A stretch of DNA of 58,205 bases from Rubrivirga marina (GTDB lineage: Bacteria; Bacteroidota; Rhodothermia; Rhodothermales; Rubricoccaceae), in assembly GCF_002283365.1 (NCBI RefSeq), contig NZ_MQWD01000001.1, positions 1,890,709 through 1,948,913 of the forward strand, written 5' to 3'. The translations under genes were made by a program, and so were the position numbers. The notes under the pieces are model-generated. The model was not told where the DNA came from, did no database searches, and saw only the letters and a list, made by a program, of their open reading frames with translations. Within the stretch, counting starts at the first letter, position 1; each line of letters starts with the position of its first letter. Positions 1 through 58,205 of the stretch are shown one piece after another.

Positions 1-1
1 A

Positions 2-1393
2 GAGGCCCCCGGCGACGGCTCCGACCCGGCCGACGTCTACGCCGAGACGCCGCCGAGCCCCGAGCGACGCCGCCGCGCCCTCTGGGCCGGCCTCGCCCTC
101 CTCGTGCTCGTGACGGCCGTCGGCCTCACGTGGACGCTCGCGCGCGGCGACTCGTCCGACGCCGTCGCCGAGGCCCCGCCCGCTGCGCCGCTCGGCACCG
201 CGAACGAGGAGGCCGTCGAGGGCGGCCTCGCCCAGTACGACCTCAACGGCGACGGCGTCGTCTACCAGTCCGGGATGCACCCCTACATCGTCCAGGACGA
301 GCCCGGCACGTGCCCCGTCTGCGGGATGGACCTCGAGCCTGTGCCGGTGAGCGGAGCGCCCGCCGGGACCGTCGAGATCGACCCGGTCACGCTCCAGAAC
401 ATCGGCGTCCGGACGGCCGTCGTCCAGGAGCGCCAGCTCGAGCGGACCCTCCGCACGACCGGCACCTTCGAAGCCCAGGACGCCGCCCGCGAAACGGTAA
501 CGCTCCGCGTCGGCGGGTTCGTCGAGCGGCTCTACGTCGACACCGAGGGCCAGCGGATCCGCCAGGGCCAGCCGCTCCTCGAGATCTACAGCCCCGAGCT
601 CGTGTCGACGCAGCAGGAGCTGCTGCTGGCGGTCCGCAACCGCCAGCTCCTCGGCGGCGGCGACGGGGCCGACCGGCTCGTCGAGGCGGCCCGGACGCGC
701 CTCCGCCTCTTCGGACTGGGACCCCAGCAGATCGCCCGGGTCGAGCAGAGCGGGACCATCCAGGAGCGGATCACGCTCTTCGCGCCCGCCTCGGGCACGG
801 TCCAGAACAAGCGGATCGTCGAGGGCATGCAGGCGACGCCCGGCATGCCGCTCATGGACATCGTCGACTTCGGCGCGCTCTACCTCCAGGTCGACGTCCC
901 CGAGCGCGACCTCGGGTGGGTCAGCCGCGGCACGCGCGGCGTCGTGACGCTGGCGGCGCTCCCGGGCGAGGAGCTCCGCGGCCGCGTCGACTACGTCTAC
1001 GACACGCTCGACCCGGCCACGCGGACCGGCACGGCCCGGATCACGGTCCCCAACGCCGGGGGCCGCCTCCGGCCGGGGATGTTCGCGACGGCCACGCTCT
1101 ACGGCGACCTCTCGGCCGTCGGCCCGGTCGTGCCCGCCGAGGCCGTCGTCCGCGACGGCGACGGGGCCGCGGTCATCCTCGCCCTCGGCGAGGGCCGCTT
1201 CCGCCCGCAGCCCGTCACGCTCGGCGAGGAGTCCGACGGGCTCGTCCGCGTCCTCTCCGGCCTGTCGGCGGGCGAGCGCGTGGTCACGAGCGCCCAGTTC
1301 CTCATCGACTCCGAGGCCCGCCTCGCGGCCTCGCTCGGGGCCATGACCGGCGGGATGGGGACGGCGGACACCGACGACTTCCCCACCGAGTGA
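2..1393 (+). CDS. cusB: Efflux RND periplasmic adaptor, CusB-like (5' end outside window)
   Basis: Membrane-fusion subunit of a copper/silver tripartite efflux pump, linking the inner-membrane CusA pump to an outer-membrane channel. The frame is open to the left edge and the GTG at 104 falls inside a probable membrane helix (ALWAGLALLVLVTAVGL), so the true start lies upstream of the window; 463 residues are visible. After the helix come an acidic DLNGDGVV loop and a heavy-metal-binding domain (GMHPYIVQDEP, then CPVCGMDLEPVP). The usual first cysteine of that domain (CPMHP) is absent. Barrel-sandwich, helical hairpin (QQELLLAVRNRQLL) and membrane-proximal domains follow, as in the CusB/HlyD family. 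The stop overlaps the cusA start by one base, so the two are co-translated. Family assignment is firm; copper or silver as substrate is inferred from the metal-binding domain and neighbours. Confidence 0.92.
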   Translation, partial: EAPGDGSDPADVYAETPPSPERRRRALWAGLALLVLVTAVGLTWTLARGDSSDAVAEAPPAAPLGTANEEAVEGGLAQYDLNGDGVVYQSGMHPYIVQDEPGTCPVCGMDLEPVPVSGAPAGTVEIDPVTLQNIGVRTAVVQERQLERTLRTTGTFEAQDAARETVTLRVGGFVERLYVDTEGQRIRQGQPLLEIYSPELVSTQQELLLAVRNRQLLGGGDGADRLVEAARTRLRLFGLGPQQIARVEQSGTIQERITLFAPASGTVQNKRIVEGMQATPGMPLMDIVDFGALYLQVDVPERDLGWVSRGTRGVVTLAALPGEELRGRVDYVYDTLDPATRTGTARITVPNAGGRLRPGMFATATLYGDLSAVGPVVPAEAVVRDGDGAAVILALGEGRFRPQPVTLGEESDGLVRVLSGLSAGERVVTSAQFLIDSEARLAASLGAMTGGMGTADTDDFPTE

Positions 1394-4300
1394 TGCGCGG
1401 TCCCAATGCAAGAGACGGCGCGCTCGAGCGGCTCATCGAGTGGAGCGCCGAGAACCGGCTCCTCGTCGGCCTCGTGACGCTCATGGTCGCCGGGCTCGGC
1501 GCGTGGGCCACGCTCACCACGCCCGTCGACGCCATCCCGGACCTCTCGGACGTCCAGGTCATCATCCGGACCGAGTACGCCGGCCAGGGCCCGCAGATCG
1601 TCGAGGAGCAGGTGACCTACCCGCTCACCTCGGCCATGCTCTCGGTCCCGGGCGCGCAGACCGTCCGGGGCTACTCCATGTTCGGGACGAGCTTCGTCTA
1701 CGTCATCTTCGAGGACGGGACCGACCTCTATTGGGCCCGCTCCCGCGTCCTCGAGTACCTCTCCCAGGTCCAGGACCGGCTCCCGGACGCCGCCAGCCCC
1801 GCGCTCGGACCCGACGCGACGGGCGTCGGCTGGGTGTACCAGTACAGCCTGCGCGACACGACGGGGCAGTACGACCTCGCGCAGCTCCGGTCCGTCCAGG
1901 ACTTCTACCTCCGCTACGAGCTCCAGGCCGTCGAGGGTGTCGCCGAGGTGGCGACGGTCGGCGGGTTCGAGAAGCAGTACCAGGTCGTCGTCGACCCCCA
2001 GGCGCTCGCGGCCTACGGCGTCCCCATCGGGCAGGTCGCCGACGCGCTCCGGCGCTCGAACCGCGACGTGGGCGGGCGACTCCTCGAGCTCGGCGAGCGC
2101 GAGTTCATCGTCCGCGGGAAGGGCTACCTCACCGGCCTCGACGACATCCGGCAGGTCGTCGTCAAGGCCGAGGGCGGGACGCCCGTGACCGTCGGGCAGA
2201 TCGCCGAGGTCCGCCTCGGCCCCGAGATCCGGCGCGGGATCGCCGATGTCAACGGCGAGGGCGAGGTCGTCGGCGGCATCGTGGTCATGCGGAGCGGAGA
2301 GAACGCCCAGGCGACGATCGACGCGGTGAAGGAGCGGATCGCCGAGGTCTCGTCCGGCCTCCCGCCCGGCGTCGAAGTCGTCACCGAGTACGACCGCTCC
2401 GAGCTCATCGCGAGCGCCGTCTCGGCGCTCGCGACGACGATCTGGGAGGAGATGCTGGTCGTGGCCCTCGTGGTCATCGTGTTCCTGCTCCACGTCCGGA
2501 GCGCGTTCGTGGCCCTCGTGACGGTCCCGGTCGGCATCCTGATCGCGCTCGGGATCATGCGGCTCCTCGGCATCAACGCCAACATCATGAGCCTCGGTGG
2601 CATCGCCATCGCCATCGGCGTGATGGTCGACGCCTCGCTCGTCATGGTCGAGAACGCCCACAAGCACATCGAGCGGGCGCGCGAGGCCAAGCGCGCCGCT
2701 GGCGGGGCCGGCGACGGGGCAGCGCCCTCTGGCGACCCACCCGCGCTGGCGGACTCGGAGCGGGTCCGGGCGGTCATCGAGGCGGCCAAGGAGGTCGGCC
2801 CGTCGCTCTTCTTCGCGCTCCTCATCGTGACGGTCAGCTTCCTGCCCGTGTTCACGCTGGAGGCCGTCGAGGGCCGCCTCTTCCGGCCGCTCGCGCTCAC
2901 CAAGACGTTCTCGATGGCCGCCGCCTCGGTCCTCGCCGTGACCCTCGTCCCGGCGCTCATGGTCGTGTTCGTCAAGGGGAAGATCCGGAGCGAGCGCGAC
3001 AACCCCGTCGCCCGCGTCTTCCTCCGCGCCTACCGGCCCGTCATCCGCGGCACGCTCCGCCACCCGAAGGCCGTGCTCGTTGTCGGGTTCGCGCTCCTCT
3101 TCGCGACGCTCCTCCCGGTCCAGCGGCTCCTCCTGGGCGAGACCTACGTGCCGTTCCCCCAGATCGGGTCCGAGTTCATGCCGCCGCTGTGGGAGGGCGA
3201 CATGCTCTACATGCCGACGACGCTCCCGGGCGTCTCGCCGCAGGGGGCGAAGGAGATCCTCCAGCGGACCGACCGCATCCTCGCCTCCTTCCCCGAGGTC
3301 GAGCGCGTCTTCGGCAAGGTCGGACGGGCCGAGACGGCGACGGACCCGGCCCCGCTCTCGATGCTCGAGACGACCATCATCCTCAAGCCCGAGGACGAAT
3401 GGCGGGACGGGGTCGACCGCGACAGCCTGACCCGAGCGTTCGACGCGGCCATCCGGTTCCCCGGCCTCACGAACGCCTGGACGATGCCGATCAAGACGCG
3501 GATCGACATGCTCGCGACCGGGATCCGGACGCCGGTCGGGGTCAAGATCGCGGGCGAGGACCTGGAGACGCTGGAGCGGCTCGGCGAGCAGGTCGAGCGG
3601 GCCGTCTCGGCCCTGCCCGGTACGCGGAGCGCCTACGCCGAGCGCGTCATGGGCGGGAGCTTCCTCGACGTCGAGGTCGACCGCTTCGCCGCGGCCCGCT
3701 ACGGGCTGACGTCGGGCGACGTGCAGGACGTGCTCCAGGCGGCCGTCGGAGGCATGACGGTCACGACGACCGTCGAGGGCCTCGAGCGCTACGGCGTCAA
3801 CGTCCGCTACCCGCGCGCCCTCCGCGACGACCTCCCCGCCCTCCAGCAGGTCCTCGTGCCCACGCCCGGCGGCGCGCAGGTCCCTCTCGGCGAGCTGGCG
3901 ACGTTCGCGTTCGTGAGCGGGCCGCCCATGATCAAGTCGGAGAACGCCCGCCCGAACGCGTGGGTCTACGTCGACCTCGACGAGGGCGCCGACGTCGGGA
4001 CCTACGTCCAGGACGCCCGCGCGGCGGTCGAGGCGGCGGTCGACCTCCCGCCGGGCTACTCCATCCGGTGGAGCGGCCAGTACGAGTACATGGAGAGGGC
4101 CAACCGTCGGCTCGCGGTCCTCGTGCCGATCACGCTCGCCGTCGTGTTCCTCCTCCTGTTCCTCCACTTCCGGAGCGCGGAGGAGGCCCTGCTCCTGATG
4201 ATCCCGCTCCCGTTCGCGGTCGTCGGCGCGGTCTGGCTCATGCTCGCGCTCGGGTTCAACTTCTCGATCGCCGTCGGCGTCGGGATGATCGCGGTCGCGG

Positions 4301-4728
4301 GGCTCGCGGCCGAGACCGGCGTCGTCATGCACGTCTACCTCGACGAGGCCGTCGCGCGCTACCGCGAGCGCGGCTGGCTCACGAGCGTCCCCCGCCTCAA
4401 GGCGGCCCTGGAAGAAGGCGCCGTGGACCGCGTCCGGCCCAAGCTGATGACGGTCTTCACGACGATCCTCGGCCTCACGCCGGCCATGATCGGGACGGGC
4501 ACGGGCGCCGAGATCATGCAGCGGATCGCGGCCCCGATGGTCGGGGGGCTCGTGACGTCCACCGTCCACACGCTCGTGATGATCCCGGCGCTCTACGCCG
4601 TCGTCCAGGGCCGCCGCCTCCGCCGCCAGCTCCGCGACGCCCCGGGCGGCGACGGCCGGGCGGACGGCCTCGCGCTCGAGCCGCTCGCGCCCGCCGCCCG
4701 CGCCCACGACGCCCCGCCCGCGCCATGA
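1393..4728 (+). CDS. cusA: Heavy-metal efflux RND permease, CusA-like
   Basis: Proton-driven inner-membrane pump of the HME-RND family that exports Cu(I)/Ag(I). Start ATG at 1393 overlaps the cusB stop, giving 1111 residues, normal for the family (about 1050). The N-terminal helix is followed by the family signatures IPDLSDVQVIIRTEY and GYSMFGTSFVYVIFEDGTD. Further on are the transmembrane block with GGIAIAIGVMVDASLVMVEN and VGPSLFFALLIVTVSFLPVF, the second periplasmic domain with TRIDMLATGIRTPVGVKI (methionine-containing region typical of CusA), and the C-terminal membrane block ending near VTSTVHTLVMIPALYAV. A Gly/Ala/Pro-rich loop at about residues 435 to 455 is longer than usual. The last codons overlap the next gene by four bases. 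Confidence 0.95.
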   Translation: MRGPNARDGALERLIEWSAENRLLVGLVTLMVAGLGAWATLTTPVDAIPDLSDVQVIIRTEYAGQGPQIVEEQVTYPLTSAMLSVPGAQTVRGYSMFGTSFVYVIFEDGTDLYWARSRVLEYLSQVQDRLPDAASPALGPDATGVGWVYQYSLRDTTGQYDLAQLRSVQDFYLRYELQAVEGVAEVATVGGFEKQYQVVVDPQALAAYGVPIGQVADALRRSNRDVGGRLLELGEREFIVRGKGYLTGLDDIRQVVVKAEGGTPVTVGQIAEVRLGPEIRRGIADVNGEGEVVGGIVVMRSGENAQATIDAVKERIAEVSSGLPPGVEVVTEYDRSELIASAVSALATTIWEEMLVVALVVIVFLLHVRSAFVALVTVPVGILIALGIMRLLGINANIMSLGGIAIAIGVMVDASLVMVENAHKHIERAREAKRAAGGAGDGAAPSGDPPALADSERVRAVIEAAKEVGPSLFFALLIVTVSFLPVFTLEAVEGRLFRPLALTKTFSMAAASVLAVTLVPALMVVFVKGKIRSERDNPVARVFLRAYRPVIRGTLRHPKAVLVVGFALLFATLLPVQRLLLGETYVPFPQIGSEFMPPLWEGDMLYMPTTLPGVSPQGAKEILQRTDRILASFPEVERVFGKVGRAETATDPAPLSMLETTIILKPEDEWRDGVDRDSLTRAFDAAIRFPGLTNAWTMPIKTRIDMLATGIRTPVGVKIAGEDLETLERLGEQVERAVSALPGTRSAYAERVMGGSFLDVEVDRFAAARYGLTSGDVQDVLQAAVGGMTVTTTVEGLERYGVNVRYPRALRDDLPALQQVLVPTPGGAQVPLGELATFAFVSGPPMIKSENARPNAWVYVDLDEGADVGTYVQDARAAVEAAVDLPPGYSIRWSGQYEYMERANRRLAVLVPITLAVVFLLLFLHFRSAEEALLLMIPLPFAVVGAVWLMLALGFNFSIAVGVGMIAVAGLAAETGVVMHVYLDEAVARYRERGWLTSVPRLKAALEEGAVDRVRPKLMTVFTTILGLTPAMIGTGTGAEIMQRIAAPMVGGLVTSTVHTLVMIPALYAVVQGRRLRRQLRDAPGGDGRADGLALEPLAPAARAHDAPPAP

Positions 4729-5585
4729 CGCCGCCGCTCCGTCTGGCGGCCGTCGTGGCCGCCCTCCTCGCCTCGGGCTTCACGGCCGAGCGCCTGGTCT
4801 CCCAGGGCCGCACCGCTACGCCTGCGCCGGAGTTCGTCGCCGCCCCGCGGGCAGACGCACGGGCCGAGCGCGTGGCACCACCTGTCGCGCCGCCCGACGC
4901 CCCCAAGTCGACCCCCAGCCCGATGTGGGCCGCGCGTGCGCGCCTCCCGATGGGGCCCGTCCAGGGGCCGGTCAGCTCGCCGTTCGGCCCCCGCGTGCAC
5001 CCCGTCTCGGGCCGTGCCGGCCACCACGACGGCGTCGACCTCGCGGTCCCGGCGGGCACGGCCGTCTGGACCGTCGCGCCGGGGACGGTCCGCTCGGTGG
5101 GCCGCCAGCGCGGCTACGGGCTCGTCGTCGAGATCGACCACCCCGATGGCATCGGCGGGAGCGAGCCCGTCCGCACGCGCTACGCCCACCTCGCCTCCGT
5201 CGACGACGCGCTCCGTCCCGGCCTCCTCGTCGGCCGCGGTGTCGCCCTCGGCGCGAGCGGCGGGAGGCCGGGCCGCGACGGCGTCTCGACGGGCGCGCAC
5301 CTCCACTTCGAGGTCCGTGACGCCGACGGGCGACCACTCGACCCCGCCCGGTTCGTCCTCCTGCCCCAGACCGCCGCGCCCGCCCCCCGCTGGTCCGGCC
5401 CGTGGCCGAGCGATCCCGCGCCGACCCCGGACCCCGCGACCACCTCCGCCAGCCCCGCGTCAGCGGAGACCCCTGGCCGTGCCGAGGCGGACTCCGCCCA
5501 CGCGCCCGACGCCGACCTCCCCGAGGTCGCGCTCCCCGAGTACCCCACCCTCACCCCGTTCACTCCCACCCCCCACACCCCATGA
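4725..5585 (+). CDS. M23-family (LytM/NlpD-like) metallopeptidase domain protein
   Basis: Probable periplasmic zinc peptidase or peptidoglycan-binding protein of 286 aa. An N-terminal hydrophobic segment (LRLAAVVAALLASGFTA) acts as signal or anchor. The M23 core has the expected zinc ligands: HHDGVDLAVPAGT (HxxxD) and GAHLHFEVRD (HxH), so catalytic residues look intact. The C-terminal 90 residues are Pro/Ala/Thr-rich and probably disordered. ATG at 4725 overlaps the cusA stop (ATGA) and its own stop overlaps the next start in the same way, so it sits inside the metal-efflux operon. M23 proteins appear in some Bacteroidota metal-resistance clusters, perhaps to allow assembly of the trans-envelope pump; that role is inference. 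Confidence 0.88.
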   Translation: MTPPLRLAAVVAALLASGFTAERLVSQGRTATPAPEFVAAPRADARAERVAPPVAPPDAPKSTPSPMWAARARLPMGPVQGPVSSPFGPRVHPVSGRAGHHDGVDLAVPAGTAVWTVAPGTVRSVGRQRGYGLVVEIDHPDGIGGSEPVRTRYAHLASVDDALRPGLLVGRGVALGASGGRPGRDGVSTGAHLHFEVRDADGRPLDPARFVLLPQTAAPAPRWSGPWPSDPAPTPDPATTSASPASAETPGRAEADSAHAPDADLPEVALPEYPTLTPFTPTPHTP

Positions 5586-6070
5586 CCCGCTTCCTCCTCC
5601 CGCTCCTCCTCGCCGCCCCGCTCGCCCTCGCCGCCTGCGGCGACGCCGACACCGACGAGGTCGCCGACATGCCCGCGATGGGCGCCGAGGCCACCGACGA
5701 GACGCACGAGATGCCCGACGGCACCGTGATGGACGGCGCCGAGCACGAGCACATGGCCTCCGCCGACGGCGAGGCCACCCAGCCCCAGCTCGTCGACGGC
5801 GTCCAGGTCGTCGAGGTTGAGGCCGGCCGGATGGGCTACCAGCCCCGCCAGATCGCCCTCGAGGCCGGCGTCCCCGCCCGCCTCGTCGTCACGCGGACCG
5901 TCGAGGACGAGTGCTCGTCCCAGATCACGCTCCCGGCCTACGACGTCCCCACGACGGACCTCCCGCTCGGCGAGCCCGTCGCCATCGAGTTCACGCCGAC
6001 GGAAGCCGGCGAGGTCCAGTTCGTCTGCGGCATGGACATGCAGCGCGGGACGATCGCAGTCGTCTCGTAG
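5582..6070 (+). CDS. Cupredoxin-domain lipoprotein (copper-binding)
   Basis: 162-aa secreted lipoprotein. The signal peptide ends in a lipobox (LALAAC, Cys19). A Met/His/Asp-rich linker follows (MPAMGAEATDETHEMPDG, then GAEHEHMASADG) and suits binding of Cu(I) or Ag(I). The C-terminal half (from about residue 75) is a cupredoxin-like beta-sandwich of the EfeO/COX2 kind: MGYQPRQIALEAGVPARLVV, then ECSSQITLPAYD and FVCGMDMQRGTI, where the cysteines and methionine fit a copper site. The start overlaps the M23 stop (ATGA). Likely a periplasmic copper chaperone or sink feeding the Cus pump; the exact role is inferred. Confidence 0.88.
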   Translation: MTRFLLPLLLAAPLALAACGDADTDEVADMPAMGAEATDETHEMPDGTVMDGAEHEHMASADGEATQPQLVDGVQVVEVEAGRMGYQPRQIALEAGVPARLVVTRTVEDECSSQITLPAYDVPTTDLPLGEPVAIEFTPTEAGEVQFVCGMDMQRGTIAVVS

Positions 6071-6164
6071 AGGCCGCCTCCGGTCGTTCCATAGCGTCCC
6101 CTTCGTAACTGCTGAGGGCGATGTCGATACGCGCCGTTATCGGGCTTGGGCTTCCCAGCAGGCC

Positions 6165-6671
6165 TTACGCAGCGACACGCCGGAGCCCCTTCCCGGCCGG
6201 GAGGTGGAACCCGACGTGGCTCGTGACGACGCCCCACACGACGAGGTCCTGCCCGTCCCGGAGCTCGATCGGCTCGTGCTCCGGGTTCGCCGCCAGCAGC
6301 ACGACCCGGCCGCCCCGCCGGACGTACCGCTTGACGGTCAGCTCGCCGTCGACGGCCGCCACGACGATCATCCCCGACTCCGGCTCGACGGCCCGGTCGA
6401 CGACGAGGACGTCGCCGTCGCGGATCCCCTCGTCCCGCATCGACCACCCCTCGGCCCGGCAGAAGAACACGCTCGGCGACGAGGCCCCGAGGAGGTCGCG
6501 CATGTCCAGCTCGCCCTCGCGGTAGTCGTCGGCCGGGCTGGGGAACCCGGCGGCGACGGCCGAGGCGAAGAACGGGAGCCACGGGCCGGGCGGGAGGTCG
6601 GCCGCCGTCCCGATGACGGTGACGCGGCCGTGGGGCGGGTCGTCGGGTGGGGGGGAGAGCGCGAGGGGCAT
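6165..6671 (-). CDS. umuD: UmuD-like S24 self-cleaving protease (orphan)
   Basis: 168-aa S24/LexA-type protein. Counting from ATG at 6671, the presumptive cleavage bond is Ala41-Gly42 (VAAGFPSPADDY, matching the UmuD cleavage context). The catalytic dyad is Ser77 (GWSM) and Lys114 (TVKRY). There is no DNA-binding domain ahead of the cleavage site, which favours UmuD over LexA. No umuC follows or precedes it in the window, so it is an orphan or serves a distant polymerase. A longer start at 6698 is open but adds only a low-complexity nonapeptide. An inverted repeat about 46 bases upstream could be its operator. It lies between the copper operon and the plasmid-like module, consistent with an island gene. 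Confidence 0.87.
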   Translation of the reverse strand: MPLALSPPPDDPPHGRVTVIGTAADLPPGPWLPFFASAVAAGFPSPADDYREGELDMRDLLGASSPSVFFCRAEGWSMRDEGIRDGDVLVVDRAVEPESGMIVVAAVDGELTVKRYVRRGGRVVLLAANPEHEPIELRDGQDLVVWGVVTSHVGFHLPAGKGLRRVAA

Positions 6672-6716
6672 GTGGGTAGGAGAGGGAGCCGGACGCAAAG
6701 GAGCGAGGTCCCCCGT

Positions 6717-6731
6717 GACACACCGGGTGTC
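6717..6731. promoter_or_regulatory. GACAC-N5-GTGTC inverted repeat upstream of umuD
   Basis: Perfect 5-5-5 inverted repeat (GACAC, ACCGG, GTGTC) 46 bases upstream of the umuD-like start. Size and placement fit a repressor site for an SOS-type regulator, but the motif does not match a LexA box I can name for this phylum. Confidence 0.35.
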
Positions 6732-6848
6732 GCACGGCCTGAGAGCGCCGGGGTGGCCCTCAGGCGCCGTCCGGGCTGCGTCTGGGAGGGGAGGGCCACA
6801 CGTCGTCCCCGCGCGCTCAGGGGCGCTGAGAGGGCCCAGACTGGACGC

Positions 6849-7106
6849 CTACGTCGGCCTCACCCGCCGGCCCCCACGCGGACGACGTCGGCCCACGTCT
6901 GCCAGCACGAGGAGGACGCCCGTGACGACTCCGCCCACGAAGCAAGGGCGGACGCCGGTCCGCCCCCATTCGAGCCCGCGGTCGGGGCGGACGATGGACC
7001 GGAGGACGCCGGCCGAGCGGGGGAGGCCGTCCCACTCCATCTCGTCGGCGATCCGGTCGAGGTCGTCGCGGGCGGCCTCGGTGAGTCCTCTCGAGCGGTC
7101 GGTCAT
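6849..7106 (-). CDS. Small predicted membrane protein
   Basis: 85-aa product starting MTDRSRGLTEAARDD. The N-terminal half is acidic and probably helical (LDRIADEMEWDG); one hydrophobic segment (CFVGGVVTGVLLVLADVG, about residues 53 to 70) precedes a basic tail (RRRPRGGRRVRPT). This is the layout of a single-pass protein with a positive cytoplasmic end. I do not recognise the family. The frame extends upstream to 7313, but that extension reads as non-coding, so ATG at 7106 is preferred. It is transcribed away from the channel remnant next to it. Confidence 0.4.
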   Translation of the reverse strand: MTDRSRGLTEAARDDLDRIADEMEWDGLPRSAGVLRSIVRPDRGLEWGRTGVRPCFVGGVVTGVLLVLADVGRRRPRGGRRVRPT

Positions 7107-7249
7107 CGTCGTCGGGGTTGGGGGCAGAGAGGGGCCAGGCGACCACCACCGCGCCGGCCCCTGCCGATGGCCGGCGCGACAGGCACGCCGGTCGGGGCCC
7201 AAGACCGGGAAGCGCCCACGATCTAACCCTGCTCCACGTCCCGGCGTCC

Positions 7250-7459
7250 ACCACCGCGGGTGGGCCGTCGCGACGTTGACGACGGTCGGGTACGGCGACG
7301 TGTGCCCAGTCACGGCTGGCGTTCACCGTCCTCGTTGTCGGCCTCGGCGTGGTAGCCGTCCCGACCGCGCTCGTCTCCTCCGCGCCCACGGAGGTCCTCC
7401 GCGAGGAGCCCGAGCGGGACGGAGGGCGACCGGGGAGCCCCGAAGCCCCACAGGCCTGA
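7250..7459 (+). pseudogene. Frameshifted remnant of a potassium channel (pore and last helix)
   Basis: In one frame the sequence reads WAVATLTTVGYGDVCPVT, an unmistakable potassium-channel pore helix and TVGYGD selectivity filter. The following helix continues only in another frame, from about 7317: RLAFTVLVVGLGVVAVPT, then ALVSSAPTEVLREE, ending at TGA 7457. A frameshift of one or two bases near 7315 to 7325 separates the two parts, and no upstream voltage-sensor or first helix can be found. It is therefore a decayed 3' fragment, perhaps left by an earlier rearrangement at the island's edge. Confidence 0.75.
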
Positions 7460-7620
7460 GCTAGCGGGGGCCCTATTGACGGCCTCCCCGCCCGGTCCCA
7501 AACCCGGCGCGGCGTCCGAGCGCCCACTCCGAGTCCGCTGCCCACGCGGGACGACGTTCCGAGGCCCCCGGGTCGTTTCCTGAGCGTCCGTCCCTGACCA
7601 CCGACGGCGGGTCCGCCACC

Positions 7621-7656
7621 GAGGCCCGGTCTCCACACCTCTGGAGGCCGGGCCTC
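7621..7656 (+). terminator. 14-bp stem hairpin, terminator-like
   Basis: GAGGCCCGGTCTCC pairs with GGAGGCCGGGCCTC through one T-G wobble around an 8-base loop, followed by TTCTC. Strong stem but only a short, interrupted T-run, so it may terminate or block rather than act as a classic intrinsic terminator. Confidence 0.45.
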
Positions 7657-7704
7657 TTCTCGTATCCGGCCGCGACGCCGAGTCCGGTCGGCCATCATCA
7701 ACGG

Positions 7705-7718
7705 CGAACACGTGTTCG
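7705..7718. promoter_or_regulatory. Perfect 14-bp palindrome, copy 1
   Basis: CGAACACGTGTTCG, identical to a second copy at 11138 to 11151. It lies about 30 bases upstream of the possible start at 7748. Two identical palindromes in one module suggest a shared DNA-binding regulator. Confidence 0.45.
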
Positions 7719-7747
7719 CCACCGCCACGGCTGAGGTGCCGTGCGCC

Positions 7748-8056
7748 ATGACCCCACCCACACCCCAGGCCGAGGTCCGCCCGGCCTCCATGCCGGCCGA
7801 CGACCGGCACGCTGCCCCGTCCGTCGTCCCGCTCCTCCGGCTCCGCGGCCACGACCGCGAGCCGGTCCCGCCCGAGGCCTGCCTCCTCGGACCCCGCTGC
7901 CTCGTCTGCCGCTGGCGACGCGAGGGGCTCCTCGACCGAGCCGAGGTCGGCCCGCCGACCGGCGTGAATCGGCGCCCAGGGCCCGATCAGCCGCTCGGAA
8001 AGAGCGGGGTCCGAGGTCCCCTCCGGCTCCCGTGCGCCCCCCAGAAAGGGCCGTAG
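7748..8056 (+). CDS. Possible small protein (weak)
   Basis: 102-aa frame starting MTPPTPQAEVRPASMPADDR. The first two thirds show the G/C third-position bias of neighbouring genes and a CLLGPRCLVC cysteine cluster; the last third looks random. It starts about 30 bases after the palindrome at 7705. No family recognised; it could equally be spacer sequence. Confidence 0.25.
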   Translation: MTPPTPQAEVRPASMPADDRHAAPSVVPLLRLRGHDREPVPPEACLLGPRCLVCRWRREGLLDRAEVGPPTGVNRRPGPDQPLGKSGVRGPLRLPCAPQKGP

Positions 8057-8316
8057 GAGCCCAGAAAGCGCACAAACGCCCGCCATGCGCCGAGTCCCCT
8101 GAGGGGCCGGCGTACAACAAACGCCACCCCCCGGCCGACGCCGGGCCCCATCCGCGGGCCCGCCCTGCCACCCCCCTCGCTCACGTCGAGCGACGCCCGC
8201 GCGGAGGCGCGCGGGCCCGCCGCCCGTCGGCGGCATCCCCACCGCCCGTGCCCACCCAGACTCGCTGGGCGAGGTGCGCGCGGCCTTTACACCGGCCTGA
8301 GAGGGCCATCCCCATC

Positions 8317-8838
8317 ATGTCCAGCTACAACCTTCCCGGCTACGGCGACGCCTGCCTCTGCGGGAGCTACGGCCCCTGCCGATGCCCGCCCGAGCCCGAC
8401 GCCGACGCGTACCACCAGGCGTCGTACGAGGCCGGCTACGGCCACTGCACGGCCGACGGCTACGACGAGCGCCCGCTGACCGAGTGGGTCTACCGAACCG
8501 GGTACCGCGTCCGCTACGACCGCGGTCCCGACGGGCGCCCGCGCGCGACGCACGTCATGACGGCGCTTCGGTTCGCCGCGTTCACGTGGCGCCACGGCCA
8601 CCGGTCCGAGGCGGCCTACTCCGTGTGGTTCGAGCGCCAGTACAGGTTCGACCTCGCGTCGTACCTCATGGGCTACGACGACGCGGGGGCCGGCCTGCCG
8701 AGCGCGGTCGACGATCCCGAGCGCCACCGGCTCTGCGCCGAGGCCCTCGACGCATACGAGCCCATGCCCGACCTCTACGACGAGCGGCTCGGCCCATGGC
8801 CGGCCCCGGCCGAGGTCGACGACGGGCTCCCGTTCTAG
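8317..8838 (+). CDS. Hypothetical island protein, Tyr/Gly-rich N-terminus
   Basis: 173 aa from ATG 8317. The N-terminus is rich in Tyr, Gly and Cys (YGDACLCGSYGPCRCPPEP), followed by an aromatic helical part (AYHQASYEAGYGH, then TEWVYRTGYRVRYD) and an acidic C-terminus (PAEVDDGLPF). Codon bias matches the neighbours, so it is probably real. The four N-terminal cysteines could bind metal. I do not recognise the family; position next to ArdC and RadC suggests an accessory protein of an integrative or plasmid-derived element. Confidence 0.6.
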   Translation: MSSYNLPGYGDACLCGSYGPCRCPPEPDADAYHQASYEAGYGHCTADGYDERPLTEWVYRTGYRVRYDRGPDGRPRATHVMTALRFAAFTWRHGHRSEAAYSVWFERQYRFDLASYLMGYDDAGAGLPSAVDDPERHRLCAEALDAYEPMPDLYDERLGPWPAPAEVDDGLPF

Positions 8839-8850
8839 ACAGCTGTCTAG
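8835..8850. promoter_or_regulatory. Perfect 16-bp palindrome overlapping a stop codon
   Basis: CTAGACAGCTGTCTAG spans the TAG stop of the preceding gene. A half-copy (CTAGACAG) recurs at 13390 to 13397, upstream of the 67-aa gene. Candidate operator or recombination site; function unknown. Confidence 0.4.
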
Positions 8851-8934
8851 TCACCGACTGCGGCGCCCGCCGCGACGGGCCACGGCCCGGGCTCCCAGAG
8901 AGCCGAATGGGCCGGTCACCGGCCCCCATCACAC

Positions 8935-9014
8935 GACGCCCGCCCCGAGAGATCGAGGCGGGCGTCGCCATGTCTGGCCGGTCGGCCAGATCGCCGAGCC
9001 GGGAGGGTCCCGGC
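8935..9014 (+). promoter_or_regulatory. Three consecutive hairpins in a 5' leader
   Basis: Three stems in a row: GACGCCCGCC/GGCGGGCGTC (8935 to 8966), CTGGCCG/CGGCCAG (8974 to 8989) and GCCGGGA/TCCCGGC (8998 to 9014). They fill the leader of the DUF6166-type gene. They could end the upstream transcript or regulate the downstream one. Confidence 0.4.
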
Positions 9015-9086
9015 CGGCTTCACGGCGCACACGCTGCTCCAACAGCGCGGCGCCTCAACCACGACAGGGGAAGAGGTCCCCACGTC

Positions 9087-10013
9087 ATGTCGAACACCCA
9101 CGATACCACTCACGCCGTACGCCACACGTCCGGCACGCACACTACTCCTGACGAGGCCCACGCGGCCGAGGTCGCCGCGCAGGCCGGCCGGTGGCTCGCC
9201 TTCGCGACCGAGCGGTCCCGGATGCGCCCGGGCACGCTCCTCGCGAAGGCGCTCGCCTCGGCCACGTTCAGCACGCTCCACCGGGCCTCGTCGCTCGCCG
9301 TGCCGAGCAAGCTCGTCGGCACGGCGAAGCACCAGCGCGCGCTGTGGGCCCTCGTCCGGGACCCGGCCGATCCGTGGGCCGAACTGCGCTTGGGCGTCAC
9401 GAACGAGGCGATCACCGCGAGCCTCGGCGACGAGGCCCTCGGGTCAGTCCAGGCCAAGCACGTTCCCTGGGTCCGCCCGCTCGTCCCGTTCGGCCTCACG
9501 GCCCACCTCGCCCGCGTGACCGGGAGCGAGACCGAGGGGTACACGCTCGGCGCCAACGTCGTCCTCGGCCACGTCGGCCGCGCGCTCGACCGGCTCCTCG
9601 ACGCGCTCGGCGGGGCGGACGGTCCGTCCGCCGGCGGCGACGGCGCGACCGCCGAGCCTCCGCCTGCCTCGCTCCGCCTCGTTGTCCGGCCCGAGGCCGA
9701 CGTCCTCCGACCGGGCTACGACGCCCAGGACGTCGTCCTCTACCGGCACCTCGACGGGACGGCCTGCGCCTCCGTCGCCCACATCCCAAGGCACTCGCCG
9801 ACCGGGATCGAATGGGGCTACGCGGGCTCCGGCCCGGCCGACCTCGCCCGGTCCGTCCTCCTCGCGCTGACCGACGAGCCGACGGCCGAGGCGCTCTACC
9901 AGGCCTTCAAGGCGGAGGTCATCGCCCGCGTCCCCCACGCCGGCGGGGTCCTCCGCGCGGCCGACGTCCGGGCCTGGGTCGCCGCCCAGACCGACCGCCC
10001 GACGGCCGCCTAG
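9087..10013 (+). CDS. DUF6166-type protein
   Basis: 308 aa from ATG 9087. The C-terminal 100 residues match what I recall of DUF6166: VVLYRHLDGTACASV, then HSPTGIEWGYAGSGPADLA at about residue 236, then ALYQAFKAEVIARVP. This domain is common in phages and conjugative elements and has no established biochemical role. The N-terminal two thirds, starting MSNTHDTTHAVRHTSGTH, contain a mostly helical part (RWLAFATERSRMRPGT, GTAKHQRALWALVRDPADPW) and are unlike anything I can name. An Ala/Gly linker separates the two. First of a row of three genes with ArdC and RadC, each preceded by a hairpin. Confidence 0.75.
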   Translation: MSNTHDTTHAVRHTSGTHTTPDEAHAAEVAAQAGRWLAFATERSRMRPGTLLAKALASATFSTLHRASSLAVPSKLVGTAKHQRALWALVRDPADPWAELRLGVTNEAITASLGDEALGSVQAKHVPWVRPLVPFGLTAHLARVTGSETEGYTLGANVVLGHVGRALDRLLDALGGADGPSAGGDGATAEPPPASLRLVVRPEADVLRPGYDAQDVVLYRHLDGTACASVAHIPRHSPTGIEWGYAGSGPADLARSVLLALTDEPTAEALYQAFKAEVIARVPHAGGVLRAADVRAWVAAQTDRPTAA

Positions 10014-10033
10014 CTCACTTCTATCCACCGACC

Positions 10034-10071
10034 GAGAGGCCGGCGCTCCCACCGCGGGGCGCCGGCCTCTC
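10034..10071 (+). promoter_or_regulatory. 13-bp intergenic hairpin A, upstream of the ArdC-like gene
   Basis: GAGAGGCCGGCGC pairs with GCGCCGGCCTCTC around a 12-base loop, ending 19 bases before ATG 10091. It is homologous to hairpin B (11059 to 11094): both follow CACCGACCGA, share the loop core and differ by paired compensatory changes. This argues for a conserved RNA or DNA structure rather than chance. Confidence 0.6.
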
Positions 10072-10090
10072 TCCATTTCAGCCAACTCCC

Positions 10091-11005
10091 ATGACCAAGA
10101 ACACACCCGCCCCGAACCAGCTCGCCCTCGGGCTCACGACGCCCGTCCTCTCGGCCGCCCAGCGCGACGCCCGGCCCGACCGACAGACCCGCCTCGACGC
10201 CGCGAAGGCCGTCCTCGCCCGCGGGCTCGCTGGCGTCCGCGACGACCCGAAGGCTCTGGAGGCCTACCTCGCCTTCCGCGCCCGCTTCCACGACTACAGC
10301 CCCCGGAACACCATGCTCATCTTCCTCCAGCGCCCGACGGCGAAGTACTGCATGGGCTTCCGGTCGTGGACGAAGCACGGGCGCCGGGTCCGGAAGGGCG
10401 AGCGCGGGATCACGGTCCTCGCGCCGATCCTCCGCCGGCCCACGACCGAGGAGGTCGCGGTCGGACACGACCCCGACGACCGGGTCCCGGCCGGCTTCCG
10501 GACGGCGACGACGTTCGATTACCTCCAGACGGAGGCGACCCGCGACGACGCGCTCGTCTACACGCCGCCGATCCCCCGTCTCGACGCCGACGGGCCCGAC
10601 GGCCTGCTGGCTCGCCTTGAGGCCACCGCACGGGCCCTCGGCTACACGGTGACCTACACCGAGGCCGGGTACGCCGACGGCCGGTGCCGCTTCGCGGACC
10701 GCGTCATCCAGGTCCGCCCTCAGCTCTCGGGGTCCGACCAGTGCGCGGCCCTTTGCCACGAGCTCGCACACGCCGTGGCCCACACGGGGGACCGGGAGAC
10801 GACGAGGGCCTCGAAGGAGCTCCAAGCGGAGGGAGCGGCCTACGTCGCGCTCGCCGCGCTCGGGCTCGACACGGCCCGGGCGAGCCTGCCCTACCTCAAG
10901 GGATGGGGCGACGACGAGCGGATGGCCGCGGAGCTCGACGCGATCGACCGGATCGCCGGCCGGCTCCTCGCGCTCGTCGACCACGCGACGAAGGTCCCCA
11001 GCTAG
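10091..11005 (+). CDS. ArdC-like antirestriction protein with zincin domain
   Basis: 304 aa. The N-terminal half matches the ArdC ssDNA-binding domain: YSPRNTMLIFLQRPTAKY, then GFRSWTKHGRRVRKGERG and ITVLAPILRR. The C-terminal half is a zinc-metallopeptidase-like domain with an intact HExxH, CHELAHAVAHTGDRETTR (His223, Glu224, His227), then KELQAEGAAYVALAALGLD. ArdC-type proteins protect incoming plasmid or ICE DNA from host restriction or coat ssDNA during transfer; their presence supports a mobile origin for this module. The start is fixed by the hairpin immediately upstream. Confidence 0.88.
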   Translation: MTKNTPAPNQLALGLTTPVLSAAQRDARPDRQTRLDAAKAVLARGLAGVRDDPKALEAYLAFRARFHDYSPRNTMLIFLQRPTAKYCMGFRSWTKHGRRVRKGERGITVLAPILRRPTTEEVAVGHDPDDRVPAGFRTATTFDYLQTEATRDDALVYTPPIPRLDADGPDGLLARLEATARALGYTVTYTEAGYADGRCRFADRVIQVRPQLSGSDQCAALCHELAHAVAHTGDRETTRASKELQAEGAAYVALAALGLDTARASLPYLKGWGDDERMAAELDAIDRIAGRLLALVDHATKVPS

Positions 11006-11058
11006 GGCTCCCCACGCCGGGCGCGCTGCCCGGCATCCCACACTTCCGACCACCGACC

Positions 11059-11094
11059 GACAGGCCGGGCTCCCTCTGCGGGGCCCGGCCTGTC
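11059..11094 (+). promoter_or_regulatory. 12-bp intergenic hairpin B, upstream of radC
   Basis: GACAGGCCGGGC pairs with GCCCGGCCTGTC around a 12-base loop, ending 18 bases before ATG 11113. Compared with hairpin A, G to C and C to G changes in the left arm are matched by complementary changes in the right arm. Confidence 0.6.
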
Positions 11095-11112
11095 GTCGTC
11101 TCCGACATCCCC

Positions 11113-11673
11113 ATGACTACCAACCAAGCCCATCACACGAACACGTGTTCGTCCTCCACGCGCCCCGAGCCGACCGGCCTCGGGCGCACGCTCGACCTGT
11201 TCACCCTGCCCGTCGATCCTCCACTGATCGACATGCCTCGCCTCGACGTCCCCGTCTTCTCCGTCCGCCTCGTCCGGGAGCGGAGCCACGAGACGGCCGT
11301 CGTCCGGACCCCAGCCGACGCCGCTCGACTCTGCTGCGAGCTCCTCGACGGGTTCGACCGGGAGGTCTTCCTCGCCGTCGCGCTCTCGACGTCCAGCCGC
11401 GTCATCGGCGCCCACGTCTGCCACGTCGGGACGGTCGACGCGAGCGTGGCCAGCCCGCGCGAGGTCTTCCGGTTCTGCTTGTTGTGCAACGCCCGGTCGG
11501 TCCTCGTCGCCCACAACCACCCGTCGGGGAGCCTCGAGCCGTCGCGGGCCGACGTGGTCGTGAGCAAGCAGCTCAAGGCGGCCGGAGAGGCCGTCGGCGT
11601 CGGGCTCGTCGACTCGCTCGTTGTCGGCTACGACGGACGGTACACGTCGCTCGTCGATCGGGGACTTCTGTGA
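11113..11673 (+). CDS. radC: RadC-family JAB/MPN domain protein
   Basis: 186 aa. The JAMM metal-binding motif is complete: AHNHPSGSLEPSRAD with His134, His136 and Asp147. Flanking family features include TSSRVIGAHVCHVGTVDAS and DSLVVGYDGRYTSLVDRG. It lacks the N-terminal helix-hairpin-helix of long chromosomal RadC, which is usual for the short forms on mobile elements and prophages. The biochemical role of RadC is unsettled. The first 40 residues are poorly conserved and hold the second 14-bp palindrome; a later start at ATG 11233 is possible, but spacing from hairpin B favours 11113. Confidence 0.88.
   Translation: MTTNQAHHTNTCSSSTRPEPTGLGRTLDLFTLPVDPPLIDMPRLDVPVFSVRLVRERSHETAVVRTPADAARLCCELLDGFDREVFLAVALSTSSRVIGAHVCHVGTVDASVASPREVFRFCLLCNARSVLVAHNHPSGSLEPSRADVVVSKQLKAAGEAVGVGLVDSLVVGYDGRYTSLVDRGLL
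11138..11151. promoter_or_regulatory. Perfect 14-bp palindrome, copy 2
   Basis: CGAACACGTGTTCG, identical to 7705 to 7718. It falls in codons 9 to 13 of radC if the start is 11113, or in its 5' leader if translation begins at ATG 11233. Confidence 0.45.
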
Positions 11674-11870
11674 CAAAGCGTTGACGGGGGCGGCGCAAAC
11701 GACCCCGGAGACGGCCGGCCGGCCCGGCTCGAACGGTCTCCACTCCATGATGCGCCCTTGAGGCCTTAGGGGTCCTCAGTGGGTGAAGCGTGATGGGCGA
11801 TTTGCGTGGCCCGGGAGGCCTCGTGACCGTCCCCTTGCGTCATGATATCGGCCCCACCAGGAGAACCACC

Positions 11871-12596
11871 GTGCCCGACCTGTCGACCGTCCCCACTCCC
11901 ATCGCGCTCGCCGCCCTCCTCCGACCCGGCGAGCGGGCCCTCCGCATCCCCGGTGCCTCCCGGTATTGGGCCACCGACCGCGGCCGCGTGTTCTCGACCG
12001 CGCGCGGCCTCCGTGAGATCAGGCCCTATGCCAAGCCGTCCAAGCGGTACCTCCAAGTGGACGTCTGGTTCGACGGCCCGGACGGGACGACCCGGAGGCG
12101 CGTCGTGTTCGTCCACGTCCTCGTCATGAGCGCGTTCGTCGGGCCCCGGCCGACCACGCCCGGCGTGGCCTACGACGTCGACCACGTCGACGGCGACCGA
12201 CAGAACAACCGGATCGCCAACCTCCGCTACATCCCGAAGGCCGAGAACGTCGGGCGCGCGATGCGCTCGGCGGCCCGGGACGGCCGTCACCCGACGGCGA
12301 AGCTCTCGCCGGCCGACGTCTGGACGCTCCGGTGCCGGGCCCACGACGAGGGGACGGCGCCGGTCGTGGCGGACGCGGCCGACGAGCTCGGCATGTCCGT
12401 CGCCGCCGTCCGCGCGGCGATCTCGGGCCGGTCCTGGCGGTGGGTCCCCGACCCGTCGGACCGCCCCGGCGTGGAGGCGCTCGCCCGCTCGCTGGGGGTC
12501 GACGCCGACGAGGCCCGCCGTCTCCTCGACCTGTCGCCGTTCGTGCGCCCAGCCGTCCGCGTGATCCCGTTCCGGTCGGCCTCCCAGGCCGCGTGA
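11871..12596 (+). CDS. HNH endonuclease with C-terminal HTH-like region
   Basis: 241 aa. GTG at 11871 is chosen because AGGAGA stands 6 bases upstream, one of the few clear Shine-Dalgarno sites here; upstream ATG 11793 is open but lacks conserved sequence. Residues 30 to 125 form a NUMOD/HNH-type nuclease: YWATDRGRVFSTARGLREI, then VHVLVMSAFVGPRP, then the catalytic DVDHVDGDRQNNRIANLRY. The C-terminal third (LSPADVWTLRCR, then ADELGMSVAAVRAAISGRSW) resembles the helix-turn-helix tail of phage and intron-type HNH enzymes. Such genes are often selfish homing endonucleases; no intron is visible here. Confidence 0.83.
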   Translation: MPDLSTVPTPIALAALLRPGERALRIPGASRYWATDRGRVFSTARGLREIRPYAKPSKRYLQVDVWFDGPDGTTRRRVVFVHVLVMSAFVGPRPTTPGVAYDVDHVDGDRQNNRIANLRYIPKAENVGRAMRSAARDGRHPTAKLSPADVWTLRCRAHDEGTAPVVADAADELGMSVAAVRAAISGRSWRWVPDPSDRPGVEALARSLGVDADEARRLLDLSPFVRPAVRVIPFRSASQAA

Positions 12597-12653
12597 CCGT
12601 AATCGGTGGCCGGCCAAACACCGGCGTGGTCGCCTGAGCTGATGCCCACAGCG

Positions 12654-12675
12654 GGAGTGCACAGCTGTGCACTCC
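12654..12675. promoter_or_regulatory. Perfect 22-bp palindrome upstream of HTH gene
   Basis: Eleven-base arm GGAGTGCACAG followed directly by its exact complement CTGTGCACTCC, with no spacer. It lies 75 bases upstream of the HTH regulator and downstream of the HNH gene. Probable operator for the adjacent regulator, or a resolution or replication site. Confidence 0.55.
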
Positions 12676-12714
12676 AGGCGGGCGTTCGCGGAGAATCTAA
12701 CCCCCCACAGTCCC

Positions 12715-12734
12715 CGTGGTGCTATCTTACCACG
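12715..12734. promoter_or_regulatory. CGTGGT-N8-ACCACG inverted repeat
   Basis: Six-base arms separated by eight bases, ending 15 bases before ATG 12750. Placement fits autoregulation of the HTH gene. Confidence 0.4.
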
Positions 12735-12749
12735 TGAGCCCGTAGCCCT

Positions 12750-13328
12750 ATGACTTACCGTTCCAACGACGCCGAAGTCGGCCGCCTCGCCCGCTTGCTC
12801 CGGGAGGAGCTCGGGCTCTCGCTGGCCGAGACCGGGGCGAGGATCGGGGCCGACCGGTCGAACCTGAGTAAGGCCGAGCGGGGCTTCCCGGGGTTCGGCT
12901 CGATCGCCCGCCGCGCGCTCGAGGAGCTCGCCGTGCTCCGGGAGGTGGAGAAGGGGAAGGGGCCTGAGGACGTCGTCCGGCGGCGGTCGCGCGTCCGCGT
13001 CGTCGTCCAACTCCCGCGGGTCGTCGACGACCTCGTCGACCGGCTCCGCGAGCCCGACCGCGGGGCCCGGTTCCTCGCGCTCCGCGAGGCGTTCGGGCGT
13101 GAGGGGATCGACGTCGCCCGCGACCCCGACCGACCGTCGGCCGCGGCGATAGGGGCACACGGCACCGTCGACCTCGACACCCTCGTCGTCCGGCTCGCAA
13201 GAGCGGACGGGGCCCGCTCGCTCCTCGCGTACCAGGGCCCGCGCGAGCCCCACCGCCTCCACGAGCACATCGACCGGTTCGCCGAGCGCGTGCTCGACCT
13301 CATCCCACCCCAGAACCGACCCCACTAA
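12750..13328 (+). CDS. XRE-type HTH protein
   Basis: 192 aa. Residues 8 to 62 form a Cro/C1-type helix-turn-helix: RLARLLREELGLSLAETGAR, then IGADRSNLSKAERGFPGF. The rest (VRVVVQLPRVVDDLVDRLRE to the C-terminus) is charged and helical, without a recognised domain. Two inverted repeats stand in its upstream region and a strong hairpin follows its stop, so it looks like a self-contained regulatory unit. It may control the plasmid-like genes around it, including the polymerase-like gene downstream. Confidence 0.78.
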   Translation: MTYRSNDAEVGRLARLLREELGLSLAETGARIGADRSNLSKAERGFPGFGSIARRALEELAVLREVEKGKGPEDVVRRRSRVRVVVQLPRVVDDLVDRLREPDRGARFLALREAFGREGIDVARDPDRPSAAAIGAHGTVDLDTLVVRLARADGARSLLAYQGPREPHRLHEHIDRFAERVLDLIPPQNRPH

Positions 13329-13333
13329 CGCCA

Positions 13334-13364
13334 GGGGGCCAGCAGGTTGCAGCTGCTGGCCCCC
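13334..13364 (+). terminator. 12-bp stem hairpin after HTH gene
   Basis: GGGGGCCAGCAG pairs with CTGCTGGCCCCC around a 7-base loop, six bases after the stop codon. No T-run follows, so termination would be stem-dependent or the hairpin protects the mRNA end. Confidence 0.5.
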
Positions 13365-13430
13365 ACGCATGGCACCTGCCGAGTCATCACTAGACAGCCG
13401 GTCTCCGCACTGCGGGGACGAGGTCCTACC

Positions 13431-13634
13431 ATGCCCGACACCGACGCGGAGCCCGACGCCCGGTTCCATCCGACCACGACGCTCGACACGACCAATCCGC
13501 CGGTCGGCGAGCCCCTCAGCCCGAGGCCCGCGGGCCGCCGGCGGGCGCGTATGGAGGCCCCTGGCAGGCCCGCCGTGAAGGCCGTCACGCGGCGCCCGGA
13601 CTGGCCGCGCCCCGGCCACAGCCCCGAGGACTGA
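13431..13634 (+). CDS. Small basic protein coupled to the polymerase-like gene
   Basis: 67 aa starting MPDTDAEPDARFHPTTTLDT, with a basic, proline-rich C-terminus (RPAGRRRARMEAPGRP). Its stop overlaps the next start (TGATG), implying translational coupling. A half-copy of the 16-bp palindrome lies about 35 bases upstream. No family recognised; likely disordered. Coding status rests on coupling and codon bias only. Confidence 0.45.
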   Translation: MPDTDAEPDARFHPTTTLDTTNPPVGEPLSPRPAGRRRARMEAPGRPAVKAVTRRPDWPRPGHSPED

Positions 13635-16054
13635 TGGCCGCCACGAACGAGGGCCGCCCCGTCCCGACGCCCCGCGGGAACGCCCGTCGGAGTGGGGACC
13701 GGCGAAAGCCGCGCGAGGACGTCCAGCGTGAGAGGCTGGCGCGCGCCCAGGCGGCCTCCGAGATCGAAGAGAGCGTGTACGTCGAGGTTCGGGGCGACCC
13801 GAGCCGTTGGCAACTGGAGGTCGCGTACACCGTCGATGGATGTCCGGACCTCGTCGCGTTCTACGACGCCGTCCGCGGCCGGTGGCGGCCGAAGGGGGAC
13901 ACCCGATGGCGGGAGGCCCGGACGGTCGTCGCGTTCCTCGACGCGTTCGCGCCCGGAGCCATCCCCGCCGGAGAGAGGCCGTGGCTGCCGGACTACGGAT
14001 ACCTGCACCTGAACGACCCAGGGAGCTGGAACCCCCAACTCGCGGCCCGGCTGGCGGCGCGCGAGGCCCGCCAGCGGGAGTGCGGTGTCCTCGGGTCGGA
14101 GCCGAAGCCAACCCAGACCCACCCCCTCCCGCGGGCGGTGGTCCTCACCCCCCGGCGGGAAGGCCCCCCCGCCGCGACGGGCGAACCGTCGACGGGCCCG
14201 CCGCCGGAGGCCCCCGAAGGCCCTGCGAAGACCCCGCCGGACAGCGCCGGCACCTCGGACGCCCGCGCGCGCGCGACCCGCCGGTCCGGGCGACCGGGGG
14301 ACAGGGGTAGGGAGGGGGCCGGCGGGCGGGGCGGCCGGAGGGCAGGGGAGGGGACGCTAGTTGGGGATCTGGAGGTCAGTGGCCGACACCAAACCGACGA
14401 GAAGGGGGGCCTACGGGCCGATCCCGAAGCCCAAACCGGGGTGTCACGAAACCCGGAAAGGGTCGAGGCCCCGGCGGGACCGACCGGGTATGTCCCGACG
14501 TCGGCCCCCGGCCTCCGGAGCCAACACGACCTCGTCGTCGGCCTCGTGAAGGGGCTCCCCTTCGAGCGTCCCGAGCTCGTCGGGCCGGCCACGAAGCTGC
14601 TCGTCCACGTCCTCCGGACGGGCCGCGCCAAGGACGGTTTCTGGGTGCCCGTCAGCTGCCGGCTCATCGAGGAGGCGACCGGCGAACACAACACGTCGGT
14701 CGTGTGGCGGCCGCTCGAGGAGGCCGGGGTCCTCGAGGTCCGACCGGAGGACCGCGAGCGCGGGCGCTCCCGGGAGTTCCGCGCTCGGGAGGACGTCGCC
14801 GACGAGTTCCTCCGGCTCGGGGCCACGTCGAGCGGGCGGCACGTCGACCTCTACACCGGAAGGCGGTCCCGGACGACGCGCAGGGTCCGCAAGACCTACA
14901 GCGACGGGAGGCCCATCCCGACCCTCATCGTCGACGCCCTCGAGGCCCTCGCCGAGAACGGGTGCCCGGTCGACTTGGCGCGGGGCCAGGCGGTCGTCGA
15001 CCGACGGCGCGCAGAGTACGAGGCCGCTAGAGACGAGTGGACCGCCGCCGGCCGGCCGGAGGAGGGCGACCTAGCGACGGCGTACAGGAGGGCCCGGGGC
15101 CGATGGACGACCGACGCCAAGTGCTGGGGGGAGGTCCGCTCCGGTCTCACCGGCGAGCGCGACGGTGTCCACTGGTACCGGCCGGCGTTCGCCCGCGACC
15201 CGCAGATGTCCGGGCGTGTCACGGAGCGCGGCGGGCTCCAGAACGCGAGCCGCCTCCTGAAGCACGAGGCGCTCTCGCCGCTCCGGGCGAGCCACGACGT
15301 CCGGAACCACGACCTCTCGTCGTCGCAGCCGTGGGGCCTCGTCCAAGAGTTCGAGGACGCGGGGGTCGACACGGCGTGGCTCCTGGAGTATCTCGCGTCG
15401 GACAAGGCGGACTTCGCCGAGCGGGCCTTCGGCGACCGGAGCGAGAGGACCGTCCGCCTGCTGAAGGACTCCTTCCTCGCGCTCGTGATGGGGGCCCGGC
15501 TCCCGACGTGGCTCGAGGATCGGGTGCCCCACTTCAAGGACGGCGCCCGGGTGAGGCCCGAGCTCCCAGCCATCGCGCGGTACGTCCGCGACCGGTTCGG
15601 CGGCGGGGCACCGACGGACGAGGCCCGGCGGGCGCTGGACGGGTTCCGCGCCGTCGTCGCGCCGTTCGTCGCGCGCCGCGACGAGTGGCTCGCCTCGTTG
15701 GAGCGCCGGGTCCTCCACGGCGACCTCCGCGTCGGTGGGCGCGGCGGGAACTGGGTCCGGAACGCCGCGGGCGTCACGCTGAACACCGACGCGTACTCGG
15801 GGTGGGAGCTCCGGAGCCAGCTGTCCGCTTTCGTGCTTCAGGGACGCGAGTCGAGCTTCATCCATCACCTCACGCTCCTCGGCGAAGACCACGGCTTCGT
15901 CCCCGTGTCAGGCCAACACGACGGGCTGGTGACGATCGGCGAGGTGCCCGAGGCGGCCGTCGAGGAGGCGAAGCGGCGGTCGGGGCTCCGCTACGCGGAC
16001 CTCAGGGAGAAGCGGTACCACCCCGACCTGCCCGTCCCCGGGCTCGACGACTGA
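13634..16054 (+). CDS. Large protein with winged-helix region and family-A polymerase-like motifs
   Basis: 806 aa. Residues 1 to 145 are an uncharacterised globular part; about 145 to 290 is a Pro/Gly/Arg-rich linker; about 300 to 400 looks like a winged helix (GFWVPVSCRLIEEATGEH, then VVWRPLEEAGVLEVRPED). The C-terminal part has, in family-A polymerase order, NHDLSSSQPWGL (Asp560, motif A-like), RTVRLLKDSFLALVMGA (Lys611, motif B-like), LQGRESSFIHHL (about 736, like the QG-x-A region) and GQHDGLVTIG (His762-Asp763, motif C-like). I infer a divergent DNA polymerase or replication protein of an extrachromosomal element. I know of no described family to which it clearly belongs. It is coupled to the small gene upstream and followed five bases later by an HNH gene. 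Confidence 0.6.
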   Translation: MAATNEGRPVPTPRGNARRSGDRRKPREDVQRERLARAQAASEIEESVYVEVRGDPSRWQLEVAYTVDGCPDLVAFYDAVRGRWRPKGDTRWREARTVVAFLDAFAPGAIPAGERPWLPDYGYLHLNDPGSWNPQLAARLAAREARQRECGVLGSEPKPTQTHPLPRAVVLTPRREGPPAATGEPSTGPPPEAPEGPAKTPPDSAGTSDARARATRRSGRPGDRGREGAGGRGGRRAGEGTLVGDLEVSGRHQTDEKGGLRADPEAQTGVSRNPERVEAPAGPTGYVPTSAPGLRSQHDLVVGLVKGLPFERPELVGPATKLLVHVLRTGRAKDGFWVPVSCRLIEEATGEHNTSVVWRPLEEAGVLEVRPEDRERGRSREFRAREDVADEFLRLGATSSGRHVDLYTGRRSRTTRRVRKTYSDGRPIPTLIVDALEALAENGCPVDLARGQAVVDRRRAEYEAARDEWTAAGRPEEGDLATAYRRARGRWTTDAKCWGEVRSGLTGERDGVHWYRPAFARDPQMSGRVTERGGLQNASRLLKHEALSPLRASHDVRNHDLSSSQPWGLVQEFEDAGVDTAWLLEYLASDKADFAERAFGDRSERTVRLLKDSFLALVMGARLPTWLEDRVPHFKDGARVRPELPAIARYVRDRFGGGAPTDEARRALDGFRAVVAPFVARRDEWLASLERRVLHGDLRVGGRGGNWVRNAAGVTLNTDAYSGWELRSQLSAFVLQGRESSFIHHLTLLGEDHGFVPVSGQHDGLVTIGEVPEAAVEEAKRRSGLRYADLREKRYHPDLPVPGLDD

Positions 16055-16058
16055 GCCC

Positions 16059-16535
16059 GTGCGACGCGAGACCCTCACCGGCGTGACCGTCGTCGTGGCG
16101 GAGACCGACCGGGACCGGTTCTGGTCCCGGGTCGACACGGAGACGACGCCCGACGGGTGCTGGCCGTGGACCGGCGCGCTCAACGCCGAGGGGCGGGGCC
16201 GCTTCTCCGCGGCGGGCGTCCGCGACTACGCCTACCGCTGGCCGCTCGTCTTCGACGGCCACCGGTTCGAGCCGGGCGACGAGATCGACCACCTCTGCGA
16301 CAACCCGGCGTGCGTGCGGCCCGAGCACCTAGAGCTCACCGACCACTTGGGCAACATGCGGGCGATGGGGGAGAGGGAGCGCGGGCCGAGCAAGCTGTCC
16401 CGTCGGCAGGCGGACGAGATCCGGGCGCGCCGGTCCGCGGCCGACCGGCCCACGCAGCGCGAACTCGCGGCGGAGTACGGCGTCGACCGGTCGACCGTCT
16501 CGCTCATCGAGGCCGGGAAGATCTGGGGCTGGTAG
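16059..16535 (+). CDS. HNH endonuclease, small
   Basis: 158 aa. The HNH core is clear: CWPWTGALNAEGRGRFSAAG, then EIDHLCDNPACVRPEHLEL, of the His-Me/HNH_3 type seen in phages. The C-terminal part (SRRQADEIRARRSAADR, then RELAAEYGVDRSTVSLIEAG) is a helix-turn-helix for DNA recognition. GTG at 16059 gives the longest form; GTG at 16083 or 16095 would remove only a few poorly conserved residues. Second HNH gene of the module and not closely similar to the one at 11871. Confidence 0.83.
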   Translation: MRRETLTGVTVVVAETDRDRFWSRVDTETTPDGCWPWTGALNAEGRGRFSAAGVRDYAYRWPLVFDGHRFEPGDEIDHLCDNPACVRPEHLELTDHLGNMRAMGERERGPSKLSRRQADEIRARRSAADRPTQRELAAEYGVDRSTVSLIEAGKIWGW

Positions 16536-16692
16536 CGCGGCGGGTGCCGCAGGGCGGCCGGCCCCCGTGGGCTCTGTGGCGTCCGGGCGAGCACTGTGAG
16601 CGGCGTCATTCGGCGGTCCGAGCGGTGAGTCCGGAGCGACGCCGGGGACGCACGGCTGCGTCTAACTTCACCGGCCGATCGAGCCCTCCGAC

Positions 16693-19600
16693 GTGCCGCG
16701 CATCTTCGACAACATCGACCTGGACCTGCTGCCGGACTTGCAGCGGTCCTTGGGCCGATCCGAGCGCGCGGACCTCTGCGTGGGGTACTTCAACCTCCGC
16801 GGCTGGCGCCATATCGGGCCCCACGTCGAGGCGGTGGCCGGCGGCGAGGGCCGGCAGTGCCGGATCATCGTCGGGATGCACCGGAGCGAGTCGGGCGAGC
16901 TCAAGGAGGCCCTTCGGCTCGACCGCGACGGCGACGGCGTCGACATGGGCGAGGCCGTCCGGCTCAAGCGGCGGCTGGCCGAGGAGTTCAAGGAGCAGCT
17001 CACGCTCGGGTCCCCGTCGAACGCCGACGAGCGGGCGCTCCGGCTCCTAGCCCGCCAGCTCGGCGAGGGCAAGGTGACCGTCAAGCTCCACACGCGGTAC
17101 CGGCTCCACGCCAAGCTCTACCTCTGCCACACGCCGGACAACCCGGTCCTGCCGACCGTCGCCTACCTTGGCTCCAGCAACCTGACGTTCTCGGGGCTCC
17201 GCGGCCAGGGCGAACTGAACATCGACGTCCTTGACGGCGACGCCGCGGCGAAGCTGACCCGGTGGTTCGAGGCCCGGTGGGCCGACCGGTTCTGCCTCGA
17301 CATCAGCGCCGAGCTCCTCGCCCTCATCGAGGAGAGCTGGGCCCGCGATGAGCCCGTCCGGCCGTACCACCTCTACCTCAAGGTGGCCTACCACCTCTCG
17401 CAGGAGGCCCGGCTCGGTCTGGCCGAGTTCGCGCTCCCGGACGTGTTCGAGCGCGAGCTGTTCGACTACCAGGCCGCCGCGGTGAGCCTCGCCGCCCGCC
17501 ACCTCTCGCGCAGGTACGGCGTCCTCCTCGGCGACGTCGTCGGCCTCGGGAAGACGATGATGGCGACGGCCCTCGCCCGGGTCTTCCAGGACGAGATGCG
17601 GCTCCGGACGCTCGTCATCTGCCCGAAGAACCTCGTCCGGATGTGGGACGGGTACCGGAGGCGGTACGGGCTCCGCGGCGCCCGCGTCCTCTCCATCACC
17701 GAGGTCCTCACGCGGCTCCCCGACCTCGAGCCGTACGACCTCGTCGTGATCGACGAGAGCCACAACCTCCGGAACCGAGAGGGCAAGCGGTACCGGGCCA
17801 TCCGGGACTACGTCCAGGCCCACGACGCCCGGTGCGTCCTCCTCACGGCCACGCCGTACAACAAGGCCTACGAGGACCTCTCGAACCAGCTCCGCCTGTT
17901 CGTCCCGCCGGACCGGGACCTCGGCGTCCGCCCGGAGGCCCTGCTCCGCGAGATCGGCGACGCCCAGTTCGAGCGGAGGTACCAGGTCCAGCCCCGGACA
18001 CTGGCCGCGTTCGAGAGGAGCCCGCACCCGGACGACTGGCGCGAGCTCATGCGGCTCTTCCTCGTCCGCCGGACCCGGTCGTTCATCAAGGAGCACTACG
18101 CGCTCGACGACGGCGGGCGGAGGTACCTCCTCTACCCCGACGGGACGAAGTCGTACTTCCCCGAGCGCGTCCCGCTCAACCTCCCCTACGGCGACGGGCT
18201 CGCCGACGACGACGCGGACCCGGCCGCCGCGCTGTACGGCGACGACGCGGTCGACACCGTCGCGGGCCTCCGCCTCCCGCGGTACGGCCTGGGCGCCTAC
18301 GCCCGCCCGGCCCCGCGGCCGCTCCCGACGCCGGCCGAGGTGGAGGTCCTCGACGGACTCTCGCGGGCCGGCACGCGGCTGGCCGGGTTCACGAAGACGA
18401 ACCTGTTCAAGCGGCTCGAGTCGAGCGGCCACGCGTTCCTCCTCTCGGTCGAGCGCCACGTCCTCCGGAACTACGTCTACATCCACGCGATCGAGAACGG
18501 GCTCCCGCTGCCGATCGGGTCGCAGGACGCCGCGCTCCTCGACCTCGGCCGGAACGACGAGGACGCCGACAGCCTGGCCGCGACGGGCGGCGAGGACCGC
18601 GAGGGCGAGGCGCTGGCCGGCGGAGCGCTCCGGGTCGGCCACGCCGCGTTCGAGGGGGCCGCGGCCCGGACGTACGAGGCGTACCGGTCGCTCAACACGC
18701 GGCACTTCACGTGGCTCCGGTCCGACCTGTTCGGCCCCGAGCTCGCCCGGGACCTCCGGGCCGACAGCGAGGCGCTCATCGGGCTCCTCGGCCGCGTCGG
18801 CGACTGGGACCCCGCGCGCGACCCGAAGCTCGACCGGCTCCGCCGGCTCCTCGTCGAGGACCACCCCGACGAGAAGGTCCTCGTGTTCAGCCAGTTCGCC
18901 GACACCGTCGACTACCTCGTCGGGCACCTGCGGGCCGGCGGGGTACAGCGCGTCGTCGGCGTGACGGGGGCGACGGAGGATCCGACGGAGGAGGCCGTCC
19001 GGTTCAGCCCCGTCAGCAACGACGCGGCGGTCCCGGCCGACCTCCAGACCCGCGTGCTCGTGACGACCGACGTCCTCTCGGAGGGCCAGAACCTCCAGGA
19101 CGCCCACGTCGTCGTGAACTACGACCTCCCGTGGGCCATCATCCGGCTCGTCCAGCGTGCCGGCCGCGTCGACCGGATCGGCCAGCAGGCCGAGCGGATC
19201 CTGGCGTACTCGTTCCTCCCGGCCGAGGGCGTCGAGCGGATCATCAACCTCCGGGGCCGGGTCCAGCAGCGGCTCGCGGCGAACGACGAGGTCATCGGGT
19301 CCGACGAGCTCTTCTTCGAGGACAGCGCCGGCCGGACGTTCCTCCGCGACCTGTACAACGAGAAGGCCGGGGTCCTCGACGACGCGCCGGACGAGGACGT
19401 CGACCTCGCGAGCCAGGCCTACCAGATCTGGACCGAGGCGACCGACGAGGACCCGGCGCTCAAGGACGCCGTCGAGGCCCTCCCGCCGGTCGTCTACGCG
19501 ACGCAGATGGCCGGCCCGGACCGGGAGCCCGGGGCCCTCGTCTACCTCCGGACGGCCGAGGGGTACGACGCGCTGACGTGGGTCAACCGCCGGGGCGAGC

Positions 19601-20076
19601 GCGTGACCGAGAGCCAGTTCGAGATCCTCCGCGCCGCGCGGTGCGAGCCGGACGCGCCCGCGCTCCCCCGGACGGACGACCACCACGCGCTCGTCGAGAA
19701 GGGCGTCCGGGGCCTCCTCCGGGAGGGGGGGAAGCCCGGGGGCCAGCTCGGGCGCCCGTCGAGCGTCCGCGCCCGGACGTACCACCGGCTCAAGGCGTAC
19801 GCCCGCGAGATCGAGGGGTCGCTGTTCCAGACGCCCGACCTCGACCGGGCCATCGAGGAGGTCTACCGCGCGCCGCTGACCGAGATGGCCGAGGCCACGC
19901 TCAAGCGCCACCTCTCGCACGGGCTCGACGGGCGGGCCTTCGCCGGCGCCGTCGCCGAGCTCCGCGACGCGGGCGACCTCGTCCAGCACCTCAACCCCGA
20001 CGAGGAGGGGACGGCCCAGATCATCTGCTCGGTCGGCCTCGCGCCCGCCGGGTACGCCCCCGCCGACCCCGCATGA
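16693..20076 (+). CDS. PLD-domain SNF2-type helicase (candidate defence protein)
   Basis: 1127 aa from GTG 16693. Residues 1 to 215 are a phospholipase-D-like nuclease fold with one HxK motif (RLHAKLYLCHT, His139/Lys141) followed by YLGSSNLTFSGL. A superfamily 2 SNF2-like helicase follows: Walker A GDVVGLGKTMMA (about 280), DESH box VIDESHNLRN (about 352), motif III LLTATPYNKAY, motif V VLVTTDVLSEGQNLQ and motif VI QRAGRVDRIGQ (about 821). The C-terminal 250 residues are unassigned. PLD plus SNF2 proteins paired with adenine methylases occur in restriction-like defence loci; DISARM DrmD is a related helicase. The stop overlaps the methylase start by four bases, so the two form one unit. Confidence 0.88.
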   Translation: MPRIFDNIDLDLLPDLQRSLGRSERADLCVGYFNLRGWRHIGPHVEAVAGGEGRQCRIIVGMHRSESGELKEALRLDRDGDGVDMGEAVRLKRRLAEEFKEQLTLGSPSNADERALRLLARQLGEGKVTVKLHTRYRLHAKLYLCHTPDNPVLPTVAYLGSSNLTFSGLRGQGELNIDVLDGDAAAKLTRWFEARWADRFCLDISAELLALIEESWARDEPVRPYHLYLKVAYHLSQEARLGLAEFALPDVFERELFDYQAAAVSLAARHLSRRYGVLLGDVVGLGKTMMATALARVFQDEMRLRTLVICPKNLVRMWDGYRRRYGLRGARVLSITEVLTRLPDLEPYDLVVIDESHNLRNREGKRYRAIRDYVQAHDARCVLLTATPYNKAYEDLSNQLRLFVPPDRDLGVRPEALLREIGDAQFERRYQVQPRTLAAFERSPHPDDWRELMRLFLVRRTRSFIKEHYALDDGGRRYLLYPDGTKSYFPERVPLNLPYGDGLADDDADPAAALYGDDAVDTVAGLRLPRYGLGAYARPAPRPLPTPAEVEVLDGLSRAGTRLAGFTKTNLFKRLESSGHAFLLSVERHVLRNYVYIHAIENGLPLPIGSQDAALLDLGRNDEDADSLAATGGEDREGEALAGGALRVGHAAFEGAAARTYEAYRSLNTRHFTWLRSDLFGPELARDLRADSEALIGLLGRVGDWDPARDPKLDRLRRLLVEDHPDEKVLVFSQFADTVDYLVGHLRAGGVQRVVGVTGATEDPTEEAVRFSPVSNDAAVPADLQTRVLVTTDVLSEGQNLQDAHVVVNYDLPWAIIRLVQRAGRVDRIGQQAERILAYSFLPAEGVERIINLRGRVQQRLAANDEVIGSDELFFEDSAGRTFLRDLYNEKAGVLDDAPDEDVDLASQAYQIWTEATDEDPALKDAVEALPPVVYATQMAGPDREPGALVYLRTAEGYDALTWVNRRGERVTESQFEILRAARCEPDAPALPRTDDHHALVEKGVRGLLREGGKPGGQLGRPSSVRARTYHRLKAYAREIEGSLFQTPDLDRAIEEVYRAPLTEMAEATLKRHLSHGLDGRAFAGAVAELRDAGDLVQHLNPDEEGTAQIICSVGLAPAGYAPADPA

Positions 20077-23000
20077 CCCTCGACCCCCGCCGCGTCCGCC
20101 GCCTCCTCGACGCCCACGACTTCGAGGAGCTGTTCCGGGAGGAGCTCGCCTGGAGCCGTCCCGAGCTTCGCGGGGCGAACGAGGTCGAGGCCGCCGGGCG
20201 GACCTACACGTGGCGGCAGGTCGCCACGGCCGGCGGCGTCCACGCGTTCGTCGTCGAGTCCGAGGACGGCGGCGTCCCCGACGCCCAGGCCCGGCGCGCG
20301 GTCGTGGCCGAGATGGAGCAATTGTTCGGCGAGCCCGTCCTCATCTTCGTCGACGCGGCCCGGACCCGGAGCCTCTGGACCTACGTCCGCCGCGAGGGCG
20401 GCAAGCTCGTCGTCCGGTCCCACCTCTACGCGAGGGACCAGCCGGTCGACCTCTTCCTGTCGAAGCTGGCCGGCCTCCTGTTCGAGGTGGCCGACTTCGA
20501 CGAGGAGGGCCGGCTCCCGCTCCTCAAGGCGACCGAGCGCGTCCGCCGGGCGCTCGACGTCGAGGGCGTCACGAAGAAGTTCTACAGGGCCTTCCAGCGC
20601 GAGCACGACGCGCTGATCGCGGCCATCGAGGGGATCCCGGACGAGGGCGACAAGCGGTGGTACGCGTCGGTCCTCCTCACGCGGCTGATGTTCGTGTACT
20701 TCCTCCAGAAGAAGGGCTTCCTCGACGGCGGGAACCGGTACTACCTCGAGGACAAGCTGAGGGAGAGCAAGGCGCGGCTGGGCGAGGACTCGTTCTACCA
20801 GGGGTACTTCCAGGAGCTCGTCCAGGCCCTCTTCTTCCAGGGGCTCGCGACGCGCGAGGACCAGCGGGACCCCGAGGTCGTCGCCCGGATCGGCCGCGTC
20901 CCCTACCTCAACGGCGGCCTCTTCCTCAAGCACGAGGTTGAGCAGCGGTACGACGGCGCGCTCGACGTGCCGGACGAGGCGTTCGAGAGCCTCCTCGACG
21001 TGTTCGGCCAGTACGACTGGTACCTCGACCCCGAGGAGCGGCCCGACGGGAGCCGGAGCCGGGACTTCCTCAACCCGGACGTCCTCGGCTACATCTTCGA
21101 GAAGTACATCAACCAGAAGGCGTTCGGGGCCTACTACACGCGGCCGGAGATCACGGAGTACCTCTGCGACCGGACGATCGACGGGCTCCTCCTCGACGCC
21201 GTCAACGGCCGCCCGGCCGCCGACGCCGCACCGTCCTCGTCGGCCACATCGCCGCACCGGTTCGAGTCGGTCAACGACCTCCTCGTCGGGCTCGACGACC
21301 GGCTCTGTGCCCGGCTCCTCTTCGACGTCCTCCCCGGCCTCCGTCTCCTCGACCCGGCGTGCGGGTCCGGCGCGTTCCTCGTGGCCGCGCTCAAGAAGCT
21401 CCTCCAGGTCTACCAGGCCGTCGTCGGCCGGGCCAAGCTGTCGTCCGACGGCGACCTCCGAGACTGGATCCGCGACGCCGAGGCCGGCCACCCCTCGCTC
21501 GCCTACTTCCTCAAGCGGAAGGTCATCACGGAGAACCTGTTCGGCGTCGACCTCATGGAGGAGGCGACGGAGATCGCGAAGCTCCGGCTGTTCCTCGCGC
21601 TCGTCGCCAGCGCGCAGACGGTCGACGAGCTCGAGCCGCTCCCGAACGTCGACTACAACGTGATGGCGGGGAACAGCCTCGTCGGGCTCCTCCAGGTCTC
21701 GGGCGAGGACGTCAAGCGGTACGCCCAGAACGACCTGTTCGGTCGGCCGTACCCCGAGCTCGTCCACGACAAGAACGCCAAGACGGAGCGGTACCGGAGG
21801 GCGACGGGGCTCGACCCCACGGTCGACCTCCAGCGGACGCGCGACGAGATCCAGGCGCTCCGGGCCGAGGCCCAGCCCCGGCTCGACCACGTCCTCGCGG
21901 CGGAGATGGTCGGCCTCGGCGTGAGGTACGAGCGGGCGACGCTCGCCGGCGGGAAGGTCCGGTACGAGAGGGAGGACCTCCGCGTCGACCACGTGGCCGC
22001 GCTCGAGCCGTTCCACTGGGGGTTCGAGTTCGCCGAGGTCCTCGCCGGGGGCGGCTTCCACGGGATCCTCGCCAACCCGCCGTGGGACAAGTTGAAGCCC
22101 GAGGACAAGGAGTTCTTCATGGCCTACGCCGACGTGGTCACGAAGAACAACATGGCGATCGAGGACTTCCGGAAGGAGAAGAGGGCGCTCATGAAGCGGG
22201 ACGACGTCCGGGCCGCCTACCTCGACTACCTCAGCACCTTCCCGTACCAGAAGTCGTACTTCCGGTCGTCCGCAGACTTCTCGCACCAACGGTCGACGGC
22301 CAACGGACGGAAGGTGTCGAGCGACCTCAACCTGTACCAGCTGTTCGTCGAGCGCAGCTGGCGACTCCTCCGACCGGGAGGGCGGTGCGGCATCATCGTG
22401 CCGAGCGGGATCTACTCCGACTTGAGCTCGAAAGGCCTCCGCACCATGCTCTTCGAGCAGAGCCGAGTCGACAGCCTGTTCGGCCTCTCGAACGAGCGCT
22501 ACCTCTTCGACGACGTCCACCATTCGTTCAAGTTCACCGTCCTCACGTTTCAGAGAGACGGTCAAACCGAGGCATTCAACGCGGCCTTCAGGCTCAACCC
22601 GCGGGAGGCCGTTGGGAAGGATCGAATCGAGACGTTCCTGACAAGCCCGTCCGAGCACGTCCACATGACGGTCGATTTGGTACGTCGACTCTCACCTCAG
22701 AGTCACGCCGTTCTCGAGTTCCGAAACGAGACGGACCGCCAGATCGCCGATACGCTTGCCTTGCACGCCCGTCTCGGTGACGTGGTGCCAGAGGCGTGGT
22801 CGGTCTCGTTCCATCGCGAGCTGCACAAGACGGGCGACAGCGACCTCTTCCATTCCACGCCGGCTCCTGGCCGGCTCCCGCTCGTTGAGGGCAAGACGAT
22901 CCACCAGTACGACCCGTCGTACTCGTCGCCTCAGTATTGGGTCGAGGAAGCTGAGGGCCGGGAGCGGCTTACGAAGCGGGGCACCGTGGACAAGAAGCAG

Positions 23001-24059
23001 GCGTACGACTATCAGACGTTCCGGCTGACCTTCCGGGATGTGGCTCGAAGCACAGATGAACGAACGACCATCGCGACGCTCCTGCCTCCCGGTCGCTTCT
23101 GCGACCACACGGCATCGTTGATCTGGACGCGTGACGTCGATGGCAAGCCGCTCGTCTCGGACGCTGAGCAGCTCTACCTCCTAGCCGTCTTCAACTCTGT
23201 CGTCTTCGATTGGCTCATCCGGTTGAAGGTCGGGATGCACCTCAGCTTATTTCTTGTCGAGAGCCAGCCGGTCCCGCGCCTCACCGAGGCGGACCCGGCC
23301 TTCCGTCCGATTGTCGAAGCCGCGGCCCGCCTGACGTGCGTCGACGCGGCGTTCGACCCGTTGGCGGCGGAGGTCGGCGTCGAGGGCGAGACGGACCCCT
23401 CGGCTCGCGCGGCGCTTCGGGCCGAGCTCGATGCCCGCGTCGCCCACGTGTACGGAGTCACGCGCGAGGAGCTCGGGCACGTCCTCGGCACGTTCCCGCT
23501 CGTCGAGGACGAGTACAAGGCGGCGGTGATGGAGGCGTACGGCGTCCTCGCCGACGCTGCCCAGGCTCCCCCCGACGACGCCGACACGGCCCGCGTCGCG
23601 GCGGCGGGCGAGTCCGACCGGGTCGAGTTCAAGTCGACGCTCCGGCGCGCGCTGAACCCTCAGGTGCCCGACCGCGTCATCGAGCACGAGGTGCTCAAGA
23701 CCGTCGCCGCGTTCCTCAACACCGACGGTGGCACGCTCCTCATCGGCGTCGACGACGGTGGTCAACCGCTTGGGCTCGACCACGACGGGTTCGACTCCGA
23801 CGACCGGATGCTCCTCCACCTAAAGAACATCGTGGAGCGGAGCCTCGGCGTCGCCGCGTTTTCGTCGTTGTCGTTCCGTGTCGTCGATCTCGGCGGCCAA
23901 CGCGTCCTCCGCGTCGACGCCCGCCCCGCACCGGAGCCGACGTACCTGACCGATAAGGTCGAGTCCGACGCGTTTTACGTGCGCACGGGGCCATCGTCGA
24001 CCTCGCTCTCGCTTCGACATGCGGTAGGGTACATCGCGCGGACGTTCCCGAGGGACTGA
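20073..24059 (+). CDS. Eco57I-class N6-adenine methylase fused to AlbA_2/Schlafen-like domain
   Basis: 1328 aa. The N-terminal 400 residues resemble type IIG/Eco57I-like proteins (LLTRLMFVYFLQKKGFLDG, FGAYYTRPEITEYL). The methylase core has SAM motif LLDPACGSGAFLVAAL (about 425) and catalytic NPPW (668 to 671). A target-recognition region covers roughly 780 to 1150. From about 1180 to the end is an AlbA_2/divergent AAA_4 (Schlafen-type) domain: ESDRVEFKSTLRRAL, then FLNTDGGTLLIGVDDGGQP. I know that domain from standalone regulators and Schlafen-like proteins rather than methylases. DNA from about 22550 to 23300, the recognition region, is visibly less GC-rich. Likely marks self DNA for the helicase complex. 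Confidence 0.87.
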   Translation: MTLDPRRVRRLLDAHDFEELFREELAWSRPELRGANEVEAAGRTYTWRQVATAGGVHAFVVESEDGGVPDAQARRAVVAEMEQLFGEPVLIFVDAARTRSLWTYVRREGGKLVVRSHLYARDQPVDLFLSKLAGLLFEVADFDEEGRLPLLKATERVRRALDVEGVTKKFYRAFQREHDALIAAIEGIPDEGDKRWYASVLLTRLMFVYFLQKKGFLDGGNRYYLEDKLRESKARLGEDSFYQGYFQELVQALFFQGLATREDQRDPEVVARIGRVPYLNGGLFLKHEVEQRYDGALDVPDEAFESLLDVFGQYDWYLDPEERPDGSRSRDFLNPDVLGYIFEKYINQKAFGAYYTRPEITEYLCDRTIDGLLLDAVNGRPAADAAPSSSATSPHRFESVNDLLVGLDDRLCARLLFDVLPGLRLLDPACGSGAFLVAALKKLLQVYQAVVGRAKLSSDGDLRDWIRDAEAGHPSLAYFLKRKVITENLFGVDLMEEATEIAKLRLFLALVASAQTVDELEPLPNVDYNVMAGNSLVGLLQVSGEDVKRYAQNDLFGRPYPELVHDKNAKTERYRRATGLDPTVDLQRTRDEIQALRAEAQPRLDHVLAAEMVGLGVRYERATLAGGKVRYEREDLRVDHVAALEPFHWGFEFAEVLAGGGFHGILANPPWDKLKPEDKEFFMAYADVVTKNNMAIEDFRKEKRALMKRDDVRAAYLDYLSTFPYQKSYFRSSADFSHQRSTANGRKVSSDLNLYQLFVERSWRLLRPGGRCGIIVPSGIYSDLSSKGLRTMLFEQSRVDSLFGLSNERYLFDDVHHSFKFTVLTFQRDGQTEAFNAAFRLNPREAVGKDRIETFLTSPSEHVHMTVDLVRRLSPQSHAVLEFRNETDRQIADTLALHARLGDVVPEAWSVSFHRELHKTGDSDLFHSTPAPGRLPLVEGKTIHQYDPSYSSPQYWVEEAEGRERLTKRGTVDKKQAYDYQTFRLTFRDVARSTDERTTIATLLPPGRFCDHTASLIWTRDVDGKPLVSDAEQLYLLAVFNSVVFDWLIRLKVGMHLSLFLVESQPVPRLTEADPAFRPIVEAAARLTCVDAAFDPLAAEVGVEGETDPSARAALRAELDARVAHVYGVTREELGHVLGTFPLVEDEYKAAVMEAYGVLADAAQAPPDDADTARVAAAGESDRVEFKSTLRRALNPQVPDRVIEHEVLKTVAAFLNTDGGTLLIGVDDGGQPLGLDHDGFDSDDRMLLHLKNIVERSLGVAAFSSLSFRVVDLGGQRVLRVDARPAPEPTYLTDKVESDAFYVRTGPSSTSLSLRHAVGYIARTFPRD

Positions 24060-24865
24060 TGGGGTATCCGCTCTACCTCATCGACGGTGGGACCGTCTTC
24101 ACCCAGCTCAAGAAGCGGGTCGCCCGCGCCAAAGCTTCCACGCCCGCTGGGAAGAAGCGCGCGGCCGCCGTCGGTCTGGCGCAGAAGACCGTCCTCGGGC
24201 CGATCAGCAATGCAGTCCAAGCAGCGGTTCCGACCGCTGCATCTCGCCGGGTGGCAGCCCTCCCTCGAGATGTGAGTCGGTTCGCCAACCTCCACGTCGA
24301 CCAGTGGATATCCCACGTCGGGCCCCACGCGTCCCAGTACGCTCGCGAGATCGACCGCCCCCCCGGATCGATCGTCCTGCCGGGAGGGGCGCTCCCGCAG
24401 GTCGTGGAGGATCACAAGGCGGACGTGAAGGCCCCGAACCGGGGGATGCTTGGGGTCATCGGCGAGGCGCTTCTGGTCGCCGCCCTCGACGTGCTCGGCC
24501 ATGGTCGGGACGACTTCGTCCAGCTCAAGATCAGCAACAAGAAGCGGTTTCCCGACTTCGCCATCGTCAACCCGAGCGGCACCTTACAGAGCCTGTTCCC
24601 GGCCTCTTCCTTGCCGGTCGACTACCTCCCCGTTGAGGTGAAAGCGAGCGGCAACGGGCGCAAGGTCCGCAAGAACGGGAAGCCGTCCAAGCAACCATCC
24701 GTTCTTGGTCCGCTGAAGGAGGCCGCGATGCAGACGCTCAGCTTCTGGAAGACGGTCGACGCCCTCGCGAAGACGAACCGGGGGCCGGGCCCAAGCGTGA
24801 TCTTCCTCGCCTCCCGGGACCTCTACCGACGGACCTTCAACCTCTTCCTCATCACCGGTCGTTAG
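24059..24865 (+). CDS. PD-(D/E)xK-type nuclease candidate
   Basis: 268 aa; ATG 24059 overlaps the methylase stop by one base. The C-terminal half shows a plausible PD-(D/E)xK active site: Glu136 (GVIGEALLVAALDVLG), Asp166 (KKRFPDFAIVNPSG) and Glu193-x-Lys195 (YLPVEVKASGNG). The N-terminal 100 residues are basic and helical (TQLKKRVARAKASTPAGKKR). I recognise the fold but no named family. In this operon it is the best candidate for the restriction effector. DNA composition is a little less GC-rich than the helicase gene. Confidence 0.65.
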   Translation: MGYPLYLIDGGTVFTQLKKRVARAKASTPAGKKRAAAVGLAQKTVLGPISNAVQAAVPTAASRRVAALPRDVSRFANLHVDQWISHVGPHASQYAREIDRPPGSIVLPGGALPQVVEDHKADVKAPNRGMLGVIGEALLVAALDVLGHGRDDFVQLKISNKKRFPDFAIVNPSGTLQSLFPASSLPVDYLPVEVKASGNGRKVRKNGKPSKQPSVLGPLKEAAMQTLSFWKTVDALAKTNRGPGPSVIFLASRDLYRRTFNLFLITGR

Positions 24866-24869
24866 GCCG

Positions 24870-25667
24870 ATGGAAGTGCCCCCGCCCCCCGACTCCACTA
24901 CCCAAGGTGATCCCCCCTCTGGGGGGCTGCTCGGGCCATACTCGAGCACCTACGCGGAGCTGTCCGCCAGCGTAGCCCGAGCCCGGGTTGCGATGTGGGC
25001 GTGGGACCTCGAAGGCGCGAGGCTCGTTGTCGCCGAAGCGCTGGAGAGTCACGCAGAAGCGATTGGTCGCTCGTTGGATGTTGCTGATGAGGTCCGCCGT
25101 TCCCTAGCGCCTGTTCAGGGGTCCGCTGGCGAAGAGACGCCCGTGGAACCGGCGACGTCAGTTCTTGCGGACCTACCGGGTTCACCCGAGTTCGCCGCAG
25201 CCTACGTGCTGAGTGGTCCGGCCGCCGTGCTCGTCCACATGCTCGAACGAGTGGGTTCTCCCAGCGAAACGCCGTCGAGTAGCCCCCCGTCTTCTTTCCG
25301 CTTCCGGACGGTGATGGAGTCCGATGGGAGAGTCCGGCTCCGAGGCTACTCGACCTCGGGTGAGCCTTTCGGCCTCGACCAGATCCAGTCAGGACTCACG
25401 GGGACGTTCGACACGCCGGGAGTCGTGCTGGTGGCGCCCGACGACGAGGCTCAGTCGGGGTTCTCGGCGCTGTTCCGGTTAGCCGTTGCCGCCCCAGGTC
25501 CGCTAGGCACCATGGGCGAACCCGGCTCCACGACGGCTCTGCTGGACGTGGAGGTCCACGGCGACCTGATCGAGGCCCTCTATGTCCCCGTCGATCCGAT
25601 CGCGGACCCCGCTCTTGTGATCAACAGAATCGCCGCCGTCGCTAGCTCGGCCCTCCCTGAGTCCTAA
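24870..25667 (+). CDS. Unknown protein in candidate defence operon
   Basis: 265 aa starting four bases after the nuclease stop. Residues 30 to 75 are helical (ELSASVARARVAMWAWDLEG, then ARLVVAEALESHAEAIGRSL); the C-terminal half looks like a mixed alpha/beta domain (VRLRGYSTSGEPFGLDQI, then TALLDVEVHGDLIEALYVPV). No catalytic motif, signal peptide or membrane segment is visible. I do not recognise it. Its position between two nuclease genes suggests a structural or sensor part of the system. Confidence 0.6.
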   Translation: MEVPPPPDSTTQGDPPSGGLLGPYSSTYAELSASVARARVAMWAWDLEGARLVVAEALESHAEAIGRSLDVADEVRRSLAPVQGSAGEETPVEPATSVLADLPGSPEFAAAYVLSGPAAVLVHMLERVGSPSETPSSSPPSSFRFRTVMESDGRVRLRGYSTSGEPFGLDQIQSGLTGTFDTPGVVLVAPDDEAQSGFSALFRLAVAAPGPLGTMGEPGSTTALLDVEVHGDLIEALYVPVDPIADPALVINRIAAVASSALPES

Positions 25668-25676
25668 GACCCGTCC

Positions 25677-26738
25677 ATGCTCATCGACGCGCTCAACCCC
25701 GCAGCCCTCGTCCGGGTCCGCGACGCCCTCGCCTCGGTCCCGTCGTTCCCCGAGGCCGAACGGGCGATCGAGGCCCGCCAGCATGTGCTCGATCGGTTCG
25801 GACCGACGTTCACCCCCGACCGGGTCGCCACCATTGACGCCGAGGAGTTCCAGGCCTTCCTGGCCTTCAAGAACAACCGGCACTGGACCGGGCTGGAGCG
25901 GCAGGGCCCGAAGATCTGCTCAGACATGCCCGCGCTCCGCGAGGCTCTTGGACGCCTCCTCGACGAGTCCCGTCCGATCGGGTTGAGGGCGACCGAGGCG
26001 GTCGACATGGTGACCGGGATGGGCCGGGCCATCGCCACGGCTGTCCTCCAGGTCGCGTACCCCGGCGAGTACGGGGTCCTCAACAGCACGTCGGAGGGGG
26101 GCATGAGGGCGGTGGGGCTGTGGCCGGAGTTCGCCCGCGGCCTATCGTTCGGAGAGAAGTACGACCGCGTGAACCAGGTTCTGGTCAAGACCACGGCCGA
26201 GGTTGGAGTCGACCTCTGGACTCTCGACGCGCTGTGGTACATAGTCCTTCAGTTGGAAACGACCGAGGCCGCCACTCCGGCCCCCGTAGGTGCGCCCAGC
26301 GCGGACGCCGAGCCCAACGGGGGAGGTGTCCGGTTCGGGCTTGAGCGTCACCTCCATGACTTCCTCCGCGACAACTGGGACAGCGGCCCCTTCGGGGCCG
26401 AGTGGGCTCTCCACGCCGAGCCCGGCGACGACGAGGCCGGGTATGAGTACCCCTGCGACGTCGGCCGCATCGACCTCCTCGCCCGTCATCGGAGGACCAG
26501 GGACTGGCTGGTCATCGAGCTGAAGCGGGCCCAGAGCAGCGACCAGACCATCGGGCAGGTTCTCCGCTATGTCGGGTGGGTCGAGGAGCACCTCGCCGAG
26601 GACGGAGAAGGAGTCCGGGGCCTCATCGTCGCCCACGACGCCGACCTCGGCCTCCTGTACGCGCTGAGAGGCGCCCACGGGGTTGACCTCAAGCTCTACG
26701 AGGTCGAGTTCAACCTCCGGGACGCCCCATCGATCTGA
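25677..26738 (+). CDS. Protein with C-terminal NucS-like endonuclease domain
   Basis: 353 aa. The C-terminal 140 residues match the NucS/DUF91 nuclease core: YPCDVGRIDLLARHR (Asp near 265), DWLVIELKRAQSSDQTIGQV (Glu/Lys of the ExK motif near 279 to 281), then LRYVGWVEEHL. The N-terminal 190 residues are helical with a glycosylase or HhH-like flavour (GLERQGPKICSDMPALREAL, then TGMGRAIATAVLQVAYPGEY) and could recognise a DNA lesion or mark. A linker joins them. Last gene of the cluster, nine bases after the previous stop. Likely a second nuclease effector; the substrate is unknown. Confidence 0.75.
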   Translation: MLIDALNPAALVRVRDALASVPSFPEAERAIEARQHVLDRFGPTFTPDRVATIDAEEFQAFLAFKNNRHWTGLERQGPKICSDMPALREALGRLLDESRPIGLRATEAVDMVTGMGRAIATAVLQVAYPGEYGVLNSTSEGGMRAVGLWPEFARGLSFGEKYDRVNQVLVKTTAEVGVDLWTLDALWYIVLQLETTEAATPAPVGAPSADAEPNGGGVRFGLERHLHDFLRDNWDSGPFGAEWALHAEPGDDEAGYEYPCDVGRIDLLARHRRTRDWLVIELKRAQSSDQTIGQVLRYVGWVEEHLAEDGEGVRGLIVAHDADLGLLYALRGAHGVDLKLYEVEFNLRDAPSI

Positions 26739-26764
26739 CGACACGGTGCTCCAAGTCCGGTCGT

Positions 26765-26813
26765 CTGGGGATTAGCTTTCCGGCAGGCTCTCAGGCCGAC
26801 TAACTATCCCCAG
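26765..26813. repeat. Imperfect inverted repeat next to the att site
   Basis: CTGGGGATTAG faces CTAACTATCCCCAG: the outer seven bases pair exactly and the inner TTAG/CTAA also pair, with a short offset. It could be the transcription end of the five-gene operon or a recombinase accessory site. Confidence 0.35.
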
Positions 26814-26832
26814 CGGTCAACATGCGGTCAAC
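26814..26832. repeat. Direct repeat pair CGGTCAAC
   Basis: Two exact copies of CGGTCAAC at 26814 to 26821 and 26825 to 26832, 11 bases apart start to start, about 60 bases from the tRNA fragment. Spacing of one helical turn near an attachment site suggests integrase arm-type sites. Confidence 0.35.
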
Positions 26833-26890
26833 GTCCCGCGTGGCCGCCGAAACCTCCACCGCCAGCGCTGAATCCCCCACTTCCGGCCTC

Positions 26891-26943
26891 GGAGCAGCTC
26901 ACTCGTAATGAGCAGGTCGTCGGTTCAAATCCGACCGTTGGCT
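26891..26943 (+). other. 3' fragment of tRNA-Thr(CGT), putative attachment site
   Basis: Contains the 3' strand of the D-stem, a complete anticodon arm (GCTCA, loop CTCGTAA, TGAGC; anticodon CGT at 26904 to 26906), a complete T-arm (GTCGG TTCAAAT CCGAC) and the 3' acceptor strand CGTTGGC plus discriminator T. The 5' half is missing: the sequence before 26891 cannot pair as acceptor or D-arm, so no functional tRNA is made. Such 3' fragments are the scar left when an element integrates into a tRNA gene. Given its plus orientation, the element should lie to the left and the intact tRNA at its far end, outside the window. Confidence 0.8.
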
Positions 26944-26953
26944 CTCATCGAAG

Positions 26954-26985
26954 ACGCCCTTTTCGCACCGGAAGGGGCGTTTTTT
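26954..26985 (+). terminator. Intrinsic terminator downstream of tRNA fragment
   Basis: ACGCCCTTTTC pairs with GAAGGGGCGT (one T-G wobble, one bulge), followed directly by six T residues. Probably the original tRNA-Thr terminator left behind with the 3' fragment. Confidence 0.8.
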
Positions 26986-27241
26986 GTGCACGGTGCTCCT
27001 CGAGCGAAGGCGCGTGTGGGACGGCGTTCGTACGACGAGTCCGTTCACCGGTCGCTGGCGACGCGGGTCGACAGGCGGGCCGCGTTGCCCCGCTTGACGG
27101 CCACGCCCCGCGGCACCCGAAGGCTGCTCCGTGCAGCGCGTCCGTACCGGTAACCCCCCATCGGACCGCCCTCCCCGTCGGCGCGTCTCGATGCCCCGAC
27201 GCACGGAGGAGGCCTCGTCCCCTGGCCGCTTCAGGGCCCAG

Positions 27242-28051
27242 TTACTCGTTGGGCGGGGAATAGTCGAACTTGTCGATCAGCAATCGGTCGCGACTGCGGA
27301 CGAGCTCGATCGACCCTTCGTCGTAGTAATCGGAGGCCGACAAACTTCTCTTCGACGTATTGGTTTTTTTTGCTTTGTATATAAATTCTCTTTCTTCTTG
27401 CGATATCGACCTGACGTTTTCTATGGCAAGACACAGATCGCATTCCAAGGATTCTTGTCTGATAAATGAATCTATATAACAATTGTCTTTCTCGTAGTCC
27501 TTCAAGTCAGATTTGTTTGCAACAGATTTTGCTAACAGATCACTGTTTGCGCAACATAGATATAAATATCGGTACGTCATGAATCCGCAAAAGCTTGATA
27601 TCTTCGTATTGCCATATCCTTCGCCTATGCTCAAGCTGTTGCTGGGGTCGTGGATTGAGCGGAGCCACGTGCGAAAAGACTCTACATTGTCACTGTCGTC
27701 GTACAGGCGTGTCCACAAACTTGCATCCCTGGAGAGTTCGTTCACCAAGCCGGGGTAATTCCGGCGCGGATTCGAGATCGACGCCTTGACGTGGGGGAGC
27801 AGGTTCTTTGTCGTGAGGCGCTGGAACAGGCCGCCATTCCCCTGGACGCCGAACGTCCAAAGCGAGATGTACCAATCCCACGGGTTGCGTATCGAGGAGA
27901 TAAAGTGTCTGTCCGATTGTATTTGGTCCGGGGTCGCTGCATTGTGCTTCCCTAATTGTTCGCCGTCGAACAATTCAGATAGGAGCTTTGCTATATGGGT
28001 ACAGCCCGTCTTCTGCATTTGAATATATATAAATTTATCACTTTTAAACAT
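27242..28051 (-). CDS. Sulfotransferase-family protein
   Basis: 269 aa from ATG 28051. The 5'-phosphosulfate-binding loop FIYIQMQKTGCTHIAKLL stands at the N-terminus and the 3'-phosphate-binding segment RHFISSIRNPWDWYISLWTF follows, as in the PAPS-dependent sulfotransferase 2 family (QKTGCT in place of the common PKTGGT). It would sulfate a carbohydrate, probably in the neighbouring polysaccharide pathway. The gene is strikingly AT-rich against both flanks, with codon use to match, pointing to recent acquisition. The frame is open upstream into GC-rich DNA (possible GTG 28141), but that part has other composition and no family similarity. Confidence 0.83.
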   Translation of the reverse strand: MFKSDKFIYIQMQKTGCTHIAKLLSELFDGEQLGKHNAATPDQIQSDRHFISSIRNPWDWYISLWTFGVQGNGGLFQRLTTKNLLPHVKASISNPRRNYPGLVNELSRDASLWTRLYDDSDNVESFRTWLRSIHDPSNSLSIGEGYGNTKISSFCGFMTYRYLYLCCANSDLLAKSVANKSDLKDYEKDNCYIDSFIRQESLECDLCLAIENVRSISQEEREFIYKAKKTNTSKRSLSASDYYDEGSIELVRSRDRLLIDKFDYSPPNE

Positions 28052-28379
28052 TATATTATTTAGCGGGGTGAAGTCGGCGAGGGCGGTGGTCTGCCACGAG
28101 GGGCGGACGATGCGGCCGACCGAGGCGCCGGGGTCGAGCACGGCCTGGGCCTGCAGCCGCCGCTCGAGACCGGCGAGCGCGCGGGGCGCGAGACGCGGCG
28201 GCGAAGACGGCGAGGGCAGACAGGGACGTCACGCGCAGGGGGAGGGAGGAGCACCGACCCGTCGTTCCGTCGCACCGATGGCGCAGAACGCCCCCGTGGC
28301 AGGCTTTCGGGCTCCCGGGCGTCGCCCCCATCGGGTCTCAGGCGTGGGAGGGCGGGTGGCGTCCGGCTGAGGTCGCCGG
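28052..28379 (-). other. GC-rich spacer with possible gene remnant
   Basis: 328 bases between the sulfotransferase and the exosortase companion gene. On the minus strand, 28066 to 28190 reads as a protein-like tail (RALAGLERRLQAQAV, then SVGRIVRPSWQTTALADF) in frame with the sulfotransferase, with a sharp switch from GC-rich to AT-rich at about 28065. It may be the C-terminus of a broken older gene into which the AT-rich gene was joined. No start or family can be given. Confidence 0.4.
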
Positions 28380-28916
28380 CTAGGTCCCGATGCTCCCCTC
28401 CCCGCTGTCCTCTCGCAGGCCGTCCCGTGTGGCCAGGACGTACAGGAGGACTGGGACGCCGAGGCCGACGGCCTCGGTGGCGTAGGTCTGGGAGAATCGG
28501 TAGGCCTCGAACACGGCGTCCGACCACGCGATGCCGGCTGCGACGAGCGCGACCTGGGCCCCGCCGAGCGCCACGTGGCAGGCCAAGAGGACGGCCCAGT
28601 AGGGCCGTCGCGGCCGCAGGCCCACGAGGAACAGGCCGGGGAGCAAGAAGAGCAGGCCCGGCGGCGCCGTCCACGAGGCGAAGGCGCGGTCCGCGTCATC
28701 GCCGGCCCGGTAGATCTCCACGGAGAGGCCCGACCGCCGGACGACGACGTCGAAGGCGCCGGGCCGTTCCACGGCGGCGGCATGGAAGGCCGGGAGGGCG
28801 AGCCCGTGCGTGAGGAGGGGGCGGGCCGGGCGGAGGACGAGTCCATAGAGGACGACGAGCCCGAGCATCGCCCCGGCCCGCAGGACCCATGTCGGCCGGT
28901 TACGCCGCTCGAGCAT
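28380..28916 (-). CDS. Exosortase-associated membrane protein
   Basis: 178 aa from ATG 28916, overlapping the exosortase stop by 17 bases. Hydrophobic segments: WVLRAGAMLGLVVLYGLVL, GLLFLLPGLFLVGLRP, YWAVLLACHVALGG and AVGLGVPVLLYVLAT, so about four transmembrane helices. A periplasmic loop of about 50 residues follows the first. Small membrane proteins of this kind accompany XrtX-type exosortases in Bacteroidota; the assignment rests mainly on the overlap with the exosortase gene. A longer start at 28961 is possible. Confidence 0.65.
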   Translation of the reverse strand: MLERRNRPTWVLRAGAMLGLVVLYGLVLRPARPLLTHGLALPAFHAAAVERPGAFDVVVRRSGLSVEIYRAGDDADRAFASWTAPPGLLFLLPGLFLVGLRPRRPYWAVLLACHVALGGAQVALVAAGIAWSDAVFEAYRFSQTYATEAVGLGVPVLLYVLATRDGLREDSGEGSIGT

Positions 28917-29448
28917 GGGACACGGGAGCCCCCGCCGGGTCCGGGCCGGCGGGGCGGTCACCGACGTGCGTCCACGACACCCACAGGCCGAAGATCACGG
29001 CGTAGAACACCCACACGGAGTGCTCGGTGTGGACGGCGTCGAACCAGTCGGGCCGCCAGCCGAGGAGGGCCAACAAGACGACGCAGCGGGCCACGTTCGC
29101 CACGACGATGAGCGCCAAGCCCAACGGGATGAAGACGGCCCGCCGGATCCAGGCGCCGGGGTAGGCGAGCACGAACCCGACGAACAGGCTCAGCGAGGAC
29201 AGCCCGTTGCACCCGTCCGCAACCTCGATCCCTCGTGGGCCGAGCCACACCACGCGGCCGTCGGTGACGACGGCGTCCGACCCGAAGCGGACGACGGCGC
29301 CGGTGGCCGAGGCGACGAACAGCGAGAGCGCCTCGTCGAGCCGGCCGTCGGGGAGGATCCAGAGGTCGTACAGCACGAACCACACGCCGTAGACGAGCAC
29401 CATGACCCCGGCGAAGCGGACGAGGTGACACGGGGCCCAGGGTGTCAT
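28900..29448 (-). CDS. Exosortase (XrtX-like)
   Basis: 182 aa integral membrane transpeptidase. The exosortase/archaeosortase active-site triad is present in order: Cys80 in DGCNGLSSLSLFVGF, Arg121 in VVANVARCVVLL, and His143 (or His140) in AVHTEHSVWVFYAVIFG. Membrane helices surround each. Exosortases cut C-terminal sorting signals and attach proteins to surface material; they are found with exopolysaccharide genes, as here. I see no PEP-CTERM-like substrate in the window. ATG 29448 is chosen since upstream codons to 29472 add nothing conserved. Which exosortase subtype is inference. Confidence 0.85.
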   Translation of the reverse strand: MTPWAPCHLVRFAGVMVLVYGVWFVLYDLWILPDGRLDEALSLFVASATGAVVRFGSDAVVTDGRVVWLGPRGIEVADGCNGLSSLSLFVGFVLAYPGAWIRRAVFIPLGLALIVVANVARCVVLLALLGWRPDWFDAVHTEHSVWVFYAVIFGLWVSWTHVGDRPAGPDPAGAPVSHARAA

Positions 29449-29594
29449 CGATCGAAGTGGTCCGCCTCGCACGTTCCGTCCGCTGTCGGTCGAGTCAAGG
29501 TAGGCCTCGCGGGGTAAACGCCGCGTTCACGGCACCCAGAGGCGCGGCGCGCTGGGAGAGGGCGCGGCTCGGTCCGCCTCGGGCCAGGCACGCT

Positions 29595-29999
29595 CTAGGC
29601 CGGCGACGCGCGTCGCCGGCGGACCAGGAACGCCACCCCGACGCCGGCCCCGACGCCGAGGACGTCCGCCAGGGCGTCGGAGGCCGAGCCGGAGCGGAGC
29701 GGGACGACCGCCTGCTGGAGTACCTCCGTCCCGACCGCGGCTACGACGCCGAGGGCGAGCACCACGCCGAGCCGAGCGTGCCGGCGGAGGCCCCAGAGCC
29801 CGCATGCCACGGCGAAACCCAGGGCGTGGGCGGTGAACTCCGCGGAACGCACAACGTGTGGGATCCATTCCCCGGGCACGCTGAGGGAGACCGCGACGGC
29901 GAGCGTCGCCGTCAGCGCGCCGACGGTCCAGCCGAAACGAACGGGCGTGGACCCGAGCGATTCGGAGCGCTCGGGCAGGGCAGACGGTCGTCGGGGCAT
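29595..29999 (-). CDS. VanZ-like membrane protein
   Basis: 134 aa with about four membrane segments: VGALTATLAVAVSLSVPG, FTAHALGFAVACGLWGL, LGVVLALGVVAAVGTEVLQQ and ADVLGVGAGVGVAFLVRR. The pattern TEVLQQ followed by RSGSASDALADVLG (usual form ExxQxxxxxRxxxxxDxxxNxxG) is the VanZ-family signature. VanZ-like proteins are frequent beside exosortase and capsule genes but their function is not established there. Transcribed toward the exosortase gene with 146 bases between. Confidence 0.8.
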   Translation of the reverse strand: MPRRPSALPERSESLGSTPVRFGWTVGALTATLAVAVSLSVPGEWIPHVVRSAEFTAHALGFAVACGLWGLRRHARLGVVLALGVVAAVGTEVLQQAVVPLRSGSASDALADVLGVGAGVGVAFLVRRRRASPA

Positions 30000-30137
30000 C
30001 TCGCGGGAATCGGGCGCGGGGTGGGGAGGGCGTTCAGAGTAACCCCCATAAATTGGTCGACGCTCCTCCGGCCGAGGGAAGTCTAGCCCCTTATGTTTGA
30101 GCTCTCATTTCCTAGCGGCTCGGTGCGCGACCGATCT

Positions 30138-32495
30138 ATGCCGACTCCTCAGCCCTTTCCGCCCGAGACCTTCGGGGCCTCGCCCCCGCCTCCCGACTAC
30201 TCGCGGCCGGGGTACGTCTACGGCCCTCCCCGGCGGCCGGCCGACCTCGCCAGCCAGCTGCGGGAGTGGGTCGACGTGGTCGTCCGGGGGCGCTGGCTCA
30301 TCCTGGCCTGCGTCGCCGCCGTCCTCGTGCCCGTGACCGCGTACGTGGTCACGGCGCCCGACGTCTACGAGGCGTCGTCGTATCTCTACGTAGAGACGAG
30401 CTCGGGCGGGGGGCTGAGCGGCATGATGCCGACCGGGAGCGATGTGGTCCCCTTCGTCCAGGACCAGGGGATCTCCAACGAGCTTTACATCCTCCAGAAG
30501 GCCGAGGACCTGCCCCGCGCCGTCGCCGCGACGCTGCTCGCGCAGGCCGCGAGCGAGGAGGCGCCCCCGCTGACGGTGGTCGAGACGGAGACCGGGGAGC
30601 TCGCCTCCGTCGAAGAGGTCGCCGATCGGGTGACGGAGTACATCCGGGTGCAGCAGGACGGCGGAGACCGGACGAACGGCGTTCGCGTCGCGGCGAAGAG
30701 CACGTCGCCGCAGGAGGCCGCGCTCATCGCTCAACTCTACGCCCAGGCCTACGTCGACCGGACGCAGAACTCGAGCCGGGCCTCGGTGGCCGCCAGCCGC
30801 GAGTTCCTCGAGTCCCAGGCCGACTCGGTCGCCGCGCAGCTGCGGTCTCGCGAGGAGGCCGCCCGGGCTTACATGGACGAGGAGGGCGCCGTCCGCCTCG
30901 ACGAAGAGGCCTCCAACATCGTGAGCCAGCTGGCGGCGCTTCAAGCCGAGCGCGACCAGGCGCGCGTCGAGGCCGGGATGGAGGCGTCGCGGATCGCCGA
31001 GCTCCGGGCCCAGATCGCCCGCCTCGAGGGGACCGTGGCCCAGCGGATGGGCTCTGGGACCGCCCGGGAGCTCCGCCAGGACGAGGAGCGGCTCGCCGCC
31101 CTCCGGGAGCGGCTCGAGACCATCTACCTCAACGACCCCGCCCTCCGGTCGCGCTCCGACGTGCCGGCCGACGTGGCCCAGCTCCGCCGCCAGATCGACC
31201 AGCTCGAGACGCGCGTCCAGCAGCGGAGCGACCAGCTCGTGGAGGAGGCCATCGCCGCCGGCGGCGTCGACGCCGCTGCAGAGGGGCTCCCGCGCCTCTC
31301 CGCCCTCCGCGACCGGCTGACCGAGGCGGAGGTGGCGCTCCAGGGACTCCGCTCCCAGATCAGCATCCTCAACGACCGGATCGCGGCCTACCAGAGCGAC
31401 CTCGATCAGATTCCGTCGCAGAGCGTCGAGCTGGCCCGCCTCATCCGCGAGCGCGAGAGCGCCGAGCGGCTCGCCCTCGGGCTCGACCAGCGGCTCCAGG
31501 AGGCCCGCGTGGCCGAGAGCGCCGAGCTCGGCTACGCCGAGGTCGTCCGCTCCGCCGACGTGCCTGAGGACCCCGTCGCACCGAACCGGCCGCAGACTCT
31601 CATCTTGGGGCTGATCCTCGGCCTCGGGCTCGGTGTCATGCTGGCCGTCGGCCGGGCGCAGCTCGACCAGACGCTCCGCCGGCCGACGCAGCTCCGCGAG
31701 CTCGGGCACCCGATCCTCGGCGTCATCCCCGACGTTACGAAGCTGATCGAGGAGGACGCCGGCGGTGCCGACGCGGTCACCGTCCAGGGCTGGACCCTCG
31801 ACTCGCGCGTCGTCACGATCCTGTACCCGATGTCGGCCGGAGCGGAGGCCTTCCGCGGGCTCCGGACGAGCGTCCAGTTCTCGAAGCCCGACGCCGTCGT
31901 CCAGACCCTCCTCGTCACGAGCGCCAGCCCGGGCGAGGGCAAGAGCACCGTGGCCGCCAACCTCGCCGCCGTCATCGCCCAGTCCGGCCGGCGGACGCTC
32001 CTCATCGACGCCGACCTCCGCCGGCCCCGCGTCCACAGCCTGTTCGGGATGAGCAAGACGCCCGGCCTCTCGGAGTACATCTCCGGCCAGGGTGATCAGC
32101 GCGACATCACCGTCGGCGACGAGTTCGACGTGCTCCCGGCGGGGACGATGGTCCCGAACCCGGCCGAGTACCTCGGCTCGAAGGCGTTCCGCGACCTCCT
32201 CGACGGGTTCCGCCAGACGTACGACGTCGTCGTCATCGACGCCCCGCCGGTCCTCGCCGCCACCGACCCGGTCCTCCTCTCGACCCAGGTCGACGGGACG
32301 GTCGTGGTCGCCGCGGCCGGGCAGACGAAGGACTTCGAGCTTGAGCACGCGGTGCAGGAGATCCACAACGTGGGCGGCGACGTCCTCGGCGTGGTGTTCA
32401 ACCGGTTCGACGTGTCGAAGGAGTACGGCTACCGCTACCAGTACGCCTACCGCTACGGCCGCAAGTACACCTACGGCCACGAGGGGAATGCGTAG
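30138..32495 (+). CDS. wzc: Polysaccharide co-polymerase and BY-kinase (Wzc-like)
   Basis: 785 aa inner-membrane protein controlling polysaccharide chain length and export. N-terminal Wzz domain with helix WLILACVAAVLVPVTAYVV at about residue 55, a long coiled-coil periplasmic part, a second helix (TLILGLILGLGLGVMLAVG, about 490), then a bacterial tyrosine kinase: Walker A SASPGEGKSTVAANLA (about 594), Walker A' LLIDADLRRPR (about 620), Walker B VVVIDAPPV (about 696). The C-terminus carries a tyrosine cluster (YGYRYQYAYRYGRKYTYG) for autophosphorylation. ATG 30138 is preferred; ATG 30093 is also possible. It overlaps the SLBB gene by eight bases. Confidence 0.93.
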   Translation: MPTPQPFPPETFGASPPPPDYSRPGYVYGPPRRPADLASQLREWVDVVVRGRWLILACVAAVLVPVTAYVVTAPDVYEASSYLYVETSSGGGLSGMMPTGSDVVPFVQDQGISNELYILQKAEDLPRAVAATLLAQAASEEAPPLTVVETETGELASVEEVADRVTEYIRVQQDGGDRTNGVRVAAKSTSPQEAALIAQLYAQAYVDRTQNSSRASVAASREFLESQADSVAAQLRSREEAARAYMDEEGAVRLDEEASNIVSQLAALQAERDQARVEAGMEASRIAELRAQIARLEGTVAQRMGSGTARELRQDEERLAALRERLETIYLNDPALRSRSDVPADVAQLRRQIDQLETRVQQRSDQLVEEAIAAGGVDAAAEGLPRLSALRDRLTEAEVALQGLRSQISILNDRIAAYQSDLDQIPSQSVELARLIRERESAERLALGLDQRLQEARVAESAELGYAEVVRSADVPEDPVAPNRPQTLILGLILGLGLGVMLAVGRAQLDQTLRRPTQLRELGHPILGVIPDVTKLIEEDAGGADAVTVQGWTLDSRVVTILYPMSAGAEAFRGLRTSVQFSKPDAVVQTLLVTSASPGEGKSTVAANLAAVIAQSGRRTLLIDADLRRPRVHSLFGMSKTPGLSEYISGQGDQRDITVGDEFDVLPAGTMVPNPAEYLGSKAFRDLLDGFRQTYDVVVIDAPPVLAATDPVLLSTQVDGTVVVAAAGQTKDFELEHAVQEIHNVGGDVLGVVFNRFDVSKEYGYRYQYAYRYGRKYTYGHEGNA

Positions 32496-33261
32496 AGTCC
32501 TGATCGCCCTCGCCGTCCTGCTGGCGGGGGCCGCCGACGCCCAGTCGTACGGCCAGCTCGGCGACGTCCAGACGACGGCGCCCGGCTACTTCTTCTTCGC
32601 CCGGCCCGGTGAGCCCGTCGTCGCCGTGACGGCCGTCGGCACCCTCCAGGCGCCGGGCCGCTACGTCGTTCGTCAGGGGACGACGGCTGCGGACCTCCTC
32701 GCCCTCGCGGGAGGTCCGGTCGCAGACCGATCCGGACGAGCCGCGGCCCGCATCTATCGTGACGACGCCCTGCTCCTCGAACGGGAGGTCCAGGCGCTCT
32801 ACGCGCCTGGAGCGACGCCCGTGGCCCTCCAGGAGGGCGACGTGGTCGAGGTCGTCGGGCTGGTCTCCTCGGTCCCCGGGTACTACGTTCACACGGAGCC
32901 GGGAAACGCCCCGTTTGCGGTCACGGCAGCGGGCGCCTTCGCTGCACCGGGGCGATACGTCGTCGACCCCGGCACGACGGTCGGGGATCTCGTGGCGCTC
33001 GCGGGGGGCTCGGGGGTGCTGGGCGAGCAAGAGGCCCAGACGAGGGTCTCGGCGATCGTTCGCCTGTACCGCGACGGGGCCCTCGCCTTCGAGGCCGCGC
33101 TCGAAGACCTGTACGCTCGGCAGACCACGGCCCTCCAGACTGGGGACGTCGTGGACCTCCAGGTGACGTACGAGCGCGAACGAGACTTTTTCCGAGACGC
33201 ACTCTCCATCGTCTCCGCGCTGGTTGGCGTCGGGCTCCTCATCGAACGCCTCGCCAATTGA
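32488..33261 (+). CDS. SLBB-domain exported protein
   Basis: 257 aa. Signal peptide MRRVLIALAVLLAGAADAQS, then two tandem copies of a unit of about 100 residues, each with an SLBB-like beta-grasp core: APGRYVVRQGTTAADLLALA and APGRYVVDPGTTVGDLVALA, each preceded by a GYFFFARPGEP or GYYVHTEPGNA segment. A C-terminal hydrophobic helix (ALSIVSALVGVGLLIERL) could anchor it. The Poly_export N-terminal domain of a true Wza channel is missing, so this is not a complete outer-membrane exporter; it may line or bridge one. Overlap with the kinase gene implies co-expression. Confidence 0.8.
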   Translation: MRRVLIALAVLLAGAADAQSYGQLGDVQTTAPGYFFFARPGEPVVAVTAVGTLQAPGRYVVRQGTTAADLLALAGGPVADRSGRAAARIYRDDALLLEREVQALYAPGATPVALQEGDVVEVVGLVSSVPGYYVHTEPGNAPFAVTAAGAFAAPGRYVVDPGTTVGDLVALAGGSGVLGEQEAQTRVSAIVRLYRDGALAFEAALEDLYARQTTALQTGDVVDLQVTYERERDFFRDALSIVSALVGVGLLIERLAN

Positions 33262-33299
33262 CGCTCCCGCATCGGGCTCGACGTCGCGCTCCCTCTCCT

Positions 33300-33400
33300 G
33301 TCATCCCGAGGAGACACGTGATGAGGGATCTCGGATCGGCTGCCTCAGCGCCTCGATGGGCGAGGCGGCCGAGCCCCACGAGATCCTTCGTGTGCTCAAA
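33300..33400. repeat. Interspersed repeat R1 (degenerate)
   Basis: Starts GTCATCCCGAGGAGAC, carries GGGATCTCGG, and ends with CGAGATCCTTCG, the same ends seen in R2 to R4, with a GC-rich internal inverted repeat (GGCTGCCTC against GAGGCGGCC). Lies in the 400-base gap 33262 to 33661, which has no other recognisable content. Confidence 0.55.
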
Positions 33401-33661
33401 GGCCGTTCGGGAATCGGAACGGTGCGCCATTCCGCTGCCGTCGTCCCGGCGCAGGCGGCACCGCGCAGCAACGGCGCAGCCAACCCGGGGACTCGACCGC
33501 CGTGCCTCCCCCTTCGTGGAGGGCCGGCGCTCCCGGTCCGCGCGGGGCCGGCTCTTCTACGCGATCCCTTGTCCAGGGACTGACAACGCAGAGGTGCGAG
33601 CAGCACCCACATCCCCCGTCGAGAACTAGATTCGATTCCTGATCCATCGTCTCCAGCTCTG

Positions 33662-34180
33662 ATGCCCCATGCTCGCGTCTGGCGTGTGTTCTACACGCGG
33701 CCCCGAAACGAGAAGAAGGTCGCTGAGCGACTGAACGACGGTGGCATCGACGTGTGCCTCCCGCTGCGGACCGTCCTCCGTCGGTGGTCGGATCGCAAAA
33801 GGAAAATTCAGGAGCCGCTCTTCCCTGGCTACCTCTTCGCACATGTCGACGAACGCGAGCGTTTGGCGGTCCTCCAGGACGATGGAGTCGTTACGACGGT
33901 GTCATTTGGAGGGACACTCGCTGAGGTTCGGAATACAGAAATCGTGATGCTCCGCGCCTTGGAAGGGCTTCCAAAATCCGTAGAGGCTCGGGCGCTCGAC
34001 GCCGTTCCGCCTGGGACGGAGGTGATCGTGACGACCGGCCCGCTGAAGGGCGCCCGAGGGACGGTAGAGGGCTCGCCGAAAGCGTTTTACCTCTTCATCC
34101 TCATCGAGTCGGTCCGCCAGGCCATCCGCCTCGAGGTCCCCGCAGACTGGGTCATGCGGACGGGTGGGAAGGCCGGATAA
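33662..34180 (+). CDS. UpxY/RfaH-family transcription antiterminator (NusG-like)
   Basis: 172 aa. N-terminal NGN domain: WRVFYTRPRNEKKVAERL, then CLPLRTVLRRWSDRKRKI and EPLFPGYLFAHVDE. C-terminal KOW domain: PPGTEVIVTTGPLKGARG, then TVEGSPKAFYLFILIES. UpxY-type proteins of Bacteroidota bind RNA polymerase at the start of capsule operons and prevent early termination. Here it precedes a long untranslated leader and the main sugar-synthesis and assembly genes, the expected arrangement for operon-specific antitermination. Confidence 0.87.
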   Translation: MPHARVWRVFYTRPRNEKKVAERLNDGGIDVCLPLRTVLRRWSDRKRKIQEPLFPGYLFAHVDERERLAVLQDDGVVTTVSFGGTLAEVRNTEIVMLRALEGLPKSVEARALDAVPPGTEVIVTTGPLKGARGTVEGSPKAFYLFILIESVRQAIRLEVPADWVMRTGGKAG

Positions 34181-34861
34181 CCGCCGGGAATCGTCTTCCG
34201 GTTAAGACGCGAGTAAGGCCTTTTCCACAGGGCGGCTGGTGGTAGGTTGCGCGCAGGTGGGGCCTCTCTGCCCGCACACTGCGTCTGTCCGCACGGTCGG
34301 TCCTCGTGATGGGACTGACGTGGCGAAGCTGTATGCGCTTCTTTCCTTCGATGACCGACCCGCTCCCTCTGCCGACTGTCCTCGACCCCCTCGGTGGCTC
34401 GCTTGCCTCCCTACTGGCAGTCGGGCTCGCCGGTCGGCCCCCCGGCGGCTCGAAGGGTCCGGTCAGGCCCCGTGGCTTCTCCTTGGGGCGTAATGGTCGG
34501 TGATTTGTGGAGTGCACGGGACCAGAAAATTCGGCGGCATCGACGTGCGGCACCATGGTCGGGGCACGATCGCGTGACATCGGAGCTGGATAGACGAGCC
34601 CCGCTTGAGTACCTGCGGAGACGGCTGAGGGTTAGGGGGCGCTCAGACTCGCCTCTGAACATGCGTGTGATTTCGACATTCCTAACGGTCGCCCCATCTG
34701 CCCACCCGGCAGATGGGATCCCCGAGACGGCCCCGAAGGCAGTACGAAGGATCCCCCGGGACACCGACGTCGATGCCGCGCGCTGCAGAGCCCCGCGAAG
34801 CTCAGCCACGCGCTGGTCGGAGAGAGCTGGACGCACCTTGTACCACAAGACCTAGCCTACC
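34181..34861 (+). other. 681-base gene-free leader after the antiterminator
   Basis: No frame shows the G/C third-position bias of the surrounding genes, and no RNA gene is recognised. It contains one clear hairpin (34693 to 34717). Position directly between an UpxY-like gene and the next genes fits a transcribed leader where the antiterminator is recruited. Confidence 0.5.
34693..34717 (+). promoter_or_regulatory. 10-bp stem, 5-base loop hairpin in leader
   Basis: CCCATCTGCC pairs perfectly with GGCAGATGGG around CACCC. No T-run follows. Candidate pause or recruitment structure for the antiterminator encoded upstream. Confidence 0.45.
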
Positions 34862-35428
34862 ATGGCACGTGTCAAGCTCAATCCCATCGTCGACCGCGTC
34901 CAGGGCGCTTTCGGCGACATCGTGTTCCGCAATTACGAGGGGAACACCGTCATCTCCCGCCGTCCCGAAGCGCCGGAGGGCCCGCCCACGCCCGGGCAGG
35001 CCGCCCAGCGCGCCCGCTTCCGCGATGCCGCCTTCTACGGCCGCGTGGTCATGGCCGACCCGCCGGCCCGCGAGTTCTACGAGGCGATCGCCAAGCAGCG
35101 CAAGCATCCGGTCTTCAGCGTGATCGTGGGCGACTTCCTCAACGCGCCCACCGTCACGTCCATCGACGACAGCGCCTACACCGGCACCACCGGCGACCCG
35201 ATCGTCGTCCAGGCCCACGACGACGTCGAGGTCACGGGCATCACGGTGACGCTCACCGACGACGGCGGGAGGGTCCTGGAGACGGGGCCGGCTGCCACCG
35301 ACGAGTGGCGCTGGCGCTACGACGCCCAGACGGACGTGCCCTCGGGGACGACCGTCACGATCACCGCCGTCGCGATGGACCGGCCCGGTAACACGGGAGA
35401 CCTCGCCGTCGACAAGACGATTCCGTGA
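34862..35428 (+). CDS. Conserved hypothetical protein of unknown function
   Basis: 188 aa. The N-terminus MARVKLNPIVDRVQGAFGDI followed by VFRNYEGNTVISRRP, and a middle segment resembling AQRARFRDAAFYGRVVMADP, match a family I recall from Bacteroidota and cyanobacteria as uncharacterised. The C-terminal half (TGTTGDPIVVQAHDDVEVTG, then ITVTLTDDGGRVLETG) looks like a beta-sandwich. No signal peptide or membrane segment. It lies alone between the leader and the sugar dehydrogenase; a role in the polysaccharide pathway is unproven. Confidence 0.72.
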   Translation: MARVKLNPIVDRVQGAFGDIVFRNYEGNTVISRRPEAPEGPPTPGQAAQRARFRDAAFYGRVVMADPPAREFYEAIAKQRKHPVFSVIVGDFLNAPTVTSIDDSAYTGTTGDPIVVQAHDDVEVTGITVTLTDDGGRVLETGPAATDEWRWRYDAQTDVPSGTTVTITAVAMDRPGNTGDLAVDKTIP

Positions 35429-35625
35429 CGACAGACTTCCGTCGGCCGGGGCCCCACGCCCCGGCCGACCCCGGCGCACTTTGCTCGCCTGACCCGCAGA
35501 GAATCGATCGCTCCGAGGGCGGCGGGCTTGGCCAAGTGGTCCGAGTTCCACTTCCTCCATCGCGGTCGGATCGCTCGAGGACCTGAGGCGCCGTACCGCT
35601 TCTGACAACCACCCTGACAGGTTAC

Positions 35626-37023
35626 ATGACAAACTCTAGCTCCACATTCAGAACTCTCATCGACCGGATCGAGGCTCGCGAAGCCTGCGTCGGTGTGATC
35701 GGCCTCGGTTACGTCGGGCTTCCGCTGGCTGTCGAAGTAGCCAAGGCTGGCTATCGCGTCATAGGGTTCGAGGTGAGCGCGTCGGTTGCCGATCGGATCA
35801 ACGAGGGTGACAGCCACATCGGCGACGTGCCGTCGTCGGAACTGGCCCCACTCTGTGAGAGCGGGCGCATCACGGCTACGACGGACATGTCTCGCCTCGC
35901 CGAGTGTGACGCGATCTCGATCTGCGTGCCGACGCCGCTCGGCAAGACGAAGGACCCCGACCTCAGCTACGTGGTCTCGGCCACGCGGGCAATCCGCGCC
36001 GCCCTCCGGCCCGGGCAGCTCATCATCCTCGAGTCGACGACGTACCCGGGGACGACGCGGGAGGCCATGCTCCCCGTACTGGAGGAGGCCGGGCTCACCG
36101 TCGGCGAGGACTTTTTTCTGTGCTTCTCGCCGGAGCGCGTGGACCCTGGCAACGCCGTCTGGCACACGAAGAACACGCCGAAGGTGCTAGGCGGCCTGAC
36201 CGCCGCGTGCACGGAGCTGGGGCAGGCCATCTACGGCCGCATCTTCGACACGGTCGTGCCGGTGTCGAGCGCGGAGAGCGCGGAGCTCGTCAAGCTCTAC
36301 GAGAACACGTTCCGGATGATCAACATCGCCCTCGCGAACGAGATGGCGCAGGTCTGCGAGCGGCTCGACGTGGACGTGTGGGAGGTGATCGAGGCGGCGG
36401 GCACCAAGCCGTTCGGGTTCATGACCTTCACGCCGGGGCCGGGCCTCGGCGGCCACTGCATTCCGCTGGACCCGCACTACCTCTCGTGGAAGATGCGGAC
36501 GCTGGCCTTTAAGACGCGGATGATCGAGCTCTCCAGCGAGATCAACGCCGAGATGCCGGCCTTCGTCGTCCGCAAGGTGGCCGACGCGCTGAACGAGGAG
36601 GGCAAGGCCGTCAAGGGGAGTCGGCTCCTCGTCCTCGGGATCGCCTACAAGCGGGACATCGACGACCTCCGGGAGAGCCCGGCCCTCGAGGTGATCCAGC
36701 TTCTCCAGGACAAGGGGGCGGACATTCAGTACCACGACCCGTACTGCCCGACGATTGCCGACGACGGCCACACGCGGATCGCCGACCTCCCGCTCCACAG
36801 CCAGCCGCTCACGGAGGACGCCCTCGCCGACGCCGACGCCGTCGTGATCATCACCGACCACAAGACGGTAGACTACGAGCGCGTCGGGGCCCTCGCCAAG
36901 CTCGTCGTGGACGCCCGCGGCGTGATGCGCTCGGTACCCTCGGCCGCGAAGGTCGTCGGGCTCTCCGGTCAGGAGCAGAACCTCGGCCCGGTGCAGGAGC
37001 CGGCCGCAGCCGCCACGGTCTGA
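35626..37023 (+). CDS. UDP-N-acetylglucosamine 6-dehydrogenase-type enzyme (WbpA/TviB)
   Basis: 465 aa. NAD-dependent oxidation of a UDP-HexNAc to its uronic acid. N-terminal Rossmann fold CVGVIGLGYVGLPLAVEVAK; SFE-like motif LCFSPERVDPGN; catalytic cysteine in GPGLGGHCIPLDPHYLSWK; C-terminal NAD-like domain from LLVLGIAYKRDIDDLRESPA. The IPLDPHYLSWK and KRDIDDLRESPA forms are those of the WbpA/TviB branch rather than the UDP-glucose branch. Its stop overlaps the next start by one base, pairing it with the epimerase as in Vi antigen and B-band O-antigen loci. Substrate identity is inferred. Confidence 0.9.
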   Translation: MTNSSSTFRTLIDRIEAREACVGVIGLGYVGLPLAVEVAKAGYRVIGFEVSASVADRINEGDSHIGDVPSSELAPLCESGRITATTDMSRLAECDAISICVPTPLGKTKDPDLSYVVSATRAIRAALRPGQLIILESTTYPGTTREAMLPVLEEAGLTVGEDFFLCFSPERVDPGNAVWHTKNTPKVLGGLTAACTELGQAIYGRIFDTVVPVSSAESAELVKLYENTFRMINIALANEMAQVCERLDVDVWEVIEAAGTKPFGFMTFTPGPGLGGHCIPLDPHYLSWKMRTLAFKTRMIELSSEINAEMPAFVVRKVADALNEEGKAVKGSRLLVLGIAYKRDIDDLRESPALEVIQLLQDKGADIQYHDPYCPTIADDGHTRIADLPLHSQPLTEDALADADAVVIITDHKTVDYERVGALAKLVVDARGVMRSVPSAAKVVGLSGQEQNLGPVQEPAAAATV

Positions 37024-38057
37024 TGCACTACGACAGCGTACGAGACAGCCTCCGCCGCCAGCCGCGGACGTGGCTGGTGACCGGCGCCGCCGGCTTTATC
37101 GGGTCCAACCTGCTGGAGGAGCTCCTCCGGCTCGGGCAGACCGTGGTGGGGCTCGACAGCTTCGCCACCGGGCACCGCCGGAACCTCGACGAGGCCGTCG
37201 CGGCGGCGGGGGAGGGGGCCGCCGACCGGTTCACCTTCGTCGAGGGCGACATCCGGGACCTCGATGCGTGCCGCCAGGCGTGTGAGGGCGTGGACCTCGT
37301 CCTCCACCAGGCGGCCCTCGGGTCCGTCCCCCGATCAATCAAGGACCCACTCACGACGCACGCCGTGAACGTCGACGGGACGCTCCACATGCTGACGGCG
37401 GCCCGCGACGCCGGCGTCGGCCGGTTCGTCTACGCCTCGTCCTCGTCGGTCTACGGTGACCACCCGGGGCTCCCGAAGGTGGAGGGGGCAATCGGTACAC
37501 CGCTCTCGCCATACGCCGTCTCGAAGCGGGTGTGCGAGCTCTACGCCCGGACGTTCCAGGACCACTACGGACTGGAGACCGTCGGCCTTCGATACTTCAA
37601 TGTGTTTGGGCCGCGTCAGGACCCAGACGGGCCTTACGCCGCGGTCATCCCGCGGTGGATGGACGAGATGCTCGATGGCCGGTCGAGCACGATCTTCGGG
37701 GACGGCGAGACGAGCCGTGACTTCTGCTACGTGGCGAACGTGGTCCAGGCCAATGTGCTCGCCGGACGTACCGCCTCCGACGCCACGGGTACGGTGTACA
37801 ACATCGCCGTGGGAGACCGGACGACGCTGAACGACCTGTTCCGGGAGATGAGCCAGAGCCTCGTGGCCGAGGGCGCCATGGACGCGACCCCAGAGCCGGC
37901 CTACGCTGACTTCCGGCCGGGCGACGTCCGCCACTCGCTGGCCGACACCTCAGCGGCCCATCAGGCGCTCGGCTACCGTCCGACCCATCCGGTCGGGTTG
38001 GGCCTCCGCAAAACGGTCGCGTGGTACGTCCAGGACCGAGCCTCCGCTAGCTCGTAG
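37023..38057 (+). CDS. NAD-dependent UDP-sugar 4-epimerase (WbpP/TviC-like)
   Basis: 344 aa extended SDR. NAD motif TWLVTGAAGFIGSNLLEEL; VLHQAALGSVPRSIKDP, characteristic of WbpP/TviC; active-site SSSSVYG and YAVSK (Tyr-x3-Lys); substrate region YFNVFGPRQDPDG. Probably interconverts UDP-GlcNAc(A) and UDP-GalNAc(A), working with the dehydrogenase it overlaps by one base. Normal length for the family. Confidence 0.9.
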   Translation: MHYDSVRDSLRRQPRTWLVTGAAGFIGSNLLEELLRLGQTVVGLDSFATGHRRNLDEAVAAAGEGAADRFTFVEGDIRDLDACRQACEGVDLVLHQAALGSVPRSIKDPLTTHAVNVDGTLHMLTAARDAGVGRFVYASSSSVYGDHPGLPKVEGAIGTPLSPYAVSKRVCELYARTFQDHYGLETVGLRYFNVFGPRQDPDGPYAAVIPRWMDEMLDGRSSTIFGDGETSRDFCYVANVVQANVLAGRTASDATGTVYNIAVGDRTTLNDLFREMSQSLVAEGAMDATPEPAYADFRPGDVRHSLADTSAAHQALGYRPTHPVGLGLRKTVAWYVQDRASASS

Positions 38058-38360
38058 GTGCCTCGAAAGGGTCGTGCGGACGGGCTCGTTATATATGTCT
38101 GGCGTTGGAAGTAGGCAAGAGTGCCGTCGGAGATCGCGCGGTTGGAAAACTTAACATTCGCTTTAGTCGAGGAATGTTTTCCATCTTAGATCAACCAGGA
38201 GGGGCAAGGAGATGGCTCAATTTACTACAGGGACGCTTGGCAAAAAATAATGATAAAACGGGCTGGTCTCTCCGCACCGATCGCCCTTCTTGATTGCGAT
38301 AGGGCCGGACACATTTCCATGGCTCCAAATCCAGTTTGGATCTAGGGCCTGTTCGAACGC
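38058..38360. other. Composition-shift spacer, no gene
   Basis: 303 bases where GC-rich DNA gives way to a mixed, more AT-rich stretch (TTATATATG near 38090, GGAATGTTTTCC near 38172). A 62-codon frame inside has no support. Probably the left junction of the exchanged flippase-polymerase core. Confidence 0.5.
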
Positions 38361-39800
38361 ATGCTGAAGGACTTTGCCAAGGTCTTCTCCGGGCGGATGG
38401 GACAGACCATCATCGGATTCGGGACCCTTTTCGTCTTGCTGCGTCTGATGACGAAGGAGGACTACGGGCTCCTCGCGCTGGTCACGTCTCTCTCTGGCGT
38501 CATCGCTGTCGCGGCTCAGTTCGGCCTCTCGTCCGGGCTTTCGAAGCTTGTAAACGACGCGCAAATTCGGGCACCCGAGACCGTCGCCGCTCTGTTCCGG
38601 AGGGGGCTAGCCGTCCAGTTTATCCTGCTCCTAGTCTTCGGGTTTGCCGGCACCGGCATCGCCGTCCTCGTGTACTCGGAAGAAATTGGCCCTCGCTTGC
38701 CTGTTATCGCGGGGATCGCACTCTTCGTCGTCGGAACCGTGGCGGGCGAACACTATTTCCGGACCGGTCGCACGCTGGACTTGTTCGGAAGCATTGCTAG
38801 GCTGACCATATGGATGGCTGTGGCGCGCCTTGTCGGAGCAGTCATCCCATATGCGCTGACGGGGTCGATCGGGTGGAGCGTGTTCTACTATGGCGCTCTA
38901 CAGGCGCTCACAGCCAGTTTCTACCTCTATGGTCTCCTGCGCGAAATGAGCGATGGCGAGGCCACCCACGCGGCGTTGGAGGGCGGGCTCCGACCTTGGG
39001 ATTATGTCAGGGTTGCACTGCCGTTTCTTGTTATAGCCTCCAGTAACATTATCTTCTCGCAGATTGCGCTGCTCGTGTTGGGCAAGGCGCAAACGCTCGG
39101 ATCCGTGGCGGAGTATGAGGTGGCAAACCGCGTGGTAAACTTCCTCCGCAGCCCTGCAATCGCATTCAGCTTCGTCATCTCGAGCCGGTTCGGTCGAGCC
39201 GTGGCGAGCGCTGATAACCGTGCGGTCCGCGAAAGACTCCGCACGAACGCGCAGGTGAGCCTCCTCGGCGTGCCGATGGCGATGAGCCTTTTTTTCTGCG
39301 CAGACTGGGTGCTACTGGTGCTCGGCGGGGCAGCCTACGCGGACGCAGTGCTGCTAGTCCAGATCCTGAGTATCTATCTCGCGGGCGCCTTCATTGCCGA
39401 CAGCTATAGCCTCTCACTGGACTACTCAGGTCTATCGCGCGGTCGGGCGGGAATCGTAGTGGCGGTCGCTGTGATGAACATCGCGCTAAGCGTCTGGTTA
39501 GTGCCCCTGATGGGGACACAGGGCGCCGCACTTGCGGTCACTACTTCGACGATGGTGCAGGCGTTTGGTTTTGTCTCTCTGATTCGCTGGGAATTTTCCA
39601 TAGGCTTCATCGACGCCACGGGAATCGCAAATACGTTATATGCATTACTTGCGATTATTATAATGATTGTTATGATTCTGACGAATAAGTCTATCGATAT
39701 TATATTATTACGTATCTGCGGAATTGTCGGGGCCTTTGTACTTGCTGTAATCTATTCGCTTTTCCTTATCAAACAACATGAATATACGAAGAATGTTTAA
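38361..39800 (+). CDS. wzx: Lipid-linked oligosaccharide flippase (Wzx-like)
   Basis: 479 aa MATE/MOP-superfamily membrane protein with about 12 to 14 helices, for example TIIGFGTLFVLLRLMTKED, YGLLALVTSLSGVIAVAAQF, LALFVVGTVAGEHYF-like segments and the AT-rich C-terminal helices (LYALLAIIIMIVMILT, IVGAFVLAVIYSLFLIKQ). It would flip undecaprenyl-linked repeat units to the periplasm. GC content falls along the gene, with its 3' end strongly AT-rich. It overlaps the acetyltransferase gene by 23 bases. Confidence 0.85.
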   Translation: MLKDFAKVFSGRMGQTIIGFGTLFVLLRLMTKEDYGLLALVTSLSGVIAVAAQFGLSSGLSKLVNDAQIRAPETVAALFRRGLAVQFILLLVFGFAGTGIAVLVYSEEIGPRLPVIAGIALFVVGTVAGEHYFRTGRTLDLFGSIARLTIWMAVARLVGAVIPYALTGSIGWSVFYYGALQALTASFYLYGLLREMSDGEATHAALEGGLRPWDYVRVALPFLVIASSNIIFSQIALLVLGKAQTLGSVAEYEVANRVVNFLRSPAIAFSFVISSRFGRAVASADNRAVRERLRTNAQVSLLGVPMAMSLFFCADWVLLVLGGAAYADAVLLVQILSIYLAGAFIADSYSLSLDYSGLSRGRAGIVVAVAVMNIALSVWLVPLMGTQGAALAVTTSTMVQAFGFVSLIRWEFSIGFIDATGIANTLYALLAIIIMIVMILTNKSIDIILLRICGIVGAFVLAVIYSLFLIKQHEYTKNV

Positions 39801-40329
39801 TATCATAAAGAAATTATACGGTTATTTTTTGCTGATGACACGGGGAGGGGTGGCGTATGCCCGGTGGCTAGGTGTCTCAGTTGGGACAGGTTGTCGGATA
39901 TACACTTCGAGTTTCGGGTCGGAGCCATTTTTGACTTCGATCGGAGATCGTGTCACCATCACGAGCGGGGTCAAATTTATCACCCATGATGGATCGGCAT
40001 GGCTAGTTCGAGACGAGAGGGGACGACGTTATGTTTATAATAGTATAAAGATAGGTAACGATGTTTTTGTAGGGGTCAACACAATAATATTACCTGGTGT
40101 CGAAATTGGGGATCGGGTAATTGTCGCAGCTGGATCAGTCGTCACTAAGTCTATTCCTGATGGATGCATCGTTGCGGGTGTTCCGGCGAGACGCATAGGG
40201 GAGTATGCTGAATATGAATCATTTGCATTGAATAATTTTGCATCAGAAAAAGATTTGTCAGGATATGATTATGTATCAAGAGTTAATATGGGATTAGACA
40301 TCAGGGGGGCTAAACCATTGTTGGGATAA
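39778..40329 (+). CDS. Hexapeptide-repeat acetyltransferase
   Basis: 183 aa left-handed beta-helix acyltransferase. Repeats run from VGTGCRIYTSSFGSEPF through IGDRVTITSGVKFITHDG to IKIGNDVFVGVNTIILPG, VEIGDRVIVAAGSVVTKS and IPDGCIVAGVPARRIG, the CysE/LacA/NodL-type ending. The catalytic His is likely in FITHDG. It would O- or N-acetylate a sugar of the repeat unit. ATG 39778 overlaps the flippase; ATG 39793 is an alternative. Very AT-rich. Confidence 0.85.
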   Translation: MNIRRMFNIIKKLYGYFLLMTRGGVAYARWLGVSVGTGCRIYTSSFGSEPFLTSIGDRVTITSGVKFITHDGSAWLVRDERGRRYVYNSIKIGNDVFVGVNTIILPGVEIGDRVIVAAGSVVTKSIPDGCIVAGVPARRIGEYAEYESFALNNFASEKDLSGYDYVSRVNMGLDIRGAKPLLG

Positions 40330-40335
40330 CTAGCC

Positions 40336-41682
40336 GTGCAAAACATGATAAATATATCATATATTTTTTTGGCTATAATAATTGGTTTAGCTAATTATGG
40401 CAGAATTAGAAAAGTATCGATAGATACGTTTGATATTTTCTCATACTCATATATATTGGTCTACTGTCTGGTTCCGAGTGTGATCATCGGCAATGAAAAT
40501 CCCATCTTTGATATAGCTATAGCTTATGATGAGGGTAGTGGGTTTGCTGAGTTATTTGTAATTGTTGTATTTTATGCCCTGTCTTGGGCGGGATGGCAAT
40601 TTGTCATGATTAGAGTAGCTCACGGAAGGCGATATTTTGCATGGTCCGATTACCCGACTGTGCATGTAGTATTCATAATATCAATCATTGTAATTATTGC
40701 GTTAATTACTTACGTGGTGTCATATGGAGGCTTGGAGTCGTCCTTGAATGAGGCTGCGGCGATCAGGGCTGGCCATCGACAAGTTCAGAGATACGCGTTT
40801 GTAAAACGTTTTTTGGTCTTGCCGGTCATAACCGTTACAATATTGGTTGGTGTCAGTCTTGTGAGGCGACGCTTCAATATGATGCGTCTATTGGCTATAG
40901 GTTCATCAGTGGCGTTATTCATTATCTGCGGACTATTGCTTGCGGGGCGCGGGCGATTCATTGTATTGCTTTTGATAATATTTGTGTGTATATCAAATGT
41001 AAGAAACAGGCCTGCTCTGGCTATGGGCTTGGTGTCAATTTGTATAGGCATTCCATTGATGATTCTTGGCAAACCGTTCTTGAATTCGGTTGCGTCATAT
41101 CAAGAATTTGATATATTATCAAATATAGGAAATTCAGTATATATTATAAATTCGTTGATAAATGATTTCAAGTATCCATATATAAGTCTTGATGCATTAG
41201 TTGATGATATGTTTTTCATGCCTCAAAAAGTTCGTCATGTCAGTGATCTGTATTATGGTATTGTGTCTTTGGTTCCGGAGCAAATTATCCCAGTTCGAGC
41301 CGGTGATAGTGTGGCATACGAGAATACGATGAGGGTGTCAGGCTATTATGATTCCGATGTGCCTCCAGGCATCGTCGCTTTGTCGATATATATGTTCTCT
41401 TTCGCCGGTGTGGTCCTAGTGCCTGTGCTTCTAGGGTGGATTTTTGCAAAGGTTGATTCATGGTTCCATATGACTAGAGTGAGGTCCGAAGTTCATCTTG
41501 CGACGCACGCAATAATTGCCGTCACGCTGGGATATGGGATAATGGCGGGCGAGCCGAGGGTGTATCTGCAATCTTATGTATTACATTGGTTATTCTTTAT
41601 AAGCTATATAATATGGACTAAATACAAATTTTATATATATCGAAAAGTACATACTAACGCAATTTTACATTTTCACAATTAA
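40336..41682 (+). CDS. wzy: O-antigen/capsule polymerase (Wzy-like)
   Basis: 448 aa with ten or more predicted helices, e.g. ISYIFLAIIIGLANYG, VVFIISIIVIIALITYVVS, ALAMGLVSICIGIPLMILG and FAGVVLVPVLLGWIF, and a large periplasmic loop between about residues 270 and 350 (ISLDALVDDMFFMPQ, then YENTMRVSGYYDSDVPPG). This topology defines Wzy, whose sequence is otherwise poorly conserved. It is the most AT-rich gene of the window, typical for serotype-specific polymerases gained by transfer. GTG 40336 or ATG 40345 may start it. Confidence 0.78.
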   Translation: MQNMINISYIFLAIIIGLANYGRIRKVSIDTFDIFSYSYILVYCLVPSVIIGNENPIFDIAIAYDEGSGFAELFVIVVFYALSWAGWQFVMIRVAHGRRYFAWSDYPTVHVVFIISIIVIIALITYVVSYGGLESSLNEAAAIRAGHRQVQRYAFVKRFLVLPVITVTILVGVSLVRRRFNMMRLLAIGSSVALFIICGLLLAGRGRFIVLLLIIFVCISNVRNRPALAMGLVSICIGIPLMILGKPFLNSVASYQEFDILSNIGNSVYIINSLINDFKYPYISLDALVDDMFFMPQKVRHVSDLYYGIVSLVPEQIIPVRAGDSVAYENTMRVSGYYDSDVPPGIVALSIYMFSFAGVVLVPVLLGWIFAKVDSWFHMTRVRSEVHLATHAIIAVTLGYGIMAGEPRVYLQSYVLHWLFFISYIIWTKYKFYIYRKVHTNAILHFHN

Positions 41683-41685
41683 ACA

Positions 41686-42780
41686 ATGTCCAAAGTAGGA
41701 GATGTGCTTTTTGTTCTGCCCACGGATTTGCTTGGGGGGGCCGAACAAGTAATGCGCCTGCTCGTGCTTGAGGCGGCGACTGAGCGATCACAAGTTCACG
41801 TGGTATTTCTGTCGGCTGGAAGGAGGGGGATGTGGGGAAAGGTGCCATCGAATGTTCATCTTCACTACGTAGATGCGTCTAGTGAAAAAATGGGGTTTGT
41901 CAAGGCCTTGCCTCTTGTACTCAGACTTAGTAAGATTTTGCACTTGGCTCAAGTGGTATCGTCACATCTCCACGTGAACGCATATCTAGGTATGCTGCGC
42001 AAGCTTGGGCTGATCCGAATGGACTGGCAGGTGGCCCGGGAGTCGACGGTGTTCCGCGACCGTTTTGCCGGTGTCAAGCTCGCGCTCTTCAAGTTGCTCT
42101 ACCGGGTAGGCTACGGATCCGTGGATCTCGTGGTTTGCCAGACAGATTACATGAAGGAGGCTCTCCTCGACCTCGTACCACAAGCGCACACGTGGGATGT
42201 CGAGGTAATCCCAAACCCGATTGATGTAGAAGCAATCACGAGGCGAGTGTCAGAGTCCGTGGACCCCTCGCCACACGGGTTAATGCCCTACATTGTGTCG
42301 GCCGGTCGATTGATCCCGGAGAAGGGATACGATGTGCTCCTCCAGGCTTTCGGGCGGATCCGGGCGCGGCACCCCGGGATGCGACTCCTGATCCTCGGTG
42401 AGGGGGGGGAGCGTGCGAAGTTAGAAGACTTAGCCGCTGGGCTTGGCGTAAAGGATGGAGTCGAAATGCCAGGTCGAGTACTTAATCCAATCCCATACTT
42501 TGCCCACGCTGAATGCTGCGTCGTCAGTTCCCGCGTCGAGGGATTTCCCAATGTGCTGCTCGAGAAGATGGCCGTGTCCGATGCGGTTGTCTCGACGCTC
42601 TGCGCAGGGGGCGTGGACCAATTGGAGGGCGTGCGCGTCTGCCCCCCTGACGATCCCGACGCGCTAGCCGATGCCATCGAAAGCGTTATCGGACGGTCGG
42701 TGTGCGGTTCGGGCACTCTCGCGTCGACGCTCTCCACCCGAGCGCCAAAATACTTCTGGCACCGAATCTCCAGGCACTAG
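41686..42780 (+). CDS. Glycosyltransferase family 4
   Basis: 364 aa GT-B glycosyltransferase. The N-terminal acceptor half begins VLFVLPTDLLGGAEQVMRLL (GGAE loop typical of GT4); the C-terminal donor half shows YIVSAGRLIPEKGYDVLLQA, LLILGEGGERAKLEDLA and SSRVEGFPNVLLEKMAVSDA (EGFPNVLLE, the ExFxxxxxE nucleotide-sugar site). The last 30 residues are atypical. GC content rises from AT-rich at the 5' end to normal at the 3' end, so a recombination junction may lie within the gene, near 42000. Confidence 0.88.
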   Translation: MSKVGDVLFVLPTDLLGGAEQVMRLLVLEAATERSQVHVVFLSAGRRGMWGKVPSNVHLHYVDASSEKMGFVKALPLVLRLSKILHLAQVVSSHLHVNAYLGMLRKLGLIRMDWQVARESTVFRDRFAGVKLALFKLLYRVGYGSVDLVVCQTDYMKEALLDLVPQAHTWDVEVIPNPIDVEAITRRVSESVDPSPHGLMPYIVSAGRLIPEKGYDVLLQAFGRIRARHPGMRLLILGEGGERAKLEDLAAGLGVKDGVEMPGRVLNPIPYFAHAECCVVSSRVEGFPNVLLEKMAVSDAVVSTLCAGGVDQLEGVRVCPPDDPDALADAIESVIGRSVCGSGTLASTLSTRAPKYFWHRISRH

Positions 42781-42781
42781 A

Positions 42782-44050
42782 ATGAGCCAGCTGCACACGG
42801 CACTCTCTGGCGCCCGTTCACGACCCCGCCTCGTCTACGTCGTGACGGACCCGATGACGGCACGGCACCTTCTTCGCGGCCAACTGGCGGCGGCCGGACG
42901 CCGCGGCTTCGATGTTGCTGTCGCCACGGCCGCTGGGCCCGACCTCGACCGCGTCGCGGCGCGCGACGGCGTCGAGGTGTTCCCAGTCCCGATCACCCGC
43001 GAGATCGCCCCCCTCGCCGACGCCCGCGCCCTTGCCGCGCTCGTCGGCGTCATGCGGCGGTGGCGGCCCGACGTCGTCAATGCGGGAACGCCCAAGGCCG
43101 GGCTCCTGGGAACGCTGGCGGCTCGCCTAGCTGGCGTGCCCGTCCGCCTCTACACTCTTCGCGGCCTCCGCCTCGAGACTACGACCGGCCGGACTCGCGC
43201 GGTCCTCCGCACGACTGAGCGGCTCGCGTCCTCCGCCGCCACGCGCGTTATCGCCGTGAGCCCGAGCTTGGCCGCCGAGACTATCCGTCTCGGTCTCGCG
43301 CCGGACGACAAGGTGACCGTCCTCGGGCACGGCGCGAGCAACGGCGTTGACGTCGACAGGTTCGCCCAGCCGGATGGCGACGCCGTCCAGTCCCTCCGCC
43401 ACCGCCTGCGTGCCCTGAGCAAAGCCGAAGGGCCGATTCCTGAGACCGCCCCCGTGATCGGCTTCGTCGGCCGGTTTACGCGGGACAAGGGGATCGCCGA
43501 GTTGGTCGCGGCCTTCGAGCGGGTGGGGGAGAGGCATCCCGGGGCGCGACTCCTCCTCGTGGGCGACTTCGAGGCCGGCGACCCCGTCGGGGCGGACGTC
43601 GCCGAGCGGATCGCGGTGCACCCCCGCATCCTCACGCCGGGCTTTCTGCCGGACCCCGCGCCGGCTTACGCGCTCATGGACGTGCTGGCGTTCCCGTCGC
43701 ACCGCGAGGGCTTCCCGAACGTGCCCCTCGAGGCCGCCGCCGCCGGGCTCCCGATCGTCGGCGCCCGCGCGACGGGGACCGTCGACGCCGTGGTAGACGG
43801 CGAGACCGGCACGCTCGTGCCCCCCGGCGACGCGGACGCCCTGGCCGACGTCCTCGGCCGTTACCTCTCCGACGCCGACCTCCGTCAGCGGCACGGTGAG
43901 GCGGGGCGCCACCGCGTCGAGGCCCACTTCACGAACGAGATCGTGTGGGCGAACCTGTTCGACGAGATCGACCAGCTCCTCCAGGCCGCGGGCATCGAGC
44001 CACCGTCTCCCTCTCGCCCGCCGTCCGCCGAGGTGTTCAATGTGGCGTGA
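42782..44050 (+). CDS. Glycosyltransferase family 4
   Basis: 422 aa GT-B enzyme. N-terminal PRLVYVVTDPMTARHLLRGQ; NAGTPKAGLLGTLAARLAGV and YTLRGLRLE are shared with the WbpT/PglA-like GT4 group often found beside bacillosamine genes. Donor half: VIGFVGRFTRDKGIAELVAA and PSHREGFPNVPLEAAAAGLP. Between the halves, residues about 212 to 222 (LSKAEGPIPET) look like an extra insert whose DNA resembles the interspersed repeat at 44276. Starts one base after the previous stop. Confidence 0.88.
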   Translation: MSQLHTALSGARSRPRLVYVVTDPMTARHLLRGQLAAAGRRGFDVAVATAAGPDLDRVAARDGVEVFPVPITREIAPLADARALAALVGVMRRWRPDVVNAGTPKAGLLGTLAARLAGVPVRLYTLRGLRLETTTGRTRAVLRTTERLASSAATRVIAVSPSLAAETIRLGLAPDDKVTVLGHGASNGVDVDRFAQPDGDAVQSLRHRLRALSKAEGPIPETAPVIGFVGRFTRDKGIAELVAAFERVGERHPGARLLLVGDFEAGDPVGADVAERIAVHPRILTPGFLPDPAPAYALMDVLAFPSHREGFPNVPLEAAAAGLPIVGARATGTVDAVVDGETGTLVPPGDADALADVLGRYLSDADLRQRHGEAGRHRVEAHFTNEIVWANLFDEIDQLLQAAGIEPPSPSRPPSAEVFNVA

Positions 44051-44356
44051 GTGGACGGGCCCAGCGCAGACGGACCGTGAGCCGATGGGCTCCGAACAGA
44101 CGGGCTCTGGGCTGAGGTCCCCTGTTCAGGCCGGTGTCGGACGGACGGGCCCTGGGCGGAGCAGAAGGGCCCGCTCGTGTCCTCGTCGCCCTGTCTCTAA
44201 TCAGCCACCGGTTCACGGGTCCACTCGCGGGCCAGACGGACGACCTCATGGAACCCGCCTTCGCCGAGAAGACCAGCCACCGGCCCTTCGGCTCCGCTCA
44301 GCCCAGGCATGGAGGAGAGCAGGGGGCAGGTGGAACGCCGTTCATTGGCTGAGGGC
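44051..44356. repeat. Repeat-derived spacer (family 2)
   Basis: 306 gene-free bases made of GGGCTC/GAGCCC-type inverted segments. Bases 44276 to 44295 (GCCACCGGCCCTTCGGCTCC) are the exact reverse complement of 47217 to 47236 inside the aminotransferase insertion, followed by GCTCAGCCC, which also recurs there. No promoter is recognised. Confidence 0.55.
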
Positions 44357-44977
44357 ATGAGGCGAACGTTGTACACCCGCGTAGGGAAGCCCCTCTTCGA
44401 CCGGACGGCCGCTGCCGCCGGGCTCGTCGTACTGAGCCCGGTCCTGGGCGCGGTTGCCCTGCTCGTACGCACGAAGCTGGGGGCACCCGTTCTGTTCCGT
44501 CAGACCCGCCCGGGGCGGGGCGGCGAGCCGTTCGAGATGGTCAAGTTCCGGACAATGACCGACGCCCGTGGCCCCGACGGTGCCCTGCTCCCGGACGCTC
44601 AGCGGCTGACGCCTCTCGGCCAGCTCCTCCGGAGCTCCAGCCTCGACGAGCTCCCCGAGCTCTGGAACGTGGTTCGGGGCGACATGAGCCTCGTAGGCCC
44701 GCGGCCGCTCCTGATGCGCTACCTCGACCGGTACACCCCGGAGCAGGCGCGGCGCCACGAGGTCCGGCCCGGCATCACGGGGCTGGCCCAGGTGTACGGC
44801 CGCAATGCGATCGGGTGGGACGAGAAGCTGGCCTATGACGTGTCGTACGTCGACCAAGTCTCACTCGGCCTCGACCTCCGCATCCTGCTGCGGACAGTCT
44901 TCCAGGTCGTCCGCCGCGACGGCATCTCAGCCGAGTCGCACGCGACGATGCCCGAGTTCACCGGAACGGAATCGTAG
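44357..44977 (+). CDS. Initiating phosphoglycosyltransferase (PglC/WcaJ C-terminal-like)
   Basis: 206 aa from ATG 44357. Monotopic phosphoglycosyltransferase that loads the first sugar-phosphate onto undecaprenyl phosphate. One re-entrant helix FDRTAAAAGLVVLSPVLGAV, then VLFRQTRPGRGGEPFEMVKF, FRTMTD, the catalytic region SLDELPELWNVVRGDMSLVG, GPRPLL and RPGITGLAQVYGRN. Small PglC form without the extra membrane domain of WbaP/WcaJ. An upstream ATG at 44309 is open but lies in repeat-like DNA. Next to PglD/E/F-like genes, so diNAcBac-phosphate or a relative is the likely substrate. Confidence 0.88.
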   Translation: MRRTLYTRVGKPLFDRTAAAAGLVVLSPVLGAVALLVRTKLGAPVLFRQTRPGRGGEPFEMVKFRTMTDARGPDGALLPDAQRLTPLGQLLRSSSLDELPELWNVVRGDMSLVGPRPLLMRYLDRYTPEQARRHEVRPGITGLAQVYGRNAIGWDEKLAYDVSYVDQVSLGLDLRILLRTVFQVVRRDGISAESHATMPEFTGTES

Positions 44978-45024
44978 GCGTCAGGCCACGTAAGCAAGCC
45001 CCCCGACCAACACCACGCTCAACC

Positions 45025-45684
45025 ATGCAAGACCTCGTTATTTACGGAACCGGTGGATTTGCGCGCGAGACGCTCCAGGTAGCGCTCGACATCAACGAGG
45101 ATGGCGGCACTTGGAATGTGCTCGGCTTCCTTGATGATGATCCCGAACAGCACGGCCAGTCGATCCACGACCTCCCAGTGCTGGGAGGAGCAGGGTGGCT
45201 CACAAATCGGTCCGATGTCCAAGTGGCTGTAGGGATCGGGAGCACGCCAGCGAAGCGCAAGGTGGTCCGGCGCCTCGCCGATGCACAGCACAGCGCTTTT
45301 GCGACGCTGATTCACCCCCGTGCGTGGATCGGCCGTCGTGTCGGAGTGGGGGCCGGCACAATCGTTTGCGCCGGAACGATGGTGACGACCGACATCGAGA
45401 TCGGTGACCACGTCATCCTGAACTTGGACTGCACGGTTGGCCACGACACCCAGATCGAGCAGTTCACGACAGTCGCACCAAGTGTTAATATCTCAGGTGA
45501 CATCCGAATCGGCGAGGGCTGCGATCTCGGGACGGGCGCTGCGATTATTCAGGGGGTGTCTATCGGCGCCTGGACTGTGCTTGGCGCTGGGGCGGTCGTG
45601 GTTCGCGATCTCCCCGCGAACGTGACCGCGGTCGGGGCTCCAGCAAGAGCGATCAAGGAGCGCCCTGCGGGTTGGCATGAGTAG
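45025..45684 (+). CDS. NeuD/PglD-family sugar O- or N-acyltransferase
   Basis: 219 aa. N-terminal Rossmann-like PglD_N domain (DLVIYGTGGFARETLQVALD, then VLGFLDDDPEQHG) and C-terminal left-handed beta-helix (IHPRAWIGRRVGVGAGTIVC, HVILNLDCTVGHDTQIEQFT, ending RDLPANVTAVGAPAR). The catalytic His is in TVGHDT. It acetylates a sugar of the repeat unit. Composition is less GC-rich than its neighbour at 45769, suggesting a separate origin. Confidence 0.87.
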   Translation: MQDLVIYGTGGFARETLQVALDINEDGGTWNVLGFLDDDPEQHGQSIHDLPVLGGAGWLTNRSDVQVAVGIGSTPAKRKVVRRLADAQHSAFATLIHPRAWIGRRVGVGAGTIVCAGTMVTTDIEIGDHVILNLDCTVGHDTQIEQFTTVAPSVNISGDIRIGEGCDLGTGAAIIQGVSIGAWTVLGAGAVVVRDLPANVTAVGAPARAIKERPAGWHE

Positions 45685-45768
45685 CTCGGTAGCAGCCAAA
45701 CATGCTCCGTGTCCGCTTGGTGACACGAGGACGCGTAGGCTAGGCAACTGTGTCGTGAGTGAGGAATC

Positions 45769-46383
45769 ATGAACGTTCTCGTCGTTGGCGTTGGCGGGCA
45801 CGCGAAGGCCGTGATCGCGACGCTCCAGGCCGCAGGCCACGCGATTGTCGGCTGCCTCGACGACCGCGCAGGGGCGGAGGGGACGGCCGTCCTCGGCGTG
45901 CCCGTCGTCGGCCCCACGTCGCGGCTGGCGGAGCATGACGGCGAGGCCGTCCTGGCGATCGGCGCCAACGCCGTCCGCCAGCGGCTGGCGGCGGCGCACC
46001 CCGCGGCCCGGTGGGCGACGGTGGTCCACCCGACGGCCGTGGTGCACGAGAGCGTCCGCCTCGGGGCCGGGGCGGTCGTGTTCGCCGGCGCCGTGCTCCA
46101 GCCGGACGTCACGGTCGGCGCGCACGCCATCGTCAACACGGGCGCGACAGTCGACCACGACGGCCGGCTGGGCGATTTCGTGCACGTGGCTCCGGGGTGC
46201 CACCTGTCCGGCGGCGTGACGCTGGGGGAGGGCGCCTTCCTCGGCGTCGGCGCTGCCTGCCTGCCCGGCGTCACCGTCGGCGCGTGGACGACGGTGGGTG
46301 GCGGGGGCGTCGTCGTTCGCGATCTTCCGCCGCACGTCACCGCCGTCGGCGTCCCGGCGCGTTCTCTGGAGACGCCACAGTAG
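45769..46383 (+). CDS. PglD-like UDP-4-amino-sugar N-acetyltransferase
   Basis: 204 aa, same architecture as the gene upstream: VLVVGVGGHAKAVIATLQAA, then GCLDDRAGAEG, and a beta-helix with VNTGATVDHDGRLGDFVHVA (catalytic His in VDHD) and PGCHLSGGVTLGEGAF. The GGHAK and CLDD forms are those of PglD/NeuD proper. With the PglE- and PglF-like genes downstream it completes the three-step route from UDP-GlcNAc to UDP-diNAcBac or a close relative. Normal length. Confidence 0.87.
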   Translation: MNVLVVGVGGHAKAVIATLQAAGHAIVGCLDDRAGAEGTAVLGVPVVGPTSRLAEHDGEAVLAIGANAVRQRLAAAHPAARWATVVHPTAVVHESVRLGAGAVVFAGAVLQPDVTVGAHAIVNTGATVDHDGRLGDFVHVAPGCHLSGGVTLGEGAFLGVGAACLPGVTVGAWTTVGGGGVVVRDLPPHVTAVGVPARSLETPQ

Positions 46384-46405
46384 GGGCGCACCCCATACTG
46401 TACGT

Positions 46406-46530
46406 GTCATCCTGAGCGAAGCGAAGGATCTTGACGCGGTGCTGGACGCTGTCGCTCCCGGTAGCGAACAACGACAGGCCTGAGTTGAGATCCTTCGACT
46501 CCGCCGCTGCGCGGCTCCGCTCAGGATGAC
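46406..46530. repeat. Interspersed repeat R2 (complete, inverted ends)
   Basis: Begins GTCATCCTGAGCGAAGCGAA and ends GCTCAGGATGAC, with inner GGATCT / GAGATCCTTCG forming the second inverted pair. About 125 bases; fills the gap before the aminotransferase gene. Non-coding. Confidence 0.75.
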
Positions 46531-46607
46531 ACGGAGAGAGGTCCGCGGCGGAGTGGACCGCGGCGCGTTGTCCCCATCTCTTCCCACCTGACCCCGACCC
46601 GTTCTCT

Positions 46608-47996
46608 GTGCCCGACCGTCTCTACCTCTCGCCCCCCCACATCGGCCCCGACGAGCTCGCGCTCGTGACCGAGGCCTTCGAGACCAACTGGGTCGCCCCG
46701 GTGGGCCCCCACGTCGACGCGTTCGAGCGCGAGTTCGCCGCCTACGTCGGGGCCGAGCACGCCGTGGCCCTCTCGTCGGGGACGGCCGCGCTCCACCTCG
46801 CCCTCCGCGACCTCGGCGTGGGACCCGGCGACGAGGTCGCCGTCTCCACCCTCACGTTCTGCGCGAGCGTCAACCCGATCCTCTACGAGGGCGCGACGCC
46901 CGTCTTCGTCGACAGCGAGCGCCGGTCCTGGAACCTCGACCCGACCCTCGTCGAAGACCTGTTCCGGGATCGGGCGGCGAAAGGCCGGCAGGTCAAGGCC
47001 CTTGTCCCGGTCCACCTCTACGGCCAGACCGCCGACCTCGGCGCGCTCGTGGAGCTCTGCGACCGGTACGGCGTCCCGATGATCGAGGACGCGGCGGAGG
47101 CGCTCGGCGCCAGGTACCAGGGGGAGGAAAGCCAGGGGCAGAGCGAAGCCCGTGATCGGGCCCTGAACGGCGGTTCCCGAGCGGCGGTCCCCGAGCGGAG
47201 TCGAGGGGAGTCGAGGGGAGCCGAAGGGCCGGTGGCGGGGCCTCCGGGCGAGAACGAGGCCGAAGGGCTCTCCCCCCGGGGCTTCGGCTCCGCTCAGCCC
47301 CCGCCCGACCGAGGCCCGTCTGCTCAGGGGCCAGGCGGCGGGCGGAGCCCCGGCACGTTCGGCCGGGCCGGCATCTTCTCGTTCAACGGCAACAAGATCA
47401 TCACGACCTCGGGCGGGGGGATGCTCGTGACCGACCGCGCCGAGACGGCCGCCCACGTCAAGAAGATGGCGACGCAGGCCCGCGACGCCGCGCCCCACTA
47501 CGAGCACTCCGAGGTCGGCTACAACTACCGCCTGAGCAACGTGCTCGCCGGGATCGGCCGCGGCCAGCTCCGCCAGCTCGACCACCGCGTGGCCGCCCGG
47601 CGCCGCGTGTTCGACGCCTACGTCGATGCGCTCGGCGACCTTCCCGGCGTCGCGTTCATGCCTGAGGCTTCGTGGGGGACCCACACCCGCTGGCTCACGT
47701 GCCTCACCCTCGACCCCGAGGCGGCCGGGGCCACGCGCGAGGACGTCCGCCGCGCGCTCGAGGCCGACGACGTCGAGGCCCGCCCGGTCTGGAAGCCGAT
47801 GCACCTCCAGCCGGTCTACGCCGGCTACGAGGCGGTCGGTGGGGCCGTCGCCGAGGACCTCTTCGACCGCGGCCTCTGCCTCCCGTCCGGCTCCGGCATG
47901 ACCGAGGCCGACGTCGAGCGCGTCGTGACGGGGGTCCGGGCCGCGCTCGGCGTCCCATCCGTCCCCCCGGAGAATGGGGAAGTCCCTGAGGTCTGA
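46608..47996 (+). CDS. DegT/PglE-family aminotransferase with an internal repeat-derived insertion
   Basis: 462 aa from GTG 46608. PLP-dependent sugar aminotransferase: RLYLSPPHIGPDELALVTEA, SSGTAALHLALRDLGVGPGD, MIEDAAEALGARY and FSFNGNKIITTSGGGMLV with the PLP lysine, as in PglE/PseC. Between EALGARYQG and GTFGRAGIFSF, where relatives have only a few residues, about 73 extra residues rich in Gly, Pro, Arg and Ser are inserted in frame (47128 to 47345). The rest is full length and intact. Supplies the 4-amino sugar for PglD. Whether the insertion is tolerated as a surface loop is unknown. Confidence 0.87.
   Translation: MPDRLYLSPPHIGPDELALVTEAFETNWVAPVGPHVDAFEREFAAYVGAEHAVALSSGTAALHLALRDLGVGPGDEVAVSTLTFCASVNPILYEGATPVFVDSERRSWNLDPTLVEDLFRDRAAKGRQVKALVPVHLYGQTADLGALVELCDRYGVPMIEDAAEALGARYQGEESQGQSEARDRALNGGSRAAVPERSRGESRGAEGPVAGPPGENEAEGLSPRGFGSAQPPPDRGPSAQGPGGGRSPGTFGRAGIFSFNGNKIITTSGGGMLVTDRAETAAHVKKMATQARDAAPHYEHSEVGYNYRLSNVLAGIGRGQLRQLDHRVAARRRVFDAYVDALGDLPGVAFMPEASWGTHTRWLTCLTLDPEAAGATREDVRRALEADDVEARPVWKPMHLQPVYAGYEAVGGAVAEDLFDRGLCLPSGSGMTEADVERVVTGVRAALGVPSVPPENGEVPEV
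47128..47345. repeat. Repeat-derived insertion inside aminotransferase gene
   Basis: About 218 bases with short internal repeats (GAGTCGAGGGGAGTCGAGGG) and GGAGCCGAAGGGCCGGTGGC (47217 to 47236), the exact reverse complement of 44276 to 44295, plus CTTCGGCTCCGCTCAGCCC near 47282. The open reading frame is kept across it. Confidence 0.65.
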
Positions 47997-48138
47997 GGGG
48001 GAAACGGGAGATAGGGGTCCGTGGGGCGGTTTGGCATTTCCCTCACGTTGGGCATCCACACAATGGGCGTAGTATGCACCGCCCCACCACGGTCCACTTC
48101 GCGCTCAAACCTGTAGCGCTCTCCCTCTGTTGGACCCC

Positions 48139-50121
48139 ATGAGAGACGCCGTCCGTCGATACCTCCCGCCGGCTCACGAGGTGGCCGTGTGGACGAAGTT
48201 CTTCCTCGACGTCGCGGTGTGGAGCGCGGCCGCACCGATTGCCTACCTCCTCCGCCTCGAGGGGAACGTCGTCGGGTACATGCCGTCGCTCGTGGTGTAC
48301 ACGGCCGCCGGCACGGTCCTGAAGGTTGTCGCCGTGTATGGCTTCCAGTTCCACCGCCGCGCCTGGCGGTGGATCGGGGTTCGGGACCTGTTCTGGCTCA
48401 TCGTCGCCGTCTGCGGCGTCATGCTCGTGCAGGGCACCGGCGTGCTCGTGGCCGACGGGTGGGGCACGGACCTCGTGTTCCCCCGGAGCGTCCCGGTGAT
48501 CGAGGCCGCGCTCGCGATCCTGGGCCTCAGCGCCCTCCGGCTGTCCCGCAGGCTCCGCCACGAGCGAGCGCGGAGGGCCGAGGCCAGCGACACCAAGAGG
48601 GTCCTCGTCGTCGGCGCCGGCGACGCGGGCGTCCTCCTCGTCCGGGAGCTGCTCCGCCACCCCGAGACGGGCCTCGTGCCCGTCGGCTACCTCGACGATG
48701 ACCCGATCAAGTCGAACCGCCCCCGGATGGGCGTCCCCGTCCTGGGCACCCTCGCCGACCTCGAGGCCGTCGTGGCCGAGCAGGCGATCGACGAGGTGCT
48801 CCTCGCGATGCCGAGCGCCCCGGGCCGGGTCGTCCGCGAGGTCGTCGAGGCCGCCCGCCGGGCCGACGTGTCGAGCCGCGCCGTCCCCCGCCTGACGGAC
48901 CTCGCGACCGGGCGGGTCCACATTGACGAGGTCCGCGAGATCGACCTCGAAGACCTCCTGGGCCGCGAGCCGGTCCGCCTCGACACGAAGCCGATCCGTG
49001 CGTACGTGACGGGCCGCGTCGTGCTCGTGACGGGAGCGGGCGGGTCGATCGGGTCCGAGATCGTCCGCCAGGTGGCCGCGTTCGAGCCGGCGGCGATCGT
49101 GCTCCTGGGGCGGGGCGAGAACAGCGTGTACCAGATCGACCGCGAGGTCGGCCGGCGGTGGCCCGACGTCCCCCGCCACGCCGTGATCTGCGACGTCCGC
49201 GACCGGGCCTCGCTGCGCGACGTGTTCGAGCGGTTCCGGCCGGAGGTCGTGTTCCACGCGGCGGCGCACAAGCACGTCCCGCTGATGGAGGCCAACCCGG
49301 CCCAGGCCGTCCTCAACAACGTGGTCGGGACGCGGAACGTGGCCGAGCTCGCCTGCGAGCACGGCGCCGACCGGCTGGTCAACGTCTCGACCGACAAGGC
49401 CGTCAACCCGACGAACGTGATGGGCGCGTCGAAGCGGGCGGCGGAGATGGTCGTCTCGTCGGTCGGCGCGCGCCCCGACTGCGCGTGCACGATGGTGTCG
49501 GTCCGGTTCGGGAACGTCCTCGGCAGCCGGGGGAGCGTCGTGCCCCTGTTCCGCGACCAGATCGCGCGGGGCGGGCCGGTCACGGTGACGCACCCCGACA
49601 TGGTCCGCTACTTCATGACGATCCCCGAGGCGTCGCAGCTGGTGCTCCAGGCTGGCGCGTTCGCCGAGCGGGGTCGGGTCTACGTCCTCGACATGGGCGA
49701 GCCGGTCCGGATCGCCGACCTCGCGCGCGACCTCATCCTGCTGTCCGGCCTCGAGCCCGGCGAGGACATCGAGATCGCCTACAGCGGGGCGCGCCCCGGC
49801 GAGAAGCTCTTCGAAGAACTCCTGATGGCCGAGGAGGGGACGGAGCCGGGTCCGCACGAGAAGATCTTCGTCGCCCGGAAGGCCCGCGTGGTGGGCGGCC
49901 TCGGCGGCCGGCTCGCGGCGCTCGTCGAGGCGGCCGAGGCCAACGACGGCGACGGGGTGCGGACCGCCTTCCGGGCCGTCGTCGAGACCTACCGCCCGGA
50001 CCACGCGGCCCCGACGGGTTCCGTCGCGTCGACCGTGCGGGCCGGCGGCGACGGCGGCGTGCCGGTCGAGGCCGGCGTCCTCGACGAGGCGGGGTACGAG
50101 GACGCCACTCTGTCGCCCTGA
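48139..50121 (+). CDS. UDP-GlcNAc 4,6-dehydratase, membrane type (PglF/WbpM-like)
   Basis: 660 aa. Four N-terminal helices (VWSAAAPIAYLLRLEGNVVG region, LFWLIVAVCGVMLVQGTGVL), a CoA-binding-like NAD domain (VLVVGAGDAGVLLVRELLRH), then the SDR catalytic domain: VLVTGAGGSIGSEIVRQV, HAAAHKHVPLMEANP, and STDKAVNPTNVMGASKRAAE where Met replaces the usual Tyr, as in WbpM/PglF. Converts UDP-GlcNAc to the 4-keto-6-deoxy sugar used by the PglE-like enzyme. ATG 48139 is preferred over TTG 48130. The C-terminal 40 residues are an extra acidic tail. Confidence 0.92.
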   Translation: MRDAVRRYLPPAHEVAVWTKFFLDVAVWSAAAPIAYLLRLEGNVVGYMPSLVVYTAAGTVLKVVAVYGFQFHRRAWRWIGVRDLFWLIVAVCGVMLVQGTGVLVADGWGTDLVFPRSVPVIEAALAILGLSALRLSRRLRHERARRAEASDTKRVLVVGAGDAGVLLVRELLRHPETGLVPVGYLDDDPIKSNRPRMGVPVLGTLADLEAVVAEQAIDEVLLAMPSAPGRVVREVVEAARRADVSSRAVPRLTDLATGRVHIDEVREIDLEDLLGREPVRLDTKPIRAYVTGRVVLVTGAGGSIGSEIVRQVAAFEPAAIVLLGRGENSVYQIDREVGRRWPDVPRHAVICDVRDRASLRDVFERFRPEVVFHAAAHKHVPLMEANPAQAVLNNVVGTRNVAELACEHGADRLVNVSTDKAVNPTNVMGASKRAAEMVVSSVGARPDCACTMVSVRFGNVLGSRGSVVPLFRDQIARGGPVTVTHPDMVRYFMTIPEASQLVLQAGAFAERGRVYVLDMGEPVRIADLARDLILLSGLEPGEDIEIAYSGARPGEKLFEELLMAEEGTEPGPHEKIFVARKARVVGGLGGRLAALVEAAEANDGDGVRTAFRAVVETYRPDHAAPTGSVASTVRAGGDGGVPVEAGVLDEAGYEDATLSP

Positions 50122-50133
50122 CCCCGAAGGGAG

Positions 50134-50231
50134 GGCGTAGTCAACGAACGTGGCGGATCTCGACGCGGCCTCCGTGGCCGTCACCAGCGGGCTGCAAAGG
50201 CCGGTCGGTCGGCGCTGAGATCCTTGGCTTC
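50134..50231. repeat. Interspersed repeat R4, left part, interrupted by IS110
   Basis: Degenerate GTCAACGAACGTGGCGGATC and CTCGACGC match the left end of R2/R3; GCTGAGATCCTTGGCTTC at 50214 to 50231 is the inner part of the right end. The remaining right end lies beyond the IS element at 51377 to 51404. Confidence 0.55.
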
Positions 50232-51362
<1,131 letters not shown>

Positions 51363-51376
51363 CTTCCGACACAGTT

Positions 51377-51404
51377 GCTTCGGGGTCGCTCCGCTCAGGA
51401 TGAC
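51377..51404. repeat. Interspersed repeat R4, right part
   Basis: GCTTCGGGGTCGCTCCGCTC followed by AGGATGAC, the right end of the R2-type repeat, separated from its left part by the IS110 element. Confidence 0.6.
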
Positions 51405-51541
51405 GAGAGAGCCGGAGCTTTCGCACAAGTCCTGGGCGTCCCGGACGAGGCACTGCTCGGATGAGGCGCCGCGCGGGCACGCCCGAGAGGTCACCCCGAG
51501 ACGGAGTCGTCGGCGCCGCACGAGTTGTCACTCACGGAGTC

Positions 51542-51565
51542 CCCCCTCCTCCCATGAGGAGGGGG
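51542..51565. terminator. 9-bp stem hairpin between convergent genes
   Basis: CCCCCTCCT pairs with AGGAGGGGG around CCCATG. It lies between the plus-strand IS110 transposase and the minus-strand rfbD-like gene, so it could stop transcripts from both sides. No T-run. Confidence 0.45.
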
Positions 51566-51626
51566 ACAGGGGGTGGTCAGCCTGACCCGTGGCAGGGCGA
51601 CCTCTCCAGACGACCCCGCCGGAACC

Positions 51627-52508
51627 CTACGAGCGCCCGCCCATCGTCGCGAGCCGCTCGCGGATGGCGTCGCGCAGGGCGGGCCGCCAGTCGAGCGGGC
51701 CGAGGCCGAGGGCGTCGAGCGACGGACCGAGCTCCAGCTCGACCCGCTCGGGCCGCCGGGCCGCCGTCGGGTAGTCGGCGGTCGGGATGGGGGCGACCTC
51801 GACGTCGAAGGAATGCCCCGCGTCGGCCGCCGCGTCGACGGTCGCGGTCGCGAGCTCGTGCCACGTGGCGAGGGGCGCGCCGGCCGCGTGGACCGTCCCC
51901 ACGAGCCCGTCGAGGGCCCGCCGGGCGGCGGCGTGCGCCGCCCGGGCCACGTCGCGCGCCGCCGTGGGGTGGCCCCACTGGTCGGCGACGACGGTAAGGC
52001 GGGGGCGCTCGGCGGCGAGGCGGAGGATCGTCGCCACGAAGTTGGCGTCGTACGCGCTGAAGACCCAGGCCGTCCGCAGGATCACCGAGGCGGGCGCGGC
52101 CGACCGGACGGCGGCCTCGCCGGCGGCCTTGCTCGCGCCGTAGACGCCGAGCGGCGACGTCGGGTCGTCGGGCGCGTAGGGGGCGCCCTTCGTCCCGTCG
52201 AACACGTAGTCGGTCGAGAGGTGGACGATGGGGGCGCCAACGGCCGCGGCCGCCGCGGCGACGTGGCGGGCCCCATCGCGGTTGACGGCGAACGCGGCCT
52301 CGGGCTCCGCCTCCGCACGGTCGACGGCGGTGTAGGCCGCCGCGTTGACGACGACGTCGGGCCGGGCCGCCGCGACGGCCTTGCGGACGGCCGCCGCGTC
52401 GGTGATGTCGAGGGCCGCCCGGTCGAGCGCGACGACGTCGTGGGGGCCGGCGAGCCGTACGAACTCTCGGCCGACTTGGCCACCGGCGCCTGTCAGGAAA
52501 AAAGTCAT
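51627..52508 (-). CDS. rfbD: dTDP-4-dehydrorhamnose reductase
   Basis: 293 aa from ATG 52508. Last step of dTDP-L-rhamnose synthesis. N-terminal NAD(P) motif MTFFLTGAGGQVGREFVRLA; PDVVVNAAAYTAVDRAEAEP; STDYVFDGTKGAPYAPDD (RfbD signature); catalytic YGASK (Tyr-x3-Lys). A 30-residue upstream extension is open but unconserved. No rfbA, rfbB or rfbC lies in the window, so the pathway is split across the genome. It runs opposite to the main polysaccharide genes. Confidence 0.9.
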   Translation of the reverse strand: MTFFLTGAGGQVGREFVRLAGPHDVVALDRAALDITDAAAVRKAVAAARPDVVVNAAAYTAVDRAEAEPEAAFAVNRDGARHVAAAAAAVGAPIVHLSTDYVFDGTKGAPYAPDDPTSPLGVYGASKAAGEAAVRSAAPASVILRTAWVFSAYDANFVATILRLAAERPRLTVVADQWGHPTAARDVARAAHAAARRALDGLVGTVHAAGAPLATWHELATATVDAAADAGHSFDVEVAPIPTADYPTAARRPERVELELGPSLDALGLGPLDWRPALRDAIRERLATMGGRS

Positions 52509-52741
52509 CGGAATCAGGGCGCTTCGGAGGGCCCGAAACGGACATCTGGAAGGGAGGGGACTCGCTTCCCTGGGACGGAAAGAGACACGATACCCCAAGT
52601 CCCTGACGGTATGGACGTCGTTGCGCTATGGCCCGTGTGGCTGTTCGGGTGGTGACCGTTCCTGCTCTGGGTGGCCCTGGTCAGCGCGGTCGCAGGCCTC
52701 GCGACTCGGCCCCGGCTGAGCCGACCAGGGAGGCCCTTCCG

Positions 52742-53731
52742 TTACGGCGCCAAAAGCGCGTCGAGGGCGGCGCCGTAGATCCGCCGCGCCGTCGCAGCGC
52801 CGTCAGGCACGGCCCGGGCGTAGGCCTCCAGCATCACGCCCGCGTTGGCCTCCAGCACCGCCAGCCCGTCGGCCGTCTCGACCACGTCGACCGAGGCGAA
52901 GCGGAGCCCGAGCGTCCCGGCCGCCGCCGCCGCCAGCCGCTCGACCTCGTCGCGGACCTCGGCGCTCTCGATCGGCCGCGGCACGGACCCGAGCTGGAGG
53001 TTGTGGCGCCAGTCGAGGAGGACCTGCTCGCCCTCGCCGGGCACACGCCGCCGTACATCGAGGGCGACTGCGGAGGCGTCGAGGCCGGCCGCCTCGGCGA
53101 GGGCGCCGACCGACCGGACCCCGTCGCCGACGACCGCGGGCCGTGCCTTCGCGTACGTCAGCAGCACGTCGTCGTCGAGGAGCACGGCGCGGTACTCGGT
53201 CTCGATCTCGTGGAACGGCGAGAGCGCCAGCGCGCGGTGCCGCACGAGCCCGTCGTGGACCGCCGCCTCCAGCTCGCGCGCGCCCCGCACCCGGACGACG
53301 TCCTCGCCGCCCGTCCCCTCGTTCGGCTTGACGACGAGATCCCAGCCGTTCCGCTCGCCGAGCGCCCGGATCGCCGCCCAGTTGCCCGCCTCGCCGACGT
53401 AGGGCGCGAGGTCGGGGCGGAGGACGAGGTGGTGCGCGACGCACGGCACGCCGCGCGCTTCGAGGAGCTCGGCCGTCGCCACCTTGTCGGCCGAGACGGC
53501 CCGCGCGCCGGCCGAGTTGAGCGGGAACACGTAGCCGACGATGTGTTCCGTCCAGCCGCCCCACGAGAGGCGGAGGATCCAGTCGCCCGCGAACGACGCG
53601 ACCTCGACGCCGCGCTCGGCGGCGAGCTGGCGAACGGTCGAGACGAGGAGCCGGTCCTGGTTGGCGAGCACGGGGGGGAGGGGCAGGGCGGACTCGCGGA
53701 TCGGTCGTCCGGAACGAACGAGAAGGAGCAC
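52742..53731 (-). CDS. ATP-grasp ligase-like protein
   Basis: 329 aa from GTG 53731. ATP-grasp fold: SADKVATAELLEARGVPCVA, WDLVVKPNEGTGGEDVVRVR (ATP-binding lysine and glycine loop), EIETEYRAVLLDDDVLLTYA, and the metal-binding end ASVDVVETADGLAVLEANAG (Asp, Glu, Asn). Relatives include RimK-like and cyanophycin-synthetase-like amide ligases; the substrate is not predictable. Single gene between rfbD and a repeat-bearing spacer. Confidence 0.8.
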   Translation of the reverse strand: MLLLVRSGRPIRESALPLPPVLANQDRLLVSTVRQLAAERGVEVASFAGDWILRLSWGGWTEHIVGYVFPLNSAGARAVSADKVATAELLEARGVPCVAHHLVLRPDLAPYVGEAGNWAAIRALGERNGWDLVVKPNEGTGGEDVVRVRGARELEAAVHDGLVRHRALALSPFHEIETEYRAVLLDDDVLLTYAKARPAVVGDGVRSVGALAEAAGLDASAVALDVRRRVPGEGEQVLLDWRHNLQLGSVPRPIESAEVRDEVERLAAAAAGTLGLRFASVDVVETADGLAVLEANAGVMLEAYARAVPDGAATARRIYGAALDALLAP

Positions 53732-54040
53732 GGCGCAGGTGGCGGTCGCTAGCGGGGCCCCAGACCCATCCGGGGGCGCCGAAACCGTTCACTACGCTGA
53801 GGCCGGGAGGTGTGGAACAGCCGCGCGAGCCTGGGGCTTGTGCGGAAACGCCCCTCATCCCGTCATCCTGAGCAGCGCGAAGGATCTCGACGCCACCGCG
53901 AGCCGCTCTGCGAGCGCTGGCGACGGTCTCGGACGCCGCGTCGAGATCCTTCACTGTGTTCAGGATGACACCTCGGGGGTTTCCGCACAGAGCCTAGGTT
54001 GGTCGGGCCCCAAGGTATCCCGCGCCCCGGCGCATCTCCC
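53732..54040. other. Spacer between divergent ATP-grasp and folC genes
   Basis: 309 bases, mostly filled by repeat R3 (53862 to 53969). Both gene starts face outward, so promoters for each should be here, but I cannot assign -33/-7 boxes with confidence. Confidence 0.5.
53862..53969. repeat. Interspersed repeat R3 (complete)
   Basis: Begins GTCATCCTGAGCAGCGCGAA and carries GGATCTCGACGCC; ends CGTCGAGATCCTTC then TGTTCAGGATGAC. Both end pairs are inverted relative to each other, giving a long potential hairpin of about 108 bases. Confidence 0.75.
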
Positions 54041-55312
54041 ATGCCCTCCGGCCTCGACCGGCTCCTCGCGCTCCCCCGGTTCGCCGACGACCCGGCCGGG
54101 GCCTACCGCCCCGGCCTCGACCGCGTCCGCGCGCTGCTCGGCGCCATGGGCGACCCGCACCGCGCCGCGCCCGTGGTCCACGTCGGCGGGACGAACGGGA
54201 AGGGGTCGACGGCGTCGTTCGTCGCCGCCATCGCGACCGCCAGCGGCCGCCGCGTCGGCCTTCTCACGTCGCCGACGCTGCTCCACCCGGCCGAGATGGC
54301 CCGCGTCGACGGCGTGCCCCAGGTCGAGGCCTTCGGCGCCGCGGCGGATCGGTGGATGGAGGAGGCTGCGGCCGTCGGGAGCTCGTTCTTCGAGGCCGCC
54401 GTCGCGCTCGCGTTCGTCGTTTTCTCGCAGGCGGAGGTGGACCTCGCCGTCGTCGAGGTCGGCCTCGGCGGGGTGGAGGACGCGACGGCCGTCGTCGACC
54501 CCGCGGTGACGATCGTCACGAGCGTCGGGCTCGATCACACGGACGTGCTCGGCGCGACGCGGCCCGAGATCGCGCGCGTCAAGGCCGGCATTGCGGCGCC
54601 CGGCGTCCCGTTCCTGCACGCCGTCGAGGGCGCGGAGACGGTCGCGGCGCTGGAGGAGGAGGCGCGGCGGCGCGGCGGTGTCCCCGAGCGCGTCCGCGAG
54701 ACGGTCCGGCTGGCGACCGAGGCGGAGGGGCTCGTGATCGAGACCGAGCGGCAGAGCTACGGCCCCGTCGCGCTCGGGCTGCCCGGCGCGCACCAGGCCT
54801 GGAACGCCGCGCTCGCCGTCCGTGCCGTCGAGTCCCTCGGCCTCGGCGTCGCTGGGGAGGCAGTCGAGCGGGGGCTCCGCGACGTCGTCGCGCTCGCCGG
54901 GCTGCGGGGGCGGTCCGAGGCGTGGGTTGGCGACCCGCGCCTCGTCCTCGACGTGGCCCACAACGCCGACGGGCTGCGCGCCGCGCTCGCGGCCGTGGCC
55001 GTGCCGCCCGGCGGCCGGCTCCACGTCCTGCTCGGGATGATGGCCGACAAAGCCATCGCCGAGGTCGCCGACGCCCTCCGCGGCGTGCGGATTCAGACCG
55101 TCCCCCTCGACACGCCGCGCGCGCTCTCGGCCGCCGCCCTCGCCGCCCGTCTCCGCTCCGCCGGCCTCGGCGACGTGACCGAGGCGGGCGGGGTGGCCGA
55201 CGCCATCGGCGCCTTCCGGGAGGCGGCCGGCGCGGCCGACCGGCTCCTCGTCACGGGCTCGCACCGGACGGTCGCCGAGGCGCTGCGGGCGTTCGAGGAC
55301 GGCGCCGTCTGA
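54041..55312 (+). CDS. folC: Folylpolyglutamate / dihydrofolate synthase
   Basis: 423 aa. Mur-ligase-like enzyme adding glutamate to folates (and to dihydropteroate). N-terminal RLLALPRFADDPAGAYRPGL; P-loop VVHVGGTNGKGSTASFVAAI; LLTSPTLLHPAEMARVDGVP; VVEVGLGGVEDATAVVDP; TSVGLDHTDVLG; C-terminal LDVAHNADGLRAALAA. All catalytic landmarks are present and length is normal. It converges on the TonB receptor gene with only three bases between stops. Confidence 0.93.
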   Translation: MPSGLDRLLALPRFADDPAGAYRPGLDRVRALLGAMGDPHRAAPVVHVGGTNGKGSTASFVAAIATASGRRVGLLTSPTLLHPAEMARVDGVPQVEAFGAAADRWMEEAAAVGSSFFEAAVALAFVVFSQAEVDLAVVEVGLGGVEDATAVVDPAVTIVTSVGLDHTDVLGATRPEIARVKAGIAAPGVPFLHAVEGAETVAALEEEARRRGGVPERVRETVRLATEAEGLVIETERQSYGPVALGLPGAHQAWNAALAVRAVESLGLGVAGEAVERGLRDVVALAGLRGRSEAWVGDPRLVLDVAHNADGLRAALAAVAVPPGGRLHVLLGMMADKAIAEVADALRGVRIQTVPLDTPRALSAAALAARLRSAGLGDVTEAGGVADAIGAFREAAGAADRLLVTGSHRTVAEALRAFEDGAV

Positions 55313-55315
55313 CCG

Positions 55316-58205
55316 TTACAGCGACACGCGGACGCGGAGCGAGGGCTGGATCCCGGAGAAGTCGCGGGTGACGGCCTCCGGCGTGCCGTCGGGCCCCGGG
55401 CGGAGCGACCAGTCGAGCGGGTCGTGGCGGTCGAGCACGTTGGCCACGTCGAGCGCGACCTCGGCGCGGCGGGCGCCGCCGAGCGGGAGCGTCGTCGCGA
55501 GGCCGACGTCGAGCGTGAGGAGCGGGGCGAGCCGGTCGCCCTCGGGGCGGTCGAGCGCGAACGGGCCGACCGCGTCGACGCCGAGGGCAGGCAGGACGTC
55601 GTAGTAGGCCCGGCGGAGGGCCCACGTCCGGCCCCAGATGCCGAGCGCGCGGGCGCGGACGAGGAGCCCCGCGTCGCGGCGGCCGGCGGCGAGGACGTCG
55701 AGCCCGAGCGTGGCGCGGACGGGCTCGGCCCACGGGGCCGGGACCCAGCGGCCGTCGAAGCGGGCGTCGCTCCGGCGCTCCGTCCGCGCGACGGCGAGGC
55801 CGGCGCTGGCGGCCCACCGCGGCGACTGCCGCTCGACGCGCGCGCCGACCCCGACCGACCGGCCGTGTTCGGGGAGGAGGAAGTCGGCCTGCGCGGCGAG
55901 CGGGGGGGGCGGCGCGTCGGCGGCGAGGAGGGCGCCGTAGTCGAGGGCGTAGACGCGCGGGAGCGCCTTCGCGTAGCCCTCGACGCGCGCGGCCCACCGG
56001 TCCGAGGGCTGCCACAGGACCTCGCCCGCGAGGTGGAGCGCCGACGGCGGCTCGACGGTCGCGTCGACGGGGAGCCAGACGGCGACGTCGGGGACGAGCG
56101 CGCTGGGCCCGAACGTCGCCAGCTCGACGCGCGTCGCGAACTGGCGGTACACGCCGCCGGCCAGCCGGGCCGCGACGCCCGCGAGGGGGATCGGCCCGAG
56201 GCGGTCGGTCGGGAGCGCGTCGTAGCGGACGGCGAGGCGGGGCTCGGCGAGCACGTCGCCGGTCGCGGCCCGGGCCGTCAGGCGGAGGCCGGGCTCGACG
56301 GTCCACCGCGCGCCGAGCCGGAGGCGGGCGTCGGCGACCGCCGCGAGGCGGGCCTGGGTGTGCGCGGCGTCGAGGTCGCGGAAGGCCGTCGACCCGAACC
56401 CGCTGGAGAGGAGGTGGAACCGGCTGCGCGCGACGACGCCCTCGGCCCCGACCGAGACCTCCCGGCCCCGGCCGAGCGCGACCGTCGCGTCGGCCTCGAG
56501 GGCGAGCTCGTCGAGGGCGTTCCCGTTGTCGGCGAGGTCGAGGGCGTCGAGCGCCGCGCCGAGGCGGGCCTCGAGCACGTCGGGCGCCTCGGTCCCGTCG
56601 AGCCCGGCGTCGCGGCCGTCGACGGCGTCGTAGCGCTGGCGGAGCGCGTGGCGGCTCAGCCGGGCGCCCGCCCCGACGCGCCAGCGGGCCGAGACGACGG
56701 CCTCCCCGCGGAGCGTCGCCGCGAGGTTCGTCCACCGCGTCGCGTCGCGCGCGAGGAGCGGGGCCGACGGGTCGAGCGCGCCGTCGACCGGCGCGCCGAG
56801 CGCGACCAGTTCGGTCGCCACGTCGGCCGTGCCGCGGTACACGGAGGCCTGGAGCGAGCGGAGCGGGCCGACGCGGACGCGCGTGGCCACGTGGAGGTCG
56901 GCGAACGCGAGGTCGGACCCGTGGCGGTGGAGGTCGAACCGCTCGCGCGCCATCGGGCCGTCGGCGTCGAGCGCGGCGGCGAGCACGGGGTCGACGTCGT
57001 TCCACGCCTGGAGCGCCCGGTCGAGCGATGCGGGCCGGACCACGTCCCACAGGCTCCGCCGGGCGGCCACGAGCGTCGTGACCTCGACCGGGTCGCCCCC
57101 GAGGCGGCCGGCCTCGGCGTGGTGCTGGAGGCGGGCGCCAGCGGCGTACACGTCGGCCTCGGCGGCGACGGCGAGCGGGCCGTCGGCCGGCCGTTCGAGC
57201 ACGTGCTGCGTCTCGATGAGGCCCGCCAGCCGGGAGCCGTGGCGCGCGCCGAACCCGGCCTTGTGGACCGTCACGCGGTCGACGGCGAGCGGGCTCAGCG
57301 ACCCCAGCGCCGGGCCGATCGCGAGCGGCTCGTAGATCTGGGCCCCGTCGAGCGCGAGCGCGTGCTCGCCCGCCTCGCCGCCCTGGAGCGAGAGCCCGTC
57401 GCGGAACGTCCGCCCGCCGACGCCGAGGAGCGGCTGGAGCGCCGGCCCGCCGACGCTCGACGTCGGCGCCGGGGCGCCGTTGGCCAGGGGCGCGGCCGTC
57501 TCCGTCTCGGGCGGGGCGCCGGCGACGCGCTCCGGCAGCACCTCGAATCCCACGTCGGCGCCGAGCGCCTCCGACGCCCCCCGCGCCTCGATCCCGTCCA
57601 CGACGACGGCGCCCGTGCTCGCGACGGTCGGGCGGAGCCGGATCGTCGGGCGGGCCACGGCGCCCGGCGCGATCCCCAGCCGCAGGGCGCTGGACCGGTA
57701 CCCGACGAAGCTCGCCAGGAGGACCTGCCGCCCGGGCGCCACGCCCGCGAGCGCGAACCGGCCGGACCGGTCGGCCACCGCCGTCGCGTCCGCCAGCCGG
57801 ACGTGGGCGAGCGGCAGCGGCTCGCCCGTCTCGGCGTCGACGACGAGCCCGGCCACGGCGCCCGGCGCGACCGGCTCCACGACGCGCGCGACCACCACGT
57901 AGGTGCCCGTCGACCGGCGGACGTAGTCGAGCCCGACGGCGCCGGTGACGCAGCGGAGGAGGTCCTCGGCCGTCCACCCCGCGCCGCCGCACCACACGGG
58001 CCGCGCGCCGACGAGGTCGGTCGAGAACGCGACGTTGACCCCGCCCGCCTCGGCGATGGCGGCGAGCGCCTCGGACGCCGGGACGCCGCGGAACACGAGG
58101 CGGACGTCGGCCGCCTCCTGCGCCGACGCCGCGCCGCTCAGGCACACGATCCCCGCGAGCGCCGCGAGGACGCGCGCGAGGAGCGGGCGGGTGGGCCGGC
58201 TACGG
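55316..58205 (-). CDS. TonB-dependent receptor with STN and carboxypeptidase-like N-terminus (5' end outside window)
   Basis: More than 960 aa visible. The frame stays open past GTG 58147 to the window edge and encodes a signal peptide there (LARVLAALAGIVCLSGAASA), so the start is beyond 58205. Domains in order: STN (VRLVFRGVPASEALAAIAEA), a carboxypeptidase-regulatory beta-sandwich (AGLVVDAETGEPLPLAHVRL, SFVGYRSSAL), a plug (GGRTFRDGLSLQGGEAGEHA, LDGAQIYEP) and a long beta-barrel ending in SGIQPSLRVRVSL with an aliphatic terminus. STN suggests FecA-like signalling, but no sigma/anti-sigma pair is in view. Ligand unknown; the plug form resembles Bacteroidota receptors of unknown substrate. 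Confidence 0.88.
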   Translation of the reverse strand, partial: RSRPTRPLLARVLAALAGIVCLSGAASAQEAADVRLVFRGVPASEALAAIAEAGGVNVAFSTDLVGARPVWCGGAGWTAEDLLRCVTGAVGLDYVRRSTGTYVVVARVVEPVAPGAVAGLVVDAETGEPLPLAHVRLADATAVADRSGRFALAGVAPGRQVLLASFVGYRSSALRLGIAPGAVARPTIRLRPTVASTGAVVVDGIEARGASEALGADVGFEVLPERVAGAPPETETAAPLANGAPAPTSSVGGPALQPLLGVGGRTFRDGLSLQGGEAGEHALALDGAQIYEPLAIGPALGSLSPLAVDRVTVHKAGFGARHGSRLAGLIETQHVLERPADGPLAVAAEADVYAAGARLQHHAEAGRLGGDPVEVTTLVAARRSLWDVVRPASLDRALQAWNDVDPVLAAALDADGPMARERFDLHRHGSDLAFADLHVATRVRVGPLRSLQASVYRGTADVATELVALGAPVDGALDPSAPLLARDATRWTNLAATLRGEAVVSARWRVGAGARLSRHALRQRYDAVDGRDAGLDGTEAPDVLEARLGAALDALDLADNGNALDELALEADATVALGRGREVSVGAEGVVARSRFHLLSSGFGSTAFRDLDAAHTQARLAAVADARLRLGARWTVEPGLRLTARAATGDVLAEPRLAVRYDALPTDRLGPIPLAGVAARLAGGVYRQFATRVELATFGPSALVPDVAVWLPVDATVEPPSALHLAGEVLWQPSDRWAARVEGYAKALPRVYALDYGALLAADAPPPPLAAQADFLLPEHGRSVGVGARVERQSPRWAASAGLAVARTERRSDARFDGRWVPAPWAEPVRATLGLDVLAAGRRDAGLLVRARALGIWGRTWALRRAYYDVLPALGVDAVGPFALDRPEGDRLAPLLTLDVGLATTLPLGGARRAEVALDVANVLDRHDPLDWSLRPGPDGTPEAVTRDFSGIQPSLRVRVSL

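Follow-up and report, generated by a model that had tools for sequence, protein, structure and literature searches.

A tRNA-Thr(CGT) 3′ fragment as the very probable right end of a 72.7-kb metal-resistance and defence island in Rubrivirga marina

Introduction

Integration into tRNA genes follows a general mechanism that is textbook knowledge. A tRNA-Thr(CGT) gene lacking its 5′ part, located just downstream of a nuclease gene and upstream of a terminator-like hairpin, therefore raises the question of whether it marks one end of an integrated island and, if so, where the other end lies and what the island carries. Here, we address this question for a stretch of 58,205 nucleotides (the window) from the chromosome of Rubrivirga marina (genome G000; 4.98 Mb, 11 contigs, 97% complete), which corresponds to G000:C1:1890709-1948913.

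Results

A tRNA-Thr(CGT) gene without its 5′ part

Four features frame the locus (positions without a contig name are those of the window).

26892..26944, plus strand: tRNA-Thr(CGT) 3′ fragment (tRNA positions 21-73), repeated exactly, over 53 bp and in direct orientation, in the intact tRNA; interpreted as the right attachment site and as the host's own 3′ half, moved away from the rest of its tRNA
About 26950-26984, plus strand: terminator-like hairpin with a T-run, 3′ of the fragment (fold and terminator scan)
1..26944, plus strand: the part of the island within the window, of which the remaining 45.8 kb extends left to the intact tRNA
G000:C1:1845132-1846190 (outside the window), plus strand: tyrosine recombinase (integrase) of 352 aa (PF00589 and PHROG)

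The original prediction had placed the fragment at 26891-26943; the fragment is real, but these coordinates are one base off, its exact extent being 26892-26944. In line with that prediction, the anticodon arm (GCTCA-CTCGTAA-TGAGC, anticodon CGT), the T arm (GTCGG-TTCAAAT-CCGAC) and the 3′ acceptor strand are all complete and the 5′ part of the tRNA is missing, with the GAGC of the D-arm side also kept. ARAGORN called no tRNA anywhere in the window, and the Rfam tRNA model scored the fragment at 28.6 bits (gathering score 29), aligning over model positions 10-63 of 71 only. Folded alone, the fragment was unremarkable compared with shuffled sequences (z -1.19; 24 of 200 shuffles as stable); it is sequence identity with the tRNA, rather than folding, that carries the case. 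No predicted gene overlaps the fragment; a 101-aa reverse open reading frame (26899-27204) does.

The segment immediately downstream (26945-26998) folds with -24.2 kcal/mol (z -3.67; none of 200 shuffles as stable) and a terminator scan matches at 26957-26977, which bears out the terminator anticipated 3′ of the fragment. Presumably, this hairpin is the original terminator of the tRNA. Similar hairpins, as judged by eye from the sequence, lie 3′ of tRNA-Thr(CGT) in the genomes G001, G003 and G004.

The fragment repeats an intact tRNA 72.7 kb to the left

Searching the whole genome with a 36-base probe (up to three mismatches allowed) returned two matches, both exact and both on the plus strand, and a reversed control probe returned none. 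The second match is an intact tRNA-Thr(CGT) gene at G000:C1:1844897-1844970, in the same orientation as the fragment and the only other copy of it found in the genome. The two share a block of 53 bp (53/53 identical) that ends at the tRNA 3′ end, with similarity extending beyond it on neither side, and are spaced 72,683 bp apart. Among exact direct repeats of at least 22 bp in this 72.7-kb interval the block is the longest, the next longest measuring 31 bp. In a 114.9-kb region, scans with 17-mers and 13/14-mers brought up neither a third copy of the attachment site nor any remnant of one; likewise, none was found just before the G004 orthologue of the predicted gene g002.

By published criteria for tRNA islands, the interval is thus very probably an island with a regenerated tRNA at one end and a displaced 3′ fragment at the other. 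The claim that the fragment marks the right end of an integrated island is supported by the intact tRNA, the exact repeat and the integrase at the other end. Indeed, an upstream tRNA-Thr(CGT) with some 50 identical 3′ bases and an adjoining integrase had been proposed as a check, and was found with 53 identical bases and a PF00589 integrase starting at position 1845132. The island had been sized at 26.9 kb or more; the interval found is 72.7 kb, which encloses the defence genes, the plasmid-like module and also the copper operon, whose inclusion had been given as a possibility. Two runs of N (27 bases at G000:C1:1885779-1885805; 119 bases at 1890590-1890708, ending directly before the first base of the window) lie within the island, which makes its precise length a matter of how the contig was assembled; the genes on either side of the longer run are ordered as on G001:C7, a contig of a sister species. 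The GC contents of island (73.6%) and left flank (73.9%) are alike.

An integrase adjoins the intact tRNA

The integrase gene starts about 160 bp inside the left end, ahead of all other predicted island genes, and matches PF00589 (8.7e-35; 120.5 bits, cut-off 27.1) as well as a PHROG integrase family (1.1e-60). What we take to be the catalytic positions can be read in its sequence, namely Arg (TGLR), HxxR (HSLRH), a late His (LGH) and Tyr (RYAH). In an alignment with the integrases of G001, G003 and G007, the two arginines (of TGLR and of LRH) and the Tyr do not vary, while those three integrases have other residues in place of the first HSLRH His and the LGH His. Pfam scans of 51 of the 53 predicted island genes showed no second integrase.

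At E 1e-60, matches to the integrase occur in 6 of 119 genomes (its own included), the other five being 38-40% identical and from other genera. Three of these five have at least one tRNA within the 2.6-4.0-kb locus (Ala-GGC; Cys-GCA with Arg and Pro; Lys-CTT). The match in G026 starts 99 bp after a tRNA-Ala(GGC), a layout as in G000, with no second tRNA-Ala copy in its 16.9-kb contig; nor did the stretch examined around the G023 relative contain a second tRNA copy. The relative in G004 adjoins a 37-bp exact fragment of tRNA-Leu(TAA), the intact gene lying 6 kb off, and the only tRNA within 18 kb of the G063 relative is about 3 kb away. Integrases of this group thus often, though not always, stand beside tRNAs. 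A tRNA-Cys match beside an integrase relative in G007 was considered as an attachment pair and not counted, as it is inverted. A search of genome contigs and viral contigs, reaching close relatives only, found no relatives of the integrase; 772 plasmid records match it, 771 of them below 60% identity and one at 60-80%, and the eight matches listed are 27-30% identical.

As a separate observation, the G004 tRNA-Leu(TAA) fragment represents the 5′ side (positions 3-39; L111:7546-7582, with the intact gene at 13615-13700), and this locus is perhaps another tRNA island, of the rarer 5′-fragment type.

The island carries metal-resistance genes flanked by defence genes

A coding-score caller predicted 53 genes in the island, with approximate starts and with small genes possibly missed. 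Pfam scans covered 51 of them, leaving out g025, which crosses a locus border, and g041, which crosses an N gap; PADLOC and PHROGs were each run on 10 of the 53. The call g041 spans the 119-N stretch and merges two genes, an outer-membrane channel and an adaptor as on G001:C7, and was used, as a merged call, for similarity only. Genes g057 and g058 were scanned as longer open reading frames (24059-24865 and 24870-25667), and g053 also as an 806-aa one.

Outside the window, the left end encodes the integrase, a DUF5131 protein (PADLOC PDC-M41B), the Shedu protein SduA (PADLOC 3.3e-99), a secreted endonuclease I-like protein, FG-GAP/PKD proteins and a Y-family DNA polymerase. The middle encodes a two-component system, a multicopper oxidase, two metal P-type ATPases, MerR, MerT, a mercuric-reductase-like protein (HMA and pyridine-nucleotide oxidoreductase domains), a sigma factor with an HMA domain and, reaching into the window, an RND metal pump, a cupredoxin and an S24 peptidase. 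Within the window, the island comprises the following.

1393..6070, plus strand: metal-efflux operon with a CusA/CzcA-type RND pump (1393-4728), an M23 peptidase (4725-5585) and a cupredoxin (5582-6070) (Pfam); its adaptor-coding end lies before 1393
6165..6671, minus strand: S24 peptidase, UmuD/LexA-like (Pfam PF00717)
8317..11673, plus strand: plasmid-like module with an open reading frame (8317-8838), a DUF6166 protein (9087-10013), an ArdC-type antirestriction/M78 protein (10091-11005) and a RadC-like protein (11233-11673) (Pfam)
11871-12596, plus strand: HNH endonuclease (Pfam, PHROGs)
12750-13328, plus strand: helix-turn-helix protein (Pfam match below the curated cut-off)
13634..16054, plus strand: 806-aa open reading frame (coding-score call starts at 14546), no family match
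16059..16535, plus strand: HNH endonuclease (Pfam PF13392)
16693..20076, plus strand: 1127-aa PLD-nuclease and SNF2/helicase protein (Pfam; PADLOC)
20073..24059, plus strand: 1328-aa Eco57I/MmeI-type methyltransferase (type IIG-like) with a Schlafen AlbA_2 domain (Pfam; PADLOC REase_MTase_IIG, 3e-104)
24059..24865, plus strand: 268-aa open reading frame, no family match
24870..25667, plus strand: 265-aa open reading frame, no family match
25677..26738, plus strand: 353-aa protein with a NucS/YhcG-type nuclease domain, PADLOC candidate PDC-S02 (PF01939; PDC-S02, 2.3e-36)

The PDC-S02 nuclease gene is the last of the island and ends about 150 bp before the fragment. For the 1127-aa protein the best PADLOC match is HKD+Snf2 (7.8e-43), and it is also DrmD- and DpdE-like; the 806-aa open reading frame, placed between the helix-turn-helix gene and an HNH gene, has no Pfam or PHROGs match. 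Y-family polymerases and UmuD-like peptidases are usual operon partners; in this island, the polymerase (L004:11287-12657) and the S24/UmuD-like peptidase are about 33 kb apart.

The Pfam scans (51 of 53 predicted genes) recognized no relaxase, no type IV secretion or coupling family and no phage structural family, so that the island genes leave transfer from cell to cell without explanation; neither was a ParA or replication family recognized among the scanned genes. A reading of the island as an ICE was dropped given that its own relaxase and secretion/coupling genes are absent from these scans, and so was a prophage reading, as capsid, portal, terminase and tail genes are absent (Pfam on 51 and PHROGs on 10 of the 53 genes).

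The middle of the island is collinear with a putative plasmid

Eighteen of the 53 island genes, all between g020 and g050, have reciprocal best hits on the 138,760-bp contig G001:C7, at 46-92% amino acid identity (67-92% for the metal-efflux operon). Their order is fully conserved (rank correlation -1), every one of the 18 lying on the opposite strand, and the collinear stretch makes up the middle 38 kb of the island. Three of the four genes of the plasmid-like module are among those with reciprocal best hits in the same order, the ArdC protein having none. By Pfam, G001:C7 encodes ParA-type, VirB11-like (T2SSE), VirB8, CagX (VirB9-type), TrbI (VirB10-type) and VirD4-type proteins. Collinearity with a contig carrying ParA-type and type IV secretion genes makes a plasmid origin probable, and the middle 38 kb is probably derived from a plasmid related to this putative plasmid contig, which would link the copper/mercury genes of this chromosome to a contig with plasmid features in the sister species. 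Neither island end (integrase to Shedu on the left, helicase and methyltransferase on the right) has a reciprocal best hit there. The simplest reading would be a plasmid-type metal-resistance block in the middle with defence genes at both ends.

At the DNA level, two island stretches of 19-20 kb (L005 and L004) have matches in eight of eight family genomes at E <= 0.001, the strongest of those listed being in G001, G002, G003 and G007 at 77-88% identity, and the right-hand 19.9 kb (window 6900-26800) matches five of the eight at E <= 1e-10 with 66-83% identity. The two best named plasmid matches of the RND pump are Salinibacter ruber NZ_CP030363.1 and NZ_CP030371.1, both 67% identical. A VirD4 query matches G000:C5 and not the island, and the VirD4-like gene on that contig is a possible helper for transfer.

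tRNA-Thr(CGT) as a probable hotspot in related genomes

A 40-base tRNA probe (up to three mismatches) matched 6 of 60 genomes, namely G000 itself, G001, G003, G007, G022 and G048. With a 17-base core (up to two mismatches), 8 of the 9 family genomes gave matches, the exception being G002 (81% complete); across the 15 genomes searched with this core, 14 had matches, some of them in plainly unrelated sequence.

In G001, intact tRNA and fragment are 15.1 kb apart, with a separate integrase beside the fragment. In G003, the intact tRNA is followed by type I restriction genes on one contig, and a fragment with an integrase lies on another. In G006, 5.8 kb separate the two copies, a metal ATPase and a cation-efflux protein are encoded in between, and no integrase is among the predicted genes of this remnant; in G007, the fragment adjoins an integrase split into two open reading frames, and the intact gene was not found in the draft. 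Intact tRNAs only were seen in G004, G005 and G008, for the latter two on contigs of 7-8 kb, and G043, from outside the family, has an intact and a fragment-like copy on two contigs. Thus, tRNA-Thr(CGT) looks like a hotspot, occupied in G001, G003, G006 and G007 by other elements or by what is left of them. The integrases of G001, G003 and G007 are 57-63% identical to each other and only 28-34% to that of G000, and at least two integrase lineages therefore use this tRNA. Independently of this, the fragment in the G006 remnant (L066:6460-12400) has a changed anticodon base.

Proposed integration and its direction

Integration of a recombinase-bearing mobile element into tRNA-Thr(CGT) accounts, with high confidence, for the fragment, the repeat and the position of the integrase. 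Such an element would have encoded a tyrosine recombinase, its attP containing the 3′ 53 bp of tRNA-Thr(CGT), and would have recombined with the chromosomal gene by a crossover within the shared block, probably in the anticodon stem-loop. The 3′ half brought by the element would have rebuilt an intact tRNA at the left, integrase-bearing end, and the host's own 3′ half would have been pushed 72,683 bp to the right together with its terminator, where it would now form the fragment. We infer the act of integration from what is observed: the repeat, its orientation, the integrase beside the intact tRNA and the finding of no other copy.

In G000 both 3′ copies are identical and hold no information on direction. 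In two relatives the T arms differ: G001 has GTCAG-loop-CTGAC in the fragment and GACGG-loop-CCGTC in the intact gene, G003 GACAG-loop-CTGTC and GTCAG-loop-CTGAC, respectively. As these changes fall on both sides of the stem and every version is paired, the two 3′ halves in each of these genomes have separate histories, as expected if one half came with the element. However, the G001 fragment equals the G003 intact half over 45 nt, a half that the same model would have the element supply, and the T stems therefore do not show which half is the host's. Further evidence comes from the left flank, where an ABC-F gene left of the tRNA is common to G000, G001 (81%) and G003 (74%); a glycosyl hydrolase gene stands between it and the tRNA in G000, and the content following the tRNA differs in each genome. 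Based on this retained left flank and on the 3′ fragment lying on the far side, the 5′ half of the tRNA would belong to the host, and the insert would run from the rebuilt 3′ half through the fragment.

Going further, tRNA-Thr(CGT) might serve as a docking port across the family, at which integrases unrelated to one another exchange the 3′ half of the tRNA for one of their own, the T-stem variants being a record of the exchanges, and at which a metal block from a conjugative plasmid was captured between anti-phage systems and alternates between plasmid and chromosome. We regard this reading as tentative and rather doubtful.

Alternative explanations

The strongest alternative concerns how the island grew. 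A small integrase-bearing element may have entered the tRNA first, with the metal block and the defence genes added later by other routes such as homologous recombination or transposition, in which case the 72.7 kb would not be one mobile unit today. The chances of this are about even. It would fit with collinearity to G001:C7 being confined to the middle (18 reciprocal best hits, none at either end), with a right end of lower GC (70.8%) than the middle (74.9%), and with the smaller size (15.1 and 5.8 kb) of those relatives' elements at tRNA-Thr(CGT) whose size is readable; it sits less well with the lack of a third attachment-site copy in the 114.9-kb region and of a second integrase in the Pfam scans. 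Such a composite history would refine rather than exclude integration at the tRNA.

Fragments of tRNA genes can arise in other ways, and the one studied here might be left over from a segmental duplication or represent a decayed tRNA gene (pseudogene), in either case unrelated to integration. This is very unlikely, given an exact 53-bp block that ends at the tRNA 3′ end, without flanking similarity and in the correct orientation; an integrase adjoins its other copy, and relatives show the same arrangement involving different integrases. That the fragment resembles a tRNA by chance, as the Rfam score just below cut-off, the negative ARAGORN result and the ordinary fold might suggest, is refuted by the 53/53 identity to the genome's own tRNA-Thr(CGT) and by there being two such places in 4.98 Mb, and has a negligible probability.

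Relation to known islands

Integration at the tRNA places the locus within a described class. According to the Islander report (PMC4383910), such islands have a 3′ fragment downstream of its tRNA in the same orientation, an interval of 2-200 kb and a tyrosine integrase inside, with Xer and integron integrases set aside and fragments that overlap a conserved protein domain filtered out; 3′ fragments (3760 of 3919) and anticodon-centred sites (2083 of 3919) are given there as the commoner classes. Here, tRNA and fragment lie on one replicon in the same orientation, the fragment reaches position 73, the integrase matches PF00589, the interval is 72,683 bp and the shared block covers the anticodon loop, as in the anticodon-centred class. 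In contrast to the islands described there, the present island exceeds the two size peaks (13.6 and 39.9 kb) and has a cargo of metal resistance and defence, with no phage structural or type IV secretion genes recognized.

The integrase-bearing plasmid pHS87b of Pseudomonas aeruginosa (PMC4739549) likewise uses the 3′ end of a tRNA-Thr gene as its insertion site, but is 11.2 kb long, has phage-related genes and comes from an unrelated host, and only part of the present island is plasmid-like. A study of Sinorhizobium meliloti (PMC11476347) similarly describes one tRNA reused by different elements, with repeats of 46-49 bp, yet the hot spots there are tRNA-Lys and tRNA-Asn and the inserts phage-related. 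G001:C7, despite its 18 genes collinear with those of the island middle, is not at tRNA-Thr, and its transfer and partition genes were not recognized in the island; the two S. ruber plasmids share the similar RND pump and are not at tRNA-Thr either. Among the matches listed, the literature held nothing on the present island or on tRNA-Thr islands in this group.

With the mechanism already known, what appears to be added here are the ends of the island and the repeated use of tRNA-Thr(CGT) in related bacteria. Both ends are now fixed for a metal-resistance and defence island in a little-studied high-GC group, and the comparison points to a family-wide integration hotspot with exchanged tRNA halves that are readable from T-stem variants.

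The island locus in relatives and the right flank

The comparison with a strain lacking the island, proposed in the original prediction, was possible in part. Among the matches listed for about 59 kb of island DNA against eight family relatives, no strong one lies at a tRNA-Thr(CGT) locus, and the only ones on a tRNA-Thr(CGT) contig are two short, weak matches (<=131 bp) in the metal-ATPase region of G006:C266. However, no unoccupied site was found among the same-genus genomes G001-G003 (searches of G002 did not turn up the tRNA itself), and to the right of the tRNA the relatives vary in gene order. G004, from another genus, has a single tRNA-Thr(CGT) copy with different neighbours.

The 19 predicted genes after the fragment had no match above 60 bits in the tRNA loci of G001, G003 and G007, and none in the G003 fragment-side and G006 loci; for window 27-38 kb, the comparison with relatives covered these loci. 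The right flank of G001 is collinear with G000 at 4.43 Mb (L037 versus L015/L016); with the block right of G001's fragment sitting elsewhere in G000, the tRNA locus is a rearrangement breakpoint between both species. Farther right, window 38.3-58.2 kb matches the 3.95-Mb contig G004:C1 at 2.50 Mb as well as contigs of G003 and G007 and, judged by these matches, looks like ordinary chromosome.

Three smaller observations concern this flank. Directly right of the fragment, a low-GC 299-aa open reading frame (27242-28141; GC of 55% at 27-28 kb) has no Pfam match and is sulfotransferase-like by eye only. Within 38300-44000, GC drops to 40-52% at 39-42 kb and the region partly matches glycosyltransferase/polysaccharide genes of relatives, perhaps representing a separate foreign insert right of the island. 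Finally, the start of an open reading frame at 50427-51362 resembles, by eye, an IS110-type transposase.
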